From an uncultured Alphaproteobacteria bacterium (lineage in GTDB: Bacteria; Pseudomonadota; Alphaproteobacteria; GCA-2731375), in the NCBI GenBank assembly GCA_951812805.1, contig CATOSZ010000001.1, positions 62,001 through 126,000 of the forward strand: 64,000 nt of DNA, written 5' to 3'. The position numbers and the translations under genes were made by a program. This document shows positions 1 through 64,000 of the stretch, piece by piece. Positions within the stretch are counted from its first letter, which is position 1. Each line of letters begins with the position of its first letter. The notes under the pieces are model-generated. The model had not been told where the DNA came from, did not search any database, and saw only the letters and a list, made by a program, of their open reading frames with translations.

Positions 1-1432
1 CGTCACGGCCCTGCTGACGGATGCGCCCGGCCTCGCGCTCGGAACCAAGGGGCCCGGCGTCACCTCGAGTGCCAACGGCGTCGCCTCGGCCTATCTCGAT
101 CGCGCGCCGGCGCTCTATGTTTCGGACGGTTTCGATGGCGACGAGGTCAGCTATGTCTCGCACCAGTATTTCGATCAGGGCGCCGTGCTCGCGCCGATCA
201 CCAAGGACGTCGCCCTGTTGAACGGGGAGGATCCCGCGGCCGAGGTCGACGCGCTGCTCGCGACGATGGCCCGGGCGCCGAAGGGGCCGTGCTTCGTCGA
301 GCTGACGGGGGCGGCGGCACGGCGCGAGGTCGACGCATCTCCGGCGGTGGCGGCGCCCCGCCCGGCGGCGACCCTCGCCGAGAGTGACCTGGCCGCGGCG
401 CGGGCCTTGCTGGCGGCGAGCGAGCGGCCGGTGCTGATCGCCGGGCTGGAGGCCGCGACGGGCGAGAACGCCGCAGCGATCCGCGAGCTGGCGGCGGCCC
501 TGAACGCGCCGGCACTGGTGACCTACATGGCCAAGGGCGTCGTGCCCGACGGCGACCCGGCGTTCGCCGGCGTCTTCACCGGCGGCCAGGCCGAGTTCGC
601 CTGCGTCTCGAGCGCGGACCTGATCATCCTGCTCGGCCTCGATCCGGTCGAGTTGATCCGCAAGCCCTGGGCCTACGGGGCGCCGGTGCTGGATATCGCG
701 GAGATACGTCACGAGAAGCACTATATGACGCCGGCTTACGGCCTTTACGGTCCGATCGCGGCGAGCCTGGAGCACCTCGGCGACGCCGCCCGACGCTCCC
801 GGTGGGAGGCGGCGGAGATCGCGGTGTACCGGGACGGTTTTCACCAGGCCCTGGCCTTCAAGGAACGGGCCGGGATCTCGCCGGTGGACATCGTCCAGAT
901 GGCGGCGACGGCCTTTGCGGGACGGCCGCGGCTGGCGGTCGATGCCGGGGCGCACATGTTTTCCGCGGTCGCCTTCTGGCCCGCCGCTGCGCCGCTGGAC
1001 GTGCTGATTTCGAACGGCCTGGCGACCATGGCCTTCGCCCTGCCCGCCGGCCTGGCCGCCGCCCTGCACGATCCGCAGCGCGGCGCGGTCGCGATGACCG
1101 GCGACGGCGGGTTGATGATGTGCCTGGGCGAGCTGGCGACGGCGGCGCAGCAGAATGCCCGATTGACGACCATCGTCTTCAACGACGGCTCGCTCTCGCT
1201 GATCGATATCAAGCGGCAGGAAATGCAGATGCCGGATCTCGGCTTCACCTGGCCGCGGCCCGACTTCGCCGCCGTCGCCCGCGGCCTCGATTGTTCGGCC
1301 TGGCGTGTCGCTACGGCGGAAGAGCTGCAAGCCGCCCTGGCCGAGGCCGCGCAAAACGACGGACCTGGGCTGATCGACGTCGTCGTCGATCCCGACGGCT
1401 ACCTCGAGCAGATGCGGGCCTTGCGGGGCTGA
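1..1432 (+). CDS. Thiamine-diphosphate-dependent enzyme (acetolactate synthase-like), 5' end outside window
   Basis: The frame is open from base 2, so the gene enters from upstream and about 476 residues are visible. The first visible part contains GPGVTSSANGVASAYLDRAP, the N-terminal pyrimidine-binding domain pattern of the acetolactate synthase/benzoylformate decarboxylase superfamily. A central Rossmann-like domain follows, and then the C-terminal pyrophosphate domain with the ThDP/Mg motif starting GDGGLMMCLGE and ending in the FNDGS region near base 1190. The catalytic glutamate of the N-terminal domain lies upstream and cannot be checked. The gene ends 5 bases before the next ATG, so it is probably cotranscribed with the downstream hydrolase. 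The family decarboxylates or ligates 2-oxo acids; the substrate cannot be told. Biosynthetic acetolactate synthase itself is less likely because no regulatory subunit is beside it. Confidence 0.85.
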   Translation, partial: VTALLTDAPGLALGTKGPGVTSSANGVASAYLDRAPALYVSDGFDGDEVSYVSHQYFDQGAVLAPITKDVALLNGEDPAAEVDALLATMARAPKGPCFVELTGAAARREVDASPAVAAPRPAATLAESDLAAARALLAASERPVLIAGLEAATGENAAAIRELAAALNAPALVTYMAKGVVPDGDPAFAGVFTGGQAEFACVSSADLIILLGLDPVELIRKPWAYGAPVLDIAEIRHEKHYMTPAYGLYGPIAASLEHLGDAARRSRWEAAEIAVYRDGFHQALAFKERAGISPVDIVQMAATAFAGRPRLAVDAGAHMFSAVAFWPAAAPLDVLISNGLATMAFALPAGLAAALHDPQRGAVAMTGDGGLMMCLGELATAAQQNARLTTIVFNDGSLSLIDIKRQEMQMPDLGFTWPRPDFAAVARGLDCSAWRVATAEELQAALAEAAQNDGPGLIDVVVDPDGYLEQMRALRG

Positions 1433-1437
1433 GGGCG

Positions 1438-2634
1438 ATGACTGCGGCAGAGGATCCCCGGTTCGCGGCGCTCGACGACTGGATCGAAGGCATGATCAGG
1501 GCGGGCAAGCTGGCCCGTGCGCAGACGACCGTCTTCAAGTCCGGCACGCTCCTCCACACCAACCGGCAGGGCGTCATGGACATCGCCGGCGACGTTCCGC
1601 TGTGCGACGACGCGATCTTCCGCATCTATTCCATGACCAAACCGGTCACCGCCGTCGCCATGATGAGCCTGGTCGAGGCGGGGCTCTGCGCGCTCGACGA
1701 CCCGTTGGCCAAGTTCATACCGGCCTTCGCCGCCACCCGCGTTTATCGCCGCGGCGCCATCGACGATATGACGTTGGCGCCTCCCGACACGGCGCTGACG
1801 ATCCGCCATCTGCTCACCCACACCGGCGGCCTGACCTATGCCAACCAGCGGGTCGAGCCGGTCGCGACGCTCTACCGCGAGAACAAGGTGGACTTCTCCG
1901 CCGCGCGCGACGATTTCGCCGCCCTGGTCGACACGGTCGCCGGCCTGCCGCTGGTCTTCGATCCGGGCGCGCGCTGGCACTACAGCATTTCGCACGACGT
2001 GCTTGGCCGCCTGATCGAGGTGATCTCGGGACAGCGGTTCGACGCGTTCCTGGCGGCGCGGGTTTTCCGCCCGCTGGGGATGGTAGACACCGGCTTCCGC
2101 ATTCCGCCGGCGAAGCATCACCGGCTGCCGGCGATCTACGGCTATGACAAGCAGGGCGCCTTGCGGGACATCAGCGACTATTCGGCGGCGCGCTTCCTAC
2201 GGGGCGGCACGCTGCTCTCAGGCGGCGGCGGCCTGGTCTCGACCTCGGCCGACTATCTGCGCTTCGCCCGCATGCTGCTGAATGGGGGCGTGCTGGACGG
2301 TACGCGTGTTCTGCGCGCCGAGACGGTGGCGCGGATGACCCGCAACGACCTCGCAGGCGACCTGCCGTCGCGCGGCGCCGACACGGACAGCGGCGACGCG
2401 CTGGCCGGCATCGGCTTCGGCCTGATCGGTGCCGTCATGCTCGACCCCGCCCGCTCGGTCTTCGCCGGATCCCCGGGCGACTATTGCTGGGGCGGGGCGG
2501 CGAGCACCTATTTCTGGGTCGATCCGGCCGAGGACATGGTCGTGGTCTTCATGACCCAGCTGATGCCGCCGGCCGCCCTGCCCACCCGCCGCGAGGTTCG
2601 CCGCCTGGTCTATGCCGCCCTGGCGAGGGCATAG
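1438..2634 (+). CDS. Serine hydrolase of the beta-lactamase class C/esterase fold
   Basis: 398 residues from the ATG 5 bases after the preceding stop; an open frame extends upstream, but only as a shadow of the ThDP gene. The SxxK nucleophile motif is visible as SMTK (Ser65, Lys68), a YSISHD segment supplies the second-motif tyrosine near residue 182, and a C-terminal WGGAAST stretch sits where the third motif is expected. LLTHTGGL is typical of the family. These proteins include esterases, D-aminopeptidases and lactonases as well as AmpC. No signal peptide is seen, which argues for a cytoplasmic esterase rather than a periplasmic beta-lactamase. Close spacing to the genes on both sides suggests a shared operon. 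Confidence 0.85.
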   Translation: MTAAEDPRFAALDDWIEGMIRAGKLARAQTTVFKSGTLLHTNRQGVMDIAGDVPLCDDAIFRIYSMTKPVTAVAMMSLVEAGLCALDDPLAKFIPAFAATRVYRRGAIDDMTLAPPDTALTIRHLLTHTGGLTYANQRVEPVATLYRENKVDFSAARDDFAALVDTVAGLPLVFDPGARWHYSISHDVLGRLIEVISGQRFDAFLAARVFRPLGMVDTGFRIPPAKHHRLPAIYGYDKQGALRDISDYSAARFLRGGTLLSGGGGLVSTSADYLRFARMLLNGGVLDGTRVLRAETVARMTRNDLAGDLPSRGADTDSGDALAGIGFGLIGAVMLDPARSVFAGSPGDYCWGGAASTYFWVDPAEDMVVVFMTQLMPPAALPTRREVRRLVYAALARA

Positions 2635-2712
2635 GGAGGCCTATTGCCCTTCGCCGGAAAACCGCCGAGTCTGAGGGCATCATTCCGTTCGGCGATCGAG
2701 GCAGGCGATACG

Positions 2713-3708
2713 ATGAGCAACAAGGCGGCGGTCATCCACGAAAAGGGCTCGCCCGACGTATTCCGGTGGGAGGACTGGCCCCTCGGCGACCCGGCGGAGG
2801 GAGAGGTGCGCATCCGCCACGGCGCCGTCGGCGTGAACTATGTCGACACCTACCATCGCCGCGGCATGCCGCACCCCTGGGCCGTGCCGGAGCTGCCGCT
2901 CGTGCTCGGTTTCGAAGGCGCGGGCGTGGTCGAGGCGGTCGGCGACGAGGTGGTGGATCTCGCCGTCGGCGACCGGGTCGGCTATGCCTATCCGCCACAT
3001 GGCTCCTACAGCCAGGTGCGTTGCTACCCGGCGGACCGCTGCGTGAAGCTGCCGGACGAGATCGACGACGTCCAGGCCGCCGGCATGATGCTGAAAGGCC
3101 TGACCGCGCAATATCTCATCCGCCGCACCTATGCCGTTCAGCCCGGCGACACGGTGCTGGTGCATGCCGCGTCGGGCGGCATGGGATTGATCCTCTGTCA
3201 GTGGTGCAACGCCATCGGGGCCCGGGTCGTCGGGACGGTCAGCACGCGGGAGAAGGCGGAGCTGGCCGCCGCACACGGTTGCCACCACCCCGTCGTCCGC
3301 TCGGAGGAAAGCTTTCTCGATGTCGTCCGCGAGGTGACGGATGGGGTGGGCGTGCCGGTGGTCTACGAATCGATCGGCAAGGACACCTTCATGGACTCGC
3401 TCGACTGCCTGCGCCCGCTCGGCGTCATGGCGAGCTACGGCCATGCCTCGGGCGAGCCGCCGGACGTGAACGTCGTCGACCTCGGGCGCCGCGGCTCCCT
3501 CTTCCTCACGCGGCCCGCCATCATGCATTACATGGCGGAGCGCGCGCATATCGTCGCCGGCGCCGAGGACCTGTTCGATGCCGTGCTGAACGCCGGCGTC
3601 AAGATCAACGTCAACCACACCTGGCCGCTCCGCGAGGCGGGCGCGGCGCATGCGGCCATCGAGGGCTCGAAAACCACCGGCTCCGTGGTCCTGTTGCCCT
3701 GGGAATAG
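2713..3708 (+). CDS. Zinc-independent quinone oxidoreductase (zeta-crystallin type, MDR superfamily)
   Basis: 331 residues starting at the ATG of MSNKAAVIHEKG; a TTG 69 bases upstream is in frame but encodes no family-like sequence. The GroES-like N-terminus contains GVNYVDTYHRRG and VLGFEGAGVVEAVG, and the nucleotide-binding segment AASGGMGLILCQW lies near residue 155. Zinc-ligand cysteines of alcohol dehydrogenases are absent. These enzymes reduce quinones or enones with NADPH in the cytoplasm. The gene is the last of a + strand group and converges on the MFS transporter gene, with about 10 bases between the two stops. Confidence 0.88.
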   Translation: MSNKAAVIHEKGSPDVFRWEDWPLGDPAEGEVRIRHGAVGVNYVDTYHRRGMPHPWAVPELPLVLGFEGAGVVEAVGDEVVDLAVGDRVGYAYPPHGSYSQVRCYPADRCVKLPDEIDDVQAAGMMLKGLTAQYLIRRTYAVQPGDTVLVHAASGGMGLILCQWCNAIGARVVGTVSTREKAELAAAHGCHHPVVRSEESFLDVVREVTDGVGVPVVYESIGKDTFMDSLDCLRPLGVMASYGHASGEPPDVNVVDLGRRGSLFLTRPAIMHYMAERAHIVAGAEDLFDAVLNAGVKINVNHTWPLREAGAAHAAIEGSKTTGSVVLLPWE

Positions 3709-3718
3709 TCGCGATCCC

Positions 3719-5233
3719 TCAGCGCTTGATCTTCACGATCATGACGAAGGCGAGCGAGCTGAAACAGGCGACGGTGTAAAGCAGGAAGGCGTTGTTGTAG
3801 CCGATCATCGTGGCCTGGCGGGCGATCTCGCCGGCGATGGCCGCCAGGCCGCCGACGCTGTCGAGTTGCCACAGGCCGGTAACGGTGTCGAAGTTCAGGG
3901 CTTCGTTATAGGGCGAGACGACCTCGGTCAGTTCCGCGTAGTTGACCTTGGTCGTGCGGACCACCGCCATCACGCTCAACGCGATCGAGATGGAACTGCC
4001 GAAATTGCGGATCAGGTGGAAGACGCCGGCCCCTTCGGGCAATAGCTTCGCCGGCAGGGTCGCGAAGGTCACCACCGAGAGCGGCACCCAGAGCATGCCG
4101 CAGCCGAACCCCTGAAGCGCGCCGATCCAGCCGACCGTCGCGGCGGGAACGCTCAGATCGAAGGTCGCCATGCTCCAGCCGCTGATGCCGATGCAGACGA
4201 TGCCGACGGTCATGCCGATGCGCGGATCCAGCTTGCCCATCCGCGCGGCGCAGACGAAGCCGAGCACCATGCCGAGGCCGCGGGTGGCCAGCAGGGTGCC
4301 GATCAGCGAGTCCGGATAGCCCTTCAGCCCCTGCAGCATGGAAGGCAGCAGCACCGTCGGTGTCAGGTTCAGCATGCCGTAGACGAAGACCAGGACCAGA
4401 CCGATGGTGAAATTGCGGTTGGTGAACAGCCGGGGATTGATGAAGGGCCTGTCGGTGGTGACGGTATGCACGACGAAAATGTAGAAGGTCAGCGCCATGA
4501 GCGCGGCGATGACGACGATCTCCGGCGTCTCGAACCAGTCGAGCCGCTCCCCCCTGTCGAGCATGATCTGCAGGCAGGCGACGGAGATCGAGAGGGCGAG
4601 GAAGCCCGTCCAGTCGAGGCGGATACCTTGCTGCTTGCCGGCATCCTTGATGAAGGCCCAGACGCCGAGCAGGGCGACGAGGCACAACGGCACGATCAGG
4701 ATAAAGGTCCAGCGCCAGTCGTAGACCTCGGTCAGGTAGCCGCCGATCGAGGGGGCGATCGCCGGCCCGACGACGACGGACATGCCGAAAACGCTGTTGG
4801 CCATCGCGTGCTGGTGCTTGGGATAGGTGTCCAGGATGATCGCCTGGGCGAGCGGCATCAACGGCGCGCCGAACGCGCCCTGCGCCATCCGGTAGATCAG
4901 CAAGGTCTCCAAGGTCGTCGCCGTCGCGCACAGCAAGGTGGAGATGGTAAAGCCGATCACCGCGCCCAGCAGCAACGGTCGGCGGCCGAGGCGGGCGACA
5001 GCCCAGCCGGTCATCGGCGTTGCGACGCCGGTCGCCACCACGTTCAAGGTCACGACCCAGGAGATCTGATCCTGCGTCGCCGACAGCGCGCCCTGCAATT
5101 GCGGCAGCGCCACGTTCACGATGGTGAGCGACATCGCATAGAGCATCGTCGCCAGCGCCATCGTCGCCAGGATCATGGCCCGGCCGAAGGCCGTGCTCTC
5201 GCGTGTGTCCATGTTCGTCTGCATGGCGGCCAC
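3719..5233 (-). CDS. MFS multidrug exporter, DHA2 (EmrB/QacA) family
   Basis: 504 residues, the usual size for the 14-helix DHA2 drug:proton antiporters. The N-terminus carries the family hallmark NVALPQLQGAL after the first helix, an arginine-rich A-type loop (ARLGRRPLLLG) and GPAIAPSIGGYLTEVYDWRW, the antiporter motif C region. Hydrophobic segments continue to the C-terminus. It lies about 20 bases downstream of the LLM oxidoreductase gene on the same strand, so it is probably the last gene of the molybdenum-hydroxylase operon and may export a toxic intermediate; that role is inference. Nearby in-frame ATGs (for example at 5224) make the exact start uncertain. The IS in the small-subunit gene upstream may be polar on it. 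Confidence 0.88.
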   Translation of the reverse strand: MAAMQTNMDTRESTAFGRAMILATMALATMLYAMSLTIVNVALPQLQGALSATQDQISWVVTLNVVATGVATPMTGWAVARLGRRPLLLGAVIGFTISTLLCATATTLETLLIYRMAQGAFGAPLMPLAQAIILDTYPKHQHAMANSVFGMSVVVGPAIAPSIGGYLTEVYDWRWTFILIVPLCLVALLGVWAFIKDAGKQQGIRLDWTGFLALSISVACLQIMLDRGERLDWFETPEIVVIAALMALTFYIFVVHTVTTDRPFINPRLFTNRNFTIGLVLVFVYGMLNLTPTVLLPSMLQGLKGYPDSLIGTLLATRGLGMVLGFVCAARMGKLDPRIGMTVGIVCIGISGWSMATFDLSVPAATVGWIGALQGFGCGMLWVPLSVVTFATLPAKLLPEGAGVFHLIRNFGSSISIALSVMAVVRTTKVNYAELTEVVSPYNEALNFDTVTGLWQLDSVGGLAAIAGEIARQATMIGYNNAFLLYTVACFSSLAFVMIVKIKR

Positions 5234-5253
5234 GTGATCAGGCTCGACTTACC

Positions 5254-6261
5254 CTAGCGATCCGCAAAGCGGGGCATCACGTCGCGGGCGAACCATTCGA
5301 TCTGTTCGTTCATCTCGGCGACGGTTTGCACGGGGATCATGAGGGCGGCGCAGTGGTCGACCCCCATGGCCGCCAGCTGCGTGATCTTGTCGGCAACCGT
5401 GTCGGGCGTGCCGATCAGATTGGCCGTGACCTGGTGGCCGAGGTCCCGGCCGGTATAGTTGAGGGAGATACGGTGCGCGACCAGGTCGCTCGCCATATAG
5501 CGCGCTTCGGCCTCCGCATCGCTTCCGGCGAGCAGCATGGAAAACTGGGGGGCCACTTCGACCGCGTTCCGTGGCCGGCCGGCCGCCTCGCTCAGATCCT
5601 TCAACCGGTCGATCCGCTCCCCCAGTTCGGCGAACGGTCGCCAGCCCGGCAACCAGCCCTGTCCGTGCCGGGCGGCCCGTTCGACCATGGCCATATTGTG
5701 CCCGCCGACAAACAGCGGGAAGGGGTCCTGCTGTGGTTTCGGCTGCATTTCGATGTCGCGAAAGGCGTAGTGGGTGCCCTCGAAACTGGCTTTCGCCTCG
5801 CCGATCAAGCGCTGGAAGGCGGCGATCCCCTCGTCCAACATGTCGCCGCGTCGAGCCTCGGCGCGGCGCGGATCGAGGGCGGTGAACTCCTCCCGGTAGG
5901 CGCCGAGGCCGACGCCGAGGATGAAGCGGCCGCCGGTCAGCCGGTCGAGCGTCGCGACCTGCTTGGCGAGATAGACCGGCTCGCGCATCGGCATGACCAG
6001 GAGCGCGGTGCCGAGGCGGATCCGCGCCGTCGCCTGGCCGCACATGGCGAGCGTGATCAACGGCTCGTAGAAGGCGGGGACGCGGCCGGCGAACTTCTCG
6101 CGCACGTAGTCCTGCGTGGTGATGTGGTCGTTGCCCCAGATGGAATGGTAGCCGAGCCGCTCGCAAAGCCGCGCCTGCTCGACGAAGTCCTCGGGCGCGG
6201 CGAACGGGACCGGGTACATGACGCCCTCGAAACAGGTCGCCAGGCAAATCGAAAACTTCAT
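5254..6261 (-). CDS. LLM-class flavin-dependent oxidoreductase
   Basis: 335 residues starting at MKFSICLATCF; its ATG overlaps the stop of the small-subunit gene remnant (ATGA). The luciferase-like TIM-barrel fold is indicated by GYHSIWGNDHI near residue 40, RIRLGTALLVMPMREPVYLAKQ and TGGRFILGVGLG, the flavin-binding strands of FMN- or F420-dependent monooxygenases and methylene-tetrahydromethanopterin-reductase-like proteins. The cofactor cannot be decided here. Its translational coupling to a molybdenum hydroxylase suggests it acts on the same substrate, perhaps a heterocycle or amine. The longer in-frame extension upstream (start 6318) is really the tail of the small-subunit gene read in another frame. 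Confidence 0.87.
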   Translation of the reverse strand: MKFSICLATCFEGVMYPVPFAAPEDFVEQARLCERLGYHSIWGNDHITTQDYVREKFAGRVPAFYEPLITLAMCGQATARIRLGTALLVMPMREPVYLAKQVATLDRLTGGRFILGVGLGAYREEFTALDPRRAEARRGDMLDEGIAAFQRLIGEAKASFEGTHYAFRDIEMQPKPQQDPFPLFVGGHNMAMVERAARHGQGWLPGWRPFAELGERIDRLKDLSEAAGRPRNAVEVAPQFSMLLAGSDAEAEARYMASDLVAHRISLNYTGRDLGHQVTANLIGTPDTVADKITQLAAMGVDHCAALMIPVQTVAEMNEQIEWFARDVMPRFADR

Positions 6262-6383
6262 GGGCTCGGCTCCGTCAGGCTTTCGATGGCCTCGATGATC
6301 TTGGCGTAGCCGGTGCACCGGCAGATGTTGCCTTCGAGATAGCGCTGGATCTCGGCCCGGCTCGGGTTCGGAATTTCCGCTAG

Positions 6384-7927
6384 CAGCCTGTCGGACTTGA
6401 GCCGAGTTTCGAGATGAGATTCACTGTCACGGTCTGATTCTCTCCTGCGCGGTGATTTTGTGATGAGCAACTTTCGACAGGTTGACCGGGAGACCAGCTA
6501 TCTTCTGCCGCCTTCGGTGGACGAATGGCTGCCTGATCGTCATCTGGCGCGCTTCGTGGTCGATGTGCTGGAGCAGCTGGATCTCTCTGCGTTCGTGAAG
6601 GCCTATCGTGGTTCGGGCTCGGCGGCGCATCACCCGAGCGTCCTGCTGGGCCTGCTGATCTACGGCTACGCGACGGGGGTGCATTCCAGCCGGAAGCTGG
6701 AGCGGGCGAGCTATGATTCGGTGGCCTTCCGCTTCATCGCGGCAAACGACCACCCCGACCACGACACGATCGCCACGTTCCGCCGTCGCTTCCTGCCGCT
6801 GATCGAGGGGCTGTTCGTGCAGGTTCTGCTGCTGGCGCGGCAGGCCGGCATGCTGCAACTGGGCACGGTGGCGCTGGACGGGACGAAGATCCATGCCGAC
6901 GCGAGCCGGCACAGCGCCCTGTCGTGGCAGCGTGCGGGCGAGATCGAAGCCCGGCTGCGGGCCGAGGTGGCGGAGTTGATGGCGTTGGCGGAAGCGGCGG
7001 ACCGGTCCGAGGTTCCCGACGGCATGAGCGTGCCGGAGGAGCTGGCACGGCGCGAGGACCGGCTGGCGGCGATCGCCGCGGCGAAGGCGGAGATCGAGGC
7101 GCGGGCGGCCGAGCGTCATGCGCGGGAGCAGGCGGAGTACGAAGAGAAGCTGGCAGCCCGCGAGGCGAAGGAAACGCGGACCGGCCGCAAGCCGGGCGGG
7201 CGGCCACCGAAGCCGCCGGAGCCGGGGCCACGGGCGAAGGACCAGGTCAACCTGACGGACCCGGACTCGCGCATCATGCCGGTGGCCGGCGGCGGCTTCG
7301 AGCAGTGCTACAACGCCCAGGCTGCGGTGGCCGCCGGCAGCCTGCTGGTGGTCAGCGCCGACGTGGTGCAGGCGGCGAACGACAAGCAGCAGATCGAACC
7401 GACGCTCGAAGCACTCGCCGGCCTGCCGGACGGGCTTGGCGAGGTCGAGACCCTGTTGGCGGACAGCGGCTACTTCAGCCAGGCCAACGTCGAGGCCTGC
7501 GGGGAAGCGGAGATCGCGCCGCTGATCGCGCTCGGCCGGGAGCACCACCATCTTTCCTGGCGGGACCGCTTCGCCGAGGCGCCGCCAGCGCCCGAGGATC
7601 CGACGCCGCTCGAGGCGATGTGCCATCGCCTGGCCACACCCGAGGGCCGGGCGCTCTACGCGCTTCGCAAGCAGACGCCGGAGCCGGTGTTCGGCATCAT
7701 CAAATCGGTGATGGGCTTGCGTCAGTTCAGCCTGCGCGGCCTCGACAAGGCGAAGGGGGAATGGACCTTGGCCACGCTCTCCTGGAACATCAAGCGGATG
7801 TTCGTCCTCAGCCACGCCTGAACGGGCGGGCCAACCCGCGTTCGCAACTTCATGGGGGTAAATCCATGACATCGACGCCCGCCAAGCCAATCTTACCAAT
7901 CCTTGCATGCCCGAGTCCGACAGGCTG
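6384..7927 (+). mobile_element. IS1182-family-like insertion sequence, 1,544 bp, with CTAG target duplication
   Basis: The ends are inverted repeats whose first 14 bases are perfect (CAGCCTGTCGGACT), with further partial matches inward. CTAG flanks both ends (6380-6383 and 7928-7931). Because CTAG is its own reverse complement it could be counted as part of the repeat, but the interrupted host gene is restored exactly when one copy is kept, which supports a 4-bp target duplication. One transposase gene fills the element. The perfect ends and intact transposase suggest a recent, possibly active copy. Confidence 0.92.
6463..7821 (+). CDS. Transposase, IS1182-family-like (DDE superfamily)
   Basis: 452 residues from the second of two adjacent start codons (GTG at 6460, ATG at 6463). 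The N-terminal region (YLLPPSVDEWLPDRHLARF, then HPSVLLGLLIYGYATGVHSSRKLE) is the DUF772-type domain, followed by DGTKIHADASRHSALSW, a charged Glu/Ala/Arg-rich helical linker at about residues 160-240, and a C-terminal catalytic half with LLADSGYFS and the tail EPVFGIIKSVMGLRQFSLRGL. This order is typical of the IS1182 group. The frame is intact. It acts on the element's own ends and has no role in the surrounding operon except disrupting it. Confidence 0.9.
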   Translation: MSNFRQVDRETSYLLPPSVDEWLPDRHLARFVVDVLEQLDLSAFVKAYRGSGSAAHHPSVLLGLLIYGYATGVHSSRKLERASYDSVAFRFIAANDHPDHDTIATFRRRFLPLIEGLFVQVLLLARQAGMLQLGTVALDGTKIHADASRHSALSWQRAGEIEARLRAEVAELMALAEAADRSEVPDGMSVPEELARREDRLAAIAAAKAEIEARAAERHAREQAEYEEKLAAREAKETRTGRKPGGRPPKPPEPGPRAKDQVNLTDPDSRIMPVAGGGFEQCYNAQAAVAAGSLLVVSADVVQAANDKQQIEPTLEALAGLPDGLGEVETLLADSGYFSQANVEACGEAEIAPLIALGREHHHLSWRDRFAEAPPAPEDPTPLEAMCHRLATPEGRALYALRKQTPEPVFGIIKSVMGLRQFSLRGLDKAKGEWTLATLSWNIKRMFVLSHA

Positions 7928-8278
7928 CTAGGAGCGCCCGGGTCGTCAGGATGAAGCCGGGGGTGCAGAACCCGCACTGCACCGCGCCATGGCGCACGAA
8001 GGCCTCCTGGATCGGGTCGAGGCGATCCGGCCCGCCCAGGCCCTCGATGGTCAGCACCGCCCGGCCGTCGACGTCGACTGCGAGCATCGTGCAGCTGCTG
8101 GCCGGCAGCTCGTCGACCAGGACGGTGCAGGCGCCGCAGACTTCCATCTCGCAAGATCGCTTGACGCCGTGCAGACCGAATTGCGTGCGCAACAGGTCGA
8201 TCAACAGCAGGTTCGCCGCGACCTCGGCATTGACGGCCTCGTCGTTCAGGGTGAAGGCGATGGCGTGGCGGGATCCGG

Positions 8279-9130
8279 TCATGACGTCGCCTCGCGGCCG
8301 GCGGCCCGCCAGGCCGCTGTGATCGCGCGTCGGGTCATCACGCCGGCGATGTGGCGGCGATAGTCGGCACCGTCGCCGGTAACCTCGAGGCGGTCGATAT
8401 CCTCCCTGATCACCCGGCGCAGCGCTTCGAGGTCGAGCTCTTGGCGCACATCGCCGAGATAGGCCTCGCACGCCCGCAGGGCCACCGGTCGCGCGGCGAG
8501 GCAGCCGAGCCGGACCCGTGGCGGGCGTCCCGGCGGCAGCGAGGCGGCGGCGCCGACCAGGGCGCGCTGGCCGTCGAGCTGGCGGACGTAGCGCGTCGCC
8601 TCCCGCCCCGCCGGGATATCGATCCGCAGCAGGATCTCGTCATCGGCGCGCCGGGTTTCCAGCGGGCCCTGGATGAAGTCGTCCGCGGCAAGGGCGCGCC
8701 GGCCGCGCCGGGAGGCGAGATGGAGGGTCGCGTCGAGCGCGGCCAGCACGGTTGGCGGATCGGCCGACGGCTCGGCGAAACACAGGTTGCCGCCGATCGT
8801 GCCGCTGGCGCGAACCCGGGGGTTGGCGATCTCACCGCAAAGCGCAGCCAACGCCGGCGCCCGGGCGCAAACCTCCGGGTGGCGCGAGATCTCCCGGTGC
8901 GTCGCCAGCGCGCCGATCCTGAGGGTGTCGTCGCCGGTGGTAATGGCCCGAAGCTCGGGAATGCGCTTGAGGTCGACGAGACAGTCATAGTCCGCGAGCC
9001 GCAGCTTCAGGACGAGTAGCAGCTCGGTGCCGCCGGCATAGGCGGTCGCCCGCTCGCCGCCTGCGGCAAGCGCGTCGAGTGCCGCCTCCAGCGTGCGGGG
9101 GCGGAGATATTCGAACGGCCTAGGAAGCAT
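8279..9130 (-). CDS. FAD-binding medium subunit of a CO-dehydrogenase/xanthine-dehydrogenase-family enzyme (CoxM-like)
   Basis: 283 residues, the normal length for CoxM-type subunits. The two FAD-contacting motifs are AYAGGTELL near residue 31 and ASGTIGGNLCFAEPSADPP near residue 108. FAD passes electrons from the molybdenum/2Fe-2S subunits to the acceptor. It overlaps the large-subunit gene by 11 bases at its start and the small-subunit gene by 4 bases at its end, so the three subunits are translationally coupled in the order large, medium, small. With the small subunit broken, the complex should lack its iron-sulfur relay even though this subunit looks intact. Confidence 0.93.
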   Translation of the reverse strand: MLPRPFEYLRPRTLEAALDALAAGGERATAYAGGTELLLVLKLRLADYDCLVDLKRIPELRAITTGDDTLRIGALATHREISRHPEVCARAPALAALCGEIANPRVRASGTIGGNLCFAEPSADPPTVLAALDATLHLASRRGRRALAADDFIQGPLETRRADDEILLRIDIPAGREATRYVRQLDGQRALVGAAASLPPGRPPRVRLGCLAARPVALRACEAYLGDVRQELDLEALRRVIREDIDRLEVTGDGADYRRHIAGVMTRRAITAAWRAAGREATS

Positions 9131-11396
9131 CGTCGCGCCTCGCCTCGAGCGCCCGCCAGATCGCCTCCGGCGTCATCGGCAGATCGCGCAGCCGGATGCC
9201 GTGCCGGCGCGCCAGCGCATTGGCGATGGCGGGTGCGACGGGAAGGATGCCGCCCTCGCCCATGCCCTTGGCACCGAAGGGGCCGGGGCCGTCGCCGTTT
9301 TCGATCAGGACCGTGTGCGCCGCCGCGGCCACGTCGCCCGCCAGCGGCACCCGGTAGGCGACCGCCGTGGCGTTGACCGGCTGGCCATCCTCGAAGCGAA
9401 GCCCTTCGTAGAGGGCATGGCCGAGGCCCTGGACCGAGGCGCCTTCCTCCTGGCCCTCGGCGCCGATGGGGTTGAGCGTCCTGCCGATGTCCGCGACCCC
9501 GACATAGGACGTCAGGCCGACTTCGCCGGTCTCCTCGTCGAGCGTGACGCCGCAGATGCCGACCGCGGTTTCCCAGAACAGGGGCGAGAGCTTGAAATCG
9601 ACCCCCTCGCGCGTCGGCCGCACCGCGCCCATGGCGACGACCTCGCCGGAATCGATGCCGAAGGCGCGGTGGTAGAGCTCGCGGAAGCTCAGCGTCTCCC
9701 CACCGTGCGCCACGCCGCCCGGCACCAGCGCGACGTCGTTCGGCTGACCGTCGAAGACGCCGGCCGCAAGTTCCAGAAGCTGCGCCCGGGCATCCCGCGC
9801 CGCATCCTCCACCGCGAGGCCCATGACGACGGTCGAGCGGCTGGCCCCGGTGCCCCAGTCGAAGGGCGCCCGCGCCGTGTCGGGATCGGTTACGCGGATT
9901 TGCGCCGGGTCCTGCGCCAGGATGCGGGCCGCCACCTCGCGCAGGACGCCGCGAACGCCCTGGCCGATCTCCACGCTCATCGAGGCGATCTGGATCGTGC
10001 CGTCGGCGAGAACGCGGAGCTGCGCGCCGCCGAGCGGCAGGATCCCGGGATCGCTGGCGGCGAGCGCCAGGCCGGCCGCGGCCTCGTCCGGGGCGAGGTC
10101 GGCGAGTGCCGCTTCGGCGGCATCGATCATCGCGGCGAAATCGACGTCGAGCGGGCGCAGCTTCGAGATGATCGCACCGCCCCGCGGCAGCAGGTTCCGG
10201 CGCCGGAATTCGAGCGGGTCGAGCCCGAGTTCCAGCGCGATCTCGTCCATCTGCGATTCCGTCGCCCAGATCGCCTGCGGCCCGCCGATGGAGCGGAAGG
10301 CCGCCCCCGGCACCGTGTTGGTGTAGGCCGCCTGTGCCTCGATCTCCAGGTTGGGAATCGCGTAGGGCCCGATGGCGCGGTGCGCCGCCTTCACCGTCAC
10401 CGCGGGACCGGTGTCGGCATAGGCGCCGCCGTCGAGCAGGATCCGGCCCCGTTTGGAGACGATGATCCCATTCTCGTCGACGCCGGTGCGAAGCGTGATG
10501 CTCGCGCCCAGCCGCCGACAGGTCAGCATCGAGTCATCGAGGCTCAGGGCGACGCGGACCGGCCGACCGGCCTTCAGCGCCGCGGCGGCGACCAGCGGTT
10601 CCATCTTGACGGAGGCCTTGCCGCCGAAGCCGCCGCCGACATAAGGCACGATCACCCGGATATCGCCGAGCGACAGCCCGAAGACCCGGGCGAGGACCTT
10701 CTGCGCCGCGCTCGGCGATTGCGCGCCGGACCAGACGGTCAAACCGTCGCCGTCGAAGTGGGCGACGACGCAATGAGGCTCCAGCGCGAAATGCGCGATG
10801 CCGGGAAAGGTATAGGTATGTTCGAAGACCCGCGCGGCCTCGCGCTCCGCGCCTTCGCCGTCGCCCTCGCTCAGCAGATATCGTTGGAAGATGTTGGTGC
10901 CGTCGACCGGGTTGGCGCGGCCGGTGAAGTAGAAATCGGCGATCGCCTCGGCCCCCTCGTTGATCAGGGGCGCGTCGGGCAGCAGGGCGGCGGCCGCCGT
11001 GTCGACGACGGGCAGGGGATCGTAGTCGATCTCGACGAGATGCACCGCCTCTTCCGCGATCTCCGCCGTTTCGGCGACGACGAGGGCGACCGGCTCGCCG
11101 ACATAGCGCACTTTGTCCCGCGCGATCACCGGGCGGTCGTTGAAATAGAGGCCCCAGGCCACTTGCTGCACCAGGTCCGGCAGGTCGGCGCCGGTCAGGA
11201 TCGCCACCACGCCCTCCAGGGCCTCGGCGGCGGCGAGGTCGATGGCGCGGATGCGGGCGTGGGGATGCGTACTGCGGTGGATCCGGCCATGCGCCATGCC
11301 CGCGACGGCGACGTCGGTGACATAGCGGGCGCGGCCCGTCACCTTTTCGATCAGGTCGGCGCGCGAGGGCTGGCCGCGCTCGCTATCGGCGGTCAT
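9120..11396 (-). CDS. Molybdopterin-binding large subunit of a CO-dehydrogenase/xanthine-dehydrogenase-family enzyme
   Basis: 758 residues from ATG at 11396 (MTADSERGQPSRADLIEKVT); an in-frame ATG 60 bases upstream adds non-family sequence. Features include TGRARYVTDVAVAGMAHGRIHRS at the start, VPYVGGGFGGKASVK in the molybdenum-cofactor region, GAAFRSIGGPQAIWATESQ where form I CO dehydrogenases carry the AYXCSFR loop, and GAKGMGEGG near the C-terminus with the catalytic glutamate. The active loop is not that of true CO dehydrogenase, so an aldehyde, purine or N-heterocycle substrate is more likely. It is first of the three coupled subunit genes and follows the OsmC gene by 67 bases. Confidence 0.92.
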   Translation of the reverse strand: MTADSERGQPSRADLIEKVTGRARYVTDVAVAGMAHGRIHRSTHPHARIRAIDLAAAEALEGVVAILTGADLPDLVQQVAWGLYFNDRPVIARDKVRYVGEPVALVVAETAEIAEEAVHLVEIDYDPLPVVDTAAAALLPDAPLINEGAEAIADFYFTGRANPVDGTNIFQRYLLSEGDGEGAEREAARVFEHTYTFPGIAHFALEPHCVVAHFDGDGLTVWSGAQSPSAAQKVLARVFGLSLGDIRVIVPYVGGGFGGKASVKMEPLVAAAALKAGRPVRVALSLDDSMLTCRRLGASITLRTGVDENGIIVSKRGRILLDGGAYADTGPAVTVKAAHRAIGPYAIPNLEIEAQAAYTNTVPGAAFRSIGGPQAIWATESQMDEIALELGLDPLEFRRRNLLPRGGAIISKLRPLDVDFAAMIDAAEAALADLAPDEAAAGLALAASDPGILPLGGAQLRVLADGTIQIASMSVEIGQGVRGVLREVAARILAQDPAQIRVTDPDTARAPFDWGTGASRSTVVMGLAVEDAARDARAQLLELAAGVFDGQPNDVALVPGGVAHGGETLSFRELYHRAFGIDSGEVVAMGAVRPTREGVDFKLSPLFWETAVGICGVTLDEETGEVGLTSYVGVADIGRTLNPIGAEGQEEGASVQGLGHALYEGLRFEDGQPVNATAVAYRVPLAGDVAAAAHTVLIENGDGPGPFGAKGMGEGGILPVAPAIANALARRHGIRLRDLPMTPEAIWRALEARRDDAS

Positions 11397-11463
11397 CCCC
11401 GGTGCGCAGGCTGTAGTCCACGATCGTGTCGGCGGTCGCCACGGCGACCGAACCATAGATGGG

Positions 11464-11823
11464 TCAGCGCTGCTTCCAGGTCTTGACGAGGAAGCGGGCG
11501 TCGTCGTCGCTCACCCCCCACATCTCGAACTCGACCCGCACCGCGTCATAGAGCGAGACCTCGCCCGCCGGCTGGTCCATGTCCCGGTAGGCGCCGACGG
11601 TGACCTCCATGCCGTCGAGGGCCCGGCCCTCGCTATCGGCGATGGTGGAGACCATGTTGACCGCGCAGGCGGCGATGGAGGCGCAGAACAGCTCGCCCGC
11701 GCCGACCGCCTCGCCGCCGGTGTTCTCGGCGACCCAGTGATGGTTCCGCGAATTGCAGATCGACCGGCCGACGATGCCGGTGCTGTAGCTTCGCGCCTGG
11801 TAGGCAAGCGTCGGCTCGGCCAT
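11464..11823 (-). CDS. OsmC-family protein
   Basis: 119 residues, slightly shorter than classical OsmC/Ohr (about 140). [20 protein letters not shown]-type sequence at residues 18-38 and [23 protein letters not shown] at residues 42-64 match the conserved block around the redox cysteine, and the C-terminal [10 protein letters not shown] helix also fits. OsmC/Ohr proteins reduce organic hydroperoxides through paired cysteines; many shorter members are uncharacterised. Its place between an FAD oxidase-type gene and a molybdenum hydroxylase, both possible sources of peroxide, fits a protective role, but that is inference. Confidence 0.82.
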
Positions 11824-11898
11824 TCCTCACCCCTTTTTCCCTTGTGCGCGGCCAGTGTCGCAGACGGCCCGCAGCCGGGCAACCGCACCACGGCGGCG

Positions 11899-13521
11899 TC
11901 AGGCGACGGCGGCGGGCCGCGAGGCCGCATCCGCCTTCACCATCTCCGCGCCCTTCTCGGCGATCATGATGGTCGGCGCGTTGGTGTTGGTCGAGGTCAC
12001 CGCCGGCATGACCGCGGCGTCGATGACGCGCAGCCCGGCGAGGCCGTGCACGCGCAACCGCTCGTCCACCACGCTCATCGCATCCGGCCCCATGCGGCAC
12101 GAGCAGGTCGCATGGAACACCGTCGTGCCGAACTGGCGGGCGTAGTGCAACAGCTCGTCGTCGCTTTGCACGTCCGGGCCGGGCAGGGTCTCGGCCACCA
12201 CATGGCGCCGCAGCGCCGGGACGGCGAACCAGTCGCGGGCCAAACGGACGGCGGCGACGACGGTGCGGCGGTCGCGCTCCTCCGCCAGGTAGTTCGGGTT
12301 GATCGAGGGTTGGGCCCGCGGATCGGGCGAGCGGGCCAGGACATGCCCGCGGCTTTCGGGCCGCATCTGCCACAGCCCGGCGGTCATGCCCGGCACCGTG
12401 TCAAGCCGGCGCTTCGGCCCCGGCGCGAAGCTTCCCGACGAGAACAGCGCCTGGACATCCGGTGTCGCGGACTCGGGCAGCGCCTGCACGGAGGCGGCGA
12501 CCAACGATGAGGCATAGGTCAGCATGCCGCGGCCCTGCACGGCGTATTTCATCAGTTCGCCCGCGAAGCGCAGGCCGCGCGAGCGCTCGTTGAGCGTGGG
12601 AATATCCTTCACATGGGCCTGCACCCGGACGATGAAGTGGTCCTGGAAGTTGCGCCCGACGCCGGGCAGCGGATGGCGCACCTCGATGCCGACGCCGGTC
12701 AGGTGTTCGGGATCGCCGACGCCCGAGAGCTGCAAAAGGTGAGGGGAGCCGATGGCGCCGCCGCTCAAGATCACTTCCGCCCGGGCCGTCGCCCGCTGAA
12801 GCGTGCCGCCGCGCGAGAACTCGACGCCGACGGCGCGCGTGCCCTCCAGGATCACCCGGTGGGCCAGCGCGTCGGTGACGACCTGCAGGTTGGCCCGGCC
12901 CATCACCGGGCGCAGGTAGGCGCGCGCCGCGCTGGCGCGGAAGCGGCCGCCGCGGGTCTGCTGCACCCAGCCGATGTGGTTGCCGAGGCCGCGCGGCAGG
13001 TCGTTCAGATCCTCCCGGTAGTCCCAGCCGAGGTCGCCCGCGGCATCGATCGCCGCCTGGCACAGCGCCGGTTCGTCCCGGGTGCGCGAGGTCGACAGCG
13101 GCCCGCCGCGGGCATGCACCGCATCGGCCGGCCCTTCCCAGTTCTCCGCCTTGCGGAAATAGGGGAAGACGTCGTCGGCGCCCCAGCCGCGGTTGCCGAG
13201 CTGCGCCCAGTGGTCGTAATCCTCCGGCTGGGAGCGGATGTAGATCAGCCCGTTGATCGAGCTGGAGCCGCCCAGCACCCGGCCGCGGGGATAGGGGATT
13301 TCGCGCCCGTTGAGGCCCGAATCCTTGTCCGCCGTATAGCCCCAGGTGATGGTCGGATGGTCCATCAGCTTCATGTAGCCGGCCGGGATATGGATATAGG
13401 GGTTGCGGTCCTTGCCGCCCGCCTCCAGCAGGATCACCCGGGTGCCGGGATCCTCGCTCAGCCGATTGGCCAGCACACAGCCGGCCGAACCGGCCCCGAC
13501 GATGACATAGTCCGCCTGCAT
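11899..13521 (-). CDS. GMC-family FAD oxidoreductase (choline dehydrogenase-like)
   Basis: 540 residues from ATG at 13521. The N-terminal dinucleotide fold reads [20 protein letters not shown] with an acidic strand-2 end (VILLEAGG). GMC signature 1 is present as [19 protein letters not shown] near residue 80 and signature 2 as [17 protein letters not shown] near residue 255. The C-terminal [10 protein letters not shown] and [19 protein letters not shown] carry the catalytic His/Asn region. Members oxidise alcohols such as choline, polyethylene glycol or polyols. It lies about 70 bases downstream of the hydroxyacid dehydrogenase on the same strand and is probably in the same transcript. Confidence 0.92.
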
Positions 13522-13591
13522 GACGCGTTTCTCCCCACCCGCTGTCCTCGCGCGCACCATCGCCCCGGCGTCGCGGGAAGTCGAGGGGGCG

Positions 13592-14581
13592 TCAGGCGAT
13601 ACGCTCGTCCTCGCCGATCAGGTGCCACGATGCTTCGCCGTCGAGGGCGCGCCGGCAGTTGGCGACGGCGCGGGCGAGCGCCACCTCCCGCCAGCCGGCG
13701 ACCACGGCCCGCGGCGTCGACCGCCATGCGAGCCCGCACCTCGTGCCCGCGCGCGTGAACGGCTGGTCCATGCGGAATTCGCCATGGCGGACCGGCTCCA
13801 CCCACCAGGCGTCGATGCAGGCGGTGAACGCGGGGGTGTCGCGGAGATGGCGATAGAGCGCCGCCTCGTCGACGATCTCGCCGCGCGCCAGATTAAGCAG
13901 GACGGCGTCCGGCTTCATCAGGCCGAGCTCCCGCGCGCCGATCATCCCGCGCGTCGCCCGGGTGAGGGAGGTGGTGATCAGCAACAGGTCGGCGGCGGCC
14001 AGCATGGTGTCGAGCTCCCCGGGCCCGGCGATCCAGTCGACCGGCTCATCGCTCGCGCCGCGACGATTGACGGCATGCACCGCCCCCACCAGCGGCCGCA
14101 TCAACCGCGCCGCCGCCACCCCGATGCCGCCGAAGCCGAGAATGCCGAGTGTCATGCGGGCGAGCATCCGGTTGGGGGTGAACTGGTTGAACTCGGCCCG
14201 CCTGAGATTGTCGTGCTCGACGAACAACCGCTTCGCCGCCGCCAGCGCCATGGCAAGCGCATGCTCGGCCATCGGCTCGGCATAACCGCCGCCATTCACC
14301 GCGACCGGCACACCGGCCGGCACCTGGCCGAGCGGGATGAAATCGACGCCGGCGGTAACGAACTGCAACAGCCCGAGGTCCACGAGCAACGGCCACTCGT
14401 CCGCCGCCAGCTCCGTCGCGGTATTGCGCGCCAGGACCGCGCCGGCACTTTCGAGCGCGCGGCGCCGCCCGGCCGCGTCGAGGTCCGCCAGATAGACGAC
14501 ATCCGCCGCCCCACCGATCCCCTCCGCCACGACCGCCCGCCCGGCCGGGCCCGGCTCGTAGCTCACCACCAACGAATCCAT
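13592..14581 (-). CDS. D-isomer-specific 2-hydroxyacid dehydrogenase, with its catalytic-histidine region replaced
   Basis: 329 residues from ATG at 14581. The NAD-binding domain is clear (LGILGFGGIGVAAARLM near residue 142) and so are the later family segments LNLARGEIVDEAALYRHL and ACIDAWWVEP. After FRMDQPF the family normally has a stretch of the type LPNV..SPH with the catalytic histidine. Here about 19 residues (275-293, TRAGTRCGLAWRSTPRAV) are unlike the family and contain no histidine; family-like sequence resumes at GWREVALARAVANCRRAL. The DNA of exactly this stretch is identical to 54 bases of the second large-subunit gene. The enzyme is therefore probably inactive despite an open frame. 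Confidence 0.85.
   Translation of the reverse strand: MDSLVVSYEPGPAGRAVVAEGIGGAADVVYLADLDAAGRRRALESAGAVLARNTATELAADEWPLLVDLGLLQFVTAGVDFIPLGQVPAGVPVAVNGGGYAEPMAEHALAMALAAAKRLFVEHDNLRRAEFNQFTPNRMLARMTLGILGFGGIGVAAARLMRPLVGAVHAVNRRGASDEPVDWIAGPGELDTMLAAADLLLITTSLTRATRGMIGARELGLMKPDAVLLNLARGEIVDEAALYRHLRDTPAFTACIDAWWVEPVRHGEFRMDQPFTRAGTRCGLAWRSTPRAVVAGWREVALARAVANCRRALDGEASWHLIGEDERIA
13704..13757 (-). repeat. 54-bp perfect repeat shared with 38047-38100 (patch inside the hydroxyacid dehydrogenase gene)
   Basis: The reverse complement of 13704-13757 equals 38047-38100 base for base. At 38047 the segment encodes HARGHEVRARMAVDAAGR in the large-subunit family frame. Here it is read in a different frame. 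Bases beyond both edges do not match. Being 18 codons long, it leaves the downstream frame intact. Confidence 0.9.
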
Positions 14582-14716
14582 GGCCTTGCCCCTTTCGCTT
14601 GTTCCCTGTCTTTGCCCGGCCGAGAAGGCCTGCGAACAACCGGCTCTCGACATGCTAGGATCACTGGCCGCCTTCCGGGCGAGCGCCCAAGTGGCGGCGA
14701 GCGACGGAGAAATGCC

Positions 14717-15538
14717 ATGAGCGATAGCCGGGTCGAGATCCTGAGTGCCGCGGAGGTCGCCGCCTATCATCGCGACGGCTTCGTCGTTCCGCAATACCGG
14801 CTGCCGGCGGACCGCCTGGCCGCGTTGCAACGCCTGACCCGGCATCTGGTGGCGGACAACCCGACGCTCTGCGACCGCCACATGGTCGGGCCGCACATTC
14901 CCGGCAGCGGGGCGGAGGGGCTGAGGGCCCGGCCCGGCTGGCGGGAGATCGCGACGCACCGGGACATGGTCGACATGATCGCCCAGCTGATGGGCCCCGA
15001 CATCATCCTGTGGGGCAGCGGCGTCTTCCACAAGCGCGCCGTCACCGGCAAGGCGACGCCCTGGCACCGCGACAGCGAACACACGCCGATGGTTCCCGCC
15101 GCCGGCACCTCGATCTGGATCTCGGTCTTCGAGAGCACGGTCGAGAACGGCTGCCTGCGTTTCCTGCCCGGCTCGCACGCCGCCCGGGAGAGCGGCACGC
15201 ACGACGTCGTCGACAGTCCCGAGCTCTTTCTCTACACGCGGCTGGTCGACGACGAGGTCGACGAAAGCACCGCGGTCGACATCGAGCTGGCACCGGGCCA
15301 GGTGGTGCTGTTCGATCTCTACGCCGCCCATAGCGCGGCGCCCAACAGCAGCGGGCGGGTGCGGGCCGGCTACACGCTCCGCTTCATGCCTTCGACCTCG
15401 CACTACGACCACGACCGCGCCGTGCACCGCGGCTTCAAGGGCTACGGCCACGACACCCGCCCGCTGCTGCTGCTGCGCGGCGTCGACCGCTGCGGCCAGA
15501 ACGACTTCCAACGCAACCACCCCGAACCGGTCGCCTGA
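14717..15538 (+). CDS. Phytanoyl-CoA dioxygenase-family (PhyH) non-haem iron oxygenase
   Basis: 273 residues from the ATG of MSDSRVEILSAAEVAAYHRDG, preceded by GGAGAA; the frame is open much further upstream, but that part is antisense shadow. The double-stranded beta-helix iron ligands are visible as HRD in TPWHRDSEHTP near residue 118 and the distal HSAAPNSS with a following arginine (RVRAGYTLRF). These enzymes hydroxylate a substrate with 2-oxoglutarate and O2. It is divergent from the hydroxyacid-dehydrogenase operon across 135 bases that must contain both promoters; I could not pick out convincing -35/-10 boxes. Substrate unknown. Confidence 0.88.
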   Translation: MSDSRVEILSAAEVAAYHRDGFVVPQYRLPADRLAALQRLTRHLVADNPTLCDRHMVGPHIPGSGAEGLRARPGWREIATHRDMVDMIAQLMGPDIILWGSGVFHKRAVTGKATPWHRDSEHTPMVPAAGTSIWISVFESTVENGCLRFLPGSHAARESGTHDVVDSPELFLYTRLVDDEVDESTAVDIELAPGQVVLFDLYAAHSAAPNSSGRVRAGYTLRFMPSTSHYDHDRAVHRGFKGYGHDTRPLLLLRGVDRCGQNDFQRNHPEPVA

Positions 15539-15568
15539 CGGGGGTAACGGGGCGGGGAAAGGTGGCGC

Positions 15569-15896
15569 TCAGTCGCCGTCGGCCCTGCTCGCCGTGGCCT
15601 GTTCGCCGGCATGCAGGAGCGCCGTCAGCCGCGACAGGGGGATCGGCGGCCGTTCGGTATGGGCGAGCGCATGGCAGTTCCGGCAGAGGACGGCGACATC
15701 GGTGACCTTCGTGTATCGCGGCCCGCGATCGGAGAGCGGGTCGAGGTGATGCACCTCCAGCTGCCGGTCGGCCAGCGGTGTGAAGGCGCACGCCATACAG
15801 GTCTTGCCGTGGTGGCGCAGGGCGTTCTGGCGGACCGCGGGGTGACGCTCGGAGACGGACAGCGTGACCTCCCGGGCGCCGCCCTCGACCCAGGAG
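15569..15896 (-). pseudogene. HNH endonuclease, 5' end removed at the IS21 junction
   Basis: Reading from the IS boundary, about 109 codons stay open to the stop at 15569. They include VSERHPAVRQNALRHHGKTC (the pre-HNH helix and first cysteine), MACAF, then LEVHHLDPLSDRGPRYT and VLCRNCHALAHT, that is, the His-His-Asp core and the CxxC zinc pair of an HNH nuclease. The normal N-terminus is absent: the sequence runs directly into the IS21 end, with a stop just inside it. An internal ATG (15796) could give a 75-residue product lacking the first zinc cysteine. These nucleases usually belong to restriction, homing or phage systems, but nothing else of that kind is beside it. Confidence 0.8.
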
Positions 15897-15969
15897 TGTC
15901 AATCAGCATTTAATTCTGACCCCCTATCGGCGTGCAAAATTGACCCCCCCCCCCTTGCTTCGACGGAGG

Positions 15970-16072
15970 TTGTCCCGGTAGTCCACGGGAGGGCCCCGCG
16001 CGGCTTCGTGTAGCGCTTTGCGTTACGCGGAGCGAAGCCGCGTGGGAGGGGCCTGTGGGCCCACCGGGACAA
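15970..16072. repeat. About 100-nt imperfect palindrome inside IS21 copy 1
   Basis: The outer arms TTGTCCCGGT and ACCGGGACAA are perfect, and the inner part pairs GGCTTCG with CGAAGCC around GCGCTTTGCGTTACGCGG. The same structure is at 35722-35824 in copy 2. It could fold as a long hairpin in RNA or DNA; its function is unknown. Confidence 0.6.
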
Positions 16073-16243
16073 CCGGGCCGGCGGCGGAACGTGGGGATCA
16101 GGTGGGGTTCTTGAAGTGGCAATGAGCTTTTGAAGTAGTGTCCAGACTGTTCTGCAAGTTTGTCATGGCTGCCGATGAGGGCCACCGGCATGCCTGGCGC
16201 GGAGATTTCGATTGCTCGGAGCGCCAGGCATGCCGAGCCGCCG

Positions 16244-16393
16244 TCAGGCGGCTTTCTGGATGCGTTCGCTTTTGCTCTCCTTGAGATGGATCATGTTGAG
16301 CTAGCGGTTGGCATCCAGCCAGTCCTCATGGATTTCGATCGCGAGAGCCCGGACCAGCCGGAGGCAGCTCATCCACCCCATCGGCCCGGACTT
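16244..16393 (-). pseudogene. IS256-family transposase C-terminal remnant inside IS21 copy 1
   Basis: The minus strand encodes LRLVRALAIEIHEDWLDANR, a stop codon, then LNMIHLKESKSERIQKAA and a stop. This is the characteristic IS256-family C-terminus with one internal TAG. Nothing of the catalytic domain remains. Because the same remnant is in copy 2, it was part of this IS21 unit before the unit duplicated. Confidence 0.7.
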
Positions 16394-16467
16394 GTGCCCC
16401 AGCTACGAAACCCCTTTTGCAGAACAATCTGTACAGGACCCGTTTTGATTTGCCCGCCTTTGCGATG

Positions 16468-16516
16468 AAAGCCCCCAGGCTGATTGGCTCCATATAGCGG
16501 ATCAGCCTGGGGCTTT
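16468..16516 (-). terminator. Hairpin downstream of istB, copy 1
   Basis: Arms AAAGCCCCCAGGCTGAT and ATCAGCCTGGGGCTTT are 16-17 bases with a loop of about 16, located 14 bases past the istB stop. Reading on the minus strand only a short T tract follows, so termination would be weak or factor-assisted. Confidence 0.45.
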
Positions 16517-16529
16517 GCTTACAGGGCGG

Positions 16530-17261
16530 CTACTTTTGTCGTCGCTGTTTGCTTTGTGCGAAGCGGTAAGACATGTTGCCTGTTTCGATGATTGCGCAGT
16601 GATGCGTTACACGATCCAGCAACGCGGTTGTCATTTTTGCATCTCCGAAGACGGAGACCCATTCCCCGAACTCCAGATTGGTGGTGATGATGACGCTGGT
16701 CTTCTCATAGAGTTTGCTGATCAGGTGGAACAAGAGCGCACCGCCGGATTTGGGGAATGGGATATAGCCCAGTTCGTCGATGATGACGCAATCCATGGCC
16801 GTCAGTTGCCGGATGATCTTGCCGGCGTTGCCTTCGGCCTGTTCCTTGATCATCGCATTGATCAGATCGACGGCGTTGAAGAAACGGACCTTCTTTCCCT
16901 GATTGATCAACAGCGTCCCCAGAGCAATGGCGATGTGGGTTTTGCCCGTACCGGTTCCGCCCACCAGAATGAGGTTGTGGGCCTCCTGGGTGAACTGCCC
17001 TGAGCAGAAGGGGTCGATTTGCGCTTGGGTGACGGCGGCTAGGCCGTAATCGAAAGTGGCGAAGTCCTTATGGTGGGGGAACTTCGAGGCCCGCATTTGG
17101 TGCTGGATAGAGCGCACCCGGCGCTCTACAGTCTCGGCGTCGATCAGTTGCTTTATCGCAGTGGTCAGACTTGGCGGCTTGCGCGCGGCCAGCAAAGCTT
17201 CGGCGCAAGCCGCCATTCCATACAGCCTCAGGGCGATCAGTTGGTCTATCAAAGCTTTCAT
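16530..17261 (-). CDS. istB: IS21-family helper ATPase IstB, copy 1
   Basis: 243 residues from ATG at 17261, which overlaps the istA stop by 4 bases; an upstream in-frame start (17285) lies inside istA. The AAA+ ATPase is recognised by [17 protein letters not shown] (Walker A, near residue 105) and [11 protein letters not shown] (Walker B), with the IstB-type tail [23 protein letters not shown]. It assists IstA in target capture. Compared with copy 2 it has Met instead of Leu in the segment LINA(M/L)IKEQAEG. Confidence 0.95.
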
Positions 17262-18757
17262 GCGACGGCCTCCCCGGCAACGCACAGCGTCTCATAGCGC
17301 TTGCAGTCCGCTTCGGGCCGCAAGGTCAGTTGCGGATAGGCGTGGCTCTCGCCCCATGGCGCGATGACCGGCTCCACCAGTTGGTTGATCAGATTGATGA
17401 TGGCCGGAAGGCGCAGCGTGTTCTGCTCCACGGCCAGTTCACAGGCTATCTCGACCACCTCGATCCCGTGATCCTGGGCCAGCAGGAGCAGATCGACAAA
17501 CTCCCGGTCCCCGCCTTTGCCGGCCATGTAATGCGCCCTGACCCGGTGCATCGCCTCAGGCAATTGCCAACCCACAAAGGGCGCGCCATCTCTCAGCGCG
17601 CCGGGCTTGCGGTCGAGTAGGGGCAGGTAATGCCAGGGCTCGAAATAGCTGGCGTTGCGGGTAAAGCGGCGCTTGTGCTCGGCAATCACATTCTGCCCTG
17701 ACACAACCACGATCCGGTCCGCATAGGCGCGCAGAGAGACAAGCTCCCCGGCGAACCGGGAGGGGACGCTATAGCGATTGGTGGCATATTGGACCAGACA
17801 GGTAGAGCGGACACGAGCGGCCTTCTCAACATAGCCGTCAAAAGCCCGGCCCAGGGGACGCAGTTCGGCGCACTCGTCTGCGAACACGTCCGAGATCTTG
17901 CGATCCGATTGTTCGGGGTGGGCGCGATTCGCCAATTCCTCGCAGCGCAGACGCAACCAGCCGTTCAGCGCATCCAGATCGTCAAAGGCGGGCTTGGGCG
18001 CAAACAGCTGTCCCCGCAGGAACCCAACCTGGTTCTCAATCTGACCCTTCTCCCACCCCGCCGCGGGTGTGCAAGCAACCGGTTCCATCACATAGTGGTT
18101 CATCAACGCCAGAAAGCGCGGATGGAACACACGGTCCTTAGAGCGCGAAACATAGGTTACCATCGTCTTGGGGTTGTCGATGATCACCCGGCGCGGTACG
18201 CCGCCATAGAAAGACATCGCCCGTGCAAAGGCGTCCAGCACCATCTCCTGAGATTCGCTGGGATAGGCAACAACAAAGGGCTTGCGGCTATGACATAGGC
18301 GGAAGTGGGCAACCTTTACCTTCTGCTCGACACCGCCCAGGACAGCGTATTCCGTGCTCCAGTCAAACTGGAGCGCGTCACCTGCCGTAAAGTGCAACGG
18401 AATGAACGCATCCCCCGATCCGGCGCCAGAACGCTTCAGGTCGCGGACAAACCTCTGAACCGTCGAGTAGGATCCGCTATAGCCTTCCGACACAAGCTGC
18501 TCATAAAGCTTCTTGGCCGTCCGGCGCTCACGGCGCGGGCGCCCCAGGTCCTGCTCAAAGAGCGCCCGAAGCCGGCTGGCGAAGCCATCGCTAAGCTTAC
18601 GCCGGACGGGTGAAACGCGCCGCTGATAGCTCGGTGGATCGCCGTCCTTCAGATACTTCTTAATCGTGTTCCGCGACAAACCAGTCTGACGAGATACAGA
18701 TCGGATACTCCGACCCTCCCGTAATATCCAACGTCGGATCTTCAATACGCTTTCCAT
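17258..18757 (-). CDS. istA: IS21-family transposase IstA, copy 1
   Basis: 499 residues from ATG at 18757 ([15 protein letters not shown]); a GTG 27 bases upstream is also in frame. An N-terminal helix-turn-helix ([20 protein letters not shown]) is followed by the DDE integrase domain: [16 protein letters not shown] with the first Asp near residue 131, [12 protein letters not shown] with the second, and [12 protein letters not shown] with the glutamate. The predicted sequence is identical to copy 2. It catalyses transposition of the whole unit together with IstB. Confidence 0.95.
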
Positions 18758-18921
18758 CAATACCACCTGCTCTTTCCTCCGCACTGTTCCGTGCGGATGC
18801 TAGCGTTCCAGGTGGGTCAATTCTTACCGCTCATAACCCACCAAAGTGGGTCAGTTTTGCATGCCGATTCACAGTCCTCGTGCTCAAACCCTCATCGCCC
18901 CGGCACGCCCGCTGGTTTGCA

Positions 18922-18991
18922 AGGGGTCAAGTCTTGCTTTTTGCATACATCTGTTGACGATCATGAATGCAAAAAGCAAGACTTGACCCCT
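18922..18991. repeat. REP-like palindrome (25-base arms)
   Basis: The arms read AGGGGTCAAGTCTTGCTTTT followed by TGCAT, and their exact reverse complement at 18967-18991, with a 20-base loop. A close relative lies at 20982-21049. Such GGGGTCAAGTCTTGC palindromes are associated with REP-associated tyrosine transposases, and a fragment of one sits at 32774-32920. Confidence 0.75.
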
Positions 18992-19044
18992 TTGCGTTCG
19001 GCCAGGGGCATCGGACTGGGCTGGACTATCTTTGGCCGCTCGCC

Positions 19045-19671
19045 CTAATTGTGCCAGGCGAAGGGCGCGAAGTGGCCGTTGTTGCCGCGCCCGACCAGGT
19101 CGAGGTCGAGGTCGAAGCCCTCGACCCGAAGAGCCGAGGTGCGGGCGAGCGCCAGGCGACGGTTGGCCGGATGCGATGTGTTGTCGAGATACATCGGCTC
19201 ACCCCCGCCGCCGGCACGCGGCTCGACACCTTCGATCTCGAAGTGGAAGACGCCGCCCGCCGTGGCGACGCGGCGCAGCCCGTCGATGGTAAAGTCGAGC
19301 GCGGTCACCTGGACGCCGCGAAAGTCGCTCACCAGGCCATCGCGGATCATGCCGGGAACGCCGCCCGCCTCGCCACCGGCAATCCGGGCGAGGGCGTCTC
19401 TTTGCGCCTCGTCCGCCCGCTCGTCGACCACGGCGGCGAAGACCCACTCGCCGTCCGCCATCACCCGGCCCGAGCGGATGGCGAGGCCGAATGCCAGCCC
19501 GTCGAGCACGACCCCATCGGCCCGGCCCGCCTCGATATGGTAGAGCATCATGGAGTAGCAATGATCGTTCGTCGCCGGCCCCTGGGGGTTGGTATAGACG
19601 CAGGGGCAGACATAGTCGCAGTTGCAGCTCTCCATGTACTCGCCCCGGATCTCCCACCGCATCTCGGTCAT
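19045..19671 (-). CDS. DUF1326-domain protein
   Basis: 208 residues from ATG at 19671 (MTEMRWEIRGEYMESCNC); a start 27 bases earlier is possible. The family hallmark is the cysteine cluster ESCNCDYVCPC at residues 12-22, likely a metal or thiol site. The rest (FRGVQVTALDFTIDG, then MYLDNTSHPANRRLALARTS) matches the longer DUF1326 form. Function is unknown; family members often accompany DUF2182 membrane proteins. A paralogue at 61398-62018 does sit next to DUF2182, but this copy does not. It is followed upstream on the same strand by the DUF3303 gene. Confidence 0.82.
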   Translation of the reverse strand: MTEMRWEIRGEYMESCNCDYVCPCVYTNPQGPATNDHCYSMMLYHIEAGRADGVVLDGLAFGLAIRSGRVMADGEWVFAAVVDERADEAQRDALARIAGGEAGGVPGMIRDGLVSDFRGVQVTALDFTIDGLRRVATAGGVFHFEIEGVEPRAGGGGEPMYLDNTSHPANRRLALARTSALRVEGFDLDLDLVGRGNNGHFAPFAWHN

Positions 19672-19768
19672 CGCGTCCTCCCCCACAGCAAAAGCCATGT
19701 GAAAGTATCGCCGCGGGGCACGGGCCGCGCAACGCCGAGGGCCGGCCGCGCCGGGTCGCCGTGGGCGC

Positions 19769-20068
19769 TCAGGCGCTGTTGTCCGCGACGATCTGCCCGC
19801 CGATGACGGCCGCCTCCTCGTCGTCGACGACGGGGGTGATCTGCAGTTCCATGTGCGGGTTCCATTTGCCCATGTAGCGTTGAACGGCGGCGAGGTCGTC
19901 CGCCTCGACGACCGCGACGCCCTTGCGCCCGACCACATCGTGCCAGCGGCCGAGCGCCGTCACCCCCTCGCCATAGTCGGCCCGCTCGGCCGGCGTCATT
20001 GAGCTGAACACCTCGAGCACGGGCAGCCAGTTCTGCGGTGGGATCGCCCAGGTCACCATGAATTTCAT
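19769..20068 (-). CDS. DUF3303/YciI-like small protein
   Basis: 99 residues from ATG at 20068 with a GGAGAGCGG ribosome site. MKFMVTWAIPPQNWLPVLEVF and ALGRWHDVVGRKGVAVVEADD fit the DUF3303 family of ferredoxin-like (dimeric alpha-beta barrel) proteins. No catalytic residues can be named. It probably shares a transcript with the DUF1326 gene about 70-100 bases downstream. Confidence 0.72.
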   Translation of the reverse strand: MKFMVTWAIPPQNWLPVLEVFSSMTPAERADYGEGVTALGRWHDVVGRKGVAVVEADDLAAVQRYMGKWNPHMELQITPVVDDEEAAVIGGQIVADNSA

Positions 20069-20253
20069 AACCGCTCTCCTCCGGTTGGCGTCGTTGCAGC
20101 GAACGTCGGCTTGGATATTAGCGGGTGATGGCGTCGAAGCGCGAGTCCGCCGGCCCGATCGGGCCTCGATCACACCTGGGCGTGATTTTCAACCGGGACC
20201 CGGGCGTTGTATGAGAGGGGCTGGCCTCGCGGGAAGATGAACTGGGACATGAC

Positions 20254-20880
20254 ATGTTGAAAATCGAATATTTCTACTCGGCACATTCGGCCTTCGCCTA
20301 TCTCGGCTCCGCCCGCTTGATGGAAATCGCGGCCGCCGCCGGGTGCGGAATCGTGCACAAGCCGGTCGACCTCCGCCGGGTCATGGTCGAGTCCGGTGCC
20401 GGCTCGTCCCGCGAGCGCAGCGACCGGCACCGCGCCTATTATTTCGGCCGCGAGATCCAGCGTTGGTCCGAATGGCGCAACGCCCCCGTCGTCACCGGCA
20501 TGCCTACCCACCACTGGAACGACACGGCCCTGTGCAACGGCATGCTGATCGCCGGGATCGAGCAAGGCCACGACGTCGACCGGTTGGCGCACCGGATGCT
20601 CGAAGCCTATTGGCGGGACAACGCCGATCTGGCCGACCCTGCGACCCTGGCCGGGCTGGCGGACGAGGTCGGCCTCGCGCCCGCACCCCTGCTCGATGCG
20701 GCCGGGTCGCCGGAGATCGCCGCCATTCTCCTCGCCAATACGGAGGAAGCGATCCGCCGCTCCGTCTTCGGGTCGCCGACCTACTTCGTCGACGGCGACA
20801 TGTTCTACGGCCAGGACCACCTCGAACTCGTCGAACGCGCCATCGAGCAACCCTTCGAAGGGACGTGGCCGCCGCGTTGA
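20254..20880 (+). CDS. DsbA-fold protein, 2-hydroxychromene-2-carboxylate isomerase family
   Basis: 208 residues. The opening IEYFYSAHSAFAYLGSARLMEIA replaces the CxxC motif of DsbA with SAHS, as in the glutathione-dependent kappa-class isomerases. The conserved cis-proline block FGSPTYFVDGDMFYGQDHLE is near residue 172. The family isomerises 2-hydroxychromene-2-carboxylate in naphthalene pathways, but most members act on unknown substrates. It stands alone on the + strand between the DUF3303 gene and a palindromic repeat. Confidence 0.85.
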   Translation: MLKIEYFYSAHSAFAYLGSARLMEIAAAAGCGIVHKPVDLRRVMVESGAGSSRERSDRHRAYYFGREIQRWSEWRNAPVVTGMPTHHWNDTALCNGMLIAGIEQGHDVDRLAHRMLEAYWRDNADLADPATLAGLADEVGLAPAPLLDAAGSPEIAAILLANTEEAIRRSVFGSPTYFVDGDMFYGQDHLELVERAIEQPFEGTWPPR

Positions 20881-20981
20881 GGGCTGCGGCGACGAGGTAA
20901 CCGTCGGCCCAGCGCACGCACGCGACGCAGCGCGAGGCCAATAGGGCCAGACGCGGCACGAGGTCGACGGGGTCGGTCAAT

Positions 20982-21049
20982 GGGGTCAAGTCTTGCATTT
21001 TGCATACATGGGACGGTGATCATATATGCAAAAAGCAAGACCTGACCCC
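20982..21049. repeat. REP-like palindrome, second copy
   Basis: The left arm starts GGGGTCAAGTCTTGCATTTT and the right arm ends AAGCAAGACCTGACCCC; 25-base arms with two mismatches and an 18-base loop. It shares almost the whole arm with 18922-18991, marking these as members of one dispersed family. Confidence 0.75.
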
Positions 21050-21108
21050 TTTTCGCCATGTTCGACGTCGCCCGCCGGCCTGTACTAGGCTGGCGCGAGA
21101 GGTGCACG

Positions 21109-22344
21109 ATGGCGAACGTTAGTTTGCGCGATCTGCGGATCGTTCCGCGTCGGCAGGGTCGGCTGGGGGACTGGCTGAGCGGTGGCTCGGACGGGCGGGG
21201 CTTCGTCATCGAGGGCTTGAACCTCGATGTTCCCCACGCGCAGACCACGGTGGTGCTGGGGCCGAGCGGTTGCGGCAAGTCGACGTTGCTGCGGGTGATC
21301 GCCGGGCTGATGCCGGCGAGCGGCGGACAGATCCTCGTTGGCGGCGAGGATGTCGAGGGCGTGCCGCCGCGCAATCGCAACATCGGCTTCCTGTTCCAGA
21401 ACTACGCGCTCTATCCCCACTTCAACGTCCGCGAAAACATCACCGCCTATTTCCGCTTCCGCAAGCAAACCCCGGAACTGGGCGAGCGGCGCGAGGCGGC
21501 GTTGCGGCGAACCAGCGAGCTGCTGGACGTCGACATCTCCTACCTGCTCGACCGTTCGCCCCGCGGCCTGTCGGGCGGCGAAAAGCAGCGCGTGGCGCTC
21601 GGCCGTTGCATCACCCGCGAGCCGGAGCTGTTTCTTCTGGATGAGCCGTTCTCGAACCTGGACGCCCAGCTGCGCACCCGCTACCGCGAGCATCTGAAGA
21701 CCCTGCTGCGCGAGCTGTCGATCACCACCGTCTATGTCACCCACGACCAGCAGGAGGCGACCCTGCTGGGGCACAGAATCGCAATCATGAACAAGACGCG
21801 CCACGACGGCGTCATGTACGGTCAGATCGAGCAGGTCGGGACCCTGTGGGAACTTTACGAGCGCCCCGGAAGCGCGTTCGCGGCCGAGTTTCTCAATCCC
21901 CACCCCCATCTCCCGGCAATCGCCTTCGTCGACGCCAGACTGTTCGACCCCGCGTTGGCGGGGATCGTCGTCGGGGTTCGGCCCGAGCATGCGCGCCTCG
22001 CCGCACCGTCGGAGGGCCCGGCGATCCTCGGCCGCGTTCGCGACGTGGGCCACGATGCGCTCGGCCGGCACCGCGTCGTCACCGTCGAACTGGGCGTCGG
22101 GGCGAATTCCGATACCGGGACGCCGGGCCGCTCCACCGACCCGGCGTCGGCGGACGGGCGAGGGGCGCAGGGCAACGAAATCTCGGCGGCGATTTTCACG
22201 GACGATCCCATCGCGCCCGGCGACGACGTGCAGCTACGCTTCGCCAAACTGCATGCTTTCGACCGGGATACCGGCGCGGCGCGATCCCTCCCACCAGCGC
22301 TCGCGGTCTATCAGGACGAGGCGGGTGGGCACCCGGCGGGGTGA
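21109..22344 (+). CDS. ABC transporter ATP-binding protein (MalK/UgpC-like with TOBE region)
   Basis: 411 residues from ATG at 21109 with GAGAGGTG upstream. Walker A is GPSGCGKST near residue 52, the Q-loop LFQNYALYPHFNVREN, the signature LSGGEKQRVALGR, Walker B ELFLLDEPFSNLDAQLR, and the H-loop TVYVTHDQQEA. The C-terminal 140 residues (VVGVRPEHARLAAPSEGP onward) form the TOBE-type extension of sugar/polyamine importers. The N-terminus has an unusual insert of about 20 residues before the first strand. No permease or binding-protein gene is nearby, so it is an orphan or was separated from its partners by the surrounding rearrangements. Confidence 0.87.
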   Translation: MANVSLRDLRIVPRRQGRLGDWLSGGSDGRGFVIEGLNLDVPHAQTTVVLGPSGCGKSTLLRVIAGLMPASGGQILVGGEDVEGVPPRNRNIGFLFQNYALYPHFNVRENITAYFRFRKQTPELGERREAALRRTSELLDVDISYLLDRSPRGLSGGEKQRVALGRCITREPELFLLDEPFSNLDAQLRTRYREHLKTLLRELSITTVYVTHDQQEATLLGHRIAIMNKTRHDGVMYGQIEQVGTLWELYERPGSAFAAEFLNPHPHLPAIAFVDARLFDPALAGIVVGVRPEHARLAAPSEGPAILGRVRDVGHDALGRHRVVTVELGVGANSDTGTPGRSTDPASADGRGAQGNEISAAIFTDDPIAPGDDVQLRFAKLHAFDRDTGAARSLPPALAVYQDEAGGHPAG

Positions 22345-22410
22345 GTCTTCGCAACGGGCTTATACCATCGAGCGATCGAAACGACTCGCAGTCGGTGTCA
22401 TCCGCTCGCT

Positions 22411-22520
22411 GTCATCGCGAGGCGCGGAGCGCCGTGGCGATCCAGGACTCTTCGAGATCAAGCTCGATTCTTCGATAGCCGTCACGTTGCCCTGGATCGC
22501 CACGCTCCGCTCGCGATGAC
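22411..22520. repeat. Intergenic inverted repeat
   Basis: Arms GTCATCGCGAGGCGCGGAGC... (22411-22446) and its complement ending CTCGCGATGAC (22491-22520) pair over about 30 bases with small gaps. Patterns of this kind (GTCATCGCGAGCGGAGCGTGG) are dispersed intergenic repeats in several alphaproteobacteria. It may act as a bidirectional terminator between the convergent ABC ATPase and racemase genes. Confidence 0.6.
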
Positions 22521-22597
22521 AAGAGCACGAGACTGAGCGTCAATTCAAAGGCTCGCTGGTACCAGGCGCCGGGGAAGACAGGTCGATTTTAGTGATA

Positions 22598-23278
22598 CTA
22601 CCCCCGCCCGGCGCTGGGGGTGGTCCAGCCGAGGCGGACGGCGCCGAGCGCCTGGGTGACGGCGGCCTGGCTCGGGTCGATGACGGGGACGCCGGTCTCG
22701 TCTTCCAGGCGCGCGCGGTAGTTCGCCATGCCGGCGCAGCCCATGATCAGCACGTCGGCGCCGTCTTCCTGGACCAGGGCGCGGGCGACGTCGCTCATCC
22801 GGTCGCCGACCTCGTCGCCCGCCAGGCCGGTGACGCCGACGCCGATCGGCCGTTCGCCGGCGAAGCGCTCGGCCAGGCCGAGCTGGCGGATATAGCGCCG
22901 GTGCCGCGCGACGGAGGCCGGCAGGATGGCGATGATCGCAAAGCGGTCGCCCAGGCCGAGCGCCTGGGTGATCGCGCATTCGGAAATGCCGAGCACCGGT
23001 TTTGCCGTGCTCTCGCGTGCGGAATGCAGGCCCGGATCGGAGAAGCAGGCGACAACGAAGGCGTCGGCCGTGTTGTCCTCGCGGCGGATCAATTCACAGA
23101 GCGGGGCGACGACGCCGTCGACATGGCGCTGGGTCTCGATCCCCGGCGGGCCCTCGGCGAGCGTCAGGCAATCGATCGCCGGGCCGTCGGCGAAGCGCAG
23201 GGGGCGGACCGCCTGGTCGATGCCCTCGGTCACGCGGGTGGTGCTGTTGGGGTTGATGACGACGATCCGCTCGCTCAT
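22598..23278 (-). CDS. Asp/Glu/hydantoin racemase-family protein
   Basis: 226 residues from ATG at 23278. The opening VVINPNSTTRVTEGI and the two catalytic cysteine sites, VVACFSDPGL near residue 77 and IMGCAGMANYRARLE near residue 182, match hydantoin racemase and related cofactor-independent racemases. The following EDETGVPVIDPSQAAVTQALG also fits. It probably interconverts D- and L-hydantoins or amino acid derivatives, though maleate isomerase-like activity is possible. The gene lies 35 bases downstream of the acyl-CoA synthetase gene on the same strand, so it may be the last member of that operon. Confidence 0.87.
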   Translation of the reverse strand: MSERIVVINPNSTTRVTEGIDQAVRPLRFADGPAIDCLTLAEGPPGIETQRHVDGVVAPLCELIRREDNTADAFVVACFSDPGLHSARESTAKPVLGISECAITQALGLGDRFAIIAILPASVARHRRYIRQLGLAERFAGERPIGVGVTGLAGDEVGDRMSDVARALVQEDGADVLIMGCAGMANYRARLEDETGVPVIDPSQAAVTQALGAVRLGWTTPSAGRG

Positions 23279-23313
23279 GGCCGCTCTCCGGTTTGCTTGG
23301 GCGGAGTATAGCC

Positions 23314-25479
23314 TCAGGCCGAGCGTTTCACGATCAGCGCGTCGACCACGCTCGCGCCCCGTTCGTGCACGATGACGGGATTGAGGTCGATCTCGGCGAT
23401 CTCGCCCGCGTGCTCGGCCGCCAGGCGGGAGAGCCGGGCGACGATCTCGGCGAGCGCCGCGACATCTGCCGGCGGGCGGCCGCGCGCGCCGTGCAGGATC
23501 GCAGCGCCCGTCAGGCCCTCGATCATGCGCCGGGCGGCACTCGGTGATACCGGTGCCGGCAGGGTCGCGGCGTCCTGCAAAATCTCGGCGAAGATACCGC
23601 CGAGGCCGACGGTCACCAGCGGGCCGAAGGTTTCGTCGCGGCTGATGCCGACGATCATCTCGACGCCGTCGGCCGCCATCGCCTGGACCAGCACGCCGTC
23701 GACGCGGGCTTGCGGTGCGGCCTCGCCCGCGCGGGTGCACAGGCGCTCGTAGCCGGCCCGGGCCGCCGCGTCATCGGCGACGTCGAGTAGCAGCAAGCCC
23801 AGGTCGCTCTTGTGCGGCAGATCGGCGGATTGCAGCTTGAGGGCGACCGGGCCGCCGGCCGCCGCCTGCGCCTCGGCCGCTTCCGCGCCGGAATGGACCA
23901 GCCGTTCAAACGGTGCGGCGATACCGTAGTGCGCCAACAGCGGCTTGGCCTGGTGTTCGGCCAGGACGGGCCCGGCGGTGGCCAGCGCGGCGGCGACGGC
24001 CGGGGCCGCGTCGGACGGAATTGCCACCGTCTCGTCCCGTTCCGCCAGATAGCGCGCGCGATGCTGGCGGTAGCGCACGAACGCCGCCAGGGCGCGCGCC
24101 AGGTGCGTCGAGTTGGTGAACAGGGGATAGCCCGCCCGGCTGAGGATTTCGATCGAGCGGGGATGGGGCAACGTGTAGGACCAGAAGGCGACCGGCTTGC
24201 GCGAACGCGCGCGCAGCGCCACCAGGTTCTCCCGGTCGTTCTCCAGCCGGCGGGGCAGGCGGGCCGAGGCGATGGCGACGACCGCGTCGAGGCTGGGGGA
24301 ATCCAACAGCAAGTCGAGCAGGCCGGCATAGCCGAGGCGGCCGACCGCCTGCGCCGTCGCGTCGACCGGATTGCGCGAGGAGCCATAGCTCGGCAGGTGG
24401 GTGTCGATCCGCGCCCGGGTCTCCGCGTCCAGTTCCGGTACCTCCAGCCCGGCGAGGCTGGCGCCGTCCGCCATCCAGCCGCCCGCACCGCCGGAGCCGG
24501 TAAAAATGCCGACCCGCATCCCCGCCGCCTCGCGGTCACGCCAGGCGACGAAGGCACCGGCGATGTCGACCGCTTCCTCGATGTTCTCCACCTCGATCAC
24601 GCCGTATTGGGCGAACATCGCGCTGTAGCCGGCATAGGCACCGGCCAGCGCCGCCGTGTGTGACATCGCCGCGCGCACGCCGGCTTCCGAGCGGCCGATC
24701 TTCACCACGATCAGCGGCTTGCCCTCGGCGAGCGCCCGTGCCGCGGCGCGGCGGAACTTCGCGGGGTCCTTCACGTTCTCGCAGAACAGGATGAAGGCCT
24801 GGACCTCGCCCTCCTCCAGCATCCACTCGACGACGTCGAAGGTCTCCAGGCAGGCCTCGTTGCCGGTCGACAGCACATAGCCGACCGGCAGCCGCTTCGG
24901 TCGGGCCCGGTCGAGGAACGAGAAGCCGATGCCGCCGCTCTGCGCGACCACGCCGATCAGCCGGCCGTCGCTTTCGGGCGGCAGCAGGGATTCGCCGTCC
25001 TCCACCTCGACCGCCGGCGAGAAAGTCGGGCACAGTCGCGAGCGCGTATTGGCGAAGCCTTCCGAGTTCGGCCCGACCACGGCCATGGCGTATTTCTCGG
25101 CGACGGCGCGGATCTCGTCCTGCAGCGCCTCGCCCGCGCCGGCGACCTCCTCGGCGAAGCCGGAGGTGATGATCTGCGCCGCGCGCACCCCGGCCGCCCC
25201 ACACTCGGCCAGAACCTTGGGCACGTGCGGCGCGGGGATGATGATGATCGCCAGGTCGACCGGCCCGGGCGCCGCGGTGATCGTCGGGTAGGCGGCGAGG
25301 CCGAAGACGGTGTCTTCGCTGCGGCTGATCGGCAGGATCTCGCCGTCGAAATCATGCAGCAGCATCACCCGCATGATCTGGCTGCGCAGGCCTTCGGCCT
25401 TCTCGCTGGCGCCGATGACGGCGACGCGCTTCGGCCAGAACAGCGGGCGCAGGTCGGGCGTCGCCGCAGATGTGGTCAT
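23314..25479 (-). CDS. ADP-forming acyl-CoA synthetase (NDP-forming acetate--CoA ligase family, fused subunits)
   Basis: 721 residues from ATG at 25479. The CoA-binding Rossmann domain opens RPLFWPKRVAVIGASEKAEG. A succinyl-CoA-ligase-like domain follows with VAQSGGIGFSFLDRA and the phospho-histidine segment AAMSHTAALAGAYAGY near residue 270. An ATP-grasp half begins around residue 490 (LLAHYGIAAPFERLV ... GPVALKLQSADLPHKSDLG) and ends DLNPVIVHERGASVVDALI. These enzymes activate organic acids to CoA thioesters. Its place at the head of acyl-CoA dehydrogenase and enoyl-CoA hydratase genes suggests that it activates or releases the acid that they degrade. Confidence 0.9.
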   Translation of the reverse strand: MTTSAATPDLRPLFWPKRVAVIGASEKAEGLRSQIMRVMLLHDFDGEILPISRSEDTVFGLAAYPTITAAPGPVDLAIIIIPAPHVPKVLAECGAAGVRAAQIITSGFAEEVAGAGEALQDEIRAVAEKYAMAVVGPNSEGFANTRSRLCPTFSPAVEVEDGESLLPPESDGRLIGVVAQSGGIGFSFLDRARPKRLPVGYVLSTGNEACLETFDVVEWMLEEGEVQAFILFCENVKDPAKFRRAAARALAEGKPLIVVKIGRSEAGVRAAMSHTAALAGAYAGYSAMFAQYGVIEVENIEEAVDIAGAFVAWRDREAAGMRVGIFTGSGGAGGWMADGASLAGLEVPELDAETRARIDTHLPSYGSSRNPVDATAQAVGRLGYAGLLDLLLDSPSLDAVVAIASARLPRRLENDRENLVALRARSRKPVAFWSYTLPHPRSIEILSRAGYPLFTNSTHLARALAAFVRYRQHRARYLAERDETVAIPSDAAPAVAAALATAGPVLAEHQAKPLLAHYGIAAPFERLVHSGAEAAEAQAAAGGPVALKLQSADLPHKSDLGLLLLDVADDAAARAGYERLCTRAGEAAPQARVDGVLVQAMAADGVEMIVGISRDETFGPLVTVGLGGIFAEILQDAATLPAPVSPSAARRMIEGLTGAAILHGARGRPPADVAALAEIVARLSRLAAEHAGEIAEIDLNPVIVHERGASVVDALIVKRSA

Positions 25480-25502
25480 CGTTGAAACTCCTCGGGGCGG
25501 GG

Positions 25503-26648
25503 TCAGCGCAGGCCCAGGCCGCGGGCGACGATGCCGCGCAGGATCTCGGTCGTGCCGCCCTGGATGGTGAGCTTCGGCGCGATCGTCTGGTTGGTGATCA
25601 ACACCTCCTGGAAGCGCAGCCAGGTGGCGGGGTCTGCTTCGGTGAAGGCGGCGAGGTCGCGGCAGACGTCGGGCAGCTTCTGCTCCCACACCGTGCCGAG
25701 ATCCTTGACGATGGAGGACTCGAGCACCGGCTCCTTGCCGGCGTGCAGCATGCCGGCGACGGAGGTCGACATGCGCCGCATGACGAAGAGCTGGGCTACA
25801 AGCCGGCCAAGCCCTTCCGCCGCCCGGTCGTTCGGCGCCTCGCCCAGCACGTCGACCAGCTGGTGGAGGATCGAATAGGTCTCGAGGAAGCGTTCGGGCC
25901 CGCTGCGCTCGTAGGCGAGTTCGCTCGTCGCCTGCTTCCAGGCCATGTCGACCTCGCCCAGCACATGGTCGGCCGGGATCAGCACGTCGTCGAAGGTGAC
26001 CTCGTTGAAGTCGTGGTTGCCGTTCGGGTGCAGCACCGGGCGCATGGTGATGCCGGGCAGGGTGAGGTCGACCAGGAACTGGGTCAGGCCATGGCGCCGG
26101 TTGTCCTGGGTCGCGGGCGAGGTGCGAAACAGGCCGATCATGTATTCGGCGTTGTGCGCGTTCGAGGTCCAGAGCTTGCGCCCGTTCACCCGCCAGCCCT
26201 CGTTGGTGCGCGTCGCCGCGGTGCTGGCGGCGAACAGGTCGGAGCCGGAGTCCGGCTCGCTCATGCCGATGCAGAAGGTGACTTCGCCCGAGGTAATGCG
26301 GGGCAGCACGTCGCGCTTGATCGCCTCGTCGGCATATTTGATCAGCACCGGTCCGCTCTGCCGGTCGGCGGTGAAGTGCGCCCGGGTCGGCGCGCCGGAG
26401 ACCAGGAACTCCTCGTTGATGACATAGCGTTCCAAGTGGCTCTTCTCCTGGCCGCCATATTCTTTGGGCCAGGAGAGGCCGATCCAGCCCTTGGCGCCGA
26501 CCCGTTTGGAGAACGCCTTGTCGAAACGCTCGCCCTTCTCGAAGGTGCCGCGGGCGCGTTCCTCCGCGATGAAGGCGCGGACCTCGTGGCGCAGGTCCTC
26601 GGCCTCGGGCGGCAGGCGGATGGGGTCGAACTCGATCGAATAGGACAT
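25503..26648 (-). CDS. Acyl-CoA dehydrogenase
   Basis: 381 residues from ATG at 26648 (MSYSIEFDPIRLPPEAEDL). The flavin/substrate segments are CIGMSEPDSGSDLFAASTAA near residue 127, WRVNGRKLWTSNAHNAEYM, and the C-terminal IQGGTTEILRGIVARGLGLR signature. FAD-dependent alpha,beta-oxidation of a CoA thioester is expected; the chain length cannot be read. It is 23 bases upstream of the acyl-CoA synthetase gene and 17 bases downstream of a second, broken dehydrogenase gene. The two together look like the paired large/small acyl-CoA dehydrogenases found in steroid or branched-acid catabolism (alpha2beta2 enzymes), which is inference from the pairing. Confidence 0.9.
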   Translation of the reverse strand: MSYSIEFDPIRLPPEAEDLRHEVRAFIAEERARGTFEKGERFDKAFSKRVGAKGWIGLSWPKEYGGQEKSHLERYVINEEFLVSGAPTRAHFTADRQSGPVLIKYADEAIKRDVLPRITSGEVTFCIGMSEPDSGSDLFAASTAATRTNEGWRVNGRKLWTSNAHNAEYMIGLFRTSPATQDNRRHGLTQFLVDLTLPGITMRPVLHPNGNHDFNEVTFDDVLIPADHVLGEVDMAWKQATSELAYERSGPERFLETYSILHQLVDVLGEAPNDRAAEGLGRLVAQLFVMRRMSTSVAGMLHAGKEPVLESSIVKDLGTVWEQKLPDVCRDLAAFTEADPATWLRFQEVLITNQTIAPKLTIQGGTTEILRGIVARGLGLR

Positions 26649-26665
26649 GATGTTCTGCCTTCCCT

Positions 26666-27720
26666 TCAGGCCGCGACGATCATGGGCCAGAAGCCGCCGG
26701 CACCCTGCCGGGCGGCATGGCGGCCGAGCGCCAGCGCCCAGTGCGCCTCCTGGCCGAAGTCGTCGCGCCAGCCCCACAGGCGCTGGACATAGCGGTGCAG
26801 CGGATGCTCGGCGGTGAAGCCGATGGCGCCGTGCACCTGGTGGGCGATCATGGCGCCGTCGCGCGCCGCCTCGCCGACGCGGATCTTGGCCGAGGCGACC
26901 TCGATGAAGACCGCGGCGCCGTCGATCTCGTGGTTCTCCAGCGCGGCGGCGGCGGAACTGGTGGCGGCGACGGCGGCGGCCGTCTCCTCCGCCAGGCGGG
27001 CGAGCAGGTGCTGTACCGCCTGGAACTTGCCGATCGGCCGGCCGAAGGCGACCCGCTCCTGCGCGTATTCGGTCGAGATTTCCAGCATGGCTTCCAGCGC
27101 GCCGGCCATCTGGGTCGCCCGCACAACGGCGCCGAAGCGCTTCATCCCCTCTTCGCACAGGCCCGGCGCGGCGCTCGCCAGGACGGGCGTCTCGGTGAAC
27201 GTAACGTCGGCAACGGCCTCGCGCGCGATGCCCTCGAGCGGCCGAAGCGTGCAGTCGGCGACGGCGGCGAGCGCGATCTCCGCGCCCTCGGGGCCGTCGG
27301 CCAGCACGACGATATGTTCGCACTCCGAAGCGAAGCGACGCCGGCCACCTCGCCCTGCAGCATGCCGGCGGCGAGGAGCGGACGGTCAGCGCTCACAGGC
27401 AGGGCGAGCGCGATGGCGCCCGGCGGCACGGGCAGGCCCGCATCGCCCAGCGCCTTGGCCGCCAGCAGGGTTTCGGCCAGCGGCACGCCGACGGCGAAGC
27501 GGCCGGCGACGCGCAGGATCGCGAAGGTGTCGGTCACCGACAGGCCGGCACCGCCCTCGTCCTCGCCGACCCAGGCCTGCGTCAGGCCGGCCTCCTCCAG
27601 CGCCGCCCAGAGCGGCGCCTTCCAACCGTCGTCGCCCGCCAGGATGACCTCCTGCGGGGCGCCGAGGTCGGTGAAGATCCGTCGCGTGGTGTCGACGATG
27701 ATCTCGCGCATCTCGCTCAT
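26666..27720 (-). pseudogene. Acyl-CoA dehydrogenase-like gene, frameshifted by a 5-bp tandem duplication
   Basis: The N-terminal part (MSEMREIIVDTTRRIFTDLG) reads from 27720 and the C-terminal part (ADGPEGAEIALAAVADCTL to the stop at 26666) in another frame. The switch coincides with CGAAG repeated twice in tandem at 27326-27335. Removing one copy gives a continuous GVASECEHIVVLADGPEGAE and a protein of about 350 residues. The missing catalytic glutamate signature and short length fit the partner subunit of heteromeric acyl-CoA dehydrogenases. The lesion may be a real mutation or a sequencing error; the neighbours are intact. Confidence 0.85.
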
Positions 27721-27731
27721 CGCCGGCGACC

Positions 27732-28520
27732 CTACCGGCCCTGGAAGTTGGGCACGCGGCGCTCCGACATCGCGGCGACGCCCTCGCGGAAGTCCGCCGT
27801 CTCGCGCAGCCGGTCCTGGACTTCCAGCTCCCGGTCCGTCGCCGCCTTGACCGCGTCGGCGAGATCACCGCGCATGGTCGCGCGGCTCTCGACCACGCCG
27901 AGCGGCGAGTTCTCGGCGATCTCGCGGGCGAGCGCGATCGCCGCCGAGCGGACCTCGTCGAGCGGCACCAGCACGTCGGCCAGGCCCATCTCGACCGCTT
28001 CCTCGCCCTTGATCCGGCGACTGGTGTAGAACATCAGCTCCGCCTTGGTCTTGCCGATGATCCGCGGCAGCGTCGCCGTCAGGCCGAAGCCCGGATGGAA
28101 GCCGAGCCGGGTGAAGTTGGCGGCGAAACGCGATTCCGGGCAGGCGACGCGGAAGTCCGGCATCATGGCGAGGCCGAAACCACCGCCGATCGCCGCGCCC
28201 TGGATGGCGCCGACCACCGGCTTCTTGGCCCGGAACAGGCGCACCGCCTCGACATAGAGGTGGCCGGAACTGCGGTCGCCCTTGAGCTTGCCGCTGTCGG
28301 AGCCGTCGCCGAAGTTCGCGCCGGCGCAGAACGCCTTGCCGGCGGCGCAGAGCACGAGGGCCCGGCAGTCGTCGCGCGCGTCCATCGCCTCGAAGGTGTC
28401 GGCCAGCGCCTGGATCAGCGCCATGTCGAAGAAGTTGAAGGGCGGGCGATTGATCTCGACCACCGCGACCATGTCTTCGAGTGTGACGTTGAGATCCTCG
28501 AAGTCGCTCAGTCCGGCCAT
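27732..28520 (-). CDS. Enoyl-CoA hydratase/isomerase
   Basis: 262 residues from ATG at 28520. Crotonase-fold signatures are KAFCAGANFGDG near residue 62 (oxyanion hole) and AIQGAAIGGGFGLAMMPDFR near residue 105, with ANFTRLGFHPGFGLTATLPR following. A catalytic Glu pair of classic enoyl-CoA hydratase is not obvious: a glycine lies where Glu144-equivalents usually are, so isomerase or thioesterase activity is possible. First gene of the minus-strand acyl-CoA cluster, 11 bases before the frameshifted dehydrogenase. Confidence 0.88.
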   Translation of the reverse strand: MAGLSDFEDLNVTLEDMVAVVEINRPPFNFFDMALIQALADTFEAMDARDDCRALVLCAAGKAFCAGANFGDGSDSGKLKGDRSSGHLYVEAVRLFRAKKPVVGAIQGAAIGGGFGLAMMPDFRVACPESRFAANFTRLGFHPGFGLTATLPRIIGKTKAELMFYTSRRIKGEEAVEMGLADVLVPLDEVRSAAIALAREIAENSPLGVVESRATMRGDLADAVKAATDRELEVQDRLRETADFREGVAAMSERRVPNFQGR

Positions 28521-28598
28521 GGTGTCCTCCGTTGGGTAATGGCGATTGTGGGATTCGGCCTTTGAGTAGCACGCCGACATTCGAATGGCGATTCGATT

Positions 28599-29903
28599 TC
28601 ACCCGGCCCGGGCCAAGCGGTTGCGCCCGGCGCCCTTGGCCTCGTAGAGGGCGGCATCGGCGGCCTTCAGCACGGCCTCCGCCGGCCCGTCGTCGGGTTC
28701 GTGCTCGGCGAGGCCGATGGAGACGGTGACCGAGAGGTGACCCGCCGTCTTGGCCTTGCCTTTGCCCCCGTCCTTGCCTTTGCCCCCGTCCTTGCTTTTC
28801 GCCCCGCCCTTGCCTTTCGCCTTGCCCTTCGGTGCCTGTGCCGGCCGGTCCGTGTCGCGTTTGGCGAAACCGGCCTCGGCCACCGCCTCGCGCACCGCCT
28901 CGAGGTGGGGGACCGCGTGATCGCCGTCGCGCCCGGGGAACAGGATGGTGAATTCCTCTCCGCCATACCGATAGGCCCGGCCGCCGCCGCCGACGGTGGC
29001 CAGGCGGCTGGCGACCAGGCGCAGGACCTGGTCGCCGACGTCGTGGCCGTGGGTGTCGTTGAAACTCTTGAAATGGTCGATGTCGACCATCGCCACCGCA
29101 TAGCGCCGCCCGGCCCGGGCCAGCGCCGCCTCCAGGGCCCGGCGGCCGGGCAGCGCCGTCAGCTCGTCGACGAAGGCGAGGCGATGGCTCTCGCGCACCA
29201 GGGCCAGCGCCAGGCAGGCGAAGGCCGCCGTCGCCCAGAGATCGCGGGCCAGCGGATCGGCCACCAGATGCAGGCTGGCCGCACTCGCCAGAAGGGCGCC
29301 GATGATGCCGGCGTCGAGGGCCGAGGCGGTCAGCGAAAACCGCGCTGAAAGGACGACCAGGGCAAGCGGCGCGAGGATCAGCGCCGGCTGGGGCAGGTGG
29401 GTCCAGATGTCGATCTCGCGGGGCAGCGGGCGGGCGTGCAGCCAGGCGTCGGCGGTGGCGGTGAGCTCCGCCGTGCCGTGCCGGACGAGGAGCCAGACGA
29501 GAAGGACTTGCAGGCCGAGCACGCCCGCCTTGGCGAAGCCCGACGGCGTCAGTGCGCCCCGCTCGCGCGCCAGCGCGAAGAGCGCGATGTCGAGCGGCAG
29601 CAGCACCGCCACCGCGGGATAGAGCACGCGACCGAAGCCGTCGCGACCGGGGGTGCCGGGGATTAGGGTGTCGACCGCCAGATGGCCGAGGACCAGGGCG
29701 ACGACGATCAGCAGCAGATTGAAGCGGCCGAGCCAGAGCGCGTGCACGCCGGCGCCGATGGCGATGACGAGGGGGAGAACACCGGGCACGACGGCGAACG
29801 GGAGGGCGCCTACGCCGGACGCGCCGATCACGCCGAGCGCCAGTGCCAGCAGGGCGAGCGTCGGCCAGAGGGCGCGCCAAGCCTCCCGTACTGTCGGCCC
29901 CAT
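28599..29903 (-). CDS. Membrane-bound GGDEF protein (probable diguanylate cyclase) with a Lys/Gly-rich insert
   Basis: 434 residues. About six hydrophobic segments fill residues 10-240, then the GGDEF domain starts at RLAFVDELTALPGRRALEAAL. The metal/substrate residues are visible (MVDIDHFKSFNDTHGHDVGD) and the active loop reads YGGEEF, so synthesis of c-di-GMP is plausible. No RxxD inhibitory site precedes the loop. Between the loop and VTVSIGLAEHEPDDG sits an unusual low-complexity insert of about 30 residues made of KGK, GGK and DGG units, encoded by 18-bp DNA repeats. It is upstream of the acyl-CoA cluster on the same strand with a 78-base gap. Confidence 0.88.
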   Translation of the reverse strand: MGPTVREAWRALWPTLALLALALGVIGASGVGALPFAVVPGVLPLVIAIGAGVHALWLGRFNLLLIVVALVLGHLAVDTLIPGTPGRDGFGRVLYPAVAVLLPLDIALFALARERGALTPSGFAKAGVLGLQVLLVWLLVRHGTAELTATADAWLHARPLPREIDIWTHLPQPALILAPLALVVLSARFSLTASALDAGIIGALLASAASLHLVADPLARDLWATAAFACLALALVRESHRLAFVDELTALPGRRALEAALARAGRRYAVAMVDIDHFKSFNDTHGHDVGDQVLRLVASRLATVGGGGRAYRYGGEEFTILFPGRDGDHAVPHLEAVREAVAEAGFAKRDTDRPAQAPKGKAKGKGGAKSKDGGKGKDGGKGKAKTAGHLSVTVSIGLAEHEPDDGPAEAVLKAADAALYEAKGAGRNRLARAG

Positions 29904-29991
29904 GGTGCGTCACCGTCCTATCGTGCGTGGTCGAATCGCCTCCGATGATACGATGCGGCGACGGTCCCGCAAGGCCGGAGCGATGCCGTGG

Positions 29992-31200
29992 CAGGGGAAT
30001 CGCATTTGGAATTGCCTTGACGTGCGTGTTTGATCTTGAGGTATTGGCGCGAATCGATTCTACCCGGTCTTTTCACGGGTGGAGGTTGCGATGGAAGGCT
30101 TTCTGGAGTGCTTTGAGGGTCTCGAGGATCCGCGGACTGGCAATGCCGGGCGTCACGATCTGCTGGAGATCTTGACGATCGCCCTGTGCACGGTCCTCTC
30201 GGGCGGTCAGACGGCGGTCGACATGGCGATCTTCGCGCGTGAAAAGGAGGCGTTCCTGCGGGAATTTCTCGTACTCGAACATGGCGTGCCGAGCCACGAC
30301 ACCTTCAGCCGGGTGTTCCGGTTGCTGGATCCGGAGGCGTTCGGCGCCTGCTTCCAGCGCTTCATGGCGCGCTTTTCCGAGACCTGCCAAGGGGTCATTG
30401 CGATCGACGGCAAGGTGGTGCGGCGATCCTACGACAAGGCGAGCGGCACGTCGGCGCTGCATATGGTCTCGGCCTGGGGCTGTGATCAGCGGCTGGTGTT
30501 GGGGCAAGTCGCCACCGACGCCAAGTCCAACGAGATCACCGCCGTGCCGAAGCTGTTGAAACTATTGAGCCTCGAGGGGACGATCGTGACCGTGGACGCC
30601 CTCAATTGCCAGCGCGCCATCGCCAGCCAGATTATCGAGCAGGGGGGTGACTACGCCCTGGCGTTGAAGGGCAATCAAGGCACGCTGCATGACGACGTGA
30701 GAACCTTCCTCGACGATCCGAAAGCCGAAGCGACCACCACCGACACCACGGTCGATGGCGATCATGGCCGCATCGAGACCCGTGCCGCTCTCGTCTCCAG
30801 CCACGTCGAGTGGCTGCAAGAGCGCCATCATTGGCCGGGCCTGAAGGCGGTCGCCAAAGTCACCCGGACCCGCGAGTGCGCGGAGAAGACGTCGAGCGAA
30901 ACCGCCTACTACCTGCTCAGCCAGCCGCTCGACGCCGAGCGCTTCAATCCCGTTGCCCGGGCGCACTGGGGGGTCGAAAACCGCCTGCACTGGTGCCTCG
31001 ATGTCCAAATGAACGAAGACCAAGACAGAACCCGCAAGGACAATGGACCGCACAATCTCGCCGTCCTGCGCCACATGGCGCTCAATGTCATGCGAAAGGA
31101 TCCACGAAAAGACTCGCTGCGCGCCAAGTTCAAAATCGCCGCTTGGAACAACGACTATCTCCTGTCACTCCTCGGCAAATTCTGAAATGCGATTGCCCTG
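29992..31200 (+). mobile_element. ISAs1-family insertion sequence (1,209 bp) with 10-bp target duplication
   Basis: The terminal inverted repeats begin CAGGGGAATCGCATTT at the left and CAGGGCAATCGCATTT at the right. GATGCCGTGG directly flanks both ends (29982-29991 and 31201-31210), a perfect 10-bp duplication, in keeping with the 8-10 bp usual for this family. One intact transposase gene is inside. Confidence 0.95.
30091..31185 (+). CDS. ISAs1-family transposase
   Basis: 364 residues from ATG at 30091 (MEGFLECFEGLEDPRTGNAG); a GTG 12 bases earlier is in frame. Typical landmarks are the N-terminal DPR..N..H segment, GVPSHDTFSRVFRLLDPEAF, IAIDGKVVRRSYDKASG (first catalytic Asp), VTVDALNCQRAIA (second) and HWGVENRLHWCLDVQMNEDQ with the glutamate. 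The frame is complete and the element's ends are intact, so it may be active. Confidence 0.95.
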   Translation: MEGFLECFEGLEDPRTGNAGRHDLLEILTIALCTVLSGGQTAVDMAIFAREKEAFLREFLVLEHGVPSHDTFSRVFRLLDPEAFGACFQRFMARFSETCQGVIAIDGKVVRRSYDKASGTSALHMVSAWGCDQRLVLGQVATDAKSNEITAVPKLLKLLSLEGTIVTVDALNCQRAIASQIIEQGGDYALALKGNQGTLHDDVRTFLDDPKAEATTTDTTVDGDHGRIETRAALVSSHVEWLQERHHWPGLKAVAKVTRTRECAEKTSSETAYYLLSQPLDAERFNPVARAHWGVENRLHWCLDVQMNEDQDRTRKDNGPHNLAVLRHMALNVMRKDPRKDSLRAKFKIAAWNNDYLLSLLGKF

Positions 31201-31210
31201 GATGCCGTGG

Positions 31211-31956
31211 CGAAGGCGAGTGCTCCCTCGACGATAGTGGGCACGCACGTCTCTCGAAGTCCGACCGGAAACGATGCCTCCGTGAGCGGAAACCCTGGGA
31301 GACGTCGTGTCGGGAGCCTGTTGACGTCGCGCCGCTCGGCTCGCGGTTGCCGCCGAGATGGCGCCACGAGCTGCGGCCGGTCGATCGGCTGGTGTAGGCC
31401 GCGAAACGCCGCACTCTACGACGACGCGGTCGCCGCGCCTTTCGATCATCTGCCGAAAGCCATGTCCGGGATCGCCTGTTCCATGCCGTGAGTTGCTTCA
31501 GCTGCACGCGTGGCATTAGAGCCATATGATGTGAAATGCTGTCCCACAATTGCCGTCGGCGGGGCGTCACTCCTTTGGCCGAGGACAGAATGGTACTCGC
31601 CGAATGGTCGCGGCACGGTCCAGGGCGGACAACGCATCCCCTCAATTAGCGTCTGGCAAAATTGGTAATTGTACCAGATACTAAAGTAGCAGTTAAGGAG
31701 TCGCTGACACACCGATGCTCACAGCCTGCTTGGCCGCACTCTGTCAACTCGTCCGTCCGCTTTCACCAGGTCCGGACGAACCGGGCTCTCATGGTGATTT
31801 CCGGGTTTGACCCACATGCGGCATTCGAAATCAAATGTGCATTTCATCATGTCGCTTGCGACATCATCTAGGTGATAAATTGGTGTCCAGCTTTGGCTCA
31901 GCTATAGTCTCGTGAGATGAGTGTGTTTGACTCCGAACAGCGAGGTTCAGGGCGAC
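31211..31956. other. Gene-free stretch between ISAs1 and the GFA gene
   Basis: About 750 bases with only short, overlapping frames and no recognisable protein. The right half (31640-31900) is noticeably richer in A/T than its surroundings, for example around the repeated AATTGGTAATT and GATAAATTGG, which suggests foreign or decayed DNA. The longest frames (minus 31130-31645, minus 31446-31712) show no family-like motif. The GFA promoter should lie at its right end. Confidence 0.5.
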
Positions 31957-32391
31957 ATGGGTATAGAGGCACCCTTGCGTGGCGGTTGTGACTGTGGGCA
32001 ACTGAGGTACGAGTGCGAAGCGGCACCCCTTGCGGCATTTTGCTGCCATTGTAGCGATTGTCAGCGCCGTACCGGCAGCGCATTTGGTATCTCCGTCGCC
32101 GTGCCAATTGACGCATTTCGGCGAACTGAGGGTGACGTGAGGACCTGGACATCTCAGCGTCCGAGCGGCAATTCCCTTGTTTTTTCGTCATGTGCCGTTT
32201 GCGGAACGCGGTGTTGGGCGGAACCATCTATGAATCTCAGGATCGTTATCATCCCTGGCGGGACACTCGACAACGCCGCGCATCTAGAGCCACAGGCGCA
32301 CATATATACCTCGACTCGCCACCGCTGGGTTCAAATTCCTGACGGCGTCTACGTTTCTGAAGACGAGCCCGACTGGCGCGAGGTCTTCTAG
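31957..32391 (+). CDS. GFA-family protein (glutathione-dependent formaldehyde-activating enzyme fold)
   Basis: 144 residues from ATG at 31957; an in-frame GTG 36 bases earlier is possible. The zinc-binding pattern is clear: GGCDCGQLRYEC at residues 9-20, FCCHCSDCQRRTGSAFG near residue 29, and CAVCGTRCW near residue 78. CENP-V/GFA proteins bind zinc; the formaldehyde link holds only for some. Its stop codon is immediately followed by the end of an IS5-type fragment, so the natural C-terminus may have been trimmed. Confidence 0.85.
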   Translation: MGIEAPLRGGCDCGQLRYECEAAPLAAFCCHCSDCQRRTGSAFGISVAVPIDAFRRTEGDVRTWTSQRPSGNSLVFSSCAVCGTRCWAEPSMNLRIVIIPGGTLDNAAHLEPQAHIYTSTRHRWVQIPDGVYVSEDEPDWREVF

Positions 32392-32695
32392 GGTCTGTTG
32401 ACAATCATTTCAGATCGATGATCGTTGCGACGAGGCTCCAGTTTGCGCGGTAGCTTATGTCGGTTTTCTCATATCTGGTGGCGATGCCTCGGTATTCCTT
32501 AATCTTGGCGAAATAGTTTTCGACGAGATGGCGCCACTTGTACATGGCCTTGTCATAGATGATCTGAAGTTTTCGGTTGGCCTTTGGTGGGATGACGGCA
32601 CAGGTCTCACGCTGGTTGAGTTCCGCGCGCAGCCAGTCGGCGTCGAAGGCCTTGTCGGCCAGCAGGGCGTCGAAGGGAACGTCGCGGGTTATCTG
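32392..32695 (-). pseudogene. IS5-family transposase, C-terminal fragment
   Basis: The minus strand reads ITRDVPFDALLADKAFDADW, then VIPPKANRKLQIIYDKAMYKWRHLVENYFAKIKEYRGIATRYEKTD to a stop at 32405: the DDE C-terminus of IS5-type (IS427-like) transposases, including the ENYFAKIKEYR block with the catalytic glutamate. GGGTCTGTTGACAAT at 32393 is probably the terminal repeat. The N-terminal two thirds are missing; the sequence switches abruptly to the 45-bp repeats at 32696. Confidence 0.82.
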
Positions 32696-32789
32696 GTTAT
32701 CTGGGGACAGTATACCGATTTTTATCACTCACCTTCCTCATGCTGTTATCTGGGGACAGTATACCGATTTTTATCACTCACCTTCCTCA
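32696..32789. repeat. Two perfect 45-bp direct repeats separated by 4 bases
   Basis: The unit beginning GTTATCTGGGGACAGTATAC and ending CACTCACCTTCCTCA occurs at 32696-32740 and 32745-32789, spaced by TGCT. GGGGACAGTATACC is typical of flanks of REP-associated transposase genes, and the second unit contains the stop codon of the adjacent transposase fragment, so the repeat appears to be a duplicated element end. Confidence 0.85.
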
Positions 32790-32920
32790 GATGGCTTTCG
32801 TGGTCGACCCGGCGGACGGGGACGGAGCGTGCGGCCGGTTTCGCTTTCCAGGCGATCGACGAACCCCTCCTCTCCGAGCGGCCGGCCGGTGCGGGAGTGT
32901 CGGCGAAACCGTGTGGGGAG
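32774..32920 (-). pseudogene. REP-associated tyrosine transposase (Y1/RAYT), C-terminal fragment
   Basis: 48 codons on the minus strand, including RTGRPLGEEGFVDRLESETG and LRPRPPGRPRKP, the conserved tail of REP-associated Y1 transposases. The catalytic HUH/tyrosine domain is missing: the frame is cut at the IS21 copy 2 boundary at 32921. The rest of the gene is not found elsewhere in the window. The palindromes at 18922 and 20982 are plausible substrates of such an enzyme. Confidence 0.75.
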
Positions 32921-33036
32921 TGTGAATCGGCATGCAAAACTGACCCACTTTGGTGGGTTATGAGCGGTAAGAATTGACCCACCTGGAACGCTAGCATCCG
33001 CACGGAACAGTGCGGAGGAAAGAGCAGGTGGTATTG

Positions 33037-34536
33037 ATGGAAAGCGTATTGAAGATCCGACGTTGGATATTACGGGAGGGTCGGAGTATCCGATCTGTAT
33101 CTCGTCAGACTGGTTTGTCGCGGAACACGATTAAGAAGTATCTGAAGGACGGCGATCCACCGAGCTATCAGCGGCGCGTTTCACCCGTCCGGCGTAAGCT
33201 TAGCGATGGCTTCGCCAGCCGGCTTCGGGCGCTCTTTGAGCAGGACCTGGGGCGCCCGCGCCGTGAGCGCCGGACGGCCAAGAAGCTTTATGAGCAGCTT
33301 GTGTCGGAAGGCTATAGCGGATCCTACTCGACGGTTCAGAGGTTTGTCCGCGACCTGAAGCGTTCTGGCGCCGGATCGGGGGATGCGTTCATTCCGTTGC
33401 ACTTTACGGCAGGTGACGCGCTCCAGTTTGACTGGAGCACGGAATACGCTGTCCTGGGCGGTGTCGAGCAGAAGGTAAAGGTTGCCCACTTCCGCCTATG
33501 TCATAGCCGCAAGCCCTTTGTTGTTGCCTATCCCAGCGAATCTCAGGAGATGGTGCTGGACGCCTTTGCACGGGCGATGTCTTTCTATGGCGGCGTACCG
33601 CGCCGGGTGATCATCGACAACCCCAAGACGATGGTAACCTATGTTTCGCGCTCTAAGGACCGTGTGTTCCATCCGCGCTTTCTGGCGTTGATGAACCACT
33701 ATGTGATGGAACCGGTTGCTTGCACACCCGCGGCGGGGTGGGAGAAGGGTCAGATTGAGAACCAGGTTGGGTTCCTGCGGGGACAGCTGTTTGCGCCCAA
33801 GCCCGCCTTTGACGATCTGGATGCGCTGAACGGCTGGTTGCGTCTGCGCTGCGAGGAATTGGCGAATCGCGCCCACCCCGAACAATCGGATCGCAAGATC
33901 TCGGACGTGTTCGCAGACGAGTGCGCCGAACTGCGTCCCCTGGGCCGGGCTTTTGACGGCTATGTTGAGAAGGCCGCTCGTGTCCGCTCTACCTGTCTGG
34001 TCCAATATGCCACCAATCGCTATAGCGTCCCCTCCCGGTTCGCCGGGGAGCTTGTCTCTCTGCGCGCCTATGCGGACCGGATCGTGGTTGTGTCAGGGCA
34101 GAATGTGATTGCCGAGCACAAGCGCCGCTTTACCCGCAACGCCAGCTATTTCGAGCCCTGGCATTACCTGCCCCTACTCGACCGCAAGCCCGGCGCGCTG
34201 AGAGATGGCGCGCCCTTTGTGGGTTGGCAATTGCCTGAGGCGATGCACCGGGTCAGGGCGCATTACATGGCCGGCAAAGGCGGGGACCGGGAGTTTGTCG
34301 ATCTGCTCCTGCTGGCCCAGGATCACGGGATCGAGGTGGTCGAGATAGCCTGTGAACTGGCCGTGGAGCAGAACACGCTGCGCCTTCCGGCCATCATCAA
34401 TCTGATCAACCAACTGGTGGAGCCGGTCATCGCGCCATGGGGCGAGAGCCACGCCTATCCGCAACTGACCTTGCGGCCCGAAGCGGACTGCAAGCGCTAT
34501 GAGACGCTGTGCGTTGCCGGGGAGGCCGTCGCATGA
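33037..34536 (+). CDS. istA: IS21-family transposase IstA, copy 2
   Basis: 499 residues from the ATG after GGAGGAAAGAGCAGGTGGTA; the predicted protein is the same as the copy at 17258-18757, with the same helix-turn-helix and D, D, E residues. Start choice: an upstream in-frame GTG at 33010 is possible, but MESVLKIRR begins the family homology. It overlaps istB by 4 bases. Confidence 0.95.
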
Positions 34537-35264
34537 AAGCTTTGATAGACCAACTGATCGCCCTGAGGCTGTATGGAATGGCGGCTTGCGCCGAAGCTTT
34601 GCTGGCCGCGCGCAAGCCGCCAAGTCTGACCACTGCGATAAAGCAACTGATCGACGCCGAGACTGTAGAGCGCCGGGTGCGCTCTATCCAGCACCAAATG
34701 CGGGCCTCGAAGTTCCCCCACCATAAGGACTTCGCCACTTTCGATTACGGCCTAGCCGCCGTCACCCAAGCGCAAATCGACCCCTTCTGCTCAGGGCAGT
34801 TCACCCAGGAGGCCCACAACCTCATTCTGGTGGGCGGAACCGGTACGGGCAAAACCCACATCGCCATTGCTCTGGGGACGCTGTTGATCAATCAGGGAAA
34901 GAAGGTCCGTTTCTTCAACGCCGTCGATCTGATCAATGCGCTGATCAAGGAACAGGCCGAAGGCAACGCCGGCAAGATCATCCGGCAACTGACGGCCATG
35001 GATTGCGTCATCATCGACGAACTGGGCTATATCCCATTCCCCAAATCCGGCGGTGCGCTCTTGTTCCACCTGATCAGCAAACTCTATGAGAAGACCAGCG
35101 TCATCATCACCACCAATCTGGAGTTCGGGGAATGGGTCTCCGTCTTCGGAGATGCAAAAATGACAACCGCGTTGCTGGATCGTGTAACGCATCACTGCGC
35201 AATCATCGAAACAGGCAACATGTCTTACCGCTTCGCACAAAGCAAACAGCGACGACAAAAGTAG
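34533..35264 (+). CDS. istB: IS21-family helper ATPase IstB, copy 2
   Basis: 243 residues from ATG at 34533 within the istA stop overlap. Walker [10 protein letters not shown] and Walker B VIIDELGY are intact. It differs from copy 1 by Leu for Met in LINALIKEQ (base 34941). Both copies could therefore supply functional transposition proteins. Confidence 0.95.
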
Positions 35265-35277
35265 CCGCCCTGTAAGC

Positions 35278-35326
35278 AAAGCCCCAGGCTGATCCGCTAT
35301 ATGGAGCCAATCAGCCTGGGGGCTTT
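35278..35326 (+). terminator. Hairpin downstream of istB, copy 2
   Basis: Mirror image of the copy 1 hairpin: arms AAAGCCCCAGGCTGAT and ATCAGCCTGGGGGCTTT, 14 bases past the istB stop, followed by a short T tract (TTTC). If weak, IS transcription could run into the truncated amidohydrolase gene. Confidence 0.45.
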
Positions 35327-35400
35327 CATCGCAAAGGCGGGCAAATCAAAACGGGTCCTGTACAGATTGTTCTGCAAAAGGGGTTTCGTAGCTGGGGCAC

Positions 35401-35550
35401 AAGTCCGGGCCGATGGGGTGGATGAGCTGCCTCCGGCTGGTCCGGGCTCTCGCGATCGAAATCCATGAGGACTGGCTGGATGCCAACCGCTAGCTCAACA
35501 TGATCCATCTCAAGGAGAGCAAAAGCGAACGCATCCAGAAAGCCGCCTGA
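35401..35550 (+). pseudogene. IS256-family transposase C-terminal remnant inside IS21 copy 2
   Basis: The same remnant as in copy 1: LRLVRALAIEIHEDWLDANR, TAG at 35491, LNMIHLKESKSERIQKAA, TGA at 35548. A 20-base segment resembling TCCTGTACAGATTGTTCTGC at 35356 and its partner near 35640 form an inverted pair around it, perhaps relic ends. Confidence 0.7.
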
Positions 35551-35721
35551 CGGCGGCTCGGCATGCCTGGCGCTCCGAGCAATCGAAATCTCCGCGCCAG
35601 GCATGCCGGTGGCCCTCATCGGCAGCCATGACAAACTTGCAGAACAGTCTGGACACTACTTCAAAAGCTCATTGCCACTTCAAGAACCCCACCTGATCCC
35701 CACGTTCCGCCGCCGGCCCGG

Positions 35722-35824
35722 TTGTCCCGGTGGGCCCACAGGCCCCTCCCACGCGGCTTCGCTCCGCGTAACGCAAAGCGCTACACGAAGCCGCGCGGGG
35801 CCCTCCCGTGGACTACCGGGACAA
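35722..35824. repeat. About 100-nt imperfect palindrome inside IS21 copy 2
   Basis: Mirror copy of 15970-16072 with the same outer arms (TTGTCCCGGT/ACCGGGACAA). Confidence 0.6.
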
Positions 35825-35884
35825 CCTCCGTCGAAGCAAGGGGGGGGGGGTCAATTTTGCACGCCGATAGGGGGTCAGAATTAA

Positions 35885-37177
35885 ATGCTGATTGACACGC
35901 TGCCCCTCAACCTCTGGTTCCTGAACGCCCTGCCGCCGGTCTATCCGCCCCGCAGCCTGGCGGAGATCCGGGCCCGCACCCTGCTCGGCGCGGTCGAGTG
36001 CCTGGAGGCGGGCATGACCACGACGCAGGACATGGTGACCTTGTTTCCCGCCGACGAGGCGCGGCTCGACGCGGTGCTGCAGGCCTATGACGAGATCGGC
36101 ATCCGCGCCGTGATGTCCTTGCAGTTCGGCGACCTGCGTGCCCTCGACCGGGTCCCCTATTGGCGCGAGGTGGTGCCCGAGGCTCTGCACGACCGGCTGG
36201 GCGCCGCCGTCGCGCCGGGGACGGCGGACAAGATGCTGGACTTCGTCGAGGGCGCCTATCTGGCGAACCGCGACCGCTCCCCCCTCATCAGCTGGGCGTT
36301 GAGCCCGACCAGCCCGGCCATGGCCTCGGCCGAGCTGTTGTCCCGGGTCGCCCGGCTGGCCGCGCGGCACGACCTGCCGGTTACCACCCACCTTTACGAG
36401 ACCCGGGCGGAGGCGGTGTCGAGCCGCAAGCTGCTGGGCGAACATGGCGGCTCGGAAGTCCGGCTGCTCGCCGCCGCCGGGCTGCTCGGGCCCCGGCTGA
36501 CCCTGGCGCACGCGATCTGGCTGTTGGACGAGGAGATCGACCTCATCGCGGCGGCCGGCGCCGGCGTGGTGCTGAACCCGGCCGGCAACCTGAAGACCAA
36601 GAGCGGCGTGGCCCCGATCCGCCGGCTGCGCGCGGCCGGCGTCGAGATCGCGCTCGGCAGCGACAATTGCAGCTGCAACGACGCGCAGAACATGTTCCAG
36701 GCGATGAAGCTGTTCTGCGGTCTGGCGGCGATCGAGGATCCGGAGGACGGCGGCCCCGATGCCGAAGCGGCGATCGCGGCGGCGACCCGTGGCGGGGCGC
36801 GGCGCCTCGGCCTCGCCGGTGCCGTCGGCGAGATCGAGGTCGGCGCGGCGGCCGATCTGGTGCTGCTGGATCTTTCGCGGCCGAGCTTCGTGCCGTTGAA
36901 CCATGCCGCGCGTCAGCTGGTCTATGGGGAGGCCGGGGCGGCGGTCGACAAGGTGCTGGTCGCCGGCCGCCTGCTGGTCGACGGCGGGCGCTGCATCGCC
37001 GTCGACCGGGCAGCACTGGCCCGCGAGGCGGAGGAACTGGCCGAGGGCCTGCGCGCCGATGCGGCCGAGGTCGCCGCGCGTTTCGACGAGCTGGCACCGC
37101 ACGTCTGGGAAGCCTGGCGCCGGTCCTGGCGGGACGACGTCGGCGTCCACCGTTACGTCGGCCGGTCGCCGTTCTGA
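35885..37177 (+). CDS. Amidohydrolase (TrzA/AtzA/guanine-deaminase-like), N-terminus replaced by IS21 end
   Basis: 430 residues from an ATG that lies inside the IS21 terminus; only MLID comes from the IS, and LPLNLWFLNALPP onward is host gene. Visible metal-site residues are the histidine in VTTHLYETRAEA, that in LTLAHAIWLLD, and GSDNCSCND. The family's first motif (GLINAHTH-like, two zinc ligands) and about 60-80 residues before it are missing, so hydrolase activity is doubtful. Family members deaminate or dechlorinate guanine, cytosine or triazine-type rings. It heads a group with a molybdenum-hydroxylase large subunit and a Gfo/Idh oxidoreductase, fitting N-heterocycle catabolism. Confidence 0.85.
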   Translation: MLIDTLPLNLWFLNALPPVYPPRSLAEIRARTLLGAVECLEAGMTTTQDMVTLFPADEARLDAVLQAYDEIGIRAVMSLQFGDLRALDRVPYWREVVPEALHDRLGAAVAPGTADKMLDFVEGAYLANRDRSPLISWALSPTSPAMASAELLSRVARLAARHDLPVTTHLYETRAEAVSSRKLLGEHGGSEVRLLAAAGLLGPRLTLAHAIWLLDEEIDLIAAAGAGVVLNPAGNLKTKSGVAPIRRLRAAGVEIALGSDNCSCNDAQNMFQAMKLFCGLAAIEDPEDGGPDAEAAIAAATRGGARRLGLAGAVGEIEVGAAADLVLLDLSRPSFVPLNHAARQLVYGEAGAAVDKVLVAGRLLVDGGRCIAVDRAALAREAEELAEGLRADAAEVAARFDELAPHVWEAWRRSWRDDVGVHRYVGRSPF

Positions 37178-37185
37178 GGGGCCGG

Positions 37186-39555
37186 GTGGTGGAATTCGAA
37201 CGGGATATCGCCCCGCTCGGCACGGCGCTGCCGCGCGCCGGTGCCCGCCGCCTGGTGGCCGGGCGAGGACGCTATACCGACGATCTGGTCTTGCCCCGCA
37301 TGCTGCACGTCGCCTTCGTGCGCAGCCCGTATGCCCATGCCCGCATCGCCGGCATCGACACGGGCGAGGCCGGCGCGATGTCCGGCGTCGCGCGCATCGC
37401 CACCGGCGCCGAGCTGGCGGCGCTGATCCAGCCCTGGCAGGCGCGCAACGAAAGCCAGCCCGCGCTCCGCTCGCCGCCGCAGACGGCGCTGGCGATCGAC
37501 GTCGCCCGCTGGCAGGGCGAGCCGGTGGCCGCCGTCGTCGCCGAAAGCCGCGCCCGCGCGGAGGACGCGGCCGAAGCGGTCGCGGTCGACTGGCGGCCCC
37601 TGCCGGTGGCGGTCGGTGTCGCGACGCCGCACGCCGTGCACGAGGCCATTGCCGACAACCTCAGCTTTGCCGCCGACTACGAGACGGGCGACGTCGAGGC
37701 CGCCTTCGCCGGGGCGGCCCATATCGTCGGGGCCGCGTTCCGCTTCGCCCGCCACACCGGCGTGCCGTTGGAGACGCGGACGGTGCTGGCCGATTTCGAT
37801 CCCGCCGCCGGCCGCCTCACCGTGCATCAATCGCACCAGACGCCGCACCAGCAGCAGGACAATTTCGCCCGCCTGCTCGGCTTGCCGGAACACAAGGTGC
37901 GCGTCGTCTGTCCCGACGTCGGCGGCGCCTTCGGCATCAAGCTGCAACTCTACGGTGACGAGATCGCGACAGCGGCGCTGGCGATCCTGCTCGGCCGACC
38001 GGTGAAGTTCCAGGCCGACCGGCTGGAGGCCTTCCAGAGCGACATCCACGCGCGCGGGCACGAGGTGCGGGCTCGCATGGCGGTCGACGCCGCGGGCCGT
38101 ATCCTCGCGCTCGATGTCGAGGACGATTTTCCGATCGGCCCGTTTTCGCAGTTTCCCCGCTGCACCATGGCGGAGGGGCTGCACGTCATCCGCCTGGCGG
38201 GCGTGCCCTACCGCCACGAGGCGCAGCGCGGCCGGCTGCGCGTGCTGTTCCAGAACCTCAATATGGTCGGCCACTACCGCGGCGTCGGCCATCCGGTCGC
38301 CTATGCGGTGGGGGAGCGGCTCGCCGACCTGGCCGCCGCCCGCACCGGCCTCGACCCCTTCGCCTTCCGCCGGCTGAACACGGTGACCGAGGCCGAAATG
38401 CCGGGTACGAGCGCGAGTGGCCAGCGCTTGCGCGGGACCTCGCCGCACGCCTGCCTCGACGCGCTGGAACGCGCGATGGCGCCGGCGACCTTGCGCGCCC
38501 GCCAGGCCGATGTGCTTCGCCGGGGCCGGCGCCTCGGCATCGGCATCGCCCAGTTCGTGGAGATCACCAGCCCGGGCCCGGAAGGCTACGGCCCGGCCGG
38601 CATCCGGGTTAGCACCCAGGACGCGGTTGCCTTGCGGCTGGAGCCTTCGGGCGTTGCCCGGCTCGCCGCCTCGATCACCGAGCAGGGCCAGGGCACCGAC
38701 GCGGCCCTGGCGCAGATCGCCGCCGCCGGCCTCGGCCTCGACGCCGGCAGCGTCGAGGTGACGACAGGCGACAGCGCGCTCACCCCCTATGGCGGCGGCG
38801 CCTGGGCCAGCCGGGGCATGATGGTCGGCGGCGAGGCGGCCTGGCGCGCCGCCCGCCGGCTGCGGGCGAACGTGCTGGAGATCGCCGGCGCCTTGCTGCA
38901 GGCGGCGCCCGCCAGCCTCGACATCGTCGCGGGCGACGTCGTCGACGCCGACGGCGGTGAGGCGCGCATGCCGCTTGCCGAGGTCTGCCGCATCGGCCAC
39001 TTCCGCCAGGACCTGTTGCCGGCGGATCTGCAACCGACCCTCGACGTCGTCGTTCCCCATGTCCCGCGCGGCGGTGGCGGCCTGACGGCGGGCGCGCAAG
39101 GCGCGCTGATCGCCCTCGATGCCGAAACGGGCGGGATCGAGTTGCAGCGGCACTGGGTCGCGCACGAGGCCGGCACGCTGGTCAATCCGATGCTGGTCGC
39201 CGGGCAGATCCGCGGTGGCGTGGTCCAGGGCCTGGGCGCCGCGCTGTTCGAGGAATGCCGCTACGACGGCGAGGGCCAGCTGCTCAACCCGCAGCTCGTC
39301 GATTATCTGGTGCCGATGGCCGGCGAGATGCCGGAGATCGAGGTGATCCATGTGCCGCGCGCCGGCGGGGGCGGCGAGGGGGGCGACGGGGGCCTCGGCG
39401 CCAAGGGCGTTGGCGAGGCGGGCGTCGCGGGCGCCAGCGCCGCGGTCCTGAACGCCATCAACGATGCGTTGGCGCCGCTCGGCGCCGCCCTGCACGAGCT
39501 GCCGGCAACGCCCGAGCGGGTGCTGCGTGCGATCCAACGGGGAGAAAGCTCATGA
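37186..39555 (+). CDS. Second molybdopterin-binding large subunit of the CO-dehydrogenase/xanthine-dehydrogenase family
   Basis: 789 residues from GTG at 37186 (a second GTG follows directly), 8 bases after the amidohydrolase stop. Family landmarks are RLVAGRGRYTDDLVLPRMLH, VCPDVGGAFGIKLQLYGDE, GHYRGVGHPVAYAVGERL (form II-like loop) and GAKGVGEAG with the catalytic glutamate near the C-terminus. No medium or small subunit gene accompanies it; the operon goes straight to the Gfo/Idh gene with an ATGA overlap. Whether it used the subunits of the other operon before the IS damage is unknown. Bases 38047-38100 recur in the hydroxyacid dehydrogenase gene. Confidence 0.9.
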   Translation: MVEFERDIAPLGTALPRAGARRLVAGRGRYTDDLVLPRMLHVAFVRSPYAHARIAGIDTGEAGAMSGVARIATGAELAALIQPWQARNESQPALRSPPQTALAIDVARWQGEPVAAVVAESRARAEDAAEAVAVDWRPLPVAVGVATPHAVHEAIADNLSFAADYETGDVEAAFAGAAHIVGAAFRFARHTGVPLETRTVLADFDPAAGRLTVHQSHQTPHQQQDNFARLLGLPEHKVRVVCPDVGGAFGIKLQLYGDEIATAALAILLGRPVKFQADRLEAFQSDIHARGHEVRARMAVDAAGRILALDVEDDFPIGPFSQFPRCTMAEGLHVIRLAGVPYRHEAQRGRLRVLFQNLNMVGHYRGVGHPVAYAVGERLADLAAARTGLDPFAFRRLNTVTEAEMPGTSASGQRLRGTSPHACLDALERAMAPATLRARQADVLRRGRRLGIGIAQFVEITSPGPEGYGPAGIRVSTQDAVALRLEPSGVARLAASITEQGQGTDAALAQIAAAGLGLDAGSVEVTTGDSALTPYGGGAWASRGMMVGGEAAWRAARRLRANVLEIAGALLQAAPASLDIVAGDVVDADGGEARMPLAEVCRIGHFRQDLLPADLQPTLDVVVPHVPRGGGGLTAGAQGALIALDAETGGIELQRHWVAHEAGTLVNPMLVAGQIRGGVVQGLGAALFEECRYDGEGQLLNPQLVDYLVPMAGEMPEIEVIHVPRAGGGGEGGDGGLGAKGVGEAGVAGASAAVLNAINDALAPLGAALHELPATPERVLRAIQRGESS
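38047..38100 (+). repeat. 54-bp segment duplicated at 13704-13757 (probable donor)
   Basis: Here the sequence is in the family frame, HARGHEVRARMAVDAAGR, continuous with flanking conserved residues, so this copy is judged the source. Identity with the complement of 13704-13757 is complete and ends sharply on both sides. Confidence 0.9.
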
Positions 39556-40607
39556 CCACACGCTTCGGTATCGTCGGCGCCGGGATGATCGCCGCCTTCC
39601 ACCTGGAGGCCCTGCGCGGCATTCCGGAGGTCGAGGTCACCGGCATCATGGACGGCGGCAGCGGCAAGGCCCGGGCGTTGGCCCCGGACCTCGATCCCCG
39701 CGGCAGCGGCGACATCGAGGCCTTCTGCGCCCGCGACGATATCGATGCCATCGCCGTCGCCTCGCCCTCCGGCGCGCACCTGGAGGCGGCGCTTGCCGCT
39801 GCCCGCCACGGCAAGCACTGCGTCGTCGAGAAGCCCCTGGAGATCACCCTCGAGCGGGTCGACGCGATGATCGCCGCCCACGCGGCCGCCGGCACCCGGC
39901 TCGGCGGGATCCTCAACACCCGCCACACGCCCGCCGCCCGGCTGCTGAAGCAGGCGGCCGAGGCCGGGCGCTTCGGCCGTCTCACCTTCGCCTCGGCGAT
40001 CGGTCCCTGGTGGCGCGACCAGGCCTATTACGACGACAGCGCCTGGAAGGGCACCTGGGCGCTCGACGGCGGCGGCGCGCTGATGAACCAGGGCATCCAC
40101 ACCATCGACCTGTTGCAATGGCTGGTCGGCTCGCCCGTCACAAGCGTCTCGGGCCGCATCGCGACGCTGGCCCACCCCGGCGTCGAGGTGGAGGATACCG
40201 GTGCCGCCGTGCTGAGCTTCGAAAACGGCGCGCTCGGCCAGATCGCCTGCACGACCTCGATGTGGCCGGGGCATTTTCGCTCGCTCACGCTGGCCGGCGA
40301 CGCGGGCACTGCCAGCCTGGCCGACGGCGGCCTGTTGTTCTGGAAATTTCGCGAGGAAGACGCGCGCGACGACGAGATCCGCGCCGAGCTGCTGGCACTC
40401 CCCGGTGCGGGCGTCGGTGCCGCCGATCCGGCCGCCGGCGTTAACGCCGACGGCCACCGCGCCGTCTTCCGTGATTTCCTCGACGCCATCCACAACGACG
40501 GCCCGCTGGCGATCGACGGCGCCGAATGCCGCAAGGCGGTGGCGATCATCCGCGCGGTCTACGAAAGCGCGGAACAGGGCGGCGCGCCGGTCGGGGTCGC
40601 GCAGTAG
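39552..40607 (+). CDS. Gfo/Idh/MocA-family NAD(P)-dependent oxidoreductase
   Basis: 351 residues; ATG overlaps the preceding stop (ATGA), and the longer upstream frame is shadow. The nucleotide fold reads RFGIVGAGMIAAFHLEAL, the family EKP motif is present as KHCVVEKPLEITLE near residue 97, and WALDGGGALMNQGIHTIDLL contains the conserved GG..MN.G.H.ID helix with the catalytic histidine. Members oxidise sugars, inositols or related polyols. It is the last gene of the truncated amidohydrolase operon and converges on the acyl-CoA dehydrogenase gene 8 bases away. Confidence 0.92.
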   Translation: MTTRFGIVGAGMIAAFHLEALRGIPEVEVTGIMDGGSGKARALAPDLDPRGSGDIEAFCARDDIDAIAVASPSGAHLEAALAAARHGKHCVVEKPLEITLERVDAMIAAHAAAGTRLGGILNTRHTPAARLLKQAAEAGRFGRLTFASAIGPWWRDQAYYDDSAWKGTWALDGGGALMNQGIHTIDLLQWLVGSPVTSVSGRIATLAHPGVEVEDTGAAVLSFENGALGQIACTTSMWPGHFRSLTLAGDAGTASLADGGLLFWKFREEDARDDEIRAELLALPGAGVGAADPAAGVNADGHRAVFRDFLDAIHNDGPLAIDGAECRKAVAIIRAVYESAEQGGAPVGVAQ

Positions 40608-40615
40608 GCGCGTGC

Positions 40616-41836
40616 CTACTCGGCCGCTTGCGCCGCCGCCGCTTCCGCCAACTTGGTGAAGCCGTCGCGGCTCTGCGGCAGCTTCATCTCCAGGATCCGG
40701 CTGGCGACGACGGTGCGCAGGATCTGCGCGGTGCCGCCGCCGATGGTGAACATCCGGGCATCACGGCACATCCGCTCCAGCGGATTGTTGCGGGAATAGC
40801 CGGCCGCGCCGAAGACCTGGAGGGCCGTGTTGGTGATCTCGATCGCGGCTTCGGAGGTGAAGATCTTGGCCTGTGCCGCCTCCAGCGCGTCGGGGAAGCC
40901 GGCGCCGGCGTTGCCCGCCGCCCGCCAGACCAGCGCGCGCGAGGCCGCGAGCTTCGTGCTCATGTCGGCCAGCATCCATTGCAGGCCCTGGAACTCGGCG
41001 ATCGGGCGGCCGAACTGCTCGCGCTGTTTGGCGTAGGCGAGTGCCTCGCGGTAGGCCCCCTCGGCGAGGCCGAGCGCCACGGTGGCCGCGCCGACGCGCT
41101 GGCCGTTGTAGGCGTTCATCAGGTCGGCGAAGCCCTTCTTCAGGCCGCGCGGCGGCAGCACCAGCATCGAGGGCGGCAGCTCCATGTCCTCGAAGACGAC
41201 CTCGGCCTCGGGGATGCCGCGCAGGCCCATGGTGGGTTCGCGCGCGCCAATGCTGAGGCCGTCGGTCTCGTCGCGGATGGCGATGAAGCCGCCGATGCCT
41301 TCCTCCTCGCCCGCCTCGTCGAAGACCCGGGCGAAGATCAGATGCAGGCGGGAGACGCCGCCGCCGGTGATCCAATGCTTCTTGCCGTTCAGCACATAGG
41401 CGTTGCCGCGCTTGTCGGCGCGGGTGGTCATTTCGCTGGCCGCACTGCCGGCGTCGGGCTCGGTGATGCAGATCGCCGGCTTGTCGCCCGACAGCACGAG
41501 GTCGGCGGCGAGGCGTTTCTGCTCCTCCGTGCCGTAGGCCATGATCGCGCCGACGGCGCCCATGTTGGCCTCGACCGCGATGCGTCCGGTGACGCCGCAG
41601 ACCTTGGCCATCTCCTCGATCACCAGGACCGAGTCCATGTAGGTCAGGCCGCCGCCACCGTGGGATTCGGGGATGGTCATGCCGAAGAAGCCGGCATCGG
41701 TCAGCTTGGCGACATTGTCCCAGGGATATTGCTCGCCTCGGTCGACCTCCGGCGCGTTCGCGCGGATCTCGCCCTCGGCCAGTTCGCGGGCACGACCCCG
41801 CAGGCGTTCGCGCTCGGGGCTCAAATGGTCGTTCAT
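40616..41836 (-). CDS. Acyl-CoA dehydrogenase
   Basis: 406 residues. Landmarks: FFGMTIPESHGGGGLTYMD, CITEPDAGSAASEMTTRAD (flavin contact), MGLRGIPEAEVVFEDMELP, KQREQFGRPIAEFQGLQWML, and AAGYSRNNPLERMCRDARM followed by IGGGTAQILRTVVASRIL. The last block is the FAD-binding C-terminal signature. It resembles short-chain dehydrogenases and the acyl-CoA desulfinase group; no decisive residue was seen. It ends 42 bases upstream of the membrane protein's stop on the other side and may be its own unit. Confidence 0.9.
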   Translation of the reverse strand: MNDHLSPERERLRGRARELAEGEIRANAPEVDRGEQYPWDNVAKLTDAGFFGMTIPESHGGGGLTYMDSVLVIEEMAKVCGVTGRIAVEANMGAVGAIMAYGTEEQKRLAADLVLSGDKPAICITEPDAGSAASEMTTRADKRGNAYVLNGKKHWITGGGVSRLHLIFARVFDEAGEEEGIGGFIAIRDETDGLSIGAREPTMGLRGIPEAEVVFEDMELPPSMLVLPPRGLKKGFADLMNAYNGQRVGAATVALGLAEGAYREALAYAKQREQFGRPIAEFQGLQWMLADMSTKLAASRALVWRAAGNAGAGFPDALEAAQAKIFTSEAAIEITNTALQVFGAAGYSRNNPLERMCRDARMFTIGGGTAQILRTVVASRILEMKLPQSRDGFTKLAEAAAAQAAE

Positions 41837-41877
41837 GGCGACCCCTCCTTGGAAAGTGCGGCCCGCGGCGGTGCTGC

Positions 41878-42441
41878 TCAGCTCGGCAGGCGGGTCAGGT
41901 AGATGTTGATCTGTTCATTACGGGTCGGCGCATGAGAGACCAGATACTCCGCGTTCTGGGCCTCGAAATAGATCCGCTCCGTCTTCGGTTCGGCGCCGTT
42001 CTCGAGGATGCGGTTCCAGACCTCCTCGCCCAGGATACGCTGCGCCCGGTCGATGTCGTACTCCTCGAACATCCGCCGCGTGGTGGCGCCGAGTTCGACC
42101 AGCTCGCCGCTTCGCGTCGCCCGGAAGACGGGATCGGGCTTGCGCTCGGGGAAGTCGGCGATCGATTCCATGCGTCGGTTCTTGTAACGCGCGGCGACGG
42201 CGGAATAGATGCCGACGCAAAGCGGGAAGGCATAGGCGAGAAACACCGAGAACAGGGTCAGGCCCGGACGGCTCTCGAACTCGTCGGCGAGCATGGCGAC
42301 GGGGTTCACGTCCGCGCGGAACCAGGGCACCAGCAACTGGCCGTAGAGATTGATCAGCGTGCCGACGATCGCCGCCAGAACATAGGTCGTGCGGTCGTGG
42401 AGCTTGTCGACGATCAGCCGTCCGATCAGCTGGGTATCCAT
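41878..42441 (-). CDS. Small two-helix membrane protein with a degenerate PAS-like motif
   Basis: 187 residues. Two hydrophobic segments (about 18-40 and 61-83) are followed by a cytoplasmic tail. The tail starts FPERKPDPVFRATRSGELVE at residue 97, clearly related to the FPEENPNPVLR... start of each PAS module in the neighbouring cyclase, but then diverges (FEEYDIDRAQRILGEEVWNRI). No catalytic motif is seen. It lies 84 bases downstream of the cyclase on the same strand, so the pair may be a membrane anchor plus soluble cyclase; that is inference. I know of no named family for it. Confidence 0.7.
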   Translation of the reverse strand: MDTQLIGRLIVDKLHDRTTYVLAAIVGTLINLYGQLLVPWFRADVNPVAMLADEFESRPGLTLFSVFLAYAFPLCVGIYSAVAARYKNRRMESIADFPERKPDPVFRATRSGELVELGATTRRMFEEYDIDRAQRILGEEVWNRILENGAEPKTERIYFEAQNAEYLVSHAPTRNEQINIYLTRLPS

Positions 42442-42525
42442 CGTCTCCCCCGGTCACCGGTACTACTTGGTTCCGTGTCCGCGGAACCTAGCGGAACGTT
42501 CCGGGCAAGTCGAGAAGTCGGCGCC

Positions 42526-44967
42526 TCACTTCACGGCTATGTCCGTGATGCCGCTCCAGTTTTCGGGCGGCGGCTGTGCCATATAGCGCCAGCATCTGTC
42601 GAGATAGATCTGCGTCGGCCGGTCCGCCGGATTGCAGGAGAGCGCGATCGTGAAGGCCTCCGCGCCGCGGCGCCACTCGCGGGCGCGAAACAACCGCAGG
42701 CCCGTGGCGAAGGCGGCCAGCGCCTCCTCGACTTTCGGGAAGCCCTCGGCCGTGTGGTGGTCGAGGATTTCAAAGAGCGAGATCGGCGCGTCCCGGCCCG
42801 GCACGCGGACCCGGTCGATCTCCCGTAGCCGCCAGTCGGCCTTCAGGTGCGCGAGCGTGTGTTCGCTCACCAGGATGCGGGTGCCATAGATCTTGTTGGC
42901 ACCCTCGATGCGGCTGGCGACGTTCACATGATCGCCGATCACCGTATAGTCCATGCGCTTGGGCGAGCCGATGGTGCCGGCGACGACATGGCCCGTATCG
43001 ATGCCGATGCCGATCTCGATACGGCGGCCGCTTTCGCGTTCCATGCGGGCGTTGAAGCCGCGCAGGTAGATCAGCATGTCGACCGCGGCGCCGACCGCGT
43101 TGTCCGCGTCGTCGGGCGAGGCGAAGGGCGCGCCGAAGATCGCCATCAGCGCATCGCCGATGAACTTGTCGAGCGTGCCCGAATGCTGAAAGACGATGTC
43201 GACCATGCCGGTGAAATAGCGGTTGAGGATATCCACCATCTGCTGCGCGTCGAGCTGTTCGGACAGGCTGGTGAACTCGCGGATGTCCGAGAAGAAGATC
43301 GTCACTTCCTGCGACGTGCCGCGCAGCATCGCCTCCTCGTTTTCCAGCAGGCGCTCGACCACGCCGTCGGACATGAAGCGGACCATGGTGCCCTTGATCC
43401 GCTTCTCCTCCGTGATGTCCTCGAGGATCACCATGCCGCCGGCGCCCGCGCCGAGGGAGACGGTGGTGAGATTGGCCGAGACCGTCTCCTCCGGACCCAA
43501 TTCCAGCTCGTGGTCGAGCAGGGCGGCGAGTTCGCCGCTCTGGATCGTCTGTTCCAGGGTGGAGACGATGGCATCGTTGCGGGGCCAGAGCTCCCAGGCG
43601 TTCCGCCCGACGATCTCGTCGTCGCGGCGCAACAGCGTGTGGGCCGCCGGATTTGCCATGGTCACGCGAAGGTCGGTGTCGAAAGTGACGACGCCGTTCG
43701 AGAGGTTGTCGAGGATGTTCTCGGTAAAGGCCTTTTCCGCCAGCACCTGGCGCTGGGCGCGCCGTTCCTCGGTGACGTTGCGACCGTAGAGATTGACGTA
43801 GGCGGCACCCGTCACGGGCGTCAGCGCGAAGAGGAAGGTCCGCTCGCCGCTCGAGAACTCGGCGAAGCGGCTGGCCTCGCCCCGTCCCGCCGCGATCACC
43901 TCGTCGCGCAAGGCCGTCGCCAGCGCCGTCCCCTCGAGCAGGCCCGGCAACTCCCGCCCGGCCTGGTTGGCGAACAGCACCTCGCCATCGCGCTGGACGC
44001 GCAGGACCGGGTTCGGGTTCTCCTCGGGGAAGCGGGCGAGGTCGTGCACTTCGGCCAGTGCGCGCCGTTCCTCGGTGACGTCGCGGCCATAGAGGTTGAC
44101 GTAGCCCGCGCCGGCGATCGGCGTCAGGGCGAAGACGAACTTCCGCGCGCCGCTGGCGAACTCGGCCGTACGGTTGGCGCCGGCCTCGTAAGCCGCGGCC
44201 ATCGCGTCCGCGAGCCCGCCGTCCAGCGCCGACCCCTCGATCAGGCCCGCCAGCTCGCGCCCGGCCTGGTTGGCGAACAGCACGTCGCCGCCCTTCAGGA
44301 CGCGCAGGACGGGGTTCGGGTTTTCCTCGGGGAAACGGGCGAGATCGTGCACTTCGGCCAGTGCGCGCCGCTCCTCGGTGACGTCGCGGCCGTAGAGGTT
44401 GACGTAGTCGGTGCCCGCGACGGGGGTGAGGGCGAAGGCGAAAATCCGGTCCGCGCCGACCAGCTCCGCCATGGCGTTGGCCCCCGCGCCATGCGCGGCG
44501 GCGACCTTGGCCGAAAGGTCGGGCGTCAGGGCCGTGCCGTCGATCAGGCCGTCGAGGGCCTGTCCCGCCTGATTGGCGAACAGTATTTCGCCGTCGTGCC
44601 GTGCGCGCAGGACCGGGTTCGGGTTCTCCTCGGGAAAGCGGGCGAGGTCGTGCACTTCGGCGAGCGCGCGTCGCTCCTCGGTGACGTCGCGGCCGTAGAG
44701 GTTGACGTAGCCGGCGTCGGGGACCGGCGTCAGGGTGAAGGCGAAGATGTAATCTTCACTGCGAAACGCCCCCGCCCGACTTTCCCCCGCCGCCCAGGCC
44801 TGATCGACGGATTGGCGCAGTCCGGCCTCCAGCAGGCCGTCGTCGAAAAGGCCGCTCAGCCTGCGCCCGGCCTGGTTGGCGAACAGCACCGCGCCCGTGC
44901 GGTCGACGCGCAACACGGGGTTCGGGTTCTCCTCGGGAAAGGTCGACAGGTCCATTCCGCCCGACAT
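42526..44967 (-). CDS. Class III adenylate/guanylate cyclase with four tandem PAS modules plus a fifth PAS
   Basis: 813 residues, no membrane segment. Four modules of exactly 101 residues begin with FPEENPNPVL at residues 10, 111, 212 and 313, each with LFANQAG and ending in YVNLYGRDVTEERRALAEVH (the last slightly changed). A more typical PAS (ENILDNLSNGVVTFDTDLRV) follows from about residue 416. The catalytic domain has both metal aspartates (FFSDIREFTSLSEQ and FIGDALMAIFGAPF) and DYTVIGDHVNVASRIEGANK, so it should be active on ATP or GTP. A short C-terminal helical region follows. The near-identical modules, with the first being the most divergent, suggest repeated duplication of a 303-bp unit. 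Confidence 0.9.
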   Translation of the reverse strand: MSGGMDLSTFPEENPNPVLRVDRTGAVLFANQAGRRLSGLFDDGLLEAGLRQSVDQAWAAGESRAGAFRSEDYIFAFTLTPVPDAGYVNLYGRDVTEERRALAEVHDLARFPEENPNPVLRARHDGEILFANQAGQALDGLIDGTALTPDLSAKVAAAHGAGANAMAELVGADRIFAFALTPVAGTDYVNLYGRDVTEERRALAEVHDLARFPEENPNPVLRVLKGGDVLFANQAGRELAGLIEGSALDGGLADAMAAAYEAGANRTAEFASGARKFVFALTPIAGAGYVNLYGRDVTEERRALAEVHDLARFPEENPNPVLRVQRDGEVLFANQAGRELPGLLEGTALATALRDEVIAAGRGEASRFAEFSSGERTFLFALTPVTGAAYVNLYGRNVTEERRAQRQVLAEKAFTENILDNLSNGVVTFDTDLRVTMANPAAHTLLRRDDEIVGRNAWELWPRNDAIVSTLEQTIQSGELAALLDHELELGPEETVSANLTTVSLGAGAGGMVILEDITEEKRIKGTMVRFMSDGVVERLLENEEAMLRGTSQEVTIFFSDIREFTSLSEQLDAQQMVDILNRYFTGMVDIVFQHSGTLDKFIGDALMAIFGAPFASPDDADNAVGAAVDMLIYLRGFNARMERESGRRIEIGIGIDTGHVVAGTIGSPKRMDYTVIGDHVNVASRIEGANKIYGTRILVSEHTLAHLKADWRLREIDRVRVPGRDAPISLFEILDHHTAEGFPKVEEALAAFATGLRLFRAREWRRGAEAFTIALSCNPADRPTQIYLDRCWRYMAQPPPENWSGITDIAVK

Positions 44968-45137
44968 CGGTTCACAATCCCACCTGATCCTGAGCTCGCG
45001 ATCGGCACGATGCCACGTAGGTTTCGAGACGTGGTCGTCGAGACGCTTATACGCAGTCGCGCGGGCCTTGGCGAGGGCAGTGCCGCGGCATCGGTGCCTC
45101 GTCCCGTGGGGTGGAATCTGCTATGAGTTCCCAATCG

Positions 45138-45214
45138 GCGCCCGTAGCTCAGTCGGATAGAGCACTTGATTCCTAATCAAGGGGTCGCAGGTTCGAGTCC
45201 TGCCGGGCGCACCA
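45138..45214 (+). tRNA. tRNA-Arg, anticodon CCT
   Basis: 77 nt including encoded CCA. Acceptor arms GCGCCCG and CGGGCGC pair fully, the D arm is GCTCAGTCGGATAGAGC, the anticodon stem CTTGA/TCAAG encloses TTCCTAA with CCT at 45172-45174, and the T arm is CGCAGGTTCGAGTCCTGCC-like with a TTCGAGT loop. It reads AGG codons. Confidence 0.97.
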
Positions 45215-45360
45215 TTTCCATGGAAATGGTCGCCCTCTTCTTATAGGAAGAGTTCGAACTTTGTTCGAACGGGCGCGCCATTCCCTTTGGAATGGCGGCC
45301 CTCTTGTTTAAAAAGAAGTTCGAACTTCGTTCGAACGGGCGCGCCATCCCATTCTCTTCA
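45204..45360 (+). repeat. 66-bp direct repeats growing out of the tRNA 3' end
   Basis: Unit 1 (45204-45269) starts with the tRNA acceptor strand CGGGCGC plus ACCA; unit 2 (45270-45335) and a partial third (from 45336) start CGGGCGCGCCA. Each has a short hairpin (ACCATTTCCATGGAAATGGT; CCATTCCCTTTGGAATGG), then CGCCCTCTT-like sequence and TTCGAACTT(T/C)GTTCGAA. GTTCGAACGGGCGCGCCA mimics a T-loop/acceptor/CCA end. Confidence 0.85.
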
Positions 45361-45373
45361 AAACCAACAATAC

Positions 45374-45910
45374 CTACTCCGCCCCATCATCGAAGGCGCG
45401 GACGATCAGCGGGCGCAAGGCGGTGAGGTCGGCGCGGTTGTCGTGGGGGTGGCCGGGGGCGCGGCGGGCGCGCTGATAGACGATGGCGTTGTAGATGTCG
45501 GGATAGAGGGCGGCTTTGCCGGCGCTTTGCAAATGTCCCGCCTGTTCCTGCATGACCTCGTCGACGAAAAGTACGATCGCCGCCAGCAGTTCAGCGTCCA
45601 CCGGTCCCGCCGGCGGCCGGCTCGCATCGTCTTCCGCCAAGCCGCTCGCCGCCGTGCCCGGTGCCTCGTAGCGGCCCCGGCGCATCGGGCCGGCGCCTTC
45701 CAGCAACCATTGGACATTGATGTTGCGAAGCCGGCAGATCTTCAACAACACCGAGGCGGGCGGATCGCGTTCCCCCTCCTCGTAGCGGCGCAAGGTCTGA
45801 TAGCCACACGACAGTTTCTCCGCCAAATCGCTCCGCGACCAGGGAGAGCGGGCGAGGCGCAGCCGTCCGCCGAGCGTCGCTTCCGGGGCATTGTCGTCGA
45901 ATTCGGTCAT
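45374..45910 (-). CDS. XRE/CI-type transcriptional regulator
   Basis: 178 residues from ATG at 45910; an earlier in-frame ATG (45994) adds a non-family extension. The helix-turn-helix lies at residues 27-60 (SRSDLAEKLSCGYQTLRRYEEGERDPPASVLLKIC) and continues RNINVQWLLEGAGPM, the pattern of phage repressor-like XRE proteins. The C-terminal half is helical without a peptidase motif, so it is not a LexA-type self-cleaving repressor. It lies convergent to the tRNA and its repeats and could be the remaining regulator of an integrated element; no integrase or other phage gene is visible. Confidence 0.8.
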   Translation of the reverse strand: MTEFDDNAPEATLGGRLRLARSPWSRSDLAEKLSCGYQTLRRYEEGERDPPASVLLKICRLRNINVQWLLEGAGPMRRGRYEAPGTAASGLAEDDASRPPAGPVDAELLAAIVLFVDEVMQEQAGHLQSAGKAALYPDIYNAIVYQRARRAPGHPHDNRADLTALRPLIVRAFDDGAE

Positions 45911-46873
45911 TTTTTCCCCGAATCCGAAAATCAGTACTTGCATACCTTCGTGTTTGGGTAGAATATATGCCCGTCGCGTTCGTAAATGAACCAAACTGAT
46001 AGAAATAGAACCGTATGGAAGGGTGAGGGGACGGACGGATGATCGGCGACGCTGGATGAGGTGCTCGTGTTCCGCAGCAGGCCTTTAACGGTTGGGCGCC
46101 GAGTTGGCGGCGATAGCGTGCGAGACGCGCTGTCAGAGGTGAGGCCAGGCCTTGTGTGCGACGCTCGATGCGGTCGCTGTCGAGGCAAGGTGGCCGCCCG
46201 ACGCCTCTCGGTATCTGTGTTGGCGTGAAGCGCTTCGCATTCGAAGGCCGAGGACGTGGTGATCGGCGAGACGAAGGCCGGGGAAGACGGGAAGGATAGG
46301 GAAGCAGAAATCGAAGAAAGGAAGGCCCAAGGAACAACGGCGAAAGAATCAGCGGCGAACGAATCAACGGCTCGAGTTGTGGATCGGCGAAGGTCGTAGT
46401 CCCGCGGGGTGAGAATACCCGAGGGAGGGGCGCGGAACGCTTTGAAGTTCGTAACGTCGCCTTGACGAACGAGATGTCGAGCATCGCTACGTCGCTCCAT
46501 AACGCCGGCCCGACGCGTGGGCATCGCCCGCCGGGCAAAGTTACGCCGCCGCGGCTGGCGGCATGAAAGCCGGTCGCAGCCGGGGCCATCGGCGGGAACC
46601 AGGCCGTGGTGCGCCGGAGCAGCCGGGTCCGCGTCGAATCAGCCGTGTCAAATCCGCCCGTGTCGAATTGGCTGAGGCCAATCCCCGAGCGGCATCACGC
46701 CACGCCGGAGCCACGGCACGGTACCGCGTCAAAGATACGGCGCCACGCCACGCCGAGCATACCGCACGGTTCGACGGCGAGGATACGACGCCGAACCGTA
46801 CCGAAGACAAGGTTTCACGCGATGAATGTCGCGTCAAACCGGCGGAGCGTCGGGCGGCTTTCAAATTCCGCCG

Positions 46874-46930
46874 GAACTGGCGGATTCCGTCGGAGCTGGT
46901 GGATTCCGTGGGGACTCGCGGATTCTGTTC
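46874..46930 (+). repeat. 19-bp tandem repeat, about three units
   Basis: GAACTGGCGGATTCCGTCG is followed by GAGCTGGTGGATTCCGTGG and a weaker third unit starting GGACTCGCGGATTCTG. Confidence 0.75.
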
Positions 46931-47102
46931 GAGCTCGGACTCCGACCGGACGTCCCGGGTCGGCGCACTACCGGCGAGGGGCCTCGTGTTGATCGGAAAG
47001 GCTTGCCCTTCGGGCGTGCGGGCGACGGCGTTCGTGGACGAGAGGGCAGGAGGCGGTGTCCGAGGAGATGGCCGGTGAGGCGGAATTGGGTGGCGCGAGG
47101 GG

Positions 47103-47186
47103 GCATCGACGTCGGTGCATCGACGGCAGCGCATCGACGTCAGAGCGTCGATGTCGGTGCATCGACGTCGGGGCATCGATGCCGGC
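47103..47186 (+). repeat. 14-bp minisatellite, six units
   Basis: Six consecutive 14-base units vary around GCATCGACGTCGGT (47103, 47117, 47131, 47145, 47159, 47173), with a weak seventh. The unit length is not a multiple of three, which argues against a coding repeat. Confidence 0.88.
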
Positions 47187-47856
47187 GCGTCACCGACGAT
47201 GCGCGCGCACTGCGGTGGCCGGGCGGGGCCGGCTCGACGGCGAATCACACGGTCCGCGACCGGCGGCGGTGGCATCCTTGGTCCGCCGTCATGCCCGGTT
47301 GCGACTCGTCGGCCGGTCGGGCCCGCGGCCGGGGCGCATCGGTCGCGTGGCATGGCGGCCGGTCGGCGGGGATGCCCCGGACGACGCCTCGCGGCAGTCG
47401 TCCGGGGCATCGCTCTCTCGCAATGAAGGTCCGGGGATGGCGCTCGATCCGCATGACGACAGCGCGTCCGGCACGCGGGCATTGCCGTCGAAGCGATCGG
47501 ATCCGGCGTCGTGAAACCACCCCTCACCAAAACCGACATCCCCGTCGGGGGCATCGATACGCTCGGGATCATCCCGGCCCGGGCCGTCGGCGATGGGCAT
47601 GCCGCCGGGATCGACGTCCAACCTCGGACCGGGCCCTCGGCGTGAGGGGGACGGGAACCGGATTTGGCCCGACGGCGCGCAGCTCTCCTGCCATCGCAGC
47701 TGTCGACGGCCTCGCCGACATGGCTCCCGCCGGCCCGCGCCGCCGCCCATCTCGGGGCGTGCGGGTCCGCTATGCGGGTCGTGCGCCGACGTCGCCGACA
47801 GTGACGGTGGCAGTGACGGCATGTTGTCGGCGGCACTCCCGCCCGCGTCTTTCGCG

Positions 47857-48621
47857 ATGTATCGCCTCGGGGGCGGGGCGGTGAGCCTCGCGGTCACCTT
47901 CGTCGGGGCCGGAGATGCCTTTGGCGCCGGCGCGCGCTTCCAGGCTTGCGTCCTGCTCGATAGCGGCGACTTTCGCCTGGCGGTCGACTTCGGGCCGTCC
48001 AGCCTGATCGCGCTCGCCGGGCTCGGCATCGAGCCGGGCGACATCGATGCGATTGTGCTGACCAGTTTGAACGGCGAGCGGTGCGCCGGCGTGCCGTTCC
48101 TGTTGCGCCGCCCGCAGGGCGCGTCGGGGCGACGCGTGCCGCTCGTCATCGCCGGGCCCCCCGACTGCACGAACCGCCTGGCCACCCTCGGCGAGGTGTT
48201 GTTTCCGGGTGCGCGTGGGCAGGCCTCGGCCGATCGTTGCCGGGTCGTGGAGCTGGCGATGCGCGGGCGGGAGGCGATCGGGCCCGCCGTGGTGACCAGC
48301 CTCCCCGCCGCGGGCGAAGCTGCATCGCGGGGGATCGCGCTCAGAATAGAACTCGCGCGCAAGGTCGTCGCCGTTGCGGGGGCAGGGGCCTGGTCGGCGA
48401 GCCTCCCCGCGCTCGCCCGCGACGCCGACCTCTTCATCGCCGCCTGCCCGCGCTACGCCGGGCGGGACCCGCGAGAGGTCACCTACCTCGATCTCCAGGC
48501 CTACGCACGCCGCCTGACCTGCCGGCGCATGATCCTGACCCAGCTCGGCCACGACATGCTGCCCCGGCGGGCGAGCTTGCCGGAAGAAACCGCCCACGAC
48601 GGTCTCGTGGTCACCCTGTAG
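47857..48621 (+). CDS. Metallo-beta-lactamase-fold protein lacking the metal-binding motif (probable pseudoenzyme)
   Basis: 254 residues from ATG at 47857; ATG 47821 and GTG 47881 are alternatives, and homology starts near LAVTFVGAGDAFGAGARFQ. This opening and the C-terminal THxxxDM-like block (RRMILTQLGHDMLPRRASLP) match RNase Z-type MBL hydrolases. The signature HxHxDH site is VLTSLNGERCAGVPFLL here: the histidines and aspartate are replaced by Leu/Asn/Glu/Arg while GVPFLL is retained. Further histidine ligands are also absent (AACPRYAGRDPREVTYL). The frame is clean over its whole length, so a non-catalytic or differently acting protein is more likely than simple decay. Confidence 0.75.
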   Translation: MYRLGGGAVSLAVTFVGAGDAFGAGARFQACVLLDSGDFRLAVDFGPSSLIALAGLGIEPGDIDAIVLTSLNGERCAGVPFLLRRPQGASGRRVPLVIAGPPDCTNRLATLGEVLFPGARGQASADRCRVVELAMRGREAIGPAVVTSLPAAGEAASRGIALRIELARKVVAVAGAGAWSASLPALARDADLFIAACPRYAGRDPREVTYLDLQAYARRLTCRRMILTQLGHDMLPRRASLPEETAHDGLVVTL

Positions 48622-48674
48622 GCGGTGGTCCTTCCGATGGGATGACCGGTTCGCCGCCGGGGGGCGGGCGCCCG

Positions 48675-49538
48675 CTACTCGATCACCACCAGGGTCCGGA
48701 GTTCGATGCTCTCGCGGGCGGGGACCGTGTCGTCCATGCCCGGCAGCTCGAAGGCGGAATGCGGCGTGAAGCGGGCCCGGCCGTCGTCGAGGCTGTCCCA
48801 GCTCTTGATCAACATGACCTCGTCCGCCGCCATCATCGGCGCGTAGAACCACCGCTGCGCCGGGCGATGGGCCAGGTGATAGATCTCGCCCACCCGGTCG
48901 GGGAAGATCTGATCGGTCGCGATCAGGTCCGCCGGCGCGACGCTTCGCGCGTCCGCCAGCGCCAGCGGTGCACGGCGCACCGGGCCGCGGATCGGCCGCC
49001 AGGTATTGATCTGGATGATGTGGGCGCCGGCCGCCGCCAGCCGCTCGGCCTCCACCGCGCCCAGGACGTCGCGCACCCGCTGGGGCCCGCTCGACACGGT
49101 GTAATCGACATGGACGCGTCGGGCGGGGCCGCGCAGGCCATCGGGATTGGCCGCGCCGCTGCCGCTGTCGGACCGGCGGGTCACGTCGAAGACGACGACC
49201 CGGTCCGCCCCGAAGCGCCGGCGCAACAGCGCCTCGGTCTCGGCGAAATAGTCGCCGCGAATCGAGGCGTTGTCATAGAGGTCGGCGACCCGGGTCTTGT
49301 GGTTCACCAGTTCGAAGCCTTCGCGGTCGACATCGGGGGCCTGCGGCAGCGCGCGCATGTCGTGTACCGGTACCTCGTGGATTTCCGAATCGAAGTGGAA
49401 TTCCGGCTTGCCCCCGGTATAGGCGGAGCTGTGGAACACCGGCTTGGTCGACTGCGGGCGAATGAAGGTGAGGGATCCCCGAAGGGTGCCGCTGGCGTCG
49501 ATCTCGCTGGCGCGCGGCGTGCTGATTGTCTGGTTCAT
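48675..49538 (-). CDS. CmcJ/NvfI-family oxidoreductase
   Basis: 287 residues. The family pattern includes RGSLTFIRPQSTKPVFHSSAY, VHDMRALPQAPDVDREGFELV, RVVVFDVTRRSD, and ARRVHVDYTVSSGPQRVRD, in which His-x-Asp resembles the iron-binding facial triad of 2-oxoglutarate oxygenases, then INTWRPIRGPVRRAPLALADA and GEIYHLAHRPAQRWFYAPMM. Members act in cephamycin methoxylation and fungal terpenoid pathways, but bacterial homologues are mostly uncharacterised. The LysR-type gene about 100 bases upstream on the same strand may control it. Confidence 0.82.
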   Translation of the reverse strand: MNQTISTPRASEIDASGTLRGSLTFIRPQSTKPVFHSSAYTGGKPEFHFDSEIHEVPVHDMRALPQAPDVDREGFELVNHKTRVADLYDNASIRGDYFAETEALLRRRFGADRVVVFDVTRRSDSGSGAANPDGLRGPARRVHVDYTVSSGPQRVRDVLGAVEAERLAAAGAHIIQINTWRPIRGPVRRAPLALADARSVAPADLIATDQIFPDRVGEIYHLAHRPAQRWFYAPMMAADEVMLIKSWDSLDDGRARFTPHSAFELPGMDDTVPARESIELRTLVVIE

Positions 49539-49638
49539 CGGGTCGGTCCTCGCAAAATTGGCGTCTCGTTGCCGATTAAGATGGCGCGCCGGCGGCTCGA
49601 TTGCGATCGACTTCGTTTCAGGAGGGCATGAATATTAT

Positions 49639-50553
49639 TCAAGTTTCGTCGCCACGCCAGGCGGCGCCGGCGTCGAGTAGCCAGTGTTCGACCCGGCGGA
49701 CGGCGGCGGTGGGGGGCGAGCCTGCGGGTTTGCAGAGGTAATAGGCCGCACCGGTCGGGTCGGCGTCGCCGAAGGGGGCGACCAGGCGGCCTTGGGCGAG
49801 CCAGTCGTCGACCGTCGGGCGGCGCCCCATGGCGAGACCATGGCCGCTGGCCGCGACTTGCAGGGCCTGTTCCTGCACATCGAGGACGACCGAGTCGGCG
49901 AGGGCCGGCGGGTCGATGCCGTGGGCGCGGGCCCATTCTTCCCACTCGTCGGGAAAGTTGCCGCTGACGATAAAGCGAACCCGGGCCAACAAGTCCCCCT
50001 CCGGCGGGCCGCCCGGGTGCGCGAGATAGCCGGGCGCGCACACCGGCATCGCCGTCTCCTCCAGCAGGAAGCGGGCTTCGAGGCCGGACCAGTCGCCCCG
50101 CCCGTAGCGGATCGCCAGATCGACCTGCTCGCGCCTGAGGTCGAGCACCCGGGTCGAGGTGATCAGCTGCAATTCGATCTCCGGTCGCGCCCGCTCGAAG
50201 CCGCCGAGGCGTGGGATCAGCCAGGTCGCCGCCAGGGAGGGGGGCAGCGTCAATCGGCAGACATCCCGCCCACCACGCGGACGGATCGCCTCGCTCGCCG
50301 CCTGGATGCGCAGCAAGGCCGGCTCGATCTCCTCCAGGTAACGCTGTCCGGTTTCCGTCAGCCGGCCGCGGCCCCGGCTCTTGTCGAACAGCGCGACTTG
50401 CAGGAACGTCTCCAACCGTTTGATTTGGTGGGAGATCGCGGATTCGGTGAGGCCGAGGCTGGCCGCCGCGTCGCGGTGGCGTTCGTGCGTCGCCGCGGCG
50501 TGAAACGCGCGTAACGCTGCAAAGGGCGGCAGGGTGAGGCCTTTGTCGTTCAT
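49639..50553 (-). CDS. LysR-family transcriptional regulator (GcvA-like)
   Basis: 304 residues. The winged helix-turn-helix is residues 8-66 (FAALRAFHAAATHERHRDAAASLGLTESAISHQIKRLE, then RLTETGQRYL). The effector domain follows with LPPSLAATWLIPRLGGFERARPEIE and DLAIRYGRGDWSGLEARFL, the pattern of the GcvA/AmpR subgroup. It probably regulates the CmcJ-family gene just downstream, and perhaps itself. The intergenic region of 100 bases between the two contains AATATTATTCAAG, an A/T-rich patch that could be part of an operator or promoter. Confidence 0.9.
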   Translation of the reverse strand: MNDKGLTLPPFAALRAFHAAATHERHRDAAASLGLTESAISHQIKRLETFLQVALFDKSRGRGRLTETGQRYLEEIEPALLRIQAASEAIRPRGGRDVCRLTLPPSLAATWLIPRLGGFERARPEIELQLITSTRVLDLRREQVDLAIRYGRGDWSGLEARFLLEETAMPVCAPGYLAHPGGPPEGDLLARVRFIVSGNFPDEWEEWARAHGIDPPALADSVVLDVQEQALQVAASGHGLAMGRRPTVDDWLAQGRLVAPFGDADPTGAAYYLCKPAGSPPTAAVRRVEHWLLDAGAAWRGDET

Positions 50554-50605
50554 CCGCGCAGGGTGGCCGAAGTTTGAATTCGGTTCAAGCGAACGGGCAG
50601 CGGCG

Positions 50606-51136
50606 TCAGTTGTCGAGCCGCTCCATCGCGACCGCGTCGAGCGGATATTTCCAGCCTTCGGCGCTTTCGCCCTCGAGTTGCATGATCGCCAGGGCGAGGA
50701 GAGCGCCGACGGGGCCGGCAGCAGCGGTCACGGCAGGCGCCGCGGCGCCCGGATCGTGATAGACCTCGAGCACCACATGGACACTGCGGTAGCCGGGCGC
50801 CGCGCAGTCGAGCCGGAGTGGGGGCGTGTCGGCGCCTCGGAGCGGGACCTCGACGACGGCCGGTGTCACCATGTCGTGGGCAACGCCCTCGCCGCGCAGC
50901 CGGCAGGTCGCGCGGACCGCTTCGGGCTGCGGCACATCGATGGGCTCGCCGCTCCCGCTTTCGCGGACGGTGCGGATTTCGAGGGCCTGCATGCGGGTCG
51001 CCTCCGCTGCCGGTGTGTCCGCCTCGTTCGCCTGTGTGGCACAGGCGGCGAGCACGAGCAGAAGCGGGATCGCCCAAAGGCGTGCCGCCCGTCCCGGCGA
51101 CGTCGAAGACGGACACTGCGATGGACGATGAAACAT
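50606..51136 (-). CDS. Putative lipoprotein of unknown function
   Basis: 176 residues from ATG at 51136; a start at 51178 would add 14 residues. The N-terminus has a basic segment, a hydrophobic core (LWAIPLLLVL) and the lipobox LAAC at about residue 32, followed by AQANEADTPAA, an inner-to-outer membrane anchored profile. The rest (RATCRLRGEGVAHDMVTPAVVEVPLRGADTPPLRLDCAAPGYR) looks like a small beta-rich domain with two cysteines that may pair, then a Gly/Ala-rich hydrophobic stretch. No named family is recognised. Confidence 0.68.
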   Translation of the reverse strand: MFHRPSQCPSSTSPGRAARLWAIPLLLVLAACATQANEADTPAAEATRMQALEIRTVRESGSGEPIDVPQPEAVRATCRLRGEGVAHDMVTPAVVEVPLRGADTPPLRLDCAAPGYRSVHVVLEVYHDPGAAAPAVTAAAGPVGALLALAIMQLEGESAEGWKYPLDAVAMERLDN

Positions 51137-51206
51137 GTGCCCGCTCCCCGAGACCGGCCGGCGGTGAGGATCGCTCACCGCCGACAGACCGGAGAGCTTC
51201 GAACAA

Positions 51207-51467
51207 TCACGCCAGTTCGACCATCATCGCCAAGATGCTGGAGATGGCAAGCAGGCCGACGACGAGCGCCACCAGAACCCAGGTTGTCGTCTGGTTCGCC
51301 CGCTCGTGCTGGTTCAAACCTTCGGCGTTGCCCAGCCGGAAAACGAACCGCGAGCTCCAGCCGAGAAAGATGACGAGGCTCGTCGCCAGCAGCAGCCACA
51401 CGACCGTGTCGCCCGGCGTGACATGTGAATCGAAGATACGCGCCATCCAATCCAAGACGGCGTTCAT
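51207..51467 (-). CDS. Small membrane protein of unknown function
   Basis: 86 residues from ATG at 51467 (an earlier ATG at 51482 adds 5). Two hydrophobic helices at about 22-40 (TVVWLLLATSLVIFLGW) and 63-84 (WVLVALVVGLLAISSILAMM) are joined by a polar loop with RFVFRLGNAEGLNQHERAN. No motif identifies a function. It lies 70 bases upstream of the lipoprotein gene on the same strand and may be cotranscribed. Confidence 0.6.
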   Translation of the reverse strand: MNAVLDWMARIFDSHVTPGDTVVWLLLATSLVIFLGWSSRFVFRLGNAEGLNQHERANQTTTWVLVALVVGLLAISSILAMMVELA

Positions 51468-51610
51468 GGACGCCACTCCCAATCAGGGAGGACCGCCGGT
51501 TTCGTCACGGGTACGGGTATCGTTTGCGGCATTCAAGCTCTCCCCTTCGCGGTGGGAGTAGCTTTCCCTGAGGCGAATTATACCCATAAAAATGGGATTT
51601 TGGAAGAGTT

Positions 51611-52728
51611 TGTCCAGGTTCACTACATATGAGACGACGAGGTCTTCTTGGCTGTGATCTGTCGAAGGTACTCCTCGGGGGTTTTGCCTTTCAAGGCTCC
51701 ATGAGGCCTGAAGGTGTTGTAGATGTTGGCGAACTTGTCGATCTGTGGGTTTAGTTTGTCGAGCTGGTCCTCGATGTCATGGCAGGCGTAGAACTCGTAG
51801 CGCCATGCGCCGTTGGCTCGCTCGACGCCGCCATTGAGCTGCGGCGTCCTCGGCGGCAAGACATAGACGGGGATCTTTCGGCTCTCGCAGGCGGCCTCGA
51901 ACTCGGCCATGAACTCGGATCCACCGTCGACCTGGATGGCCTTCACGGGGAAGGGCAGGTCGGCCACGAGTTTGTCGAGGAAACTCTCGGCGTTCCTGGC
52001 GGTCGCTCTGCGGAAGGCCTTGGCACAGGTGAAGCGGCTGACGGGATCGTAGGCGGTGAACTGCTTGACCGTGCGCTCGCCGGCCGGCGTGATGCTCAAG
52101 GTGTCGAGCTGGACCAGATCGCCGGGGGCCGTTGCCTTCATCCCCTTCGGCAAACGCTTGGCGTGTGGGCGCTTGGCTCTCTTGCCCTTGGCGCGTCGTC
52201 GCGCCACGGGCACCGGCACAACGACGCCGCGCGCGACCAGATGGGCGAGCATGCGACCAACGGTGCTGTCCGACAAGGTGAAGCCCTCTCGGCGCAGCAG
52301 CGGTCCGAGCTTGGCCTTGCCCCACATCGGGAAGTCGCGGCGCAGCCGTTCAAGCCGACGCAGCACCGCACTCGACCACTCTCGGCGACGACGGCGGCGA
52401 GGCGCGCGCGAGCGCGGCTCCAACCGCTCGTCCCAGCGATAGAGCGTGCTACGCGGCACGCCCACCGCCTGGGCCGCCGCCTCGGCCGTCAAGCCGTCAC
52501 GCCGGGCCCGATGCCAACGCCGGACGGCGTCGCGTCTGAACGCTACGCATTTAGTGTCGGGCTCCGCGTTCAGACGCGACGCCGTCCTCCAACCCCTGAT
52601 AACATGTCGGGGCAGGCCAAAAACCTGCATGGGGATCTCCTTCAAGCTGTTGGTCTCGCAACTCACAGCTTCGGAGATCCCCGCCTCTGCCGCCAGAGGC
52701 GCGTCTCACATCTATCTGAACCTAGTCA
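51611..52728 (-). mobile_element. IS481-family-like insertion sequence (about 1,118 bp) with GAGTT target duplication
   Basis: The imperfect terminal inverted repeats are TGTCCAGGTTCACTACATAT and, from the other end, TGACTAGGTTCAGATAGATG. GAGTT flanks both ends (51606-51610 and 52729-52733). The element lies between the small membrane protein gene and the epimerase stop codon and breaks no recognisable gene. Confidence 0.85.
51623..52630 (-). CDS. IS481-like transposase (DDE integrase fold)
   Basis: 335 residues from ATG at 52630, preceded by AAGGAGATCCCC; an in-frame start 36 bases upstream is weaker. A helix-turn-helix (GLTAEAAAQAVGVPRSTLYRW) and an Arg-rich linker lead to the catalytic core: GDLVQLDTLSITP (first Asp), AIQVDGGSEFMAEFE (second Asp), and TPQLNGGVERANGAWRYEF (Glu), ending FRPHGALKGKTPEEYL. 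The frame is intact. It mobilises only its own element. Confidence 0.92.
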   Translation of the reverse strand: MQVFGLPRHVIRGWRTASRLNAEPDTKCVAFRRDAVRRWHRARRDGLTAEAAAQAVGVPRSTLYRWDERLEPRSRAPRRRRRREWSSAVLRRLERLRRDFPMWGKAKLGPLLRREGFTLSDSTVGRMLAHLVARGVVVPVPVARRRAKGKRAKRPHAKRLPKGMKATAPGDLVQLDTLSITPAGERTVKQFTAYDPVSRFTCAKAFRRATARNAESFLDKLVADLPFPVKAIQVDGGSEFMAEFEAACESRKIPVYVLPPRTPQLNGGVERANGAWRYEFYACHDIEDQLDKLNPQIDKFANIYNTFRPHGALKGKTPEEYLRQITAKKTSSSHM

Positions 52729-52748
52729 GAGTTGCGTATAAGTTCGGG

Positions 52749-53687
52749 TCAAGAATCGAGATGTCGGCGCAGCCAATCGCTGTAAGCCCAGATGCCGCGC
52801 GCGAGGTCGAAACCGGGCTCGAATCCGGCGTCCCGGGCGAGGCCGATACCGACGAGGGGGCCGCGCAGGGCGGTATGGCGCGTCCAGGGCTCGGTGCCGG
52901 GTCCGATCTCGAGGCGGGCGCCCGGTACGGCCCGGGCGACGGCGTGGGCGACCGCGCTGGCGGTGAAATTGCGGCCGGGGCCCAGGTGATAGACCTCTTG
53001 CGTGAGGTCCGCCGCGGCGACGGCGGCCAGAAGGCCTGCCGCCACATCGTCGATGAAGGTAAAACTCGCCGCGAAGTCGCCGCCGCCCTCGCGGATCGCC
53101 TCGCCCCGAAGGGCGCGCGCGAGATAGGACGGAATGGGCCCGCGCGTCGGATCCGTGGCGACGATCGGTGGGCCGTAGACCCAGGAAATCCGTACCGTCG
53201 CAGCCGACATGCCAAAGACTGTCCGGTACATCGACACTATCATTTCCGCCGCCGCCTTGGTGGTCGCGTAGATATTGCCGGGCTCGGGCCGCGCATCCTC
53301 GGGGATCGGGCCCTCGATATCGGCGCGCAGCTGGAAGACCGAGCCGGTGCCGACATGGATCAGGCGGCGCCAGCCATGGCGTCGCGCCGCGTCCAGCAGG
53401 TGGGTCGTGGCCATGACGTTCGCCTGGACCGCGGCGAGGGGGGCGGGCGCGGCATAGGCCTCGTTCGAAACGGCGGCGGCGTGGATGCAGGCCTCGATCT
53501 CATGCGCCGCGGCAAAGGCCGCGACCGCCTCGCCGTCGCCGAGCTCCAGGCGGTGCCATTCGATGCCCGCGCCGTCGCCCGGGGCGCCGGAGCGATAGAT
53601 GGCGATGACCTCGAAGCCGCGCGCGGCGGCGAGGCCGGCGACACGACCGCCGACATGGCCCGAAGCCCCGGTCACCAGCAGCTTCAT
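52749..53687 (-). CDS. NAD-dependent epimerase/dehydratase (SDR family)
   Basis: 312 residues from ATG at 53687; the in-frame ATG 105 bases upstream adds unlikely sequence. The Rossmann motif is LLVTGASGHVGGRVAGLAA and the catalytic tyrosine/lysine pair is in NIYATTKAAAEMIV near residue 142. LIHVGTGSVFQL supplies the serine/threonine strand. Extended SDRs of this type act on nucleotide sugars or related keto compounds; the substrate cannot be told. The gene ends 20 bases before the IS481 element and is divergent from the MBL-fold gene across about 155 bases. Confidence 0.9.
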   Translation of the reverse strand: MKLLVTGASGHVGGRVAGLAAARGFEVIAIYRSGAPGDGAGIEWHRLELGDGEAVAAFAAAHEIEACIHAAAVSNEAYAAPAPLAAVQANVMATTHLLDAARRHGWRRLIHVGTGSVFQLRADIEGPIPEDARPEPGNIYATTKAAAEMIVSMYRTVFGMSAATVRISWVYGPPIVATDPTRGPIPSYLARALRGEAIREGGGDFAASFTFIDDVAAGLLAAVAAADLTQEVYHLGPGRNFTASAVAHAVARAVPGARLEIGPGTEPWTRHTALRGPLVGIGLARDAGFEPGFDLARGIWAYSDWLRRHLDS

Positions 53688-53843
53688 CAAAATCGCCTCC
53701 CGCGTTGCCTGCTTTGACGATAGTTCACGCGAGGGCCGGTGAACCAGACGTATTGTCTCCCTCGCGGCGTTTTCCGGCGACGCCCCGTGCAATCGGCGTT
53801 AGACTGAGGCCGGCATTCATAACGGCGTAAAGGAGGGCCGGCG

Positions 53844-54712
53844 ATGGTCCGGAAACTTGCCTGTGTACTTCTGGCGCTCGGCGGGCTGCTCGGCGGCTTC
53901 GGCGCCATCGAGGCGGCCGCGCAAAGCGAGGTCAAGCGCTCGATCACCAAGATCGCCGGGACCTTTATCGGTTCCAGAACAATTTCCACTATTCGGTCTT
54001 TTTGGTGACGCCGGATGGCGTCATCGTGACCGATCCGATCAACCAGGAGGCGGCGATCTGGCTGCGCGACGAGATCAAGCGCCGCTTCGACAAGCCGATC
54101 CGCTATTTGATCTACAGCCACGATCATCGCGATCACAGTGCCGGCGGCGAGGTTTTCGCCATCGGCGGCGCGACCGTCATCGGGCACGAGAACACCAAGC
54201 GGGCGATCGTCGCCGAGGGGCGTCCGACGGCGGTGCCGATGATCACCTTCAAGCGGCGCATGTCGGTCTATCTCGGCGGCAAGACGGTGGAACTGGCCTA
54301 TGTTGGCCGCAACCATTCGGACAATTCGATCGTCATGACGTTCCCCGACGAACGGGTGCTGTTCGCCGTCGACTTCATCCCGGTGAAGACCGTCGCCTAC
54401 AAGACCTTGGCGGACAGTTATTTCCCGGAATGGATCCGCAGCCTGAAGCGGGTCGAGCGCATGGATTTCGATATCCTGGCGCCGGGACACGGCAATCTCG
54501 GCACCAAGGCGGACGTCACGCTGTTCCGGGAATATCTGAGCGATCTCTACGAAAAGACCCTGAAGCTCGCGCGCAAGGGCAAGAGCCTGGCGGAGACCAA
54601 GGCCGAGATCGACCTCGCGAAATACAAGGACATGGCCCGCTTCGCCACCTGGGGGCCGGAGAATGTCGAAGGCGTCTACCGTCGCATCCAGATGCACCGC
54701 CGGGGTAATTGA
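53844..54712 (+). pseudogene. Metallo-beta-lactamase-fold hydrolase, frameshifted near its N-terminus
   Basis: Translation starts at ATG 53844 after AGGAGGG with a signal peptide (KLACVLLALGGLLGGFGAIEAAAQ). At about 53958-53960 the frame is lost: GCCGGGACC should read GCCGGGGACC to give IAGDLYRFQNNFHYSVFLV, so one G is missing and the original frame stops after about 20 more codons. The body from 53961 onward is intact: YSHDHRDHSAGG (HxHxDH zinc site), GGATVIGHENT, and GRNHSDNSIVMTFPDERVLFAVDF. A periplasmic zinc hydrolase was intended. It could be a real null allele or a homopolymer sequencing error. Confidence 0.82.
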
Positions 54713-54719
54713 GGTCGCG

Positions 54720-54977
54720 TCAGGTGGCGGCCTCGGCGGAGTCCGGGGCCGGCACCGGCACGCGATCGTCCTGGACCCGGTTGGTCACCATCCGGCCATG
54801 CAGCCGCTTCACCGTTTCGCTGCCCGTCGTCAGGCAGAGGAAGGGAAACACCGCGTGGATGGCGCAGGCGCAGGCGCCCAGGAACATCGGGCGCGCGAAG
54901 GAAAACGCCATGCCCATATGCTCGAAATAGCTTTCGCCCACGGTGGCCGGGTGTTCGGTGAAGAGACGCTGGATCAT
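54720..54977 (-). CDS. DUF6356-family small protein
   Basis: 85 residues from ATG at 54977; a 28-residue extension to 55061 is open but unsupported. The family core is IQRLFTEHPATVGESYFEHM followed by a hydrophobic stretch FSFARPMFLGACACAIHAVFPFLCL and the polar tail GSETVKRLHGRMVTNR. It is probably a membrane-associated protein with one or two helices and three cysteines. Function unknown. It converges on the frameshifted hydrolase, with 7 bases between the two stops. Confidence 0.75.
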   Translation of the reverse strand: MIQRLFTEHPATVGESYFEHMGMAFSFARPMFLGACACAIHAVFPFLCLTTGSETVKRLHGRMVTNRVQDDRVPVPAPDSAEAAT

Positions 54978-55655
54978 GGTCGGGTCCTTGATTTCCGTTG
55001 CCGATCGCTCGAATCGAGTCGTCCGCCAGGGTAATCCCCGGGGGATAAAAATGGATTGCAAAGTTCGCGCCGGTTCGCGTAGATTTTAGAATGAATTTTT
55101 ACTTCAGATGCTGAACTGGGAATGATTTTCCATGGATGCCTATGACAAGAAGATCCTGGCCCTTCTGCAGGCGGACGGCACGCTGACCGTCGCCGACATC
55201 GCGGGCAGGGTGGGCCTGTCGACGACGCCCTGCTGGCGGCGCATCCGCAATCTGGAGAGCGAGGGCTATATCGCCAAGCGGATCGTGTTGCTGGACGCGG
55301 CGAAGATCAACTGCGGGGTCACCGTCTTCGTCCGCCTGCGCACCCGCCACCACGACCAGGCCTGGCTGGAGCGTTTCGCCCGCGCCATCCGGGATATCGA
55401 GGAGGTGGTCGAGGTCCACCGTTTGTCGGGCGATGTCGACTATTTGCTGAAGGTCATGGTGCCCTCGATCGGGGGCTACGATTCCGTCTACAAGCGGATC
55501 ATCGAGGCGATCGACCTCGACGACGTTTCCTCCAGCTTCGTCATGGAGACTGCGGATTTCGGTAGTTCCGGACGGCGGTTTCAGTAAGTCCTGGCCACCG
55601 ATTTCATAAAGTCCCGGCCGGTTCCGGGAGTTTGGCTTCGGGTGCCTTGTTGCCG

Positions 55656-56432
55656 TCAGTCGGGATTGTTTTCCGTTGTGGTTGGCTGGGTCAAGTCGGT
55701 CGTCGATTTCTTCTTTCGCATGCTGTCGCCTTTCAAGCCGATGCGGTGGGCGTTGTGGATGACGCGGTCGAGGATGGCGTCGGCGATGGTGGCCTCGCCG
55801 ATCAGGTCGTGCCAGGCGGTCACGGGGATCTGCGCGGTGATGAGGGTTGAGCGTCGGTGGTATCGTTCCTCGCAGATTTCCAGGAGATCGAGGCGCTGGC
55901 GGTCGGTCAGGCCATGGGTTCCCCAGTCGTCGAGGACGAGCAGCTGGACCCGGGCGAGGCGGTCGATCAGGCGGGGCAGCCGGCCGTCGAGGCGGGCCAT
56001 GGCGAGGTCCTCGAAGAGCCTGGGCATGCGGACGTAGAGGACGGAATGATCGAGCCTGGCGGCCTGATGGGCGATGGCACAGGCGAGCCATGTCTTGCCG
56101 GTTCCGGTCTGGCCGGTGACGATGAGGTTCTCGTGTGCCTTGAGCCAGACGCCCTGGGCGAGAGAGAGGACGGCGCGGCGGTCGAGGCCTCGTTCGGCGG
56201 CGAAGTCGATGTCCTCGATGCAGGCCTCGGGGAAGCGTAGCCTGGCCTGTCTGAGGCGGTTGGCGAGGCGCTTGTCGGCGCGGGTGGCGGCCTCGCGGTC
56301 GAGCATGAGGGCGAGCCAGTCCTCGCGGTTCAATTCCGATGATTGGCCTCGCTCGGCCATGTCGCGGTAAGCCTCTGCCATGCCCTTGAAGCCGAGGGCC
56401 TGCATCTGGTCGAGGGTCGGGTGTGTCAGCAT
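55656..56432 (-). CDS. istB: IstB-type ATPase of the second IS21 element
   Basis: 258 residues from ATG at 56432; a longer open frame upstream is istA antisense shadow. Walker A is [20 protein letters not shown] near residue 100, Walker [13 protein letters not shown], and the tail [27 protein letters not shown] is IstB-like. Sequence differs widely from the other IstB in the window. It starts about 17 bases after the istA stop. Confidence 0.94.
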
Positions 56433-56449
56433 GAGGTGTCTTCTCCTGG

Positions 56450-58003
56450 TTATCGGTAGTAGCCGGGGCCGCGGATGTTGGTGTGTGGCGGCAGCGGCAG
56501 AAGCGGTTCGCGCTCGGGGCGTGTGCGATCGAGGCCGGACTTGAGGATGGCGGCGAGCGATGAGTAGCTGGTCGTGTTGATGGTGAGCGCGCGTGCGCAG
56601 GCGGCCTCGACGCGTTCCGGTTCGTATCGGCGGGCGAGCGACAAGACGCCCATGGCGCTGCGATAGCCTTGCTCGGGATGGGGCCGATCGCGGATCATCC
56701 GCTCGACCAGGAGGGCGGCGTTGGGGCCGATGCGGCTGGCCTGGTCGATCAGGCTTTGTGGCGTTCGCTCGGCATAGCGCTGGTGCGCCTTGGGCATGTG
56801 GGCCGGGATCGTGGCATGGCCGCCATGCGGTGAGCGGCGGAGATGGCTGGCGACGCGCTTGTGGTTGTGGAAGATCTCGACCGTGCGGTGAGTGAGCCGG
56901 ACTTGGACCTTGCGGCCGATCAGGCCGTGCGGCACGGAGTAGAAGCTGCGCTCGACGTCGACGTGATAGTCGGAATGGACCTTGGCGGTCTTCCATTCGG
57001 CATATTCGAAGGGCGTCGTCGGCAGGGGTGCCAGGGCCTCGCGCTCGATGGCCTCGAACATCTGGCGCCGGCTCTTTCCAAGGTTGCGCATGGGCCGCTC
57101 GTTGAGCTCCTCGAGGAGGTCGCGGATCGCCCGGTTGAGCTGGTCGAGGGAGAAGAAGCGCGTATTGCGCAGTCTTGCCAGGATCCAGCGCTCGACGACC
57201 TGGACGGCGACTTCGACCTTGGCCTTGTCGCGCGGCTTGCGGACCCGGGTCGGCAGGACGGTGGTGTCGTAGTGCTCGGCGAGCGCGGCGAAGGTCGGGT
57301 TGAGGGTCGGCTCGAACCAGAGCGGCTTGGCGACGCCGGCCTTGAGGTTATCGCAGACGATGCTCTTGGGCACGCCGCCGAAGTAGGCGAGCGCCCGGCA
57401 TTGTCCGGCGACCCAGTCGGGCAGGCGCTGGGTCAGGCTGGCGGTGGCGAAGGTGAGCGAGGAAGCGCCCAGCACGGCGACGAAGATCTGCGCGTCGTGC
57501 ACCTCGCCGGTCTCGGGGTCGACGATGTCCACCGTCTGGCCGGCATAATCGGTCTGCATGACCGCACCGGCCTCGTGGCGGTTGCGCCAGGTGGCGCCGG
57601 TGCGCCGCTTGAACGCCGTGAAGGCTTCGCAGAACCAGGTGTAGCCGTAGCCATCGGGATGTGAGGCGCGGTATTCCTGCCAGAGCAGGGTCAGCGTCAC
57701 CCCCTTGCGCTTCAGCTCGGCCGCGACCGTCGGCCAGTGCGGCTCGCACCTGTCGCGCGGGGGCCGGCCCATGCGGCGGAACAGCGTCTCTTGCAGGACC
57801 GCGTCGTCCTCGTATTCCGCCGGCAGCGGCCAGGCGGTAAGGCCGACCTCGCGGGCCCGCAGCAAATAGGTCGACACTGTCGTCTTGGAGACCTTCAGCC
57901 GTTCCGCCACCTCTCGCGCCGAGAGGCCTTGGTCATGCGTCAGCCGCAGGATCGTTCGTGCATCTCTCACCGTCGTTCGTCTCGTCTGCTTCCGTCTGGG
58001 CAT
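56450..58003 (-). CDS. istA: IstA transposase of the second IS21 element
   Basis: 517 residues from ATG at 58003, which follows GGGAGGGGAC; an ATG 15 bases upstream is less well placed. The helix-turn-helix is [22 protein letters not shown], and the DDE core has [21 protein letters not shown] (first Asp), [12 protein letters not shown] (second), and [22 protein letters not shown] (Glu). The C-terminal part includes [21 protein letters not shown]. The frame is intact. Confidence 0.94.
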
Positions 58004-58261
58004 GTCCCCTCCCGGCAAAAGCCAAGAGGTAGACGCCGAGACGGCGCACCCGAAAGCTGAACTCAGATCGCCCCGTGATGCTGTCCGGGACTTTCCGGAA
58101 TCACTGGCCGCGACTTACTGAAATCTCTGGCCAGGACTTTCCGTAATCGGTGTCCGGGACTTTCCGAAACGCGCATGGAGACCTTGAAGGAAACGACGGA
58201 ACTGCCGCTCGGCCACGTGGCCGTGGCTTGAGCGGTTTCGGCCAATCGCTACACTCGCGCC

Positions 58262-60025
58262 ATGAGTTCCCAACGCCAGCATAGGCTCGCGGCGATCTTC
58301 GCCGCCGACGTGGTCGGCTACAGCCGCCTGATCGCGGCCGACGAGGCCGGCACGCTCGCCGCCATGCGGGCCCATCGCAGGGAACTCTGGGATCCGGCGA
58401 CGGCGGCGTCGGGCGGTCGCCTGGTCGGTACCGCCGGCGACAGCCGCCTGGTCGAGTTTCCGAGCGCGGTGGCGGCGGTGGAATGTGCCGTGGCGATCCA
58501 GCAGGCCATGGTCGCGCGCAACGACCCGCTGGACGAAGCGAAGCGGGTTCGCCTGCGGATCGGCATCAACCTCGGCGAAGTGGTCGTCGACGGCGACAAC
58601 ATCCACGGCGACGGCGTGAACATCGCCGCCCGGTTGGAGAGCGAGGCGCACGCCGACGGTATCTGCGTCTCCGACGACATTCTGCGCCAGGTTCGAGGGC
58701 GGCTCGATGTCGAATTCACCGACGGCGGGGAACGCGCGCTGAAGAACATCCCCCAGCCCGTCCACATCTGGCATTGGCTCGCGTCTTCACCCGCGCCGCG
58801 CGCCGCCGAAGCCCCGCCGGCGCTGCCCGACAAGCCGTCGATCGCCGTGCTGCCGTTCGAAAACATGTCGCAGGACCGCGAGCAGGACTTCTTCGCCGAT
58901 GGCATGTCGGAGGACGTGATCACCTCGCTGTCGCAGTTCGAATGGCTCTTCGTCATCGCCCGCAATTCGACCTTCACCTTCAAGGGCCAGGCGACCGACA
59001 TCGCCGAGGTGGCGAAAACCCTCGGCGTCGGCTACGTGCTTGAAGGCAGTGTGCGAAAGGCCGGGAACAAGGTGCGCGTCACCGCGCAGCTGATCGAGGC
59101 GGCGAACGGCAGCCATGTCTGGGCCGAGCGCTACGACCGGGAACTCGAGGACATCTTCGCGGTACAGGACGAGATCACGGAGGCGATCGTCGGTGCCATC
59201 GCCCCGGAAATCGACGAGGCCGAACGACGCATCGCGCAGCGCCGGCCACCGGAAAGCCTGGATGCCTGGGGCCGCTATCAGCGCGGCCTGGCTGCCTACT
59301 ATTCGACGACGCACGACGGCTTGGTCTCTGCCATTCGCCAGTTCGACGAGGTGAACGACCTCGATCCGACCTTTGCCCCCGCCTTCGCGTCCGGCGCGGA
59401 TGCCCGCTATCGCCTGATGCTCCACTATGACAGCGACGGCGACGTTCTGATGAAGCAGGCCCAGGAGAAGGCGCTGCAGGCCATCGCACTTGAGCCGCGC
59501 AATCCGCTGTGCCTGACGACGAGTGCACGGATGTTCAGCTTCCAGGGCCAGCACGATCTGGCGATCTCGAAGGCCAGGGAAGCGATCGATCTCAACCCGA
59601 ATTCGGCCATGGCCAACTACGGCCTGGGTTTCTTTCTCGGGCGTTCGGGTCAGTGCGAGGCCGCACTCCCCTATCTCGACCGTGCCATCAGGTTGAGCCC
59701 GCGCGATGCGTTCTCGCCGGGCTTCGTTGGGGTTCGTGCGATGATGCTGTTTCAGCTCGAGCGCTACGAAGAGGCCGCCGAGTGGGGACTCAAGGCCTCG
59801 GGCAGTCCGAATTCGAGGCCGGGGATCCTTTACTGGGCGGCGGGCGCCCTGATAAAGGCCGGCCGCGATGGCGAGGCCAAGGCGCTGCTGGAGGAGTTGA
59901 ACCGACGCGTGCCCGACGCCTCGCTATCGGATTTGCGGGCACGGATGCGCCTGACCCTGCCGCGGGCGACGGCCGCCGTGGAAACGCTGATCGAGGTCCT
60001 GCGCGAGGCCGGCGTGCCGGAATAG
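58262..60025 (+). CDS. Class III nucleotide cyclase with TolB-like and TPR domains
   Basis: 587 residues. The N-terminal cyclase (LAAIFAADVVGYSRLIAADE, then INLGEVVVDGDNIHGDGVNIAARLE) keeps the first metal Asp. The second site reads TAGDSRLVEF where active relatives have TGDGLLVEF, so Asp is kept but the glycine is changed to Ser and a threonine to Ala, and activity is uncertain. After a Pro/Ala linker comes a TolB/FlgO-like segment (KPSIAVLPFENMSQDREQDFFADGMSEDV ... VLEGSVRKAGNKVRVTAQLIEA), then TPR repeats from about residue 355 (AISKAREAIDLNPNSAMANY, then ALPYLDRAIRLSPRD). Common in rhizobia-type genomes. It starts 30 bases after the native end of the split regulator gene. Confidence 0.88.
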   Translation: MSSQRQHRLAAIFAADVVGYSRLIAADEAGTLAAMRAHRRELWDPATAASGGRLVGTAGDSRLVEFPSAVAAVECAVAIQQAMVARNDPLDEAKRVRLRIGINLGEVVVDGDNIHGDGVNIAARLESEAHADGICVSDDILRQVRGRLDVEFTDGGERALKNIPQPVHIWHWLASSPAPRAAEAPPALPDKPSIAVLPFENMSQDREQDFFADGMSEDVITSLSQFEWLFVIARNSTFTFKGQATDIAEVAKTLGVGYVLEGSVRKAGNKVRVTAQLIEAANGSHVWAERYDRELEDIFAVQDEITEAIVGAIAPEIDEAERRIAQRRPPESLDAWGRYQRGLAAYYSTTHDGLVSAIRQFDEVNDLDPTFAPAFASGADARYRLMLHYDSDGDVLMKQAQEKALQAIALEPRNPLCLTTSARMFSFQGQHDLAISKAREAIDLNPNSAMANYGLGFFLGRSGQCEAALPYLDRAIRLSPRDAFSPGFVGVRAMMLFQLERYEEAAEWGLKASGSPNSRPGILYWAAGALIKAGRDGEAKALLEELNRRVPDASLSDLRARMRLTLPRATAAVETLIEVLREAGVPE

Positions 60026-60042
60026 CCGGACGCCTCGGGCCC

Positions 60043-60264
60043 TCACGTCTCCATCACGGCGACGTCCTGGCCTTCCTGCACCGTATCGCCCTCGCCGACC
60101 AGGATCTCTTTCAAGGTGCCGTCGCGGGGTGCAACCACGGGGATCTCCATCTTCATCGATTCCAGGATGATGATGGCGTCTTCCTCTTCCAGGCTGTCGC
60201 CGATGGAGGCTTCGATCTGCCAGACCTTGCCGGTGATTTCCGATTGGACGCGCGTTTCGGCCAC
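60043..60264 (-). CDS. Biotin/lipoyl attachment-domain protein (acetyl-CoA carboxylase carrier type)
   Basis: 73 residues, a single biotinyl domain. The modification site is ESMKMEIPV with the target lysine (residue 37), and EILVGEGDTVQEGQDVAVME completes the flattened barrel. Stand-alone domains like this serve biotin-dependent carboxylases encoded elsewhere; no carboxylase gene is in the window. It converges on the cyclase/TPR gene with 17 bases between the two stops. Confidence 0.9.
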   Translation of the reverse strand: MAETRVQSEITGKVWQIEASIGDSLEEEDAIIILESMKMEIPVVAPRDGTLKEILVGEGDTVQEGQDVAVMET

Positions 60265-60546
60265 GAGTGATGTCCCCCATAGGAAGTCGGTTGCTGGGCT
60301 GGTCTCGGATCCCGATGAGGATCGCGAGGCGTGCGGGCCCCTGGTATAGCGCCAAGCCCCCGCCCGGGTCCACGACGAATATGCCGGTGTGTTTCGGACC
60401 CGGGCCGCGAATTGGGCGGACGTTTCCGGGCGATCGACGCGGGCAATGACGGACGCTGCAGCTTCGGATCCGCGTTGCTATACTTCGCACTTGTGGGCAA
60501 ACCATATCCGGCTTTACGTGGCCTATGCATCGGGGGATGTCGTCCC

Positions 60547-61245
60547 GTGCCTGAAACTCTGGTCGTCGTCGCCTCGGAGAGGGAAGGCTCGGGCCTCGTC
60601 GAGGCGCATGGGCTGCGTCGGGTCGAGGACTTCAGGCTCAAGGCGGGAAGCCATGAGGCCGGGCTCGGTCTCTATCGCGGTGAATTCTGCAGCGTTCTGA
60701 TCACCGGGGTGCTCGAGCACCACATGGTGGCCGCCACCGCGTTGGCGCTTCAGGCGATCGATGTGGACCACGTCGTGAATTTCGGTGCCTGCGGGACCTA
60801 CGGAAATCGCTTCGGCGCGACGTCTGCCCCGGCGATCGGCGACACGGTCGGCGTTTCGCTCAGCTATCGGTTCGATGTCGACGACAATGGTCACTGGGCC
60901 CCGCCCCGCCGCCTCGACGTCGCCGACGCCAGCCTCCCGGCCGTGGCCTGCGTTTCCGGGTCGCGTTACTCGCGGGACCATGACTATGAAACAGGGTTCT
61001 TCCCGATGGATGGGAATGTGGAAGACATGGAGCTGTACGGACTTTCGGTGCTCATGCAAACACTCGATAGACCGCTGTACAGCGTCAAGTATGTCGTGAA
61101 CGAAGTCGGGCCATCGGGCCGGGAACAGTTCCGAGCCAACGTCGTCTCCGTTCGCGCCTCCGCAGAGCGGGCTCTCGAAAAATGCATTCTAGCGCTGGCC
61201 GCAACGACGACGCTCCGCCCCATGCCCGACGCGTCTACGACCTGA
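60547..61245 (+). CDS. Nucleoside phosphorylase/MTA-SAH nucleosidase-fold protein
   Basis: 232 residues from GTG at 60547 (VPETLVVVASEREGSG); the open frame further upstream lacks family likeness. Signatures are NFGACGTYGNRFG near residue 78 (phosphate/ribose loop) and GNVEDMELYGLSVLMQTLDR near residue 157 (the ME purine/ribose motif), followed by YSVKYVVNEVGPSG. A family role in nucleoside or futalosine cleavage is plausible but unproven. Directly after the stop, another frame reads ARRVYDLTVDLGLTRAEAPL to a stop at about 61308; this could be the original C-terminus separated by a frameshift, but I could not establish it. Confidence 0.75.
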   Translation: MPETLVVVASEREGSGLVEAHGLRRVEDFRLKAGSHEAGLGLYRGEFCSVLITGVLEHHMVAATALALQAIDVDHVVNFGACGTYGNRFGATSAPAIGDTVGVSLSYRFDVDDNGHWAPPRRLDVADASLPAVACVSGSRYSRDHDYETGFFPMDGNVEDMELYGLSVLMQTLDRPLYSVKYVVNEVGPSGREQFRANVVSVRASAERALEKCILALAATTTLRPMPDASTT

Positions 61246-61397
61246 CCGTCGATCTGGGCCTCACCAGGGCCGAAGCACCGCTCTATGCCGAGGACCGGGT
61301 GAGCTGAGCGGCAAAGTCGTCGTAGCCTTGAAAGCGCCGCCGCGTTAAGTTAGACTCATAACTAATCTTGGCAGTCATTTTTTCGGGAGAGACGTCG

Positions 61398-62018
61398 ATG
61401 GCGTGGAACATTTCCGGCGAACTGATCGAGACGTGCAGCTGCAACATGCTGTGTCCCTGCTGGTTCGGCGAGGCGGATCTGATGTTGATGGACCAGGGCT
61501 ATTGTGGGACTTCGTTGTTGCTGCGGATCCGCGAGGGGATGAGCGACGGGGTTGACCTGTCGGGCCAGAACGCCGTCGTGACCCTGCACTTTCCGGGCCC
61601 GACGCTGTTCGACGCCAACGGCACGGGGCGACTCTACATCGACGAGGGGGCGAGCGAGGCGCAGCAGGCGGCGCTCGAGACCATCCTCAAGGGCGCGCCG
61701 GGCGGCGGCTTCGAAGTGCCGTCCAGTCTGCTGTCGACCTGGTTGCCGACCCGGCGGACCGCGATCTCGGTGAGCGAGGACGACGGCAAGGTCACCGCCA
61801 GCCTGCGCGGCATCGGCGAGATGCATTCGCGCCGCCTGGTCAACGAGCTCGGTAAGAAAATGACGCTGCAGAACTCCGTGTTCTCCATGGCCTTCGGGTT
61901 CGTCGACCACACGGGCGATCTGGCGCCGAGCGAGGGCACCGCCTGGCGCGACCCGGACATGCCCACCGCCTGGCAGGGCCGCTCCGGCGTCGTCGGTCAG
62001 GTCGCCTGGAGCGGCTGA
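61398..62018 (+). CDS. DUF1326-domain protein (paralogue of 19045-19671)
   Basis: 206 residues from ATG at 61398 (MAWNISGELIETCSCNMLCP). The family cysteine cluster ETCSCNMLCPC is at residues 10-20 with a further cysteine in QGYCGTSLLL. The C-terminal half (SVFSMAFGFVDHTGDLAPSEGTAWRDPDM) matches the short DUF1326 form. Only 28 bases separate its stop from the DUF2182 gene, and the two families are often paired, so they likely act together, perhaps in metal or thiol handling at the membrane; the activity is not known. Confidence 0.85.
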   Translation: MAWNISGELIETCSCNMLCPCWFGEADLMLMDQGYCGTSLLLRIREGMSDGVDLSGQNAVVTLHFPGPTLFDANGTGRLYIDEGASEAQQAALETILKGAPGGGFEVPSSLLSTWLPTRRTAISVSEDDGKVTASLRGIGEMHSRRLVNELGKKMTLQNSVFSMAFGFVDHTGDLAPSEGTAWRDPDMPTAWQGRSGVVGQVAWSG

Positions 62019-62046
62019 GCCGCGTCCCCACTTCCGGTTTGGTAGC

Positions 62047-62811
62047 ATGTCGTACAGCGGTGTGTTGAAACGCGATCGGCGCCTGGTTCTGGGCGCGATG
62101 GTGGCGCTCGCGGCGCTCGCCTGGGGTTACACGGTCTATCTCGGCCTGCAACAGACATCGATGGCCGACGCCATGGCGATGCCGGCCATGATGGCGTGGT
62201 CGGCGGCGGACTTCGTCTTCATGTTGGTCATGTGGGCGGTGATGATGTTCGCGATGATGCTGCCCTCGGTCACGCCGACCGTGCTGATTTTCGACCGGGT
62301 CCGCGGCAAGCGGGTCGAGGCCGGGCGTGCCCATGCCTCGACCGCCGCGTTCGTCTCCGGCTACCTGCTGGCCTGGGTCGGGTTTTCACTGCTCGCCACG
62401 CTCGCCAACTGGGGTTTGCATTCCGGCGGTGCGATGACCTCGATGATGGGTAAGGTCGCGCCGCTCACCGGTGGTCTGCTCCTGATCGCCGCCGGGGTCT
62501 TCCAGTGGACCCCGCTCAAGAACGCCTGCCTGGATCATTGCCGCTCGCCGATGAGCTTTCTCATGCATCATTGGCGCGAGGGCACCCGCGGCGCGGCTCT
62601 CATGGGCCTCCATCACGGCGTCTACTGTCTTGGCTGTTGCTGGATGTTGATGGTCCTGCTGTTCGTGCTGGGCGTGATGAACCTGCCCTGGGTCGCCGTG
62701 CTGACCATCGTGGTGCTGGCGGAGAAGACGTTGCCGCGCGGTCAGGTCATCTCCCGCGCCCTCGGCCTGGTGCTGATCGCCTGGGGCGCCTGGTTGCTCT
62801 GGGTGAGTTGA
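62047..62811 (+). CDS. DUF2182 integral membrane protein
   Basis: 254 residues with about six to seven hydrophobic helices. The N-terminal region is Met-rich (MADAMAMPAMMAWSAADFVF, then MWAVMMFAMMLPSVTP), the central CLDHCRSPMSFLMHHWREG contains paired cysteines and histidines, and GLHHGVYCLGCCWMLMVLL adds three more cysteines; together these look like a copper- or other soft-metal site. DUF2182 proteins are described only as predicted metal-binding membrane proteins. It is cotranscribed with DUF1326 and converges on the TusA-like gene, with 13 bases between the stops. Confidence 0.87.
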   Translation: MSYSGVLKRDRRLVLGAMVALAALAWGYTVYLGLQQTSMADAMAMPAMMAWSAADFVFMLVMWAVMMFAMMLPSVTPTVLIFDRVRGKRVEAGRAHASTAAFVSGYLLAWVGFSLLATLANWGLHSGGAMTSMMGKVAPLTGGLLLIAAGVFQWTPLKNACLDHCRSPMSFLMHHWREGTRGAALMGLHHGVYCLGCCWMLMVLLFVLGVMNLPWVAVLTIVVLAEKTLPRGQVISRALGLVLIAWGAWLLWVS

Positions 62812-62824
62812 CGCTCGATAAGGC

Positions 62825-63058
62825 TCAGCCGGGTGCGGCCTTGCGCAGGTGAAAGATCAGCACGCCGTCCTCCTCGGTATTTTCCAGCAGCGCATGGCCG
62901 CTCGCCTCGGCAAAAGCGGCGAAGTCCTGCACCGCCCCCCGGTCCGTCACGCGGACGGCGAGGATCTCGCCCGGCGCCATGCCGGCGAGCGTCTTGCGCG
63001 CCTTCAGAACGGGCAGGGGACAGAGCAAGCCCTCCGCGTTCAGCGTCTGGTCGACCAT
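62825..63058 (-). CDS. TusA-like sulfurtransferase domain protein
   Basis: 77 residues from ATG at 63058 (MVDQTLNAEGLLCPLPVLKA). The conserved cysteine-proline motif is LNAEGLLCPLPVLKARKTL at residues 6-24, with Cys13 the expected persulfide carrier. TusA-family proteins relay sulfur or bind redox partners. It is divergent from the CcdA gene about 135 bases away, and its position between CcdA and the cysteine-rich DUF1326/DUF2182 pair suggests a common thiol-redox theme. Confidence 0.88.
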   Translation of the reverse strand: MVDQTLNAEGLLCPLPVLKARKTLAGMAPGEILAVRVTDRGAVQDFAAFAEASGHALLENTEEDGVLIFHLRKAAPG

Positions 63059-63194
63059 TTTCGGGCTCTCTCCCTGATAACCAAGGCTCAATTGGCCGTG
63101 ATCGGGGGCCATCGTGACATCCTTTGGACTGGCGAGGGCGTCCTTCCATCCCCATACTCCAGGCCAAGTGTGCGGTAAGGGCGGACGGAATTCC

Positions 63195-63941
63195 ATGGCG
63201 GCTTTCGAGATTTCCTATGCGGGTGCCGCCGGTGCCGGGCTGCTGAGTTTCCTCTCGCCCTGCGTGCTGCCGTTGGTGCCGGCCTATCTCTGTTTCCTCG
63301 GCGGCGTCTCGCTGGAGGAATTGACCGCCGAGACAGACGATGGCCGCGCCTTGCGCAAACGCCGGGTGATTTGGGCCGCACTCGCCTTCGTGCTCGGCTT
63401 CTCCGTCGTCTTCATCTCCTTCGGCGCCACCGCGTCGGCGCTCAGCCAGCTGATCCTCGAATACAAGGACGTGCTCGGCCGCATCGCCGGTGTGCTGATC
63501 ATCCTGTTCGGCCTGCATTTCATGGGCCTCTTGCAGATCCGCCTGTTGAACCGTGAGGCCCGCGTCCATCTCGAGCGCAAGCCGGCCGGCCTGTTCGGCG
63601 CCTTCATCATCGGCCTCGCCTTCGCCTTCGGCTGGACGCCCTGCATCGGGCCGGTACTGGCGACGATCCTGGCGGTGGCGGCGCAAAGCGACTCGCTGTT
63701 CTACGGAACCTCCCTGTTGTCGGTCTACGCCGCGGGCCTCGGCGTTCCGTTTCTTATTGCGGCCCTGGCGGCGGGGCCGTTCCTGGCCTGGATGGCGAAA
63801 TTCCGCCGCCACATGCGCAAGGTCGAACTGGCTGTCGGCGGGCTCATGGTGCTCACCGGATTGCTGTTTATCTTCAACTACTTCGAGATCATTGGCTTCT
63901 ATCTGATCGAGACGTTTCCAAGCCTCGCCGAGATCGGTTGA
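63195..63941 (+). CDS. ccdA: Cytochrome c biogenesis/thiol-transport protein CcdA
   Basis: 248 residues from ATG at 63195; the frame is open 81 bases further upstream without family sequence. Six predicted helices. The two conserved cysteine-proline sites are LLSFLSPCVLPLVPAYLCFL (Cys near residue 23) and FAFGWTPCIGPVLATILA (near residue 153), which shuttle reducing equivalents across the inner membrane. The family supports cytochrome c maturation or periplasmic thiol reduction. The start is divergent from the TusA-like gene. Confidence 0.93.
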   Translation: MAAFEISYAGAAGAGLLSFLSPCVLPLVPAYLCFLGGVSLEELTAETDDGRALRKRRVIWAALAFVLGFSVVFISFGATASALSQLILEYKDVLGRIAGVLIILFGLHFMGLLQIRLLNREARVHLERKPAGLFGAFIIGLAFAFGWTPCIGPVLATILAVAAQSDSLFYGTSLLSVYAAGLGVPFLIAALAAGPFLAWMAKFRRHMRKVELAVGGLMVLTGLLFIFNYFEIIGFYLIETFPSLAEIG

Positions 63942-63966
63942 CGGCATGATCCGGGAGAAACCGCAT

Positions 63967-64000
63967 ATGAGACAAAATATTTCGCGTTGCCGCGTTGGAC
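63967..64000 (+). CDS. Possible start of a further gene running out of the window
   Basis: ATG at 63967 opens a frame MRQNISRCRVG to the window end, 26 bases after the CcdA stop, with GGGAG (63953-63957) about 10 bases upstream as a possible ribosome site. Too little is visible to identify it. Confidence 0.3.
   Translation, partial: MRQNISRCRVG

Follow-up and report, generated by a model that had tools for sequence, protein, structure and literature searches.

How can 54 base pairs belonging to one gene come to stand, letter for letter, within an unrelated gene that lies 24.3 kb away in the sequence? This question is raised by the window analysed here, a stretch of 64,000 nucleotides from the genome of an uncultured Alphaproteobacteria bacterium (7.42 Mb on 19 contigs), in which the reverse complement of positions 13704-13757, inside a gene of the D-2-hydroxyacid dehydrogenase family, is identical at 54 of 54 positions to 38047-38100, inside the gene for the large subunit of a molybdenum (Mo) hydroxylase. 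A preliminary description of the window had called attention to this exact match and to its sharp edges, and comparison of the window with itself bears out both: over the 40 nt flanking the 54-bp patch, identity falls to 0.23 and 0.45. The answer developed below is that the patch is, on balance, probably the product of a recent and real two-step template switch (or of short-patch heteroduplex repair), in which a pair of inverted insertion sequences (IS) of the IS21 family held the flanks of the two genes in register. The features concerned are collected in Table 1.

Table 1. Features of the window that bear on the origin of the 54-bp patch.
Feature	Position	Strand	Basis or remark
Foreign 54-bp patch in the dehydrogenase gene	13704..13757	-	From the third base of residue 275 to residue 293
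Patch source: native Mo-hydroxylase large-subunit codons (HARGHEVRARMAVDAAGR)	38047..38100	+	Matches the stretch in relatives
D-2-hydroxyacid dehydrogenase-family gene, recipient	13592..14581	-	Pfam 2-Hacid_dh_C and alignment of 43 homologues
IS21-family copy 1 (istA and istB on the minus strand)	15897..18873	-	IstB_IS21, rve, Mu-transpos_C_2; left end directed towards the patched gene
IS21-family copy 2, opposite in orientation to copy 1	32921..35897	+	Left end faces the donor gene
Amidohydrolase remnant, N-terminally truncated by IS copy 2	35885..37177	+	Matches to PDB and Pfam start within the domain
Molybdenum-hydroxylase large subunit, donor	37195..39555	+	Ald_Xan_dh_C, MoCoBD_1, MoCoBD_2; start at about 37186-37195

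A chance origin of the match is excluded: by chance alone, the genome would be expected to contain about 1e-16 matches of 54 nt, and the window about 1e-20. With positions 13680-13780 as the query, a genome-wide search locates the patch in two places only, and a scan of 1.8 Mb of the 7.42-Mb genome revealed no second isolated, exact, two-copy patch of such length joining unrelated unique genes. When the junctions were searched for in a plasmid collection and in viral contigs, there was no match.

The recipient gene encodes a product of 329 residues that retains an intact NAD-binding domain, with a GxGxxG-type motif together with the catalytic Arg and Glu (GFGGIG, RGEIVDE, WWVEP). At the site of the patch, each of the 43 homologues in the alignment (51-63% identical) has 'LxLPNVI(G/A)SPHNSAS' or a sequence close to it, and the histidine of its SPH is the one on which catalysis in this family depends. 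This SPHxx motif is absent from the window protein, where its place in the 43-homologue alignment is occupied by the patch, which is translated in a frame other than that of its source, as TRAGTRCGLAWRSTPRA, and which leaves the reading frame open. The SPHNS of the homologues aligns, moreover, with the SPH of a relative of solved structure (3gvx). The preliminary description had proposed just this, namely that a segment read in a different frame had displaced the stretch with the catalytic histidine while keeping the gene open, and it is confirmed by the alignment with D-2-hydroxyacid dehydrogenases, in which the intact version (a native stretch of the 15-codon type) was found in 43 of 43 sequences and the patch in none.

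Up to the next shared residues, the homologues have 14 or 15 residues at the patch site versus 17 in the window protein. By this comparison, about 45 native bases (about 15 codons) are judged to have been swapped for 54 (18 codons), a net gain of 9, which makes the event a replacement rather than a pure insertion. The earlier proposal of a templated insertion or filler event stands in so far as it concerns the templated origin, but not as regards filler at a clean break, since those 45 or so base pairs were replaced. In the window protein the match to the Pfam domain 2-Hacid_dh_C (PF02826) spans profile positions 1-162 of 178, as compared with 1-177 in the homologues, and in an AlphaFold2 model built from 41 sequences (mean pLDDT 87) the sole run below 50 is formed by residues 283-292, inside the patch. 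Outside the patch the protein is predicted from this model to be intact and well folded. Judged from its sequence, the patched gene is very probably open but catalytically dead; that it is otherwise intact and open is what would be expected if the change were recent. At the switch points no microhomology can be demonstrated, the codons of relatives allowing from 0 to about 4 nt of it; no same-genus genome was among the relatives retrieved.

Within the Mo-hydroxylase gene, by contrast with its altered reading in the dehydrogenase, the segment is read in the conserved frame (HARGHEVRARMAVDAAGR), as had been noted earlier, and agrees with the family consensus. At the same position, relatives of the same family and class (48-54% identical to the donor) have, for example, HARDHRVRARMAISESGK and CRDHEVRARMAFSGSGE, a comparison that rests on six forward-strand relatives, those on the reverse strand having been left out of the alignment. 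Because the segment is native in Mo-hydroxylase relatives and absent from 43 of 43 dehydrogenase homologues, the roles of donor and recipient are fixed, and the direction of copying given in the preliminary description, from the Mo-hydroxylase gene into the dehydrogenase gene, holds on the evidence of these alignments. A check for synteny of the two genes in relatives, which found only distant Mo-hydroxylase homologues near three of the related loci, was not informative.

The strongest clue to the mechanism is the mirror register that patch and source keep with an inverted pair of IS21 copies. The element, about 2976 bp in length and present in many copies, carries the genes for IstA (rve/Mu-type) and for the IstB ATPase between TG...CA ends; copies 1 and 2 are 99.93% identical over 2982 nt, with 2 differences, 1 of which is inside the element. 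Patch and source flank this pair on its two outer sides: measured outward from the respective left ends, the patch begins 2139 nt from copy 1 and the source 2149 nt from copy 2, and both have the same orientation as viewed from the IS, that is, a mirror orientation. In other words, when the two IS copies are overlaid, patch and source come to lie opposite each other to within 10 nt at their near ends, a register that a template placed anywhere in the window would attain by chance with a probability of about 1.6e-4. Patch and source are close to each other only if the inverted copies are paired; otherwise the full 24.3 kb separate them. This arrangement suggests that the transposons lined up patch and source during DNA repair or copying, and the geometry says, in addition, that the patch event came later than the arrival of both IS copies at their present flanks.

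It had also been remarked that, without the IS block, the two sites would be about 4 kb apart. This proves to be arithmetic only, the outer flanks of the two IS copies not being a target-site pair. Neither copy 1 nor copy 2 has a target duplication of its own; a genome-wide search found no target-duplication partner for either left end; and the N-terminus of the amidohydrolase remnant, the first ATG of which lies inside IS copy 2, is missing from the left flank, beyond the far end of the IS pair. On these grounds, the idea that the outer flanks were contiguous in an ancestor was rejected.

Several other features of the window may be recorded at this point. By their coordinates, exactly 20,000 bp separate the outer ends of IS copies 1 and 2 (15897 to 35897), probably by coincidence. 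An exact 45-bp direct pair with a spacing of 49 bp adjoins IS copy 2 (32696-32789), and a palindromic, MITE-like element (AAGGGGTCAAGTCTTGC...) occurs twice, in copies 2 kb apart (18921-18996 and 20982-21055), with related motifs (GGTCAGGTCTTG) elsewhere in the genome. Positions 43743-44951 are made up of four tandem units, spaced at 303 bp and 66-76% alike.

In the genome as a whole there are 100 exact left ends and 92 right ends of the IS21 element, and these roughly 100 near-identical copies look like the outcome of a very recent burst. Among 41 copies used to derive a consensus, variation is confined to the length of a poly-C tract at the left end and to three single-base columns. A copy's own target duplication is kept in 12 of 70 full copies, and about 36 target duplications match the far side of a different copy, in part reciprocally (position 55771 of contig C3 with position 171769 of the same contig; C1:1511988 with C9:327070). 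Such mismatched duplications reflect either rampant recombination between IS copies or contigs misjoined at them. Contigs C2 (53955-97409) and C3 (2374234-2406098) are identical around IS copies near the end of C3; their shared flanks of 5 kb and 8.5 kb, identical as far as they were compared, are possibly redundant assembly ends.

The flanks of all these copies (1.8 Mb) were taken, and 9136 same-side pairs, drawn from the 100 left and the 92 right ends, were compared. Across these pairs, the sole isolated match that is in register, measures 20 nt or more and joins non-mobile DNA is 13704-13757/38047-38100, and the IS copies in that one pair are adjacent, inverted and on one contig. That the patch joins neighbouring inverted copies, and none of the others, fits what an intramolecular event would predict. 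In the first 41 copies, shorter near-register matches (12-17 nt) are roughly as common as at control offsets, apart from a small surplus on the right side.

The mechanism proposed here would start with pairing of the inverted IS21 copies, either through RecA-driven exchange or through single-strand annealing at a stalled or broken fork. Such pairing would set the non-homologous outer flanks side by side, so that the point about 2.14 kb along one of them would come to lie opposite the point about 2.15 kb along the other. A strand of the dehydrogenase flank that was undergoing resynthesis or repair could then copy 54 nt off the facing Mo-hydroxylase flank and afterwards return to its own template. 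Possible routes to this outcome are a D-loop with a long non-homologous tail, branch migration by RuvAB/RecA past the end of the homology, and a switch at a stalled fork. The exact copy, the direction in which it was made, the replacement of native bases and the unique mirror register are established by the analysis; that the two elements paired and that strands were switched is inferred. The open-licence papers searched describe no bacterial mechanism for a switch 2.1 kb past the end of homology, and an in-register copy in non-homologous DNA 2.1 kb beyond repeats was likewise not found in them. Filler left by classical non-homologous end joining (NHEJ) is unlikely and was rejected because the genome (98.5% complete) gave no match to a Ku gene, a Bacillus subtilis control being positive.

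An artefact of assembly, consensus or amplification remains the main rival, and is regarded as unlikely though by no means negligible. Reads from the flank of copy 2, or a chimera formed in vitro, would in that case have been laid over the flank of copy 1 by way of the shared 2976 bp, so as to leave 54 wrong bases in the consensus, and the gene in the cell would be normal. IS-mediated misplacement would give precisely the register with the IS ends that is seen, in an assembly whose IS flanks are heavily shuffled (witness the 12 of 70 copies with their own duplication) and two contigs of which have long identical regions containing IS copies. The patch is situated, however, 2.1 kb away from the sequence that the copies share, at a point where reads derived from copy 2 have nothing in common with copy 1 and would be clipped; a partner chosen at random would be the neighbouring inverted copy in only about 1 case in 99; and the frame remains open across the patch, as it would in about 28% of cases by chance. 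Moreover, with 100 copies at hand, other flank pairs should have been hit too and none is: a systematic artefact of IS flanks was rejected, there being no second isolated non-mobile patch of at least 20 nt in the 9136 pairs.

A replacement that did take place in the cell might nevertheless have been an ordinary templated one, mediated by microhomology and drawing on a template elsewhere in the region, with the IS uninvolved and the mirror register coincidental. Many organisms are known to undergo templated insertions and template switches, for which long repeats are not needed (PMC7954356, PMC5120786, PMC8604942), and this speaks for such an origin; it is made improbable by a register within 10 nt in the right orientation (chance about 1.6e-4), by a template 24 kb off, which is far for a short-range switch, and by the lack of Ku. 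It is scarcely credible that the shared 54 bp are a mobile or repeated element, comparable to the palindromic elements of Rickettsia, or an ancient domain common to both genes. They do lie within the open frames of two coding genes, but one gene family has them natively and the 43 homologues of the other all lack them, and their occurring in only two copies in the genome led to rejection of the mobile-element reading. Classical ectopic gene conversion between homologous genes, in which a short tract is likewise copied non-reciprocally, is very hard to reconcile with two unrelated genes in different frames, and the homologous flanks that characterize it are lacking, 40-nt identities of 0.23 and 0.45 being about what chance would give.

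If the template switch between flanks aligned by paired IS21 copies is real, then repeated transposons can direct a short, exact, non-homologous transfer of sequence at a distance, an effect additional to the insertions, deletions and inversions for which they are usually held responsible. Genes that are open but dead, and that annotation pipelines take to be intact, would be left behind. More generally, and quite tentatively, inverted IS pairs in bacteria may serve as a register hinge, whereby pairing aligns the non-homologous flanks and the facing flank overwrites bases kilobases away from the IS; insertion sequences would then be able to mutate genes that they have never touched. A real event would also make a cheap genome-wide test available, in which genomes are scanned for short, exact patches that mirror each other about inverted IS pairs.

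Template switches in which the reverse complement of a neighbouring segment takes the place of a short stretch are known from great apes (PMC7954356) and from inverted repeats in yeast (PMC8604942), the yeast study dealing with repeat arms of at least 7 bp and spacers of up to 70 bp. Like these short-range switches, the patch is an exact reverse-complement replacement that introduces a cluster of changes in one step; of the marks by which template switches are recognized, both an inverted exact copy and the replacement of ancestral sequence are found here. Nearness of the template is not: it lies 24.3 kb away, and the sole shared repeat is the IS pair, which ends 2.1 kb short. The patch also shares with the templated insertions of end-joining and replicative repair (PMC5120786, PMC11292364) a sequence copied from elsewhere, but differs from them in that no Ku gene was found in the genome, in that it took the place of native bases and in having a position linked to the IS ends. 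As in the quasipalindrome switching of Escherichia coli (PMC7202029), inverted repeats would direct a nascent strand to the wrong template in a bacterium, although there the copied bases are inside an imperfect palindrome and here they are in non-homologous DNA outside it. Finally, in the inverted-repeat-mediated replicative rearrangements (MMBIR) of PLP1 (PMC4352052), large inverted repeats position a switch between distant sites, as is proposed here, and the products are duplications, triplications and inversions whose junctions fall inside the repeats; the present event, unlike those, is a replacement by 54 bp in which the two junctions both fall outside the repeats and no rearrangement is in evidence, and it bears the mirror register with the repeat ends (2139 versus 2149 nt) that marks an event directed by inverted repeats.

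Follow-up and report, generated by a model that had tools for sequence, protein, structure and literature searches.

A tandem array behind an alphaproteobacterial tRNA-Arg gene as a probable case of short structured tRNA-tail repeats

The tandem array that directly follows a tRNA-Arg(CCT) gene in the window, i.e., the whole analysed stretch of 64,000 nucleotides from an uncultured alphaproteobacterium, can on the basis of sequence comparison be regarded with good support as one case of short, structured tRNA-tail repeats, which start directly after CCA and occur scattered among the Alphaproteobacteria. tRNA 3′ ends are usual integration sites and the classic landing sites of islands; here, another kind of repeat, free of genes, occupies this landing spot and rebuilds the tRNA end. 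In our view, the chances are about even that the tails are transcribed and that the repeat type of the window, hereafter Arg-type, slows tRNA maturation by retaining the 3′ end. Tail transcription and the gating of maturation are what we infer, and the competing fold is a prediction of folding models. In the accessible portions of the open-licence literature, we found no description of tRNA-tail repeats.

The array behind tRNA-Arg(CCT)

The array comprises the following features, to which a neighbouring gene is added:

45138–45214, + strand: tRNA-Arg(CCT) with encoded CCA (ARAGORN; Rfam RF00005, 73.9 bits)
45205–45235, + strand: hairpin A of unit 1, tRNA acceptor 3′ strand and CCA paired with the 5′ arm of the unit (folding, covariation, competition fold)
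45215–45280, + strand: tail unit 1 in the CCA-to-CCA register, 66 nt (sequence reading, repeat search; matched by model R3, as expected by construction since R3 was built from units 1 and 2)
45236–45251, + strand: hairpin B of unit 1, with weak conservation in relatives (fold; 66.7% of cells paired in alignment A6)
45253–45269, + strand: hairpin C of unit 1, the pseudo T-arm TTCGAAC-TTT-GTTCGAA (96.2% paired, nearly invariant; local hairpin in the single-unit fold)
45271–45301, + strand: hairpin A of unit 2, in which the tRNA-like end of unit 1 takes part (fold, alignment)
45281–45346, + strand: tail unit 2 in the CCA-to-CCA register, 66 nt (sequence reading, repeat search; R3 match likewise expected by construction)
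45319–45335, + strand: hairpin C of unit 2 (alignment and pairing counts)
45336–45352, + strand: partial third copy in the register of the initial annotation, a tRNA-like end and a few bases (end of the TRF array)
45374–45931, − strand: HTH protein of 185 aa facing the array, not counted as part of it (Pfam HTH_3, PF01381)

The initial annotation had described 66-bp repeats that begin within the 3′ end of the tRNA-Arg gene and hold a hairpin in each unit, and both statements were borne out. The former agrees with ARAGORN, the repeat search and TRF: two 66-nt copies (45204–45269 and 45270–45335) are 77% identical, and TRF reports an array of 2.3 copies with a score of 198 that ends at 45352. 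Hairpins were found in each unit, and the array folds at −76.8 kcal/mol, compared with a shuffle mean of −43.9 kcal/mol (z −8.5; none of 200 shuffles was as good). No gap separates tRNA-Arg(CCT) from the first tail unit and, read from CCA to CCA, each unit ends with CGGGCGCGCCA, which nearly repeats the 3′ terminus of the tRNA, CGGGCGCACCA.

On the tRNA strand, neither a sigma-70 promoter nor an intrinsic terminator was found; the opposite strand holds one terminator-like site, compared with 0.6 in shuffles. The window unit has no further strong copy in the 7.42-Mb genome, where the other matches are parts of the array or stretches of 15–25 nt with E values of at least 3.35.

A second repeat type in the same genome

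Inspection of the bases behind all tRNA genes of the source genome (44 Rfam matches, 44 ARAGORN calls) revealed a repeat starting directly after CCA in 9 of the 44 tRNA calls. Carriers are Arg(CCT), Val(TAC), Val(CAC), Leu(TAA), Met(CAT), where the repeat is decayed, and four of five Ser-typed calls; the fifth such call (L077) has no CCA. Together with the units at tRNA ends in other families, this makes the initially proposed link to tRNA ends even stronger than first stated.

Eight of the nine carriers bear a second type of unit, which is 78–79 nt long, has two hairpins and ends like TCCACCA or TCCGCCA. Layout and place are common to this type and the Arg-type of the window, at an identity of 0.42–0.55, which is the background level; for the units of this genome, the values are 0.49–0.54. 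Because only layout and place are shared, not sequence, the two types need not form one family. At tRNA-Ser(CGA), four near-identical tandem units are followed by the start of a fifth. Within this genome, a Ser-type query gave 12 matches and a Val-type query 8, all of them behind tRNA genes or earlier units. The distal units of the second-type arrays are decayed, and the unit ends on the Val and Leu tRNAs agree with those tRNAs only over the last 5–6 bases.

Occurrence in other genomes

Among the 385 genomes searched in the class, nine had matches to the first model of the second type (R1). In named genomes, a pattern scan yielded 119 loci with 25 R1-matched stretches, all in records titled with alphaproteobacterial groups or genera; the genera are ones that we take to be assigned to Alphaproteobacteria, and it is on such titles that the naming of the class as Alphaproteobacteria rests. 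Cultured carriers of the second type are Roseospirillum parvum (tRNA-Met, L215) and Oceaniradius stylonematis (tRNA-Leu, L199). With a covariance model built from 30 second-type units (R2), at most 21 of the 385 genomes had matches. Of the 39 R2 matches with E ≤ 1e-6, 30 follow a tRNA directly or within its array, one is at a contig edge and eight are not preceded by a complete tRNA; two of these eight are apparently inside a protein gene (our own reading), one follows an apparent tRNA-Ser 3′ fragment and one a T-arm-like stretch. R2 matches weaker than E 1e-6 are mostly away from tRNAs.

The covariance model of the Arg-type (R3) gave 19 matches in 11 of the 385 genomes: 14 behind a complete tRNA or in tandem to one, two behind a tRNA-Arg 3′ half, two at a contig end, where no judgement on a tRNA in front is possible, and one without a tRNA. 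The carriers are Arg tRNAs with the anticodon CCG, ACG, CCT or TCT and, in genome G118, a tRNA-Phe. A search for the unit at other tRNA ends, as suggested initially, came out positive, with 16 of the 19 class-wide matches behind a tRNA or tRNA half or in tandem to one. The opposite outcome, a general dispersed repeat unrelated to tRNAs, was not what we found: no second copy of the window unit was found in its own genome, and only one of the 19 class-wide matches is without a tRNA or tRNA half, apart from the two at a contig end.

Within families, the repeats are patchy. The Arg-type occurs in one of 24 genomes of the family of G220. Among the tRNA-Met orthologues of the G222 family, a tail is present or decayed in G222, G388 and G311 and was not seen in most others, from which the turnover would appear to be fast. 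In IMG/VR, the pattern scan gave three loci, none of them matched by a model. No Rfam 15 family reached its gathering score over the tail in the loci tested, and the window region showed only sub-threshold overlaps.

Several other layouts were seen next to tRNA ends. Behind tRNA-Leu, loci L260 and L315 (G338) and L272 (G167) carry a further tail with another first hairpin and a similar pseudo T-arm. At L191 and L205, the tail unit is separated from the tRNA end by a small perfect hairpin including CCA (CCAAAATCTTCGATTTTGG). A TTCAATGACTTAG-like motif follows the CCA of several tRNAs in different genomes (L039, L329, L023) and is possibly a marker of island attachment sites.

Copying between tRNA genes

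Where one genome has units on several tRNA genes, these are 0.91–0.99 identical to one another in G017, G259, G220 and G330 and also in the Val/Leu set of the window's genome, whose Ser set reaches 0.77–0.95. The 80 bases behind the units are 0.45–0.56 identical, i.e., at the level of unrelated DNA; the identity of the tRNAs themselves has no meaning in this comparison for second or later tandem units and for the half tRNA of G220. Likeness of the units next to unrelated flanks argues that the bare 66–79-bp unit has moved between tRNA genes, without tRNA body or flank, and this reading of the alignments is well supported. In G220 and its congener G395, the same tRNA-Arg(CCG) locus is about 85% identical up to CCA, with nothing alike beyond; the far flank differs too, and this comparison gave no clean empty site. 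The end of the Arg-type unit of G095 copies the variant tRNA-Arg end of that genome.

Arg-type units were also found behind tRNA-Arg 3′ halves, namely at L290 (G220) and L280 (G042). In our own reading, islands may later have cut the tRNA off its tail at these two units.

Structure and covariation

For the second type, 30 of 45 aligned units were used (alignment A4). Its hairpin 1 is paired in 97.1% of cells though the stem varies freely, and over the whole structure 61 cells are changed on both sides, compared with 17.4 ± 3.6 in shuffles; slid registers come nowhere near the observed covariation. The loop of hairpin 1 reads GCCGCCCGCCAACCC or a variant of it. On the other strand, 40 of the 44 loops that could be parsed from the 45 units keep its four GG runs, as do 9 of 10 dispersed copies; this conservation is partly built in, as the models and the pattern demand CCAACCC. 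Four such runs would suit a two-layer G-quadruplex. For 41 of 45 units, folding is better on this other strand, and G-U stands against A-C at 8 to 4 in 27 distinct arm pairs and at 4 to 3 in A4. The loop and the lower folding energy would favour the strand opposite the tRNA, with the G-U counts being indecisive.

Hairpin 1 of the second type also occurs dispersed, off tRNA tails, with GCCGCCCGCCAACCC or a close variant as its loop and freely varying stems (L301–L308 in G018, L309–L310 in G070). These copies have the four GG runs on the other strand and resemble a G-quadruplex motif.

The Arg-type alignment (A6) holds 15 of the 19 R3 rows and omits the second unit of G346, two rows of the contig-end array of G330 and the row of G023 without tRNA. 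Hairpin A, which joins the 5′ arm of the unit to the tRNA 3′ strand and CCA, is paired in 93.3% of cells. Covariation over the whole structure is weak to modest (0.140 compared with 0.113 ± 0.012; 9 of 500 shuffles were as high). G-U outnumbers A-C by 12 to 2 in hairpin A, where related rows are not independent, and by 21 to 7 over all three hairpins, an excess that would favour an RNA on the tRNA strand. For the Arg unit, folding of a single sequence also gave a mini-tRNA with an acceptor-like stem and two arms; this structure was rejected, its covariation being no better than that of shuffles.

Competition with the acceptor stem

For each locus, the tRNA was folded together with one unit, and the tRNA end was counted as drawn into the tail if at least 6 of its last 11 bases paired there; the energy predictions take no account of tRNA tertiary structure and modification. 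In the predicted best fold, the tRNA 3′ strand is drawn into the tail at 11 of the 12 Arg-type loci with a complete tRNA, compared with none of the 35 tRNAs of the window's genome that lack a unit. Shuffled Arg-type tails draw in the tRNA end in 1–20 of 100 cases per locus. With the second type, this occurs at 2 of 13 loci only, and since the tRNA end is usually not drawn in, gating cannot explain this type.

The arm of the unit on tRNA-Phe in G118 fits the Phe end GGGCACCA best, with −16.8 as compared with −13.8 or weaker for the other ends. Over the set, the cognate tRNA end is the best partner for only 7 of 12 arms, as most tRNA ends are alike; at L277, it ranks last.

Discussion

The preferred reading could work as follows. 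A complete unit restores a tRNA-like 3′ end, which leaves the tRNA gene intact and lets units stack. Within a genome, as the comparison shows, units have been copied from tRNA gene to tRNA gene as bare 66–79-bp pieces, and they would presumably be transcribed as the 3′ trailer of the tRNA. In the Arg-type, the first arm of the tail would pair with the acceptor 3′ strand and CCA of the tRNA, so that the uncut precursor would be a hairpin and not a full acceptor stem, and trimming or cutting of the tail would free the tRNA 3′ end. The tail may in this way slow or gate tRNA 3′ maturation, perhaps without benefit for the host. A processing decoy or an interfering tail, which is close to the preferred reading, is possible.

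REP and MITE-like elements are dispersed bacterial palindromes, which are short, multicopy and non-coding. The tail repeats are likewise short, non-coding, multicopy and palindromic, and second-type hairpin 1 is dispersed in G018 and G070. However, the units proper are located at tRNA 3′ ends, and the hairpin-1 loop is conserved with a variable stem. Dispersed intergenic copies, by which REP or BIME elements would be recognised, were not found for the unit in its own genome, where the other matches are weak; in the two genomes named, the second-type hairpin-1 module alone has them.

To our knowledge, the function of the E. coli RtT repeat is still unclear. In layout, the tRNA-tail repeats resemble these repeats (RF00391; RttR; the tyrT/tyrV repeats), which start after CCA, stand in tandem, carry a copy of the tRNA 3′ end at their own end and contain GGTTCGA. 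The tyrV unit of E. coli K-12 carries GGGGAAGGAT, a possible pairing partner of the tRNA-Tyr 3′ strand; the predicted fold there draws 5 of the last 11 tRNA bases into the tail, and 2 of 100 shuffles reach that. In contrast to the 66–79 nt found here, the E. coli units have 178 nt on tRNA-Tyr in the region examined. By the covariance model the tail repeats are not members of RtT: RF00391 matched neither the window region nor any of 15 related loci, and hit the E. coli control four times. The spacer at the 3′ end of a tRNA transcript is also the source of a functional RNA, 3′ETS-leuZ, which in the passages on it is not described as a repeat or as copied between tRNAs (PMC12559287).

An explanation by selfishness only appears somewhat unlikely to us. 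The units would then be non-autonomous elements that home to tRNA 3′ ends, are moved by an enzyme on ssDNA or RNA and leave the tRNA unaffected, with the tRNA-end pairing as a by-product of the origin of the unit, e.g., by snap-back copying of the tRNA end. This fits the copying of bare units between different tRNA genes, the patchy distribution and the decayed distal units, and also the strand preference of the second type, whose other strand keeps the GG runs in 40 of 44 loops and gives the better fold in 41 of 45 units; however, the Arg-type excess of G-U over A-C points to an RNA of the tRNA strand, and no empty site with both flanks was found. Unlikely as well, in our estimation, is that minimal mobile elements home to the tRNA CCA end via an RNA or ssDNA intermediate, restore a tRNA-like end that allows harmless stacking and, in the Arg/Phe type, hold the 3′ end in a hairpin by an arm fitted to the host tRNA until the tail is gone, which would make the unit a selfish element turned maturation switch. 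We hold it quite improbable that the tail is set free when the tRNA is processed and then works in trans, as a small RNA or a sponge, as might be suggested by the shared layout with the E. coli tyrV repeats and by reports that RtT is released from a tRNA operon transcript (PMC4986893) and that tRNA spacers can act as sponges, e.g., 3′ETS-leuZ (PMC12559287). Against this speak the lack of an Rfam match, the differences of the units among genomes and the small number of genomes carrying them.

Very improbable is a mere local tandem duplication of each tRNA 3′ end, with no transfer between genes. The Arg-type unit ends do copy the tRNA-Arg end, the variant end in G095 included, and the tandem units at tRNA-Ser(CGA) are near-identical, but units on different tRNA genes of one genome resemble one another far more than the tRNAs or the flanks do, and the short agreement of the Val and Leu unit ends with their tRNAs fits poorly. 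We give hardly any credence to the initial proposal of stacked attachment sites of a phage or integrative element. A direct repeat of the tRNA end, and tRNA 3′ halves before two units, would be in line with it; yet of 25 unit loci in seven genomes, with distances compared by hand, a single one has a tyrosine integrase (PF00589) within 5 kb, namely a tRNA-Leu(TAA) at C1:541.9k, with the integrase at 544.3k. One G220 locus of this survey is only 0.2 kb from a contig end. Phage and plasmid collections held no match to the window array or to one second-type unit, and the inserts are 66–79 bp long and without genes. A phage or island attachment array was consequently rejected on the integrase distances and the absent phage and plasmid matches.

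If the tails gate maturation as in the preferred reading, they would represent a cis-acting control on single tRNA genes; if they are selfish, they would combine a very small size with an unusually precise target. The E. coli RtT repeat would then belong to a wider phenomenon, which could be tested by comparison.

As for the neighbourhood of the array, the initial annotation had placed a phage-type repressor directly beyond it. An HTH protein is indeed encoded there, recognised by one generic domain (PF01381), and nothing shows it to be a phage gene. Further repeats are found in the window, i.e., a perfect direct repeat of a 49-bp unit in 1.9 copies (32696–32789), a 303-bp tandem repeat within the reading frame of a cyclase gene with PAS domains (42526–44967) and many short GC tandem repeats in a region with no clear genes (46000–47900). 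The region 51623–52666, at a distance of about 6 kb from the array, encodes a transposase-like protein in which an integrase core domain (rve_3) is recognised.
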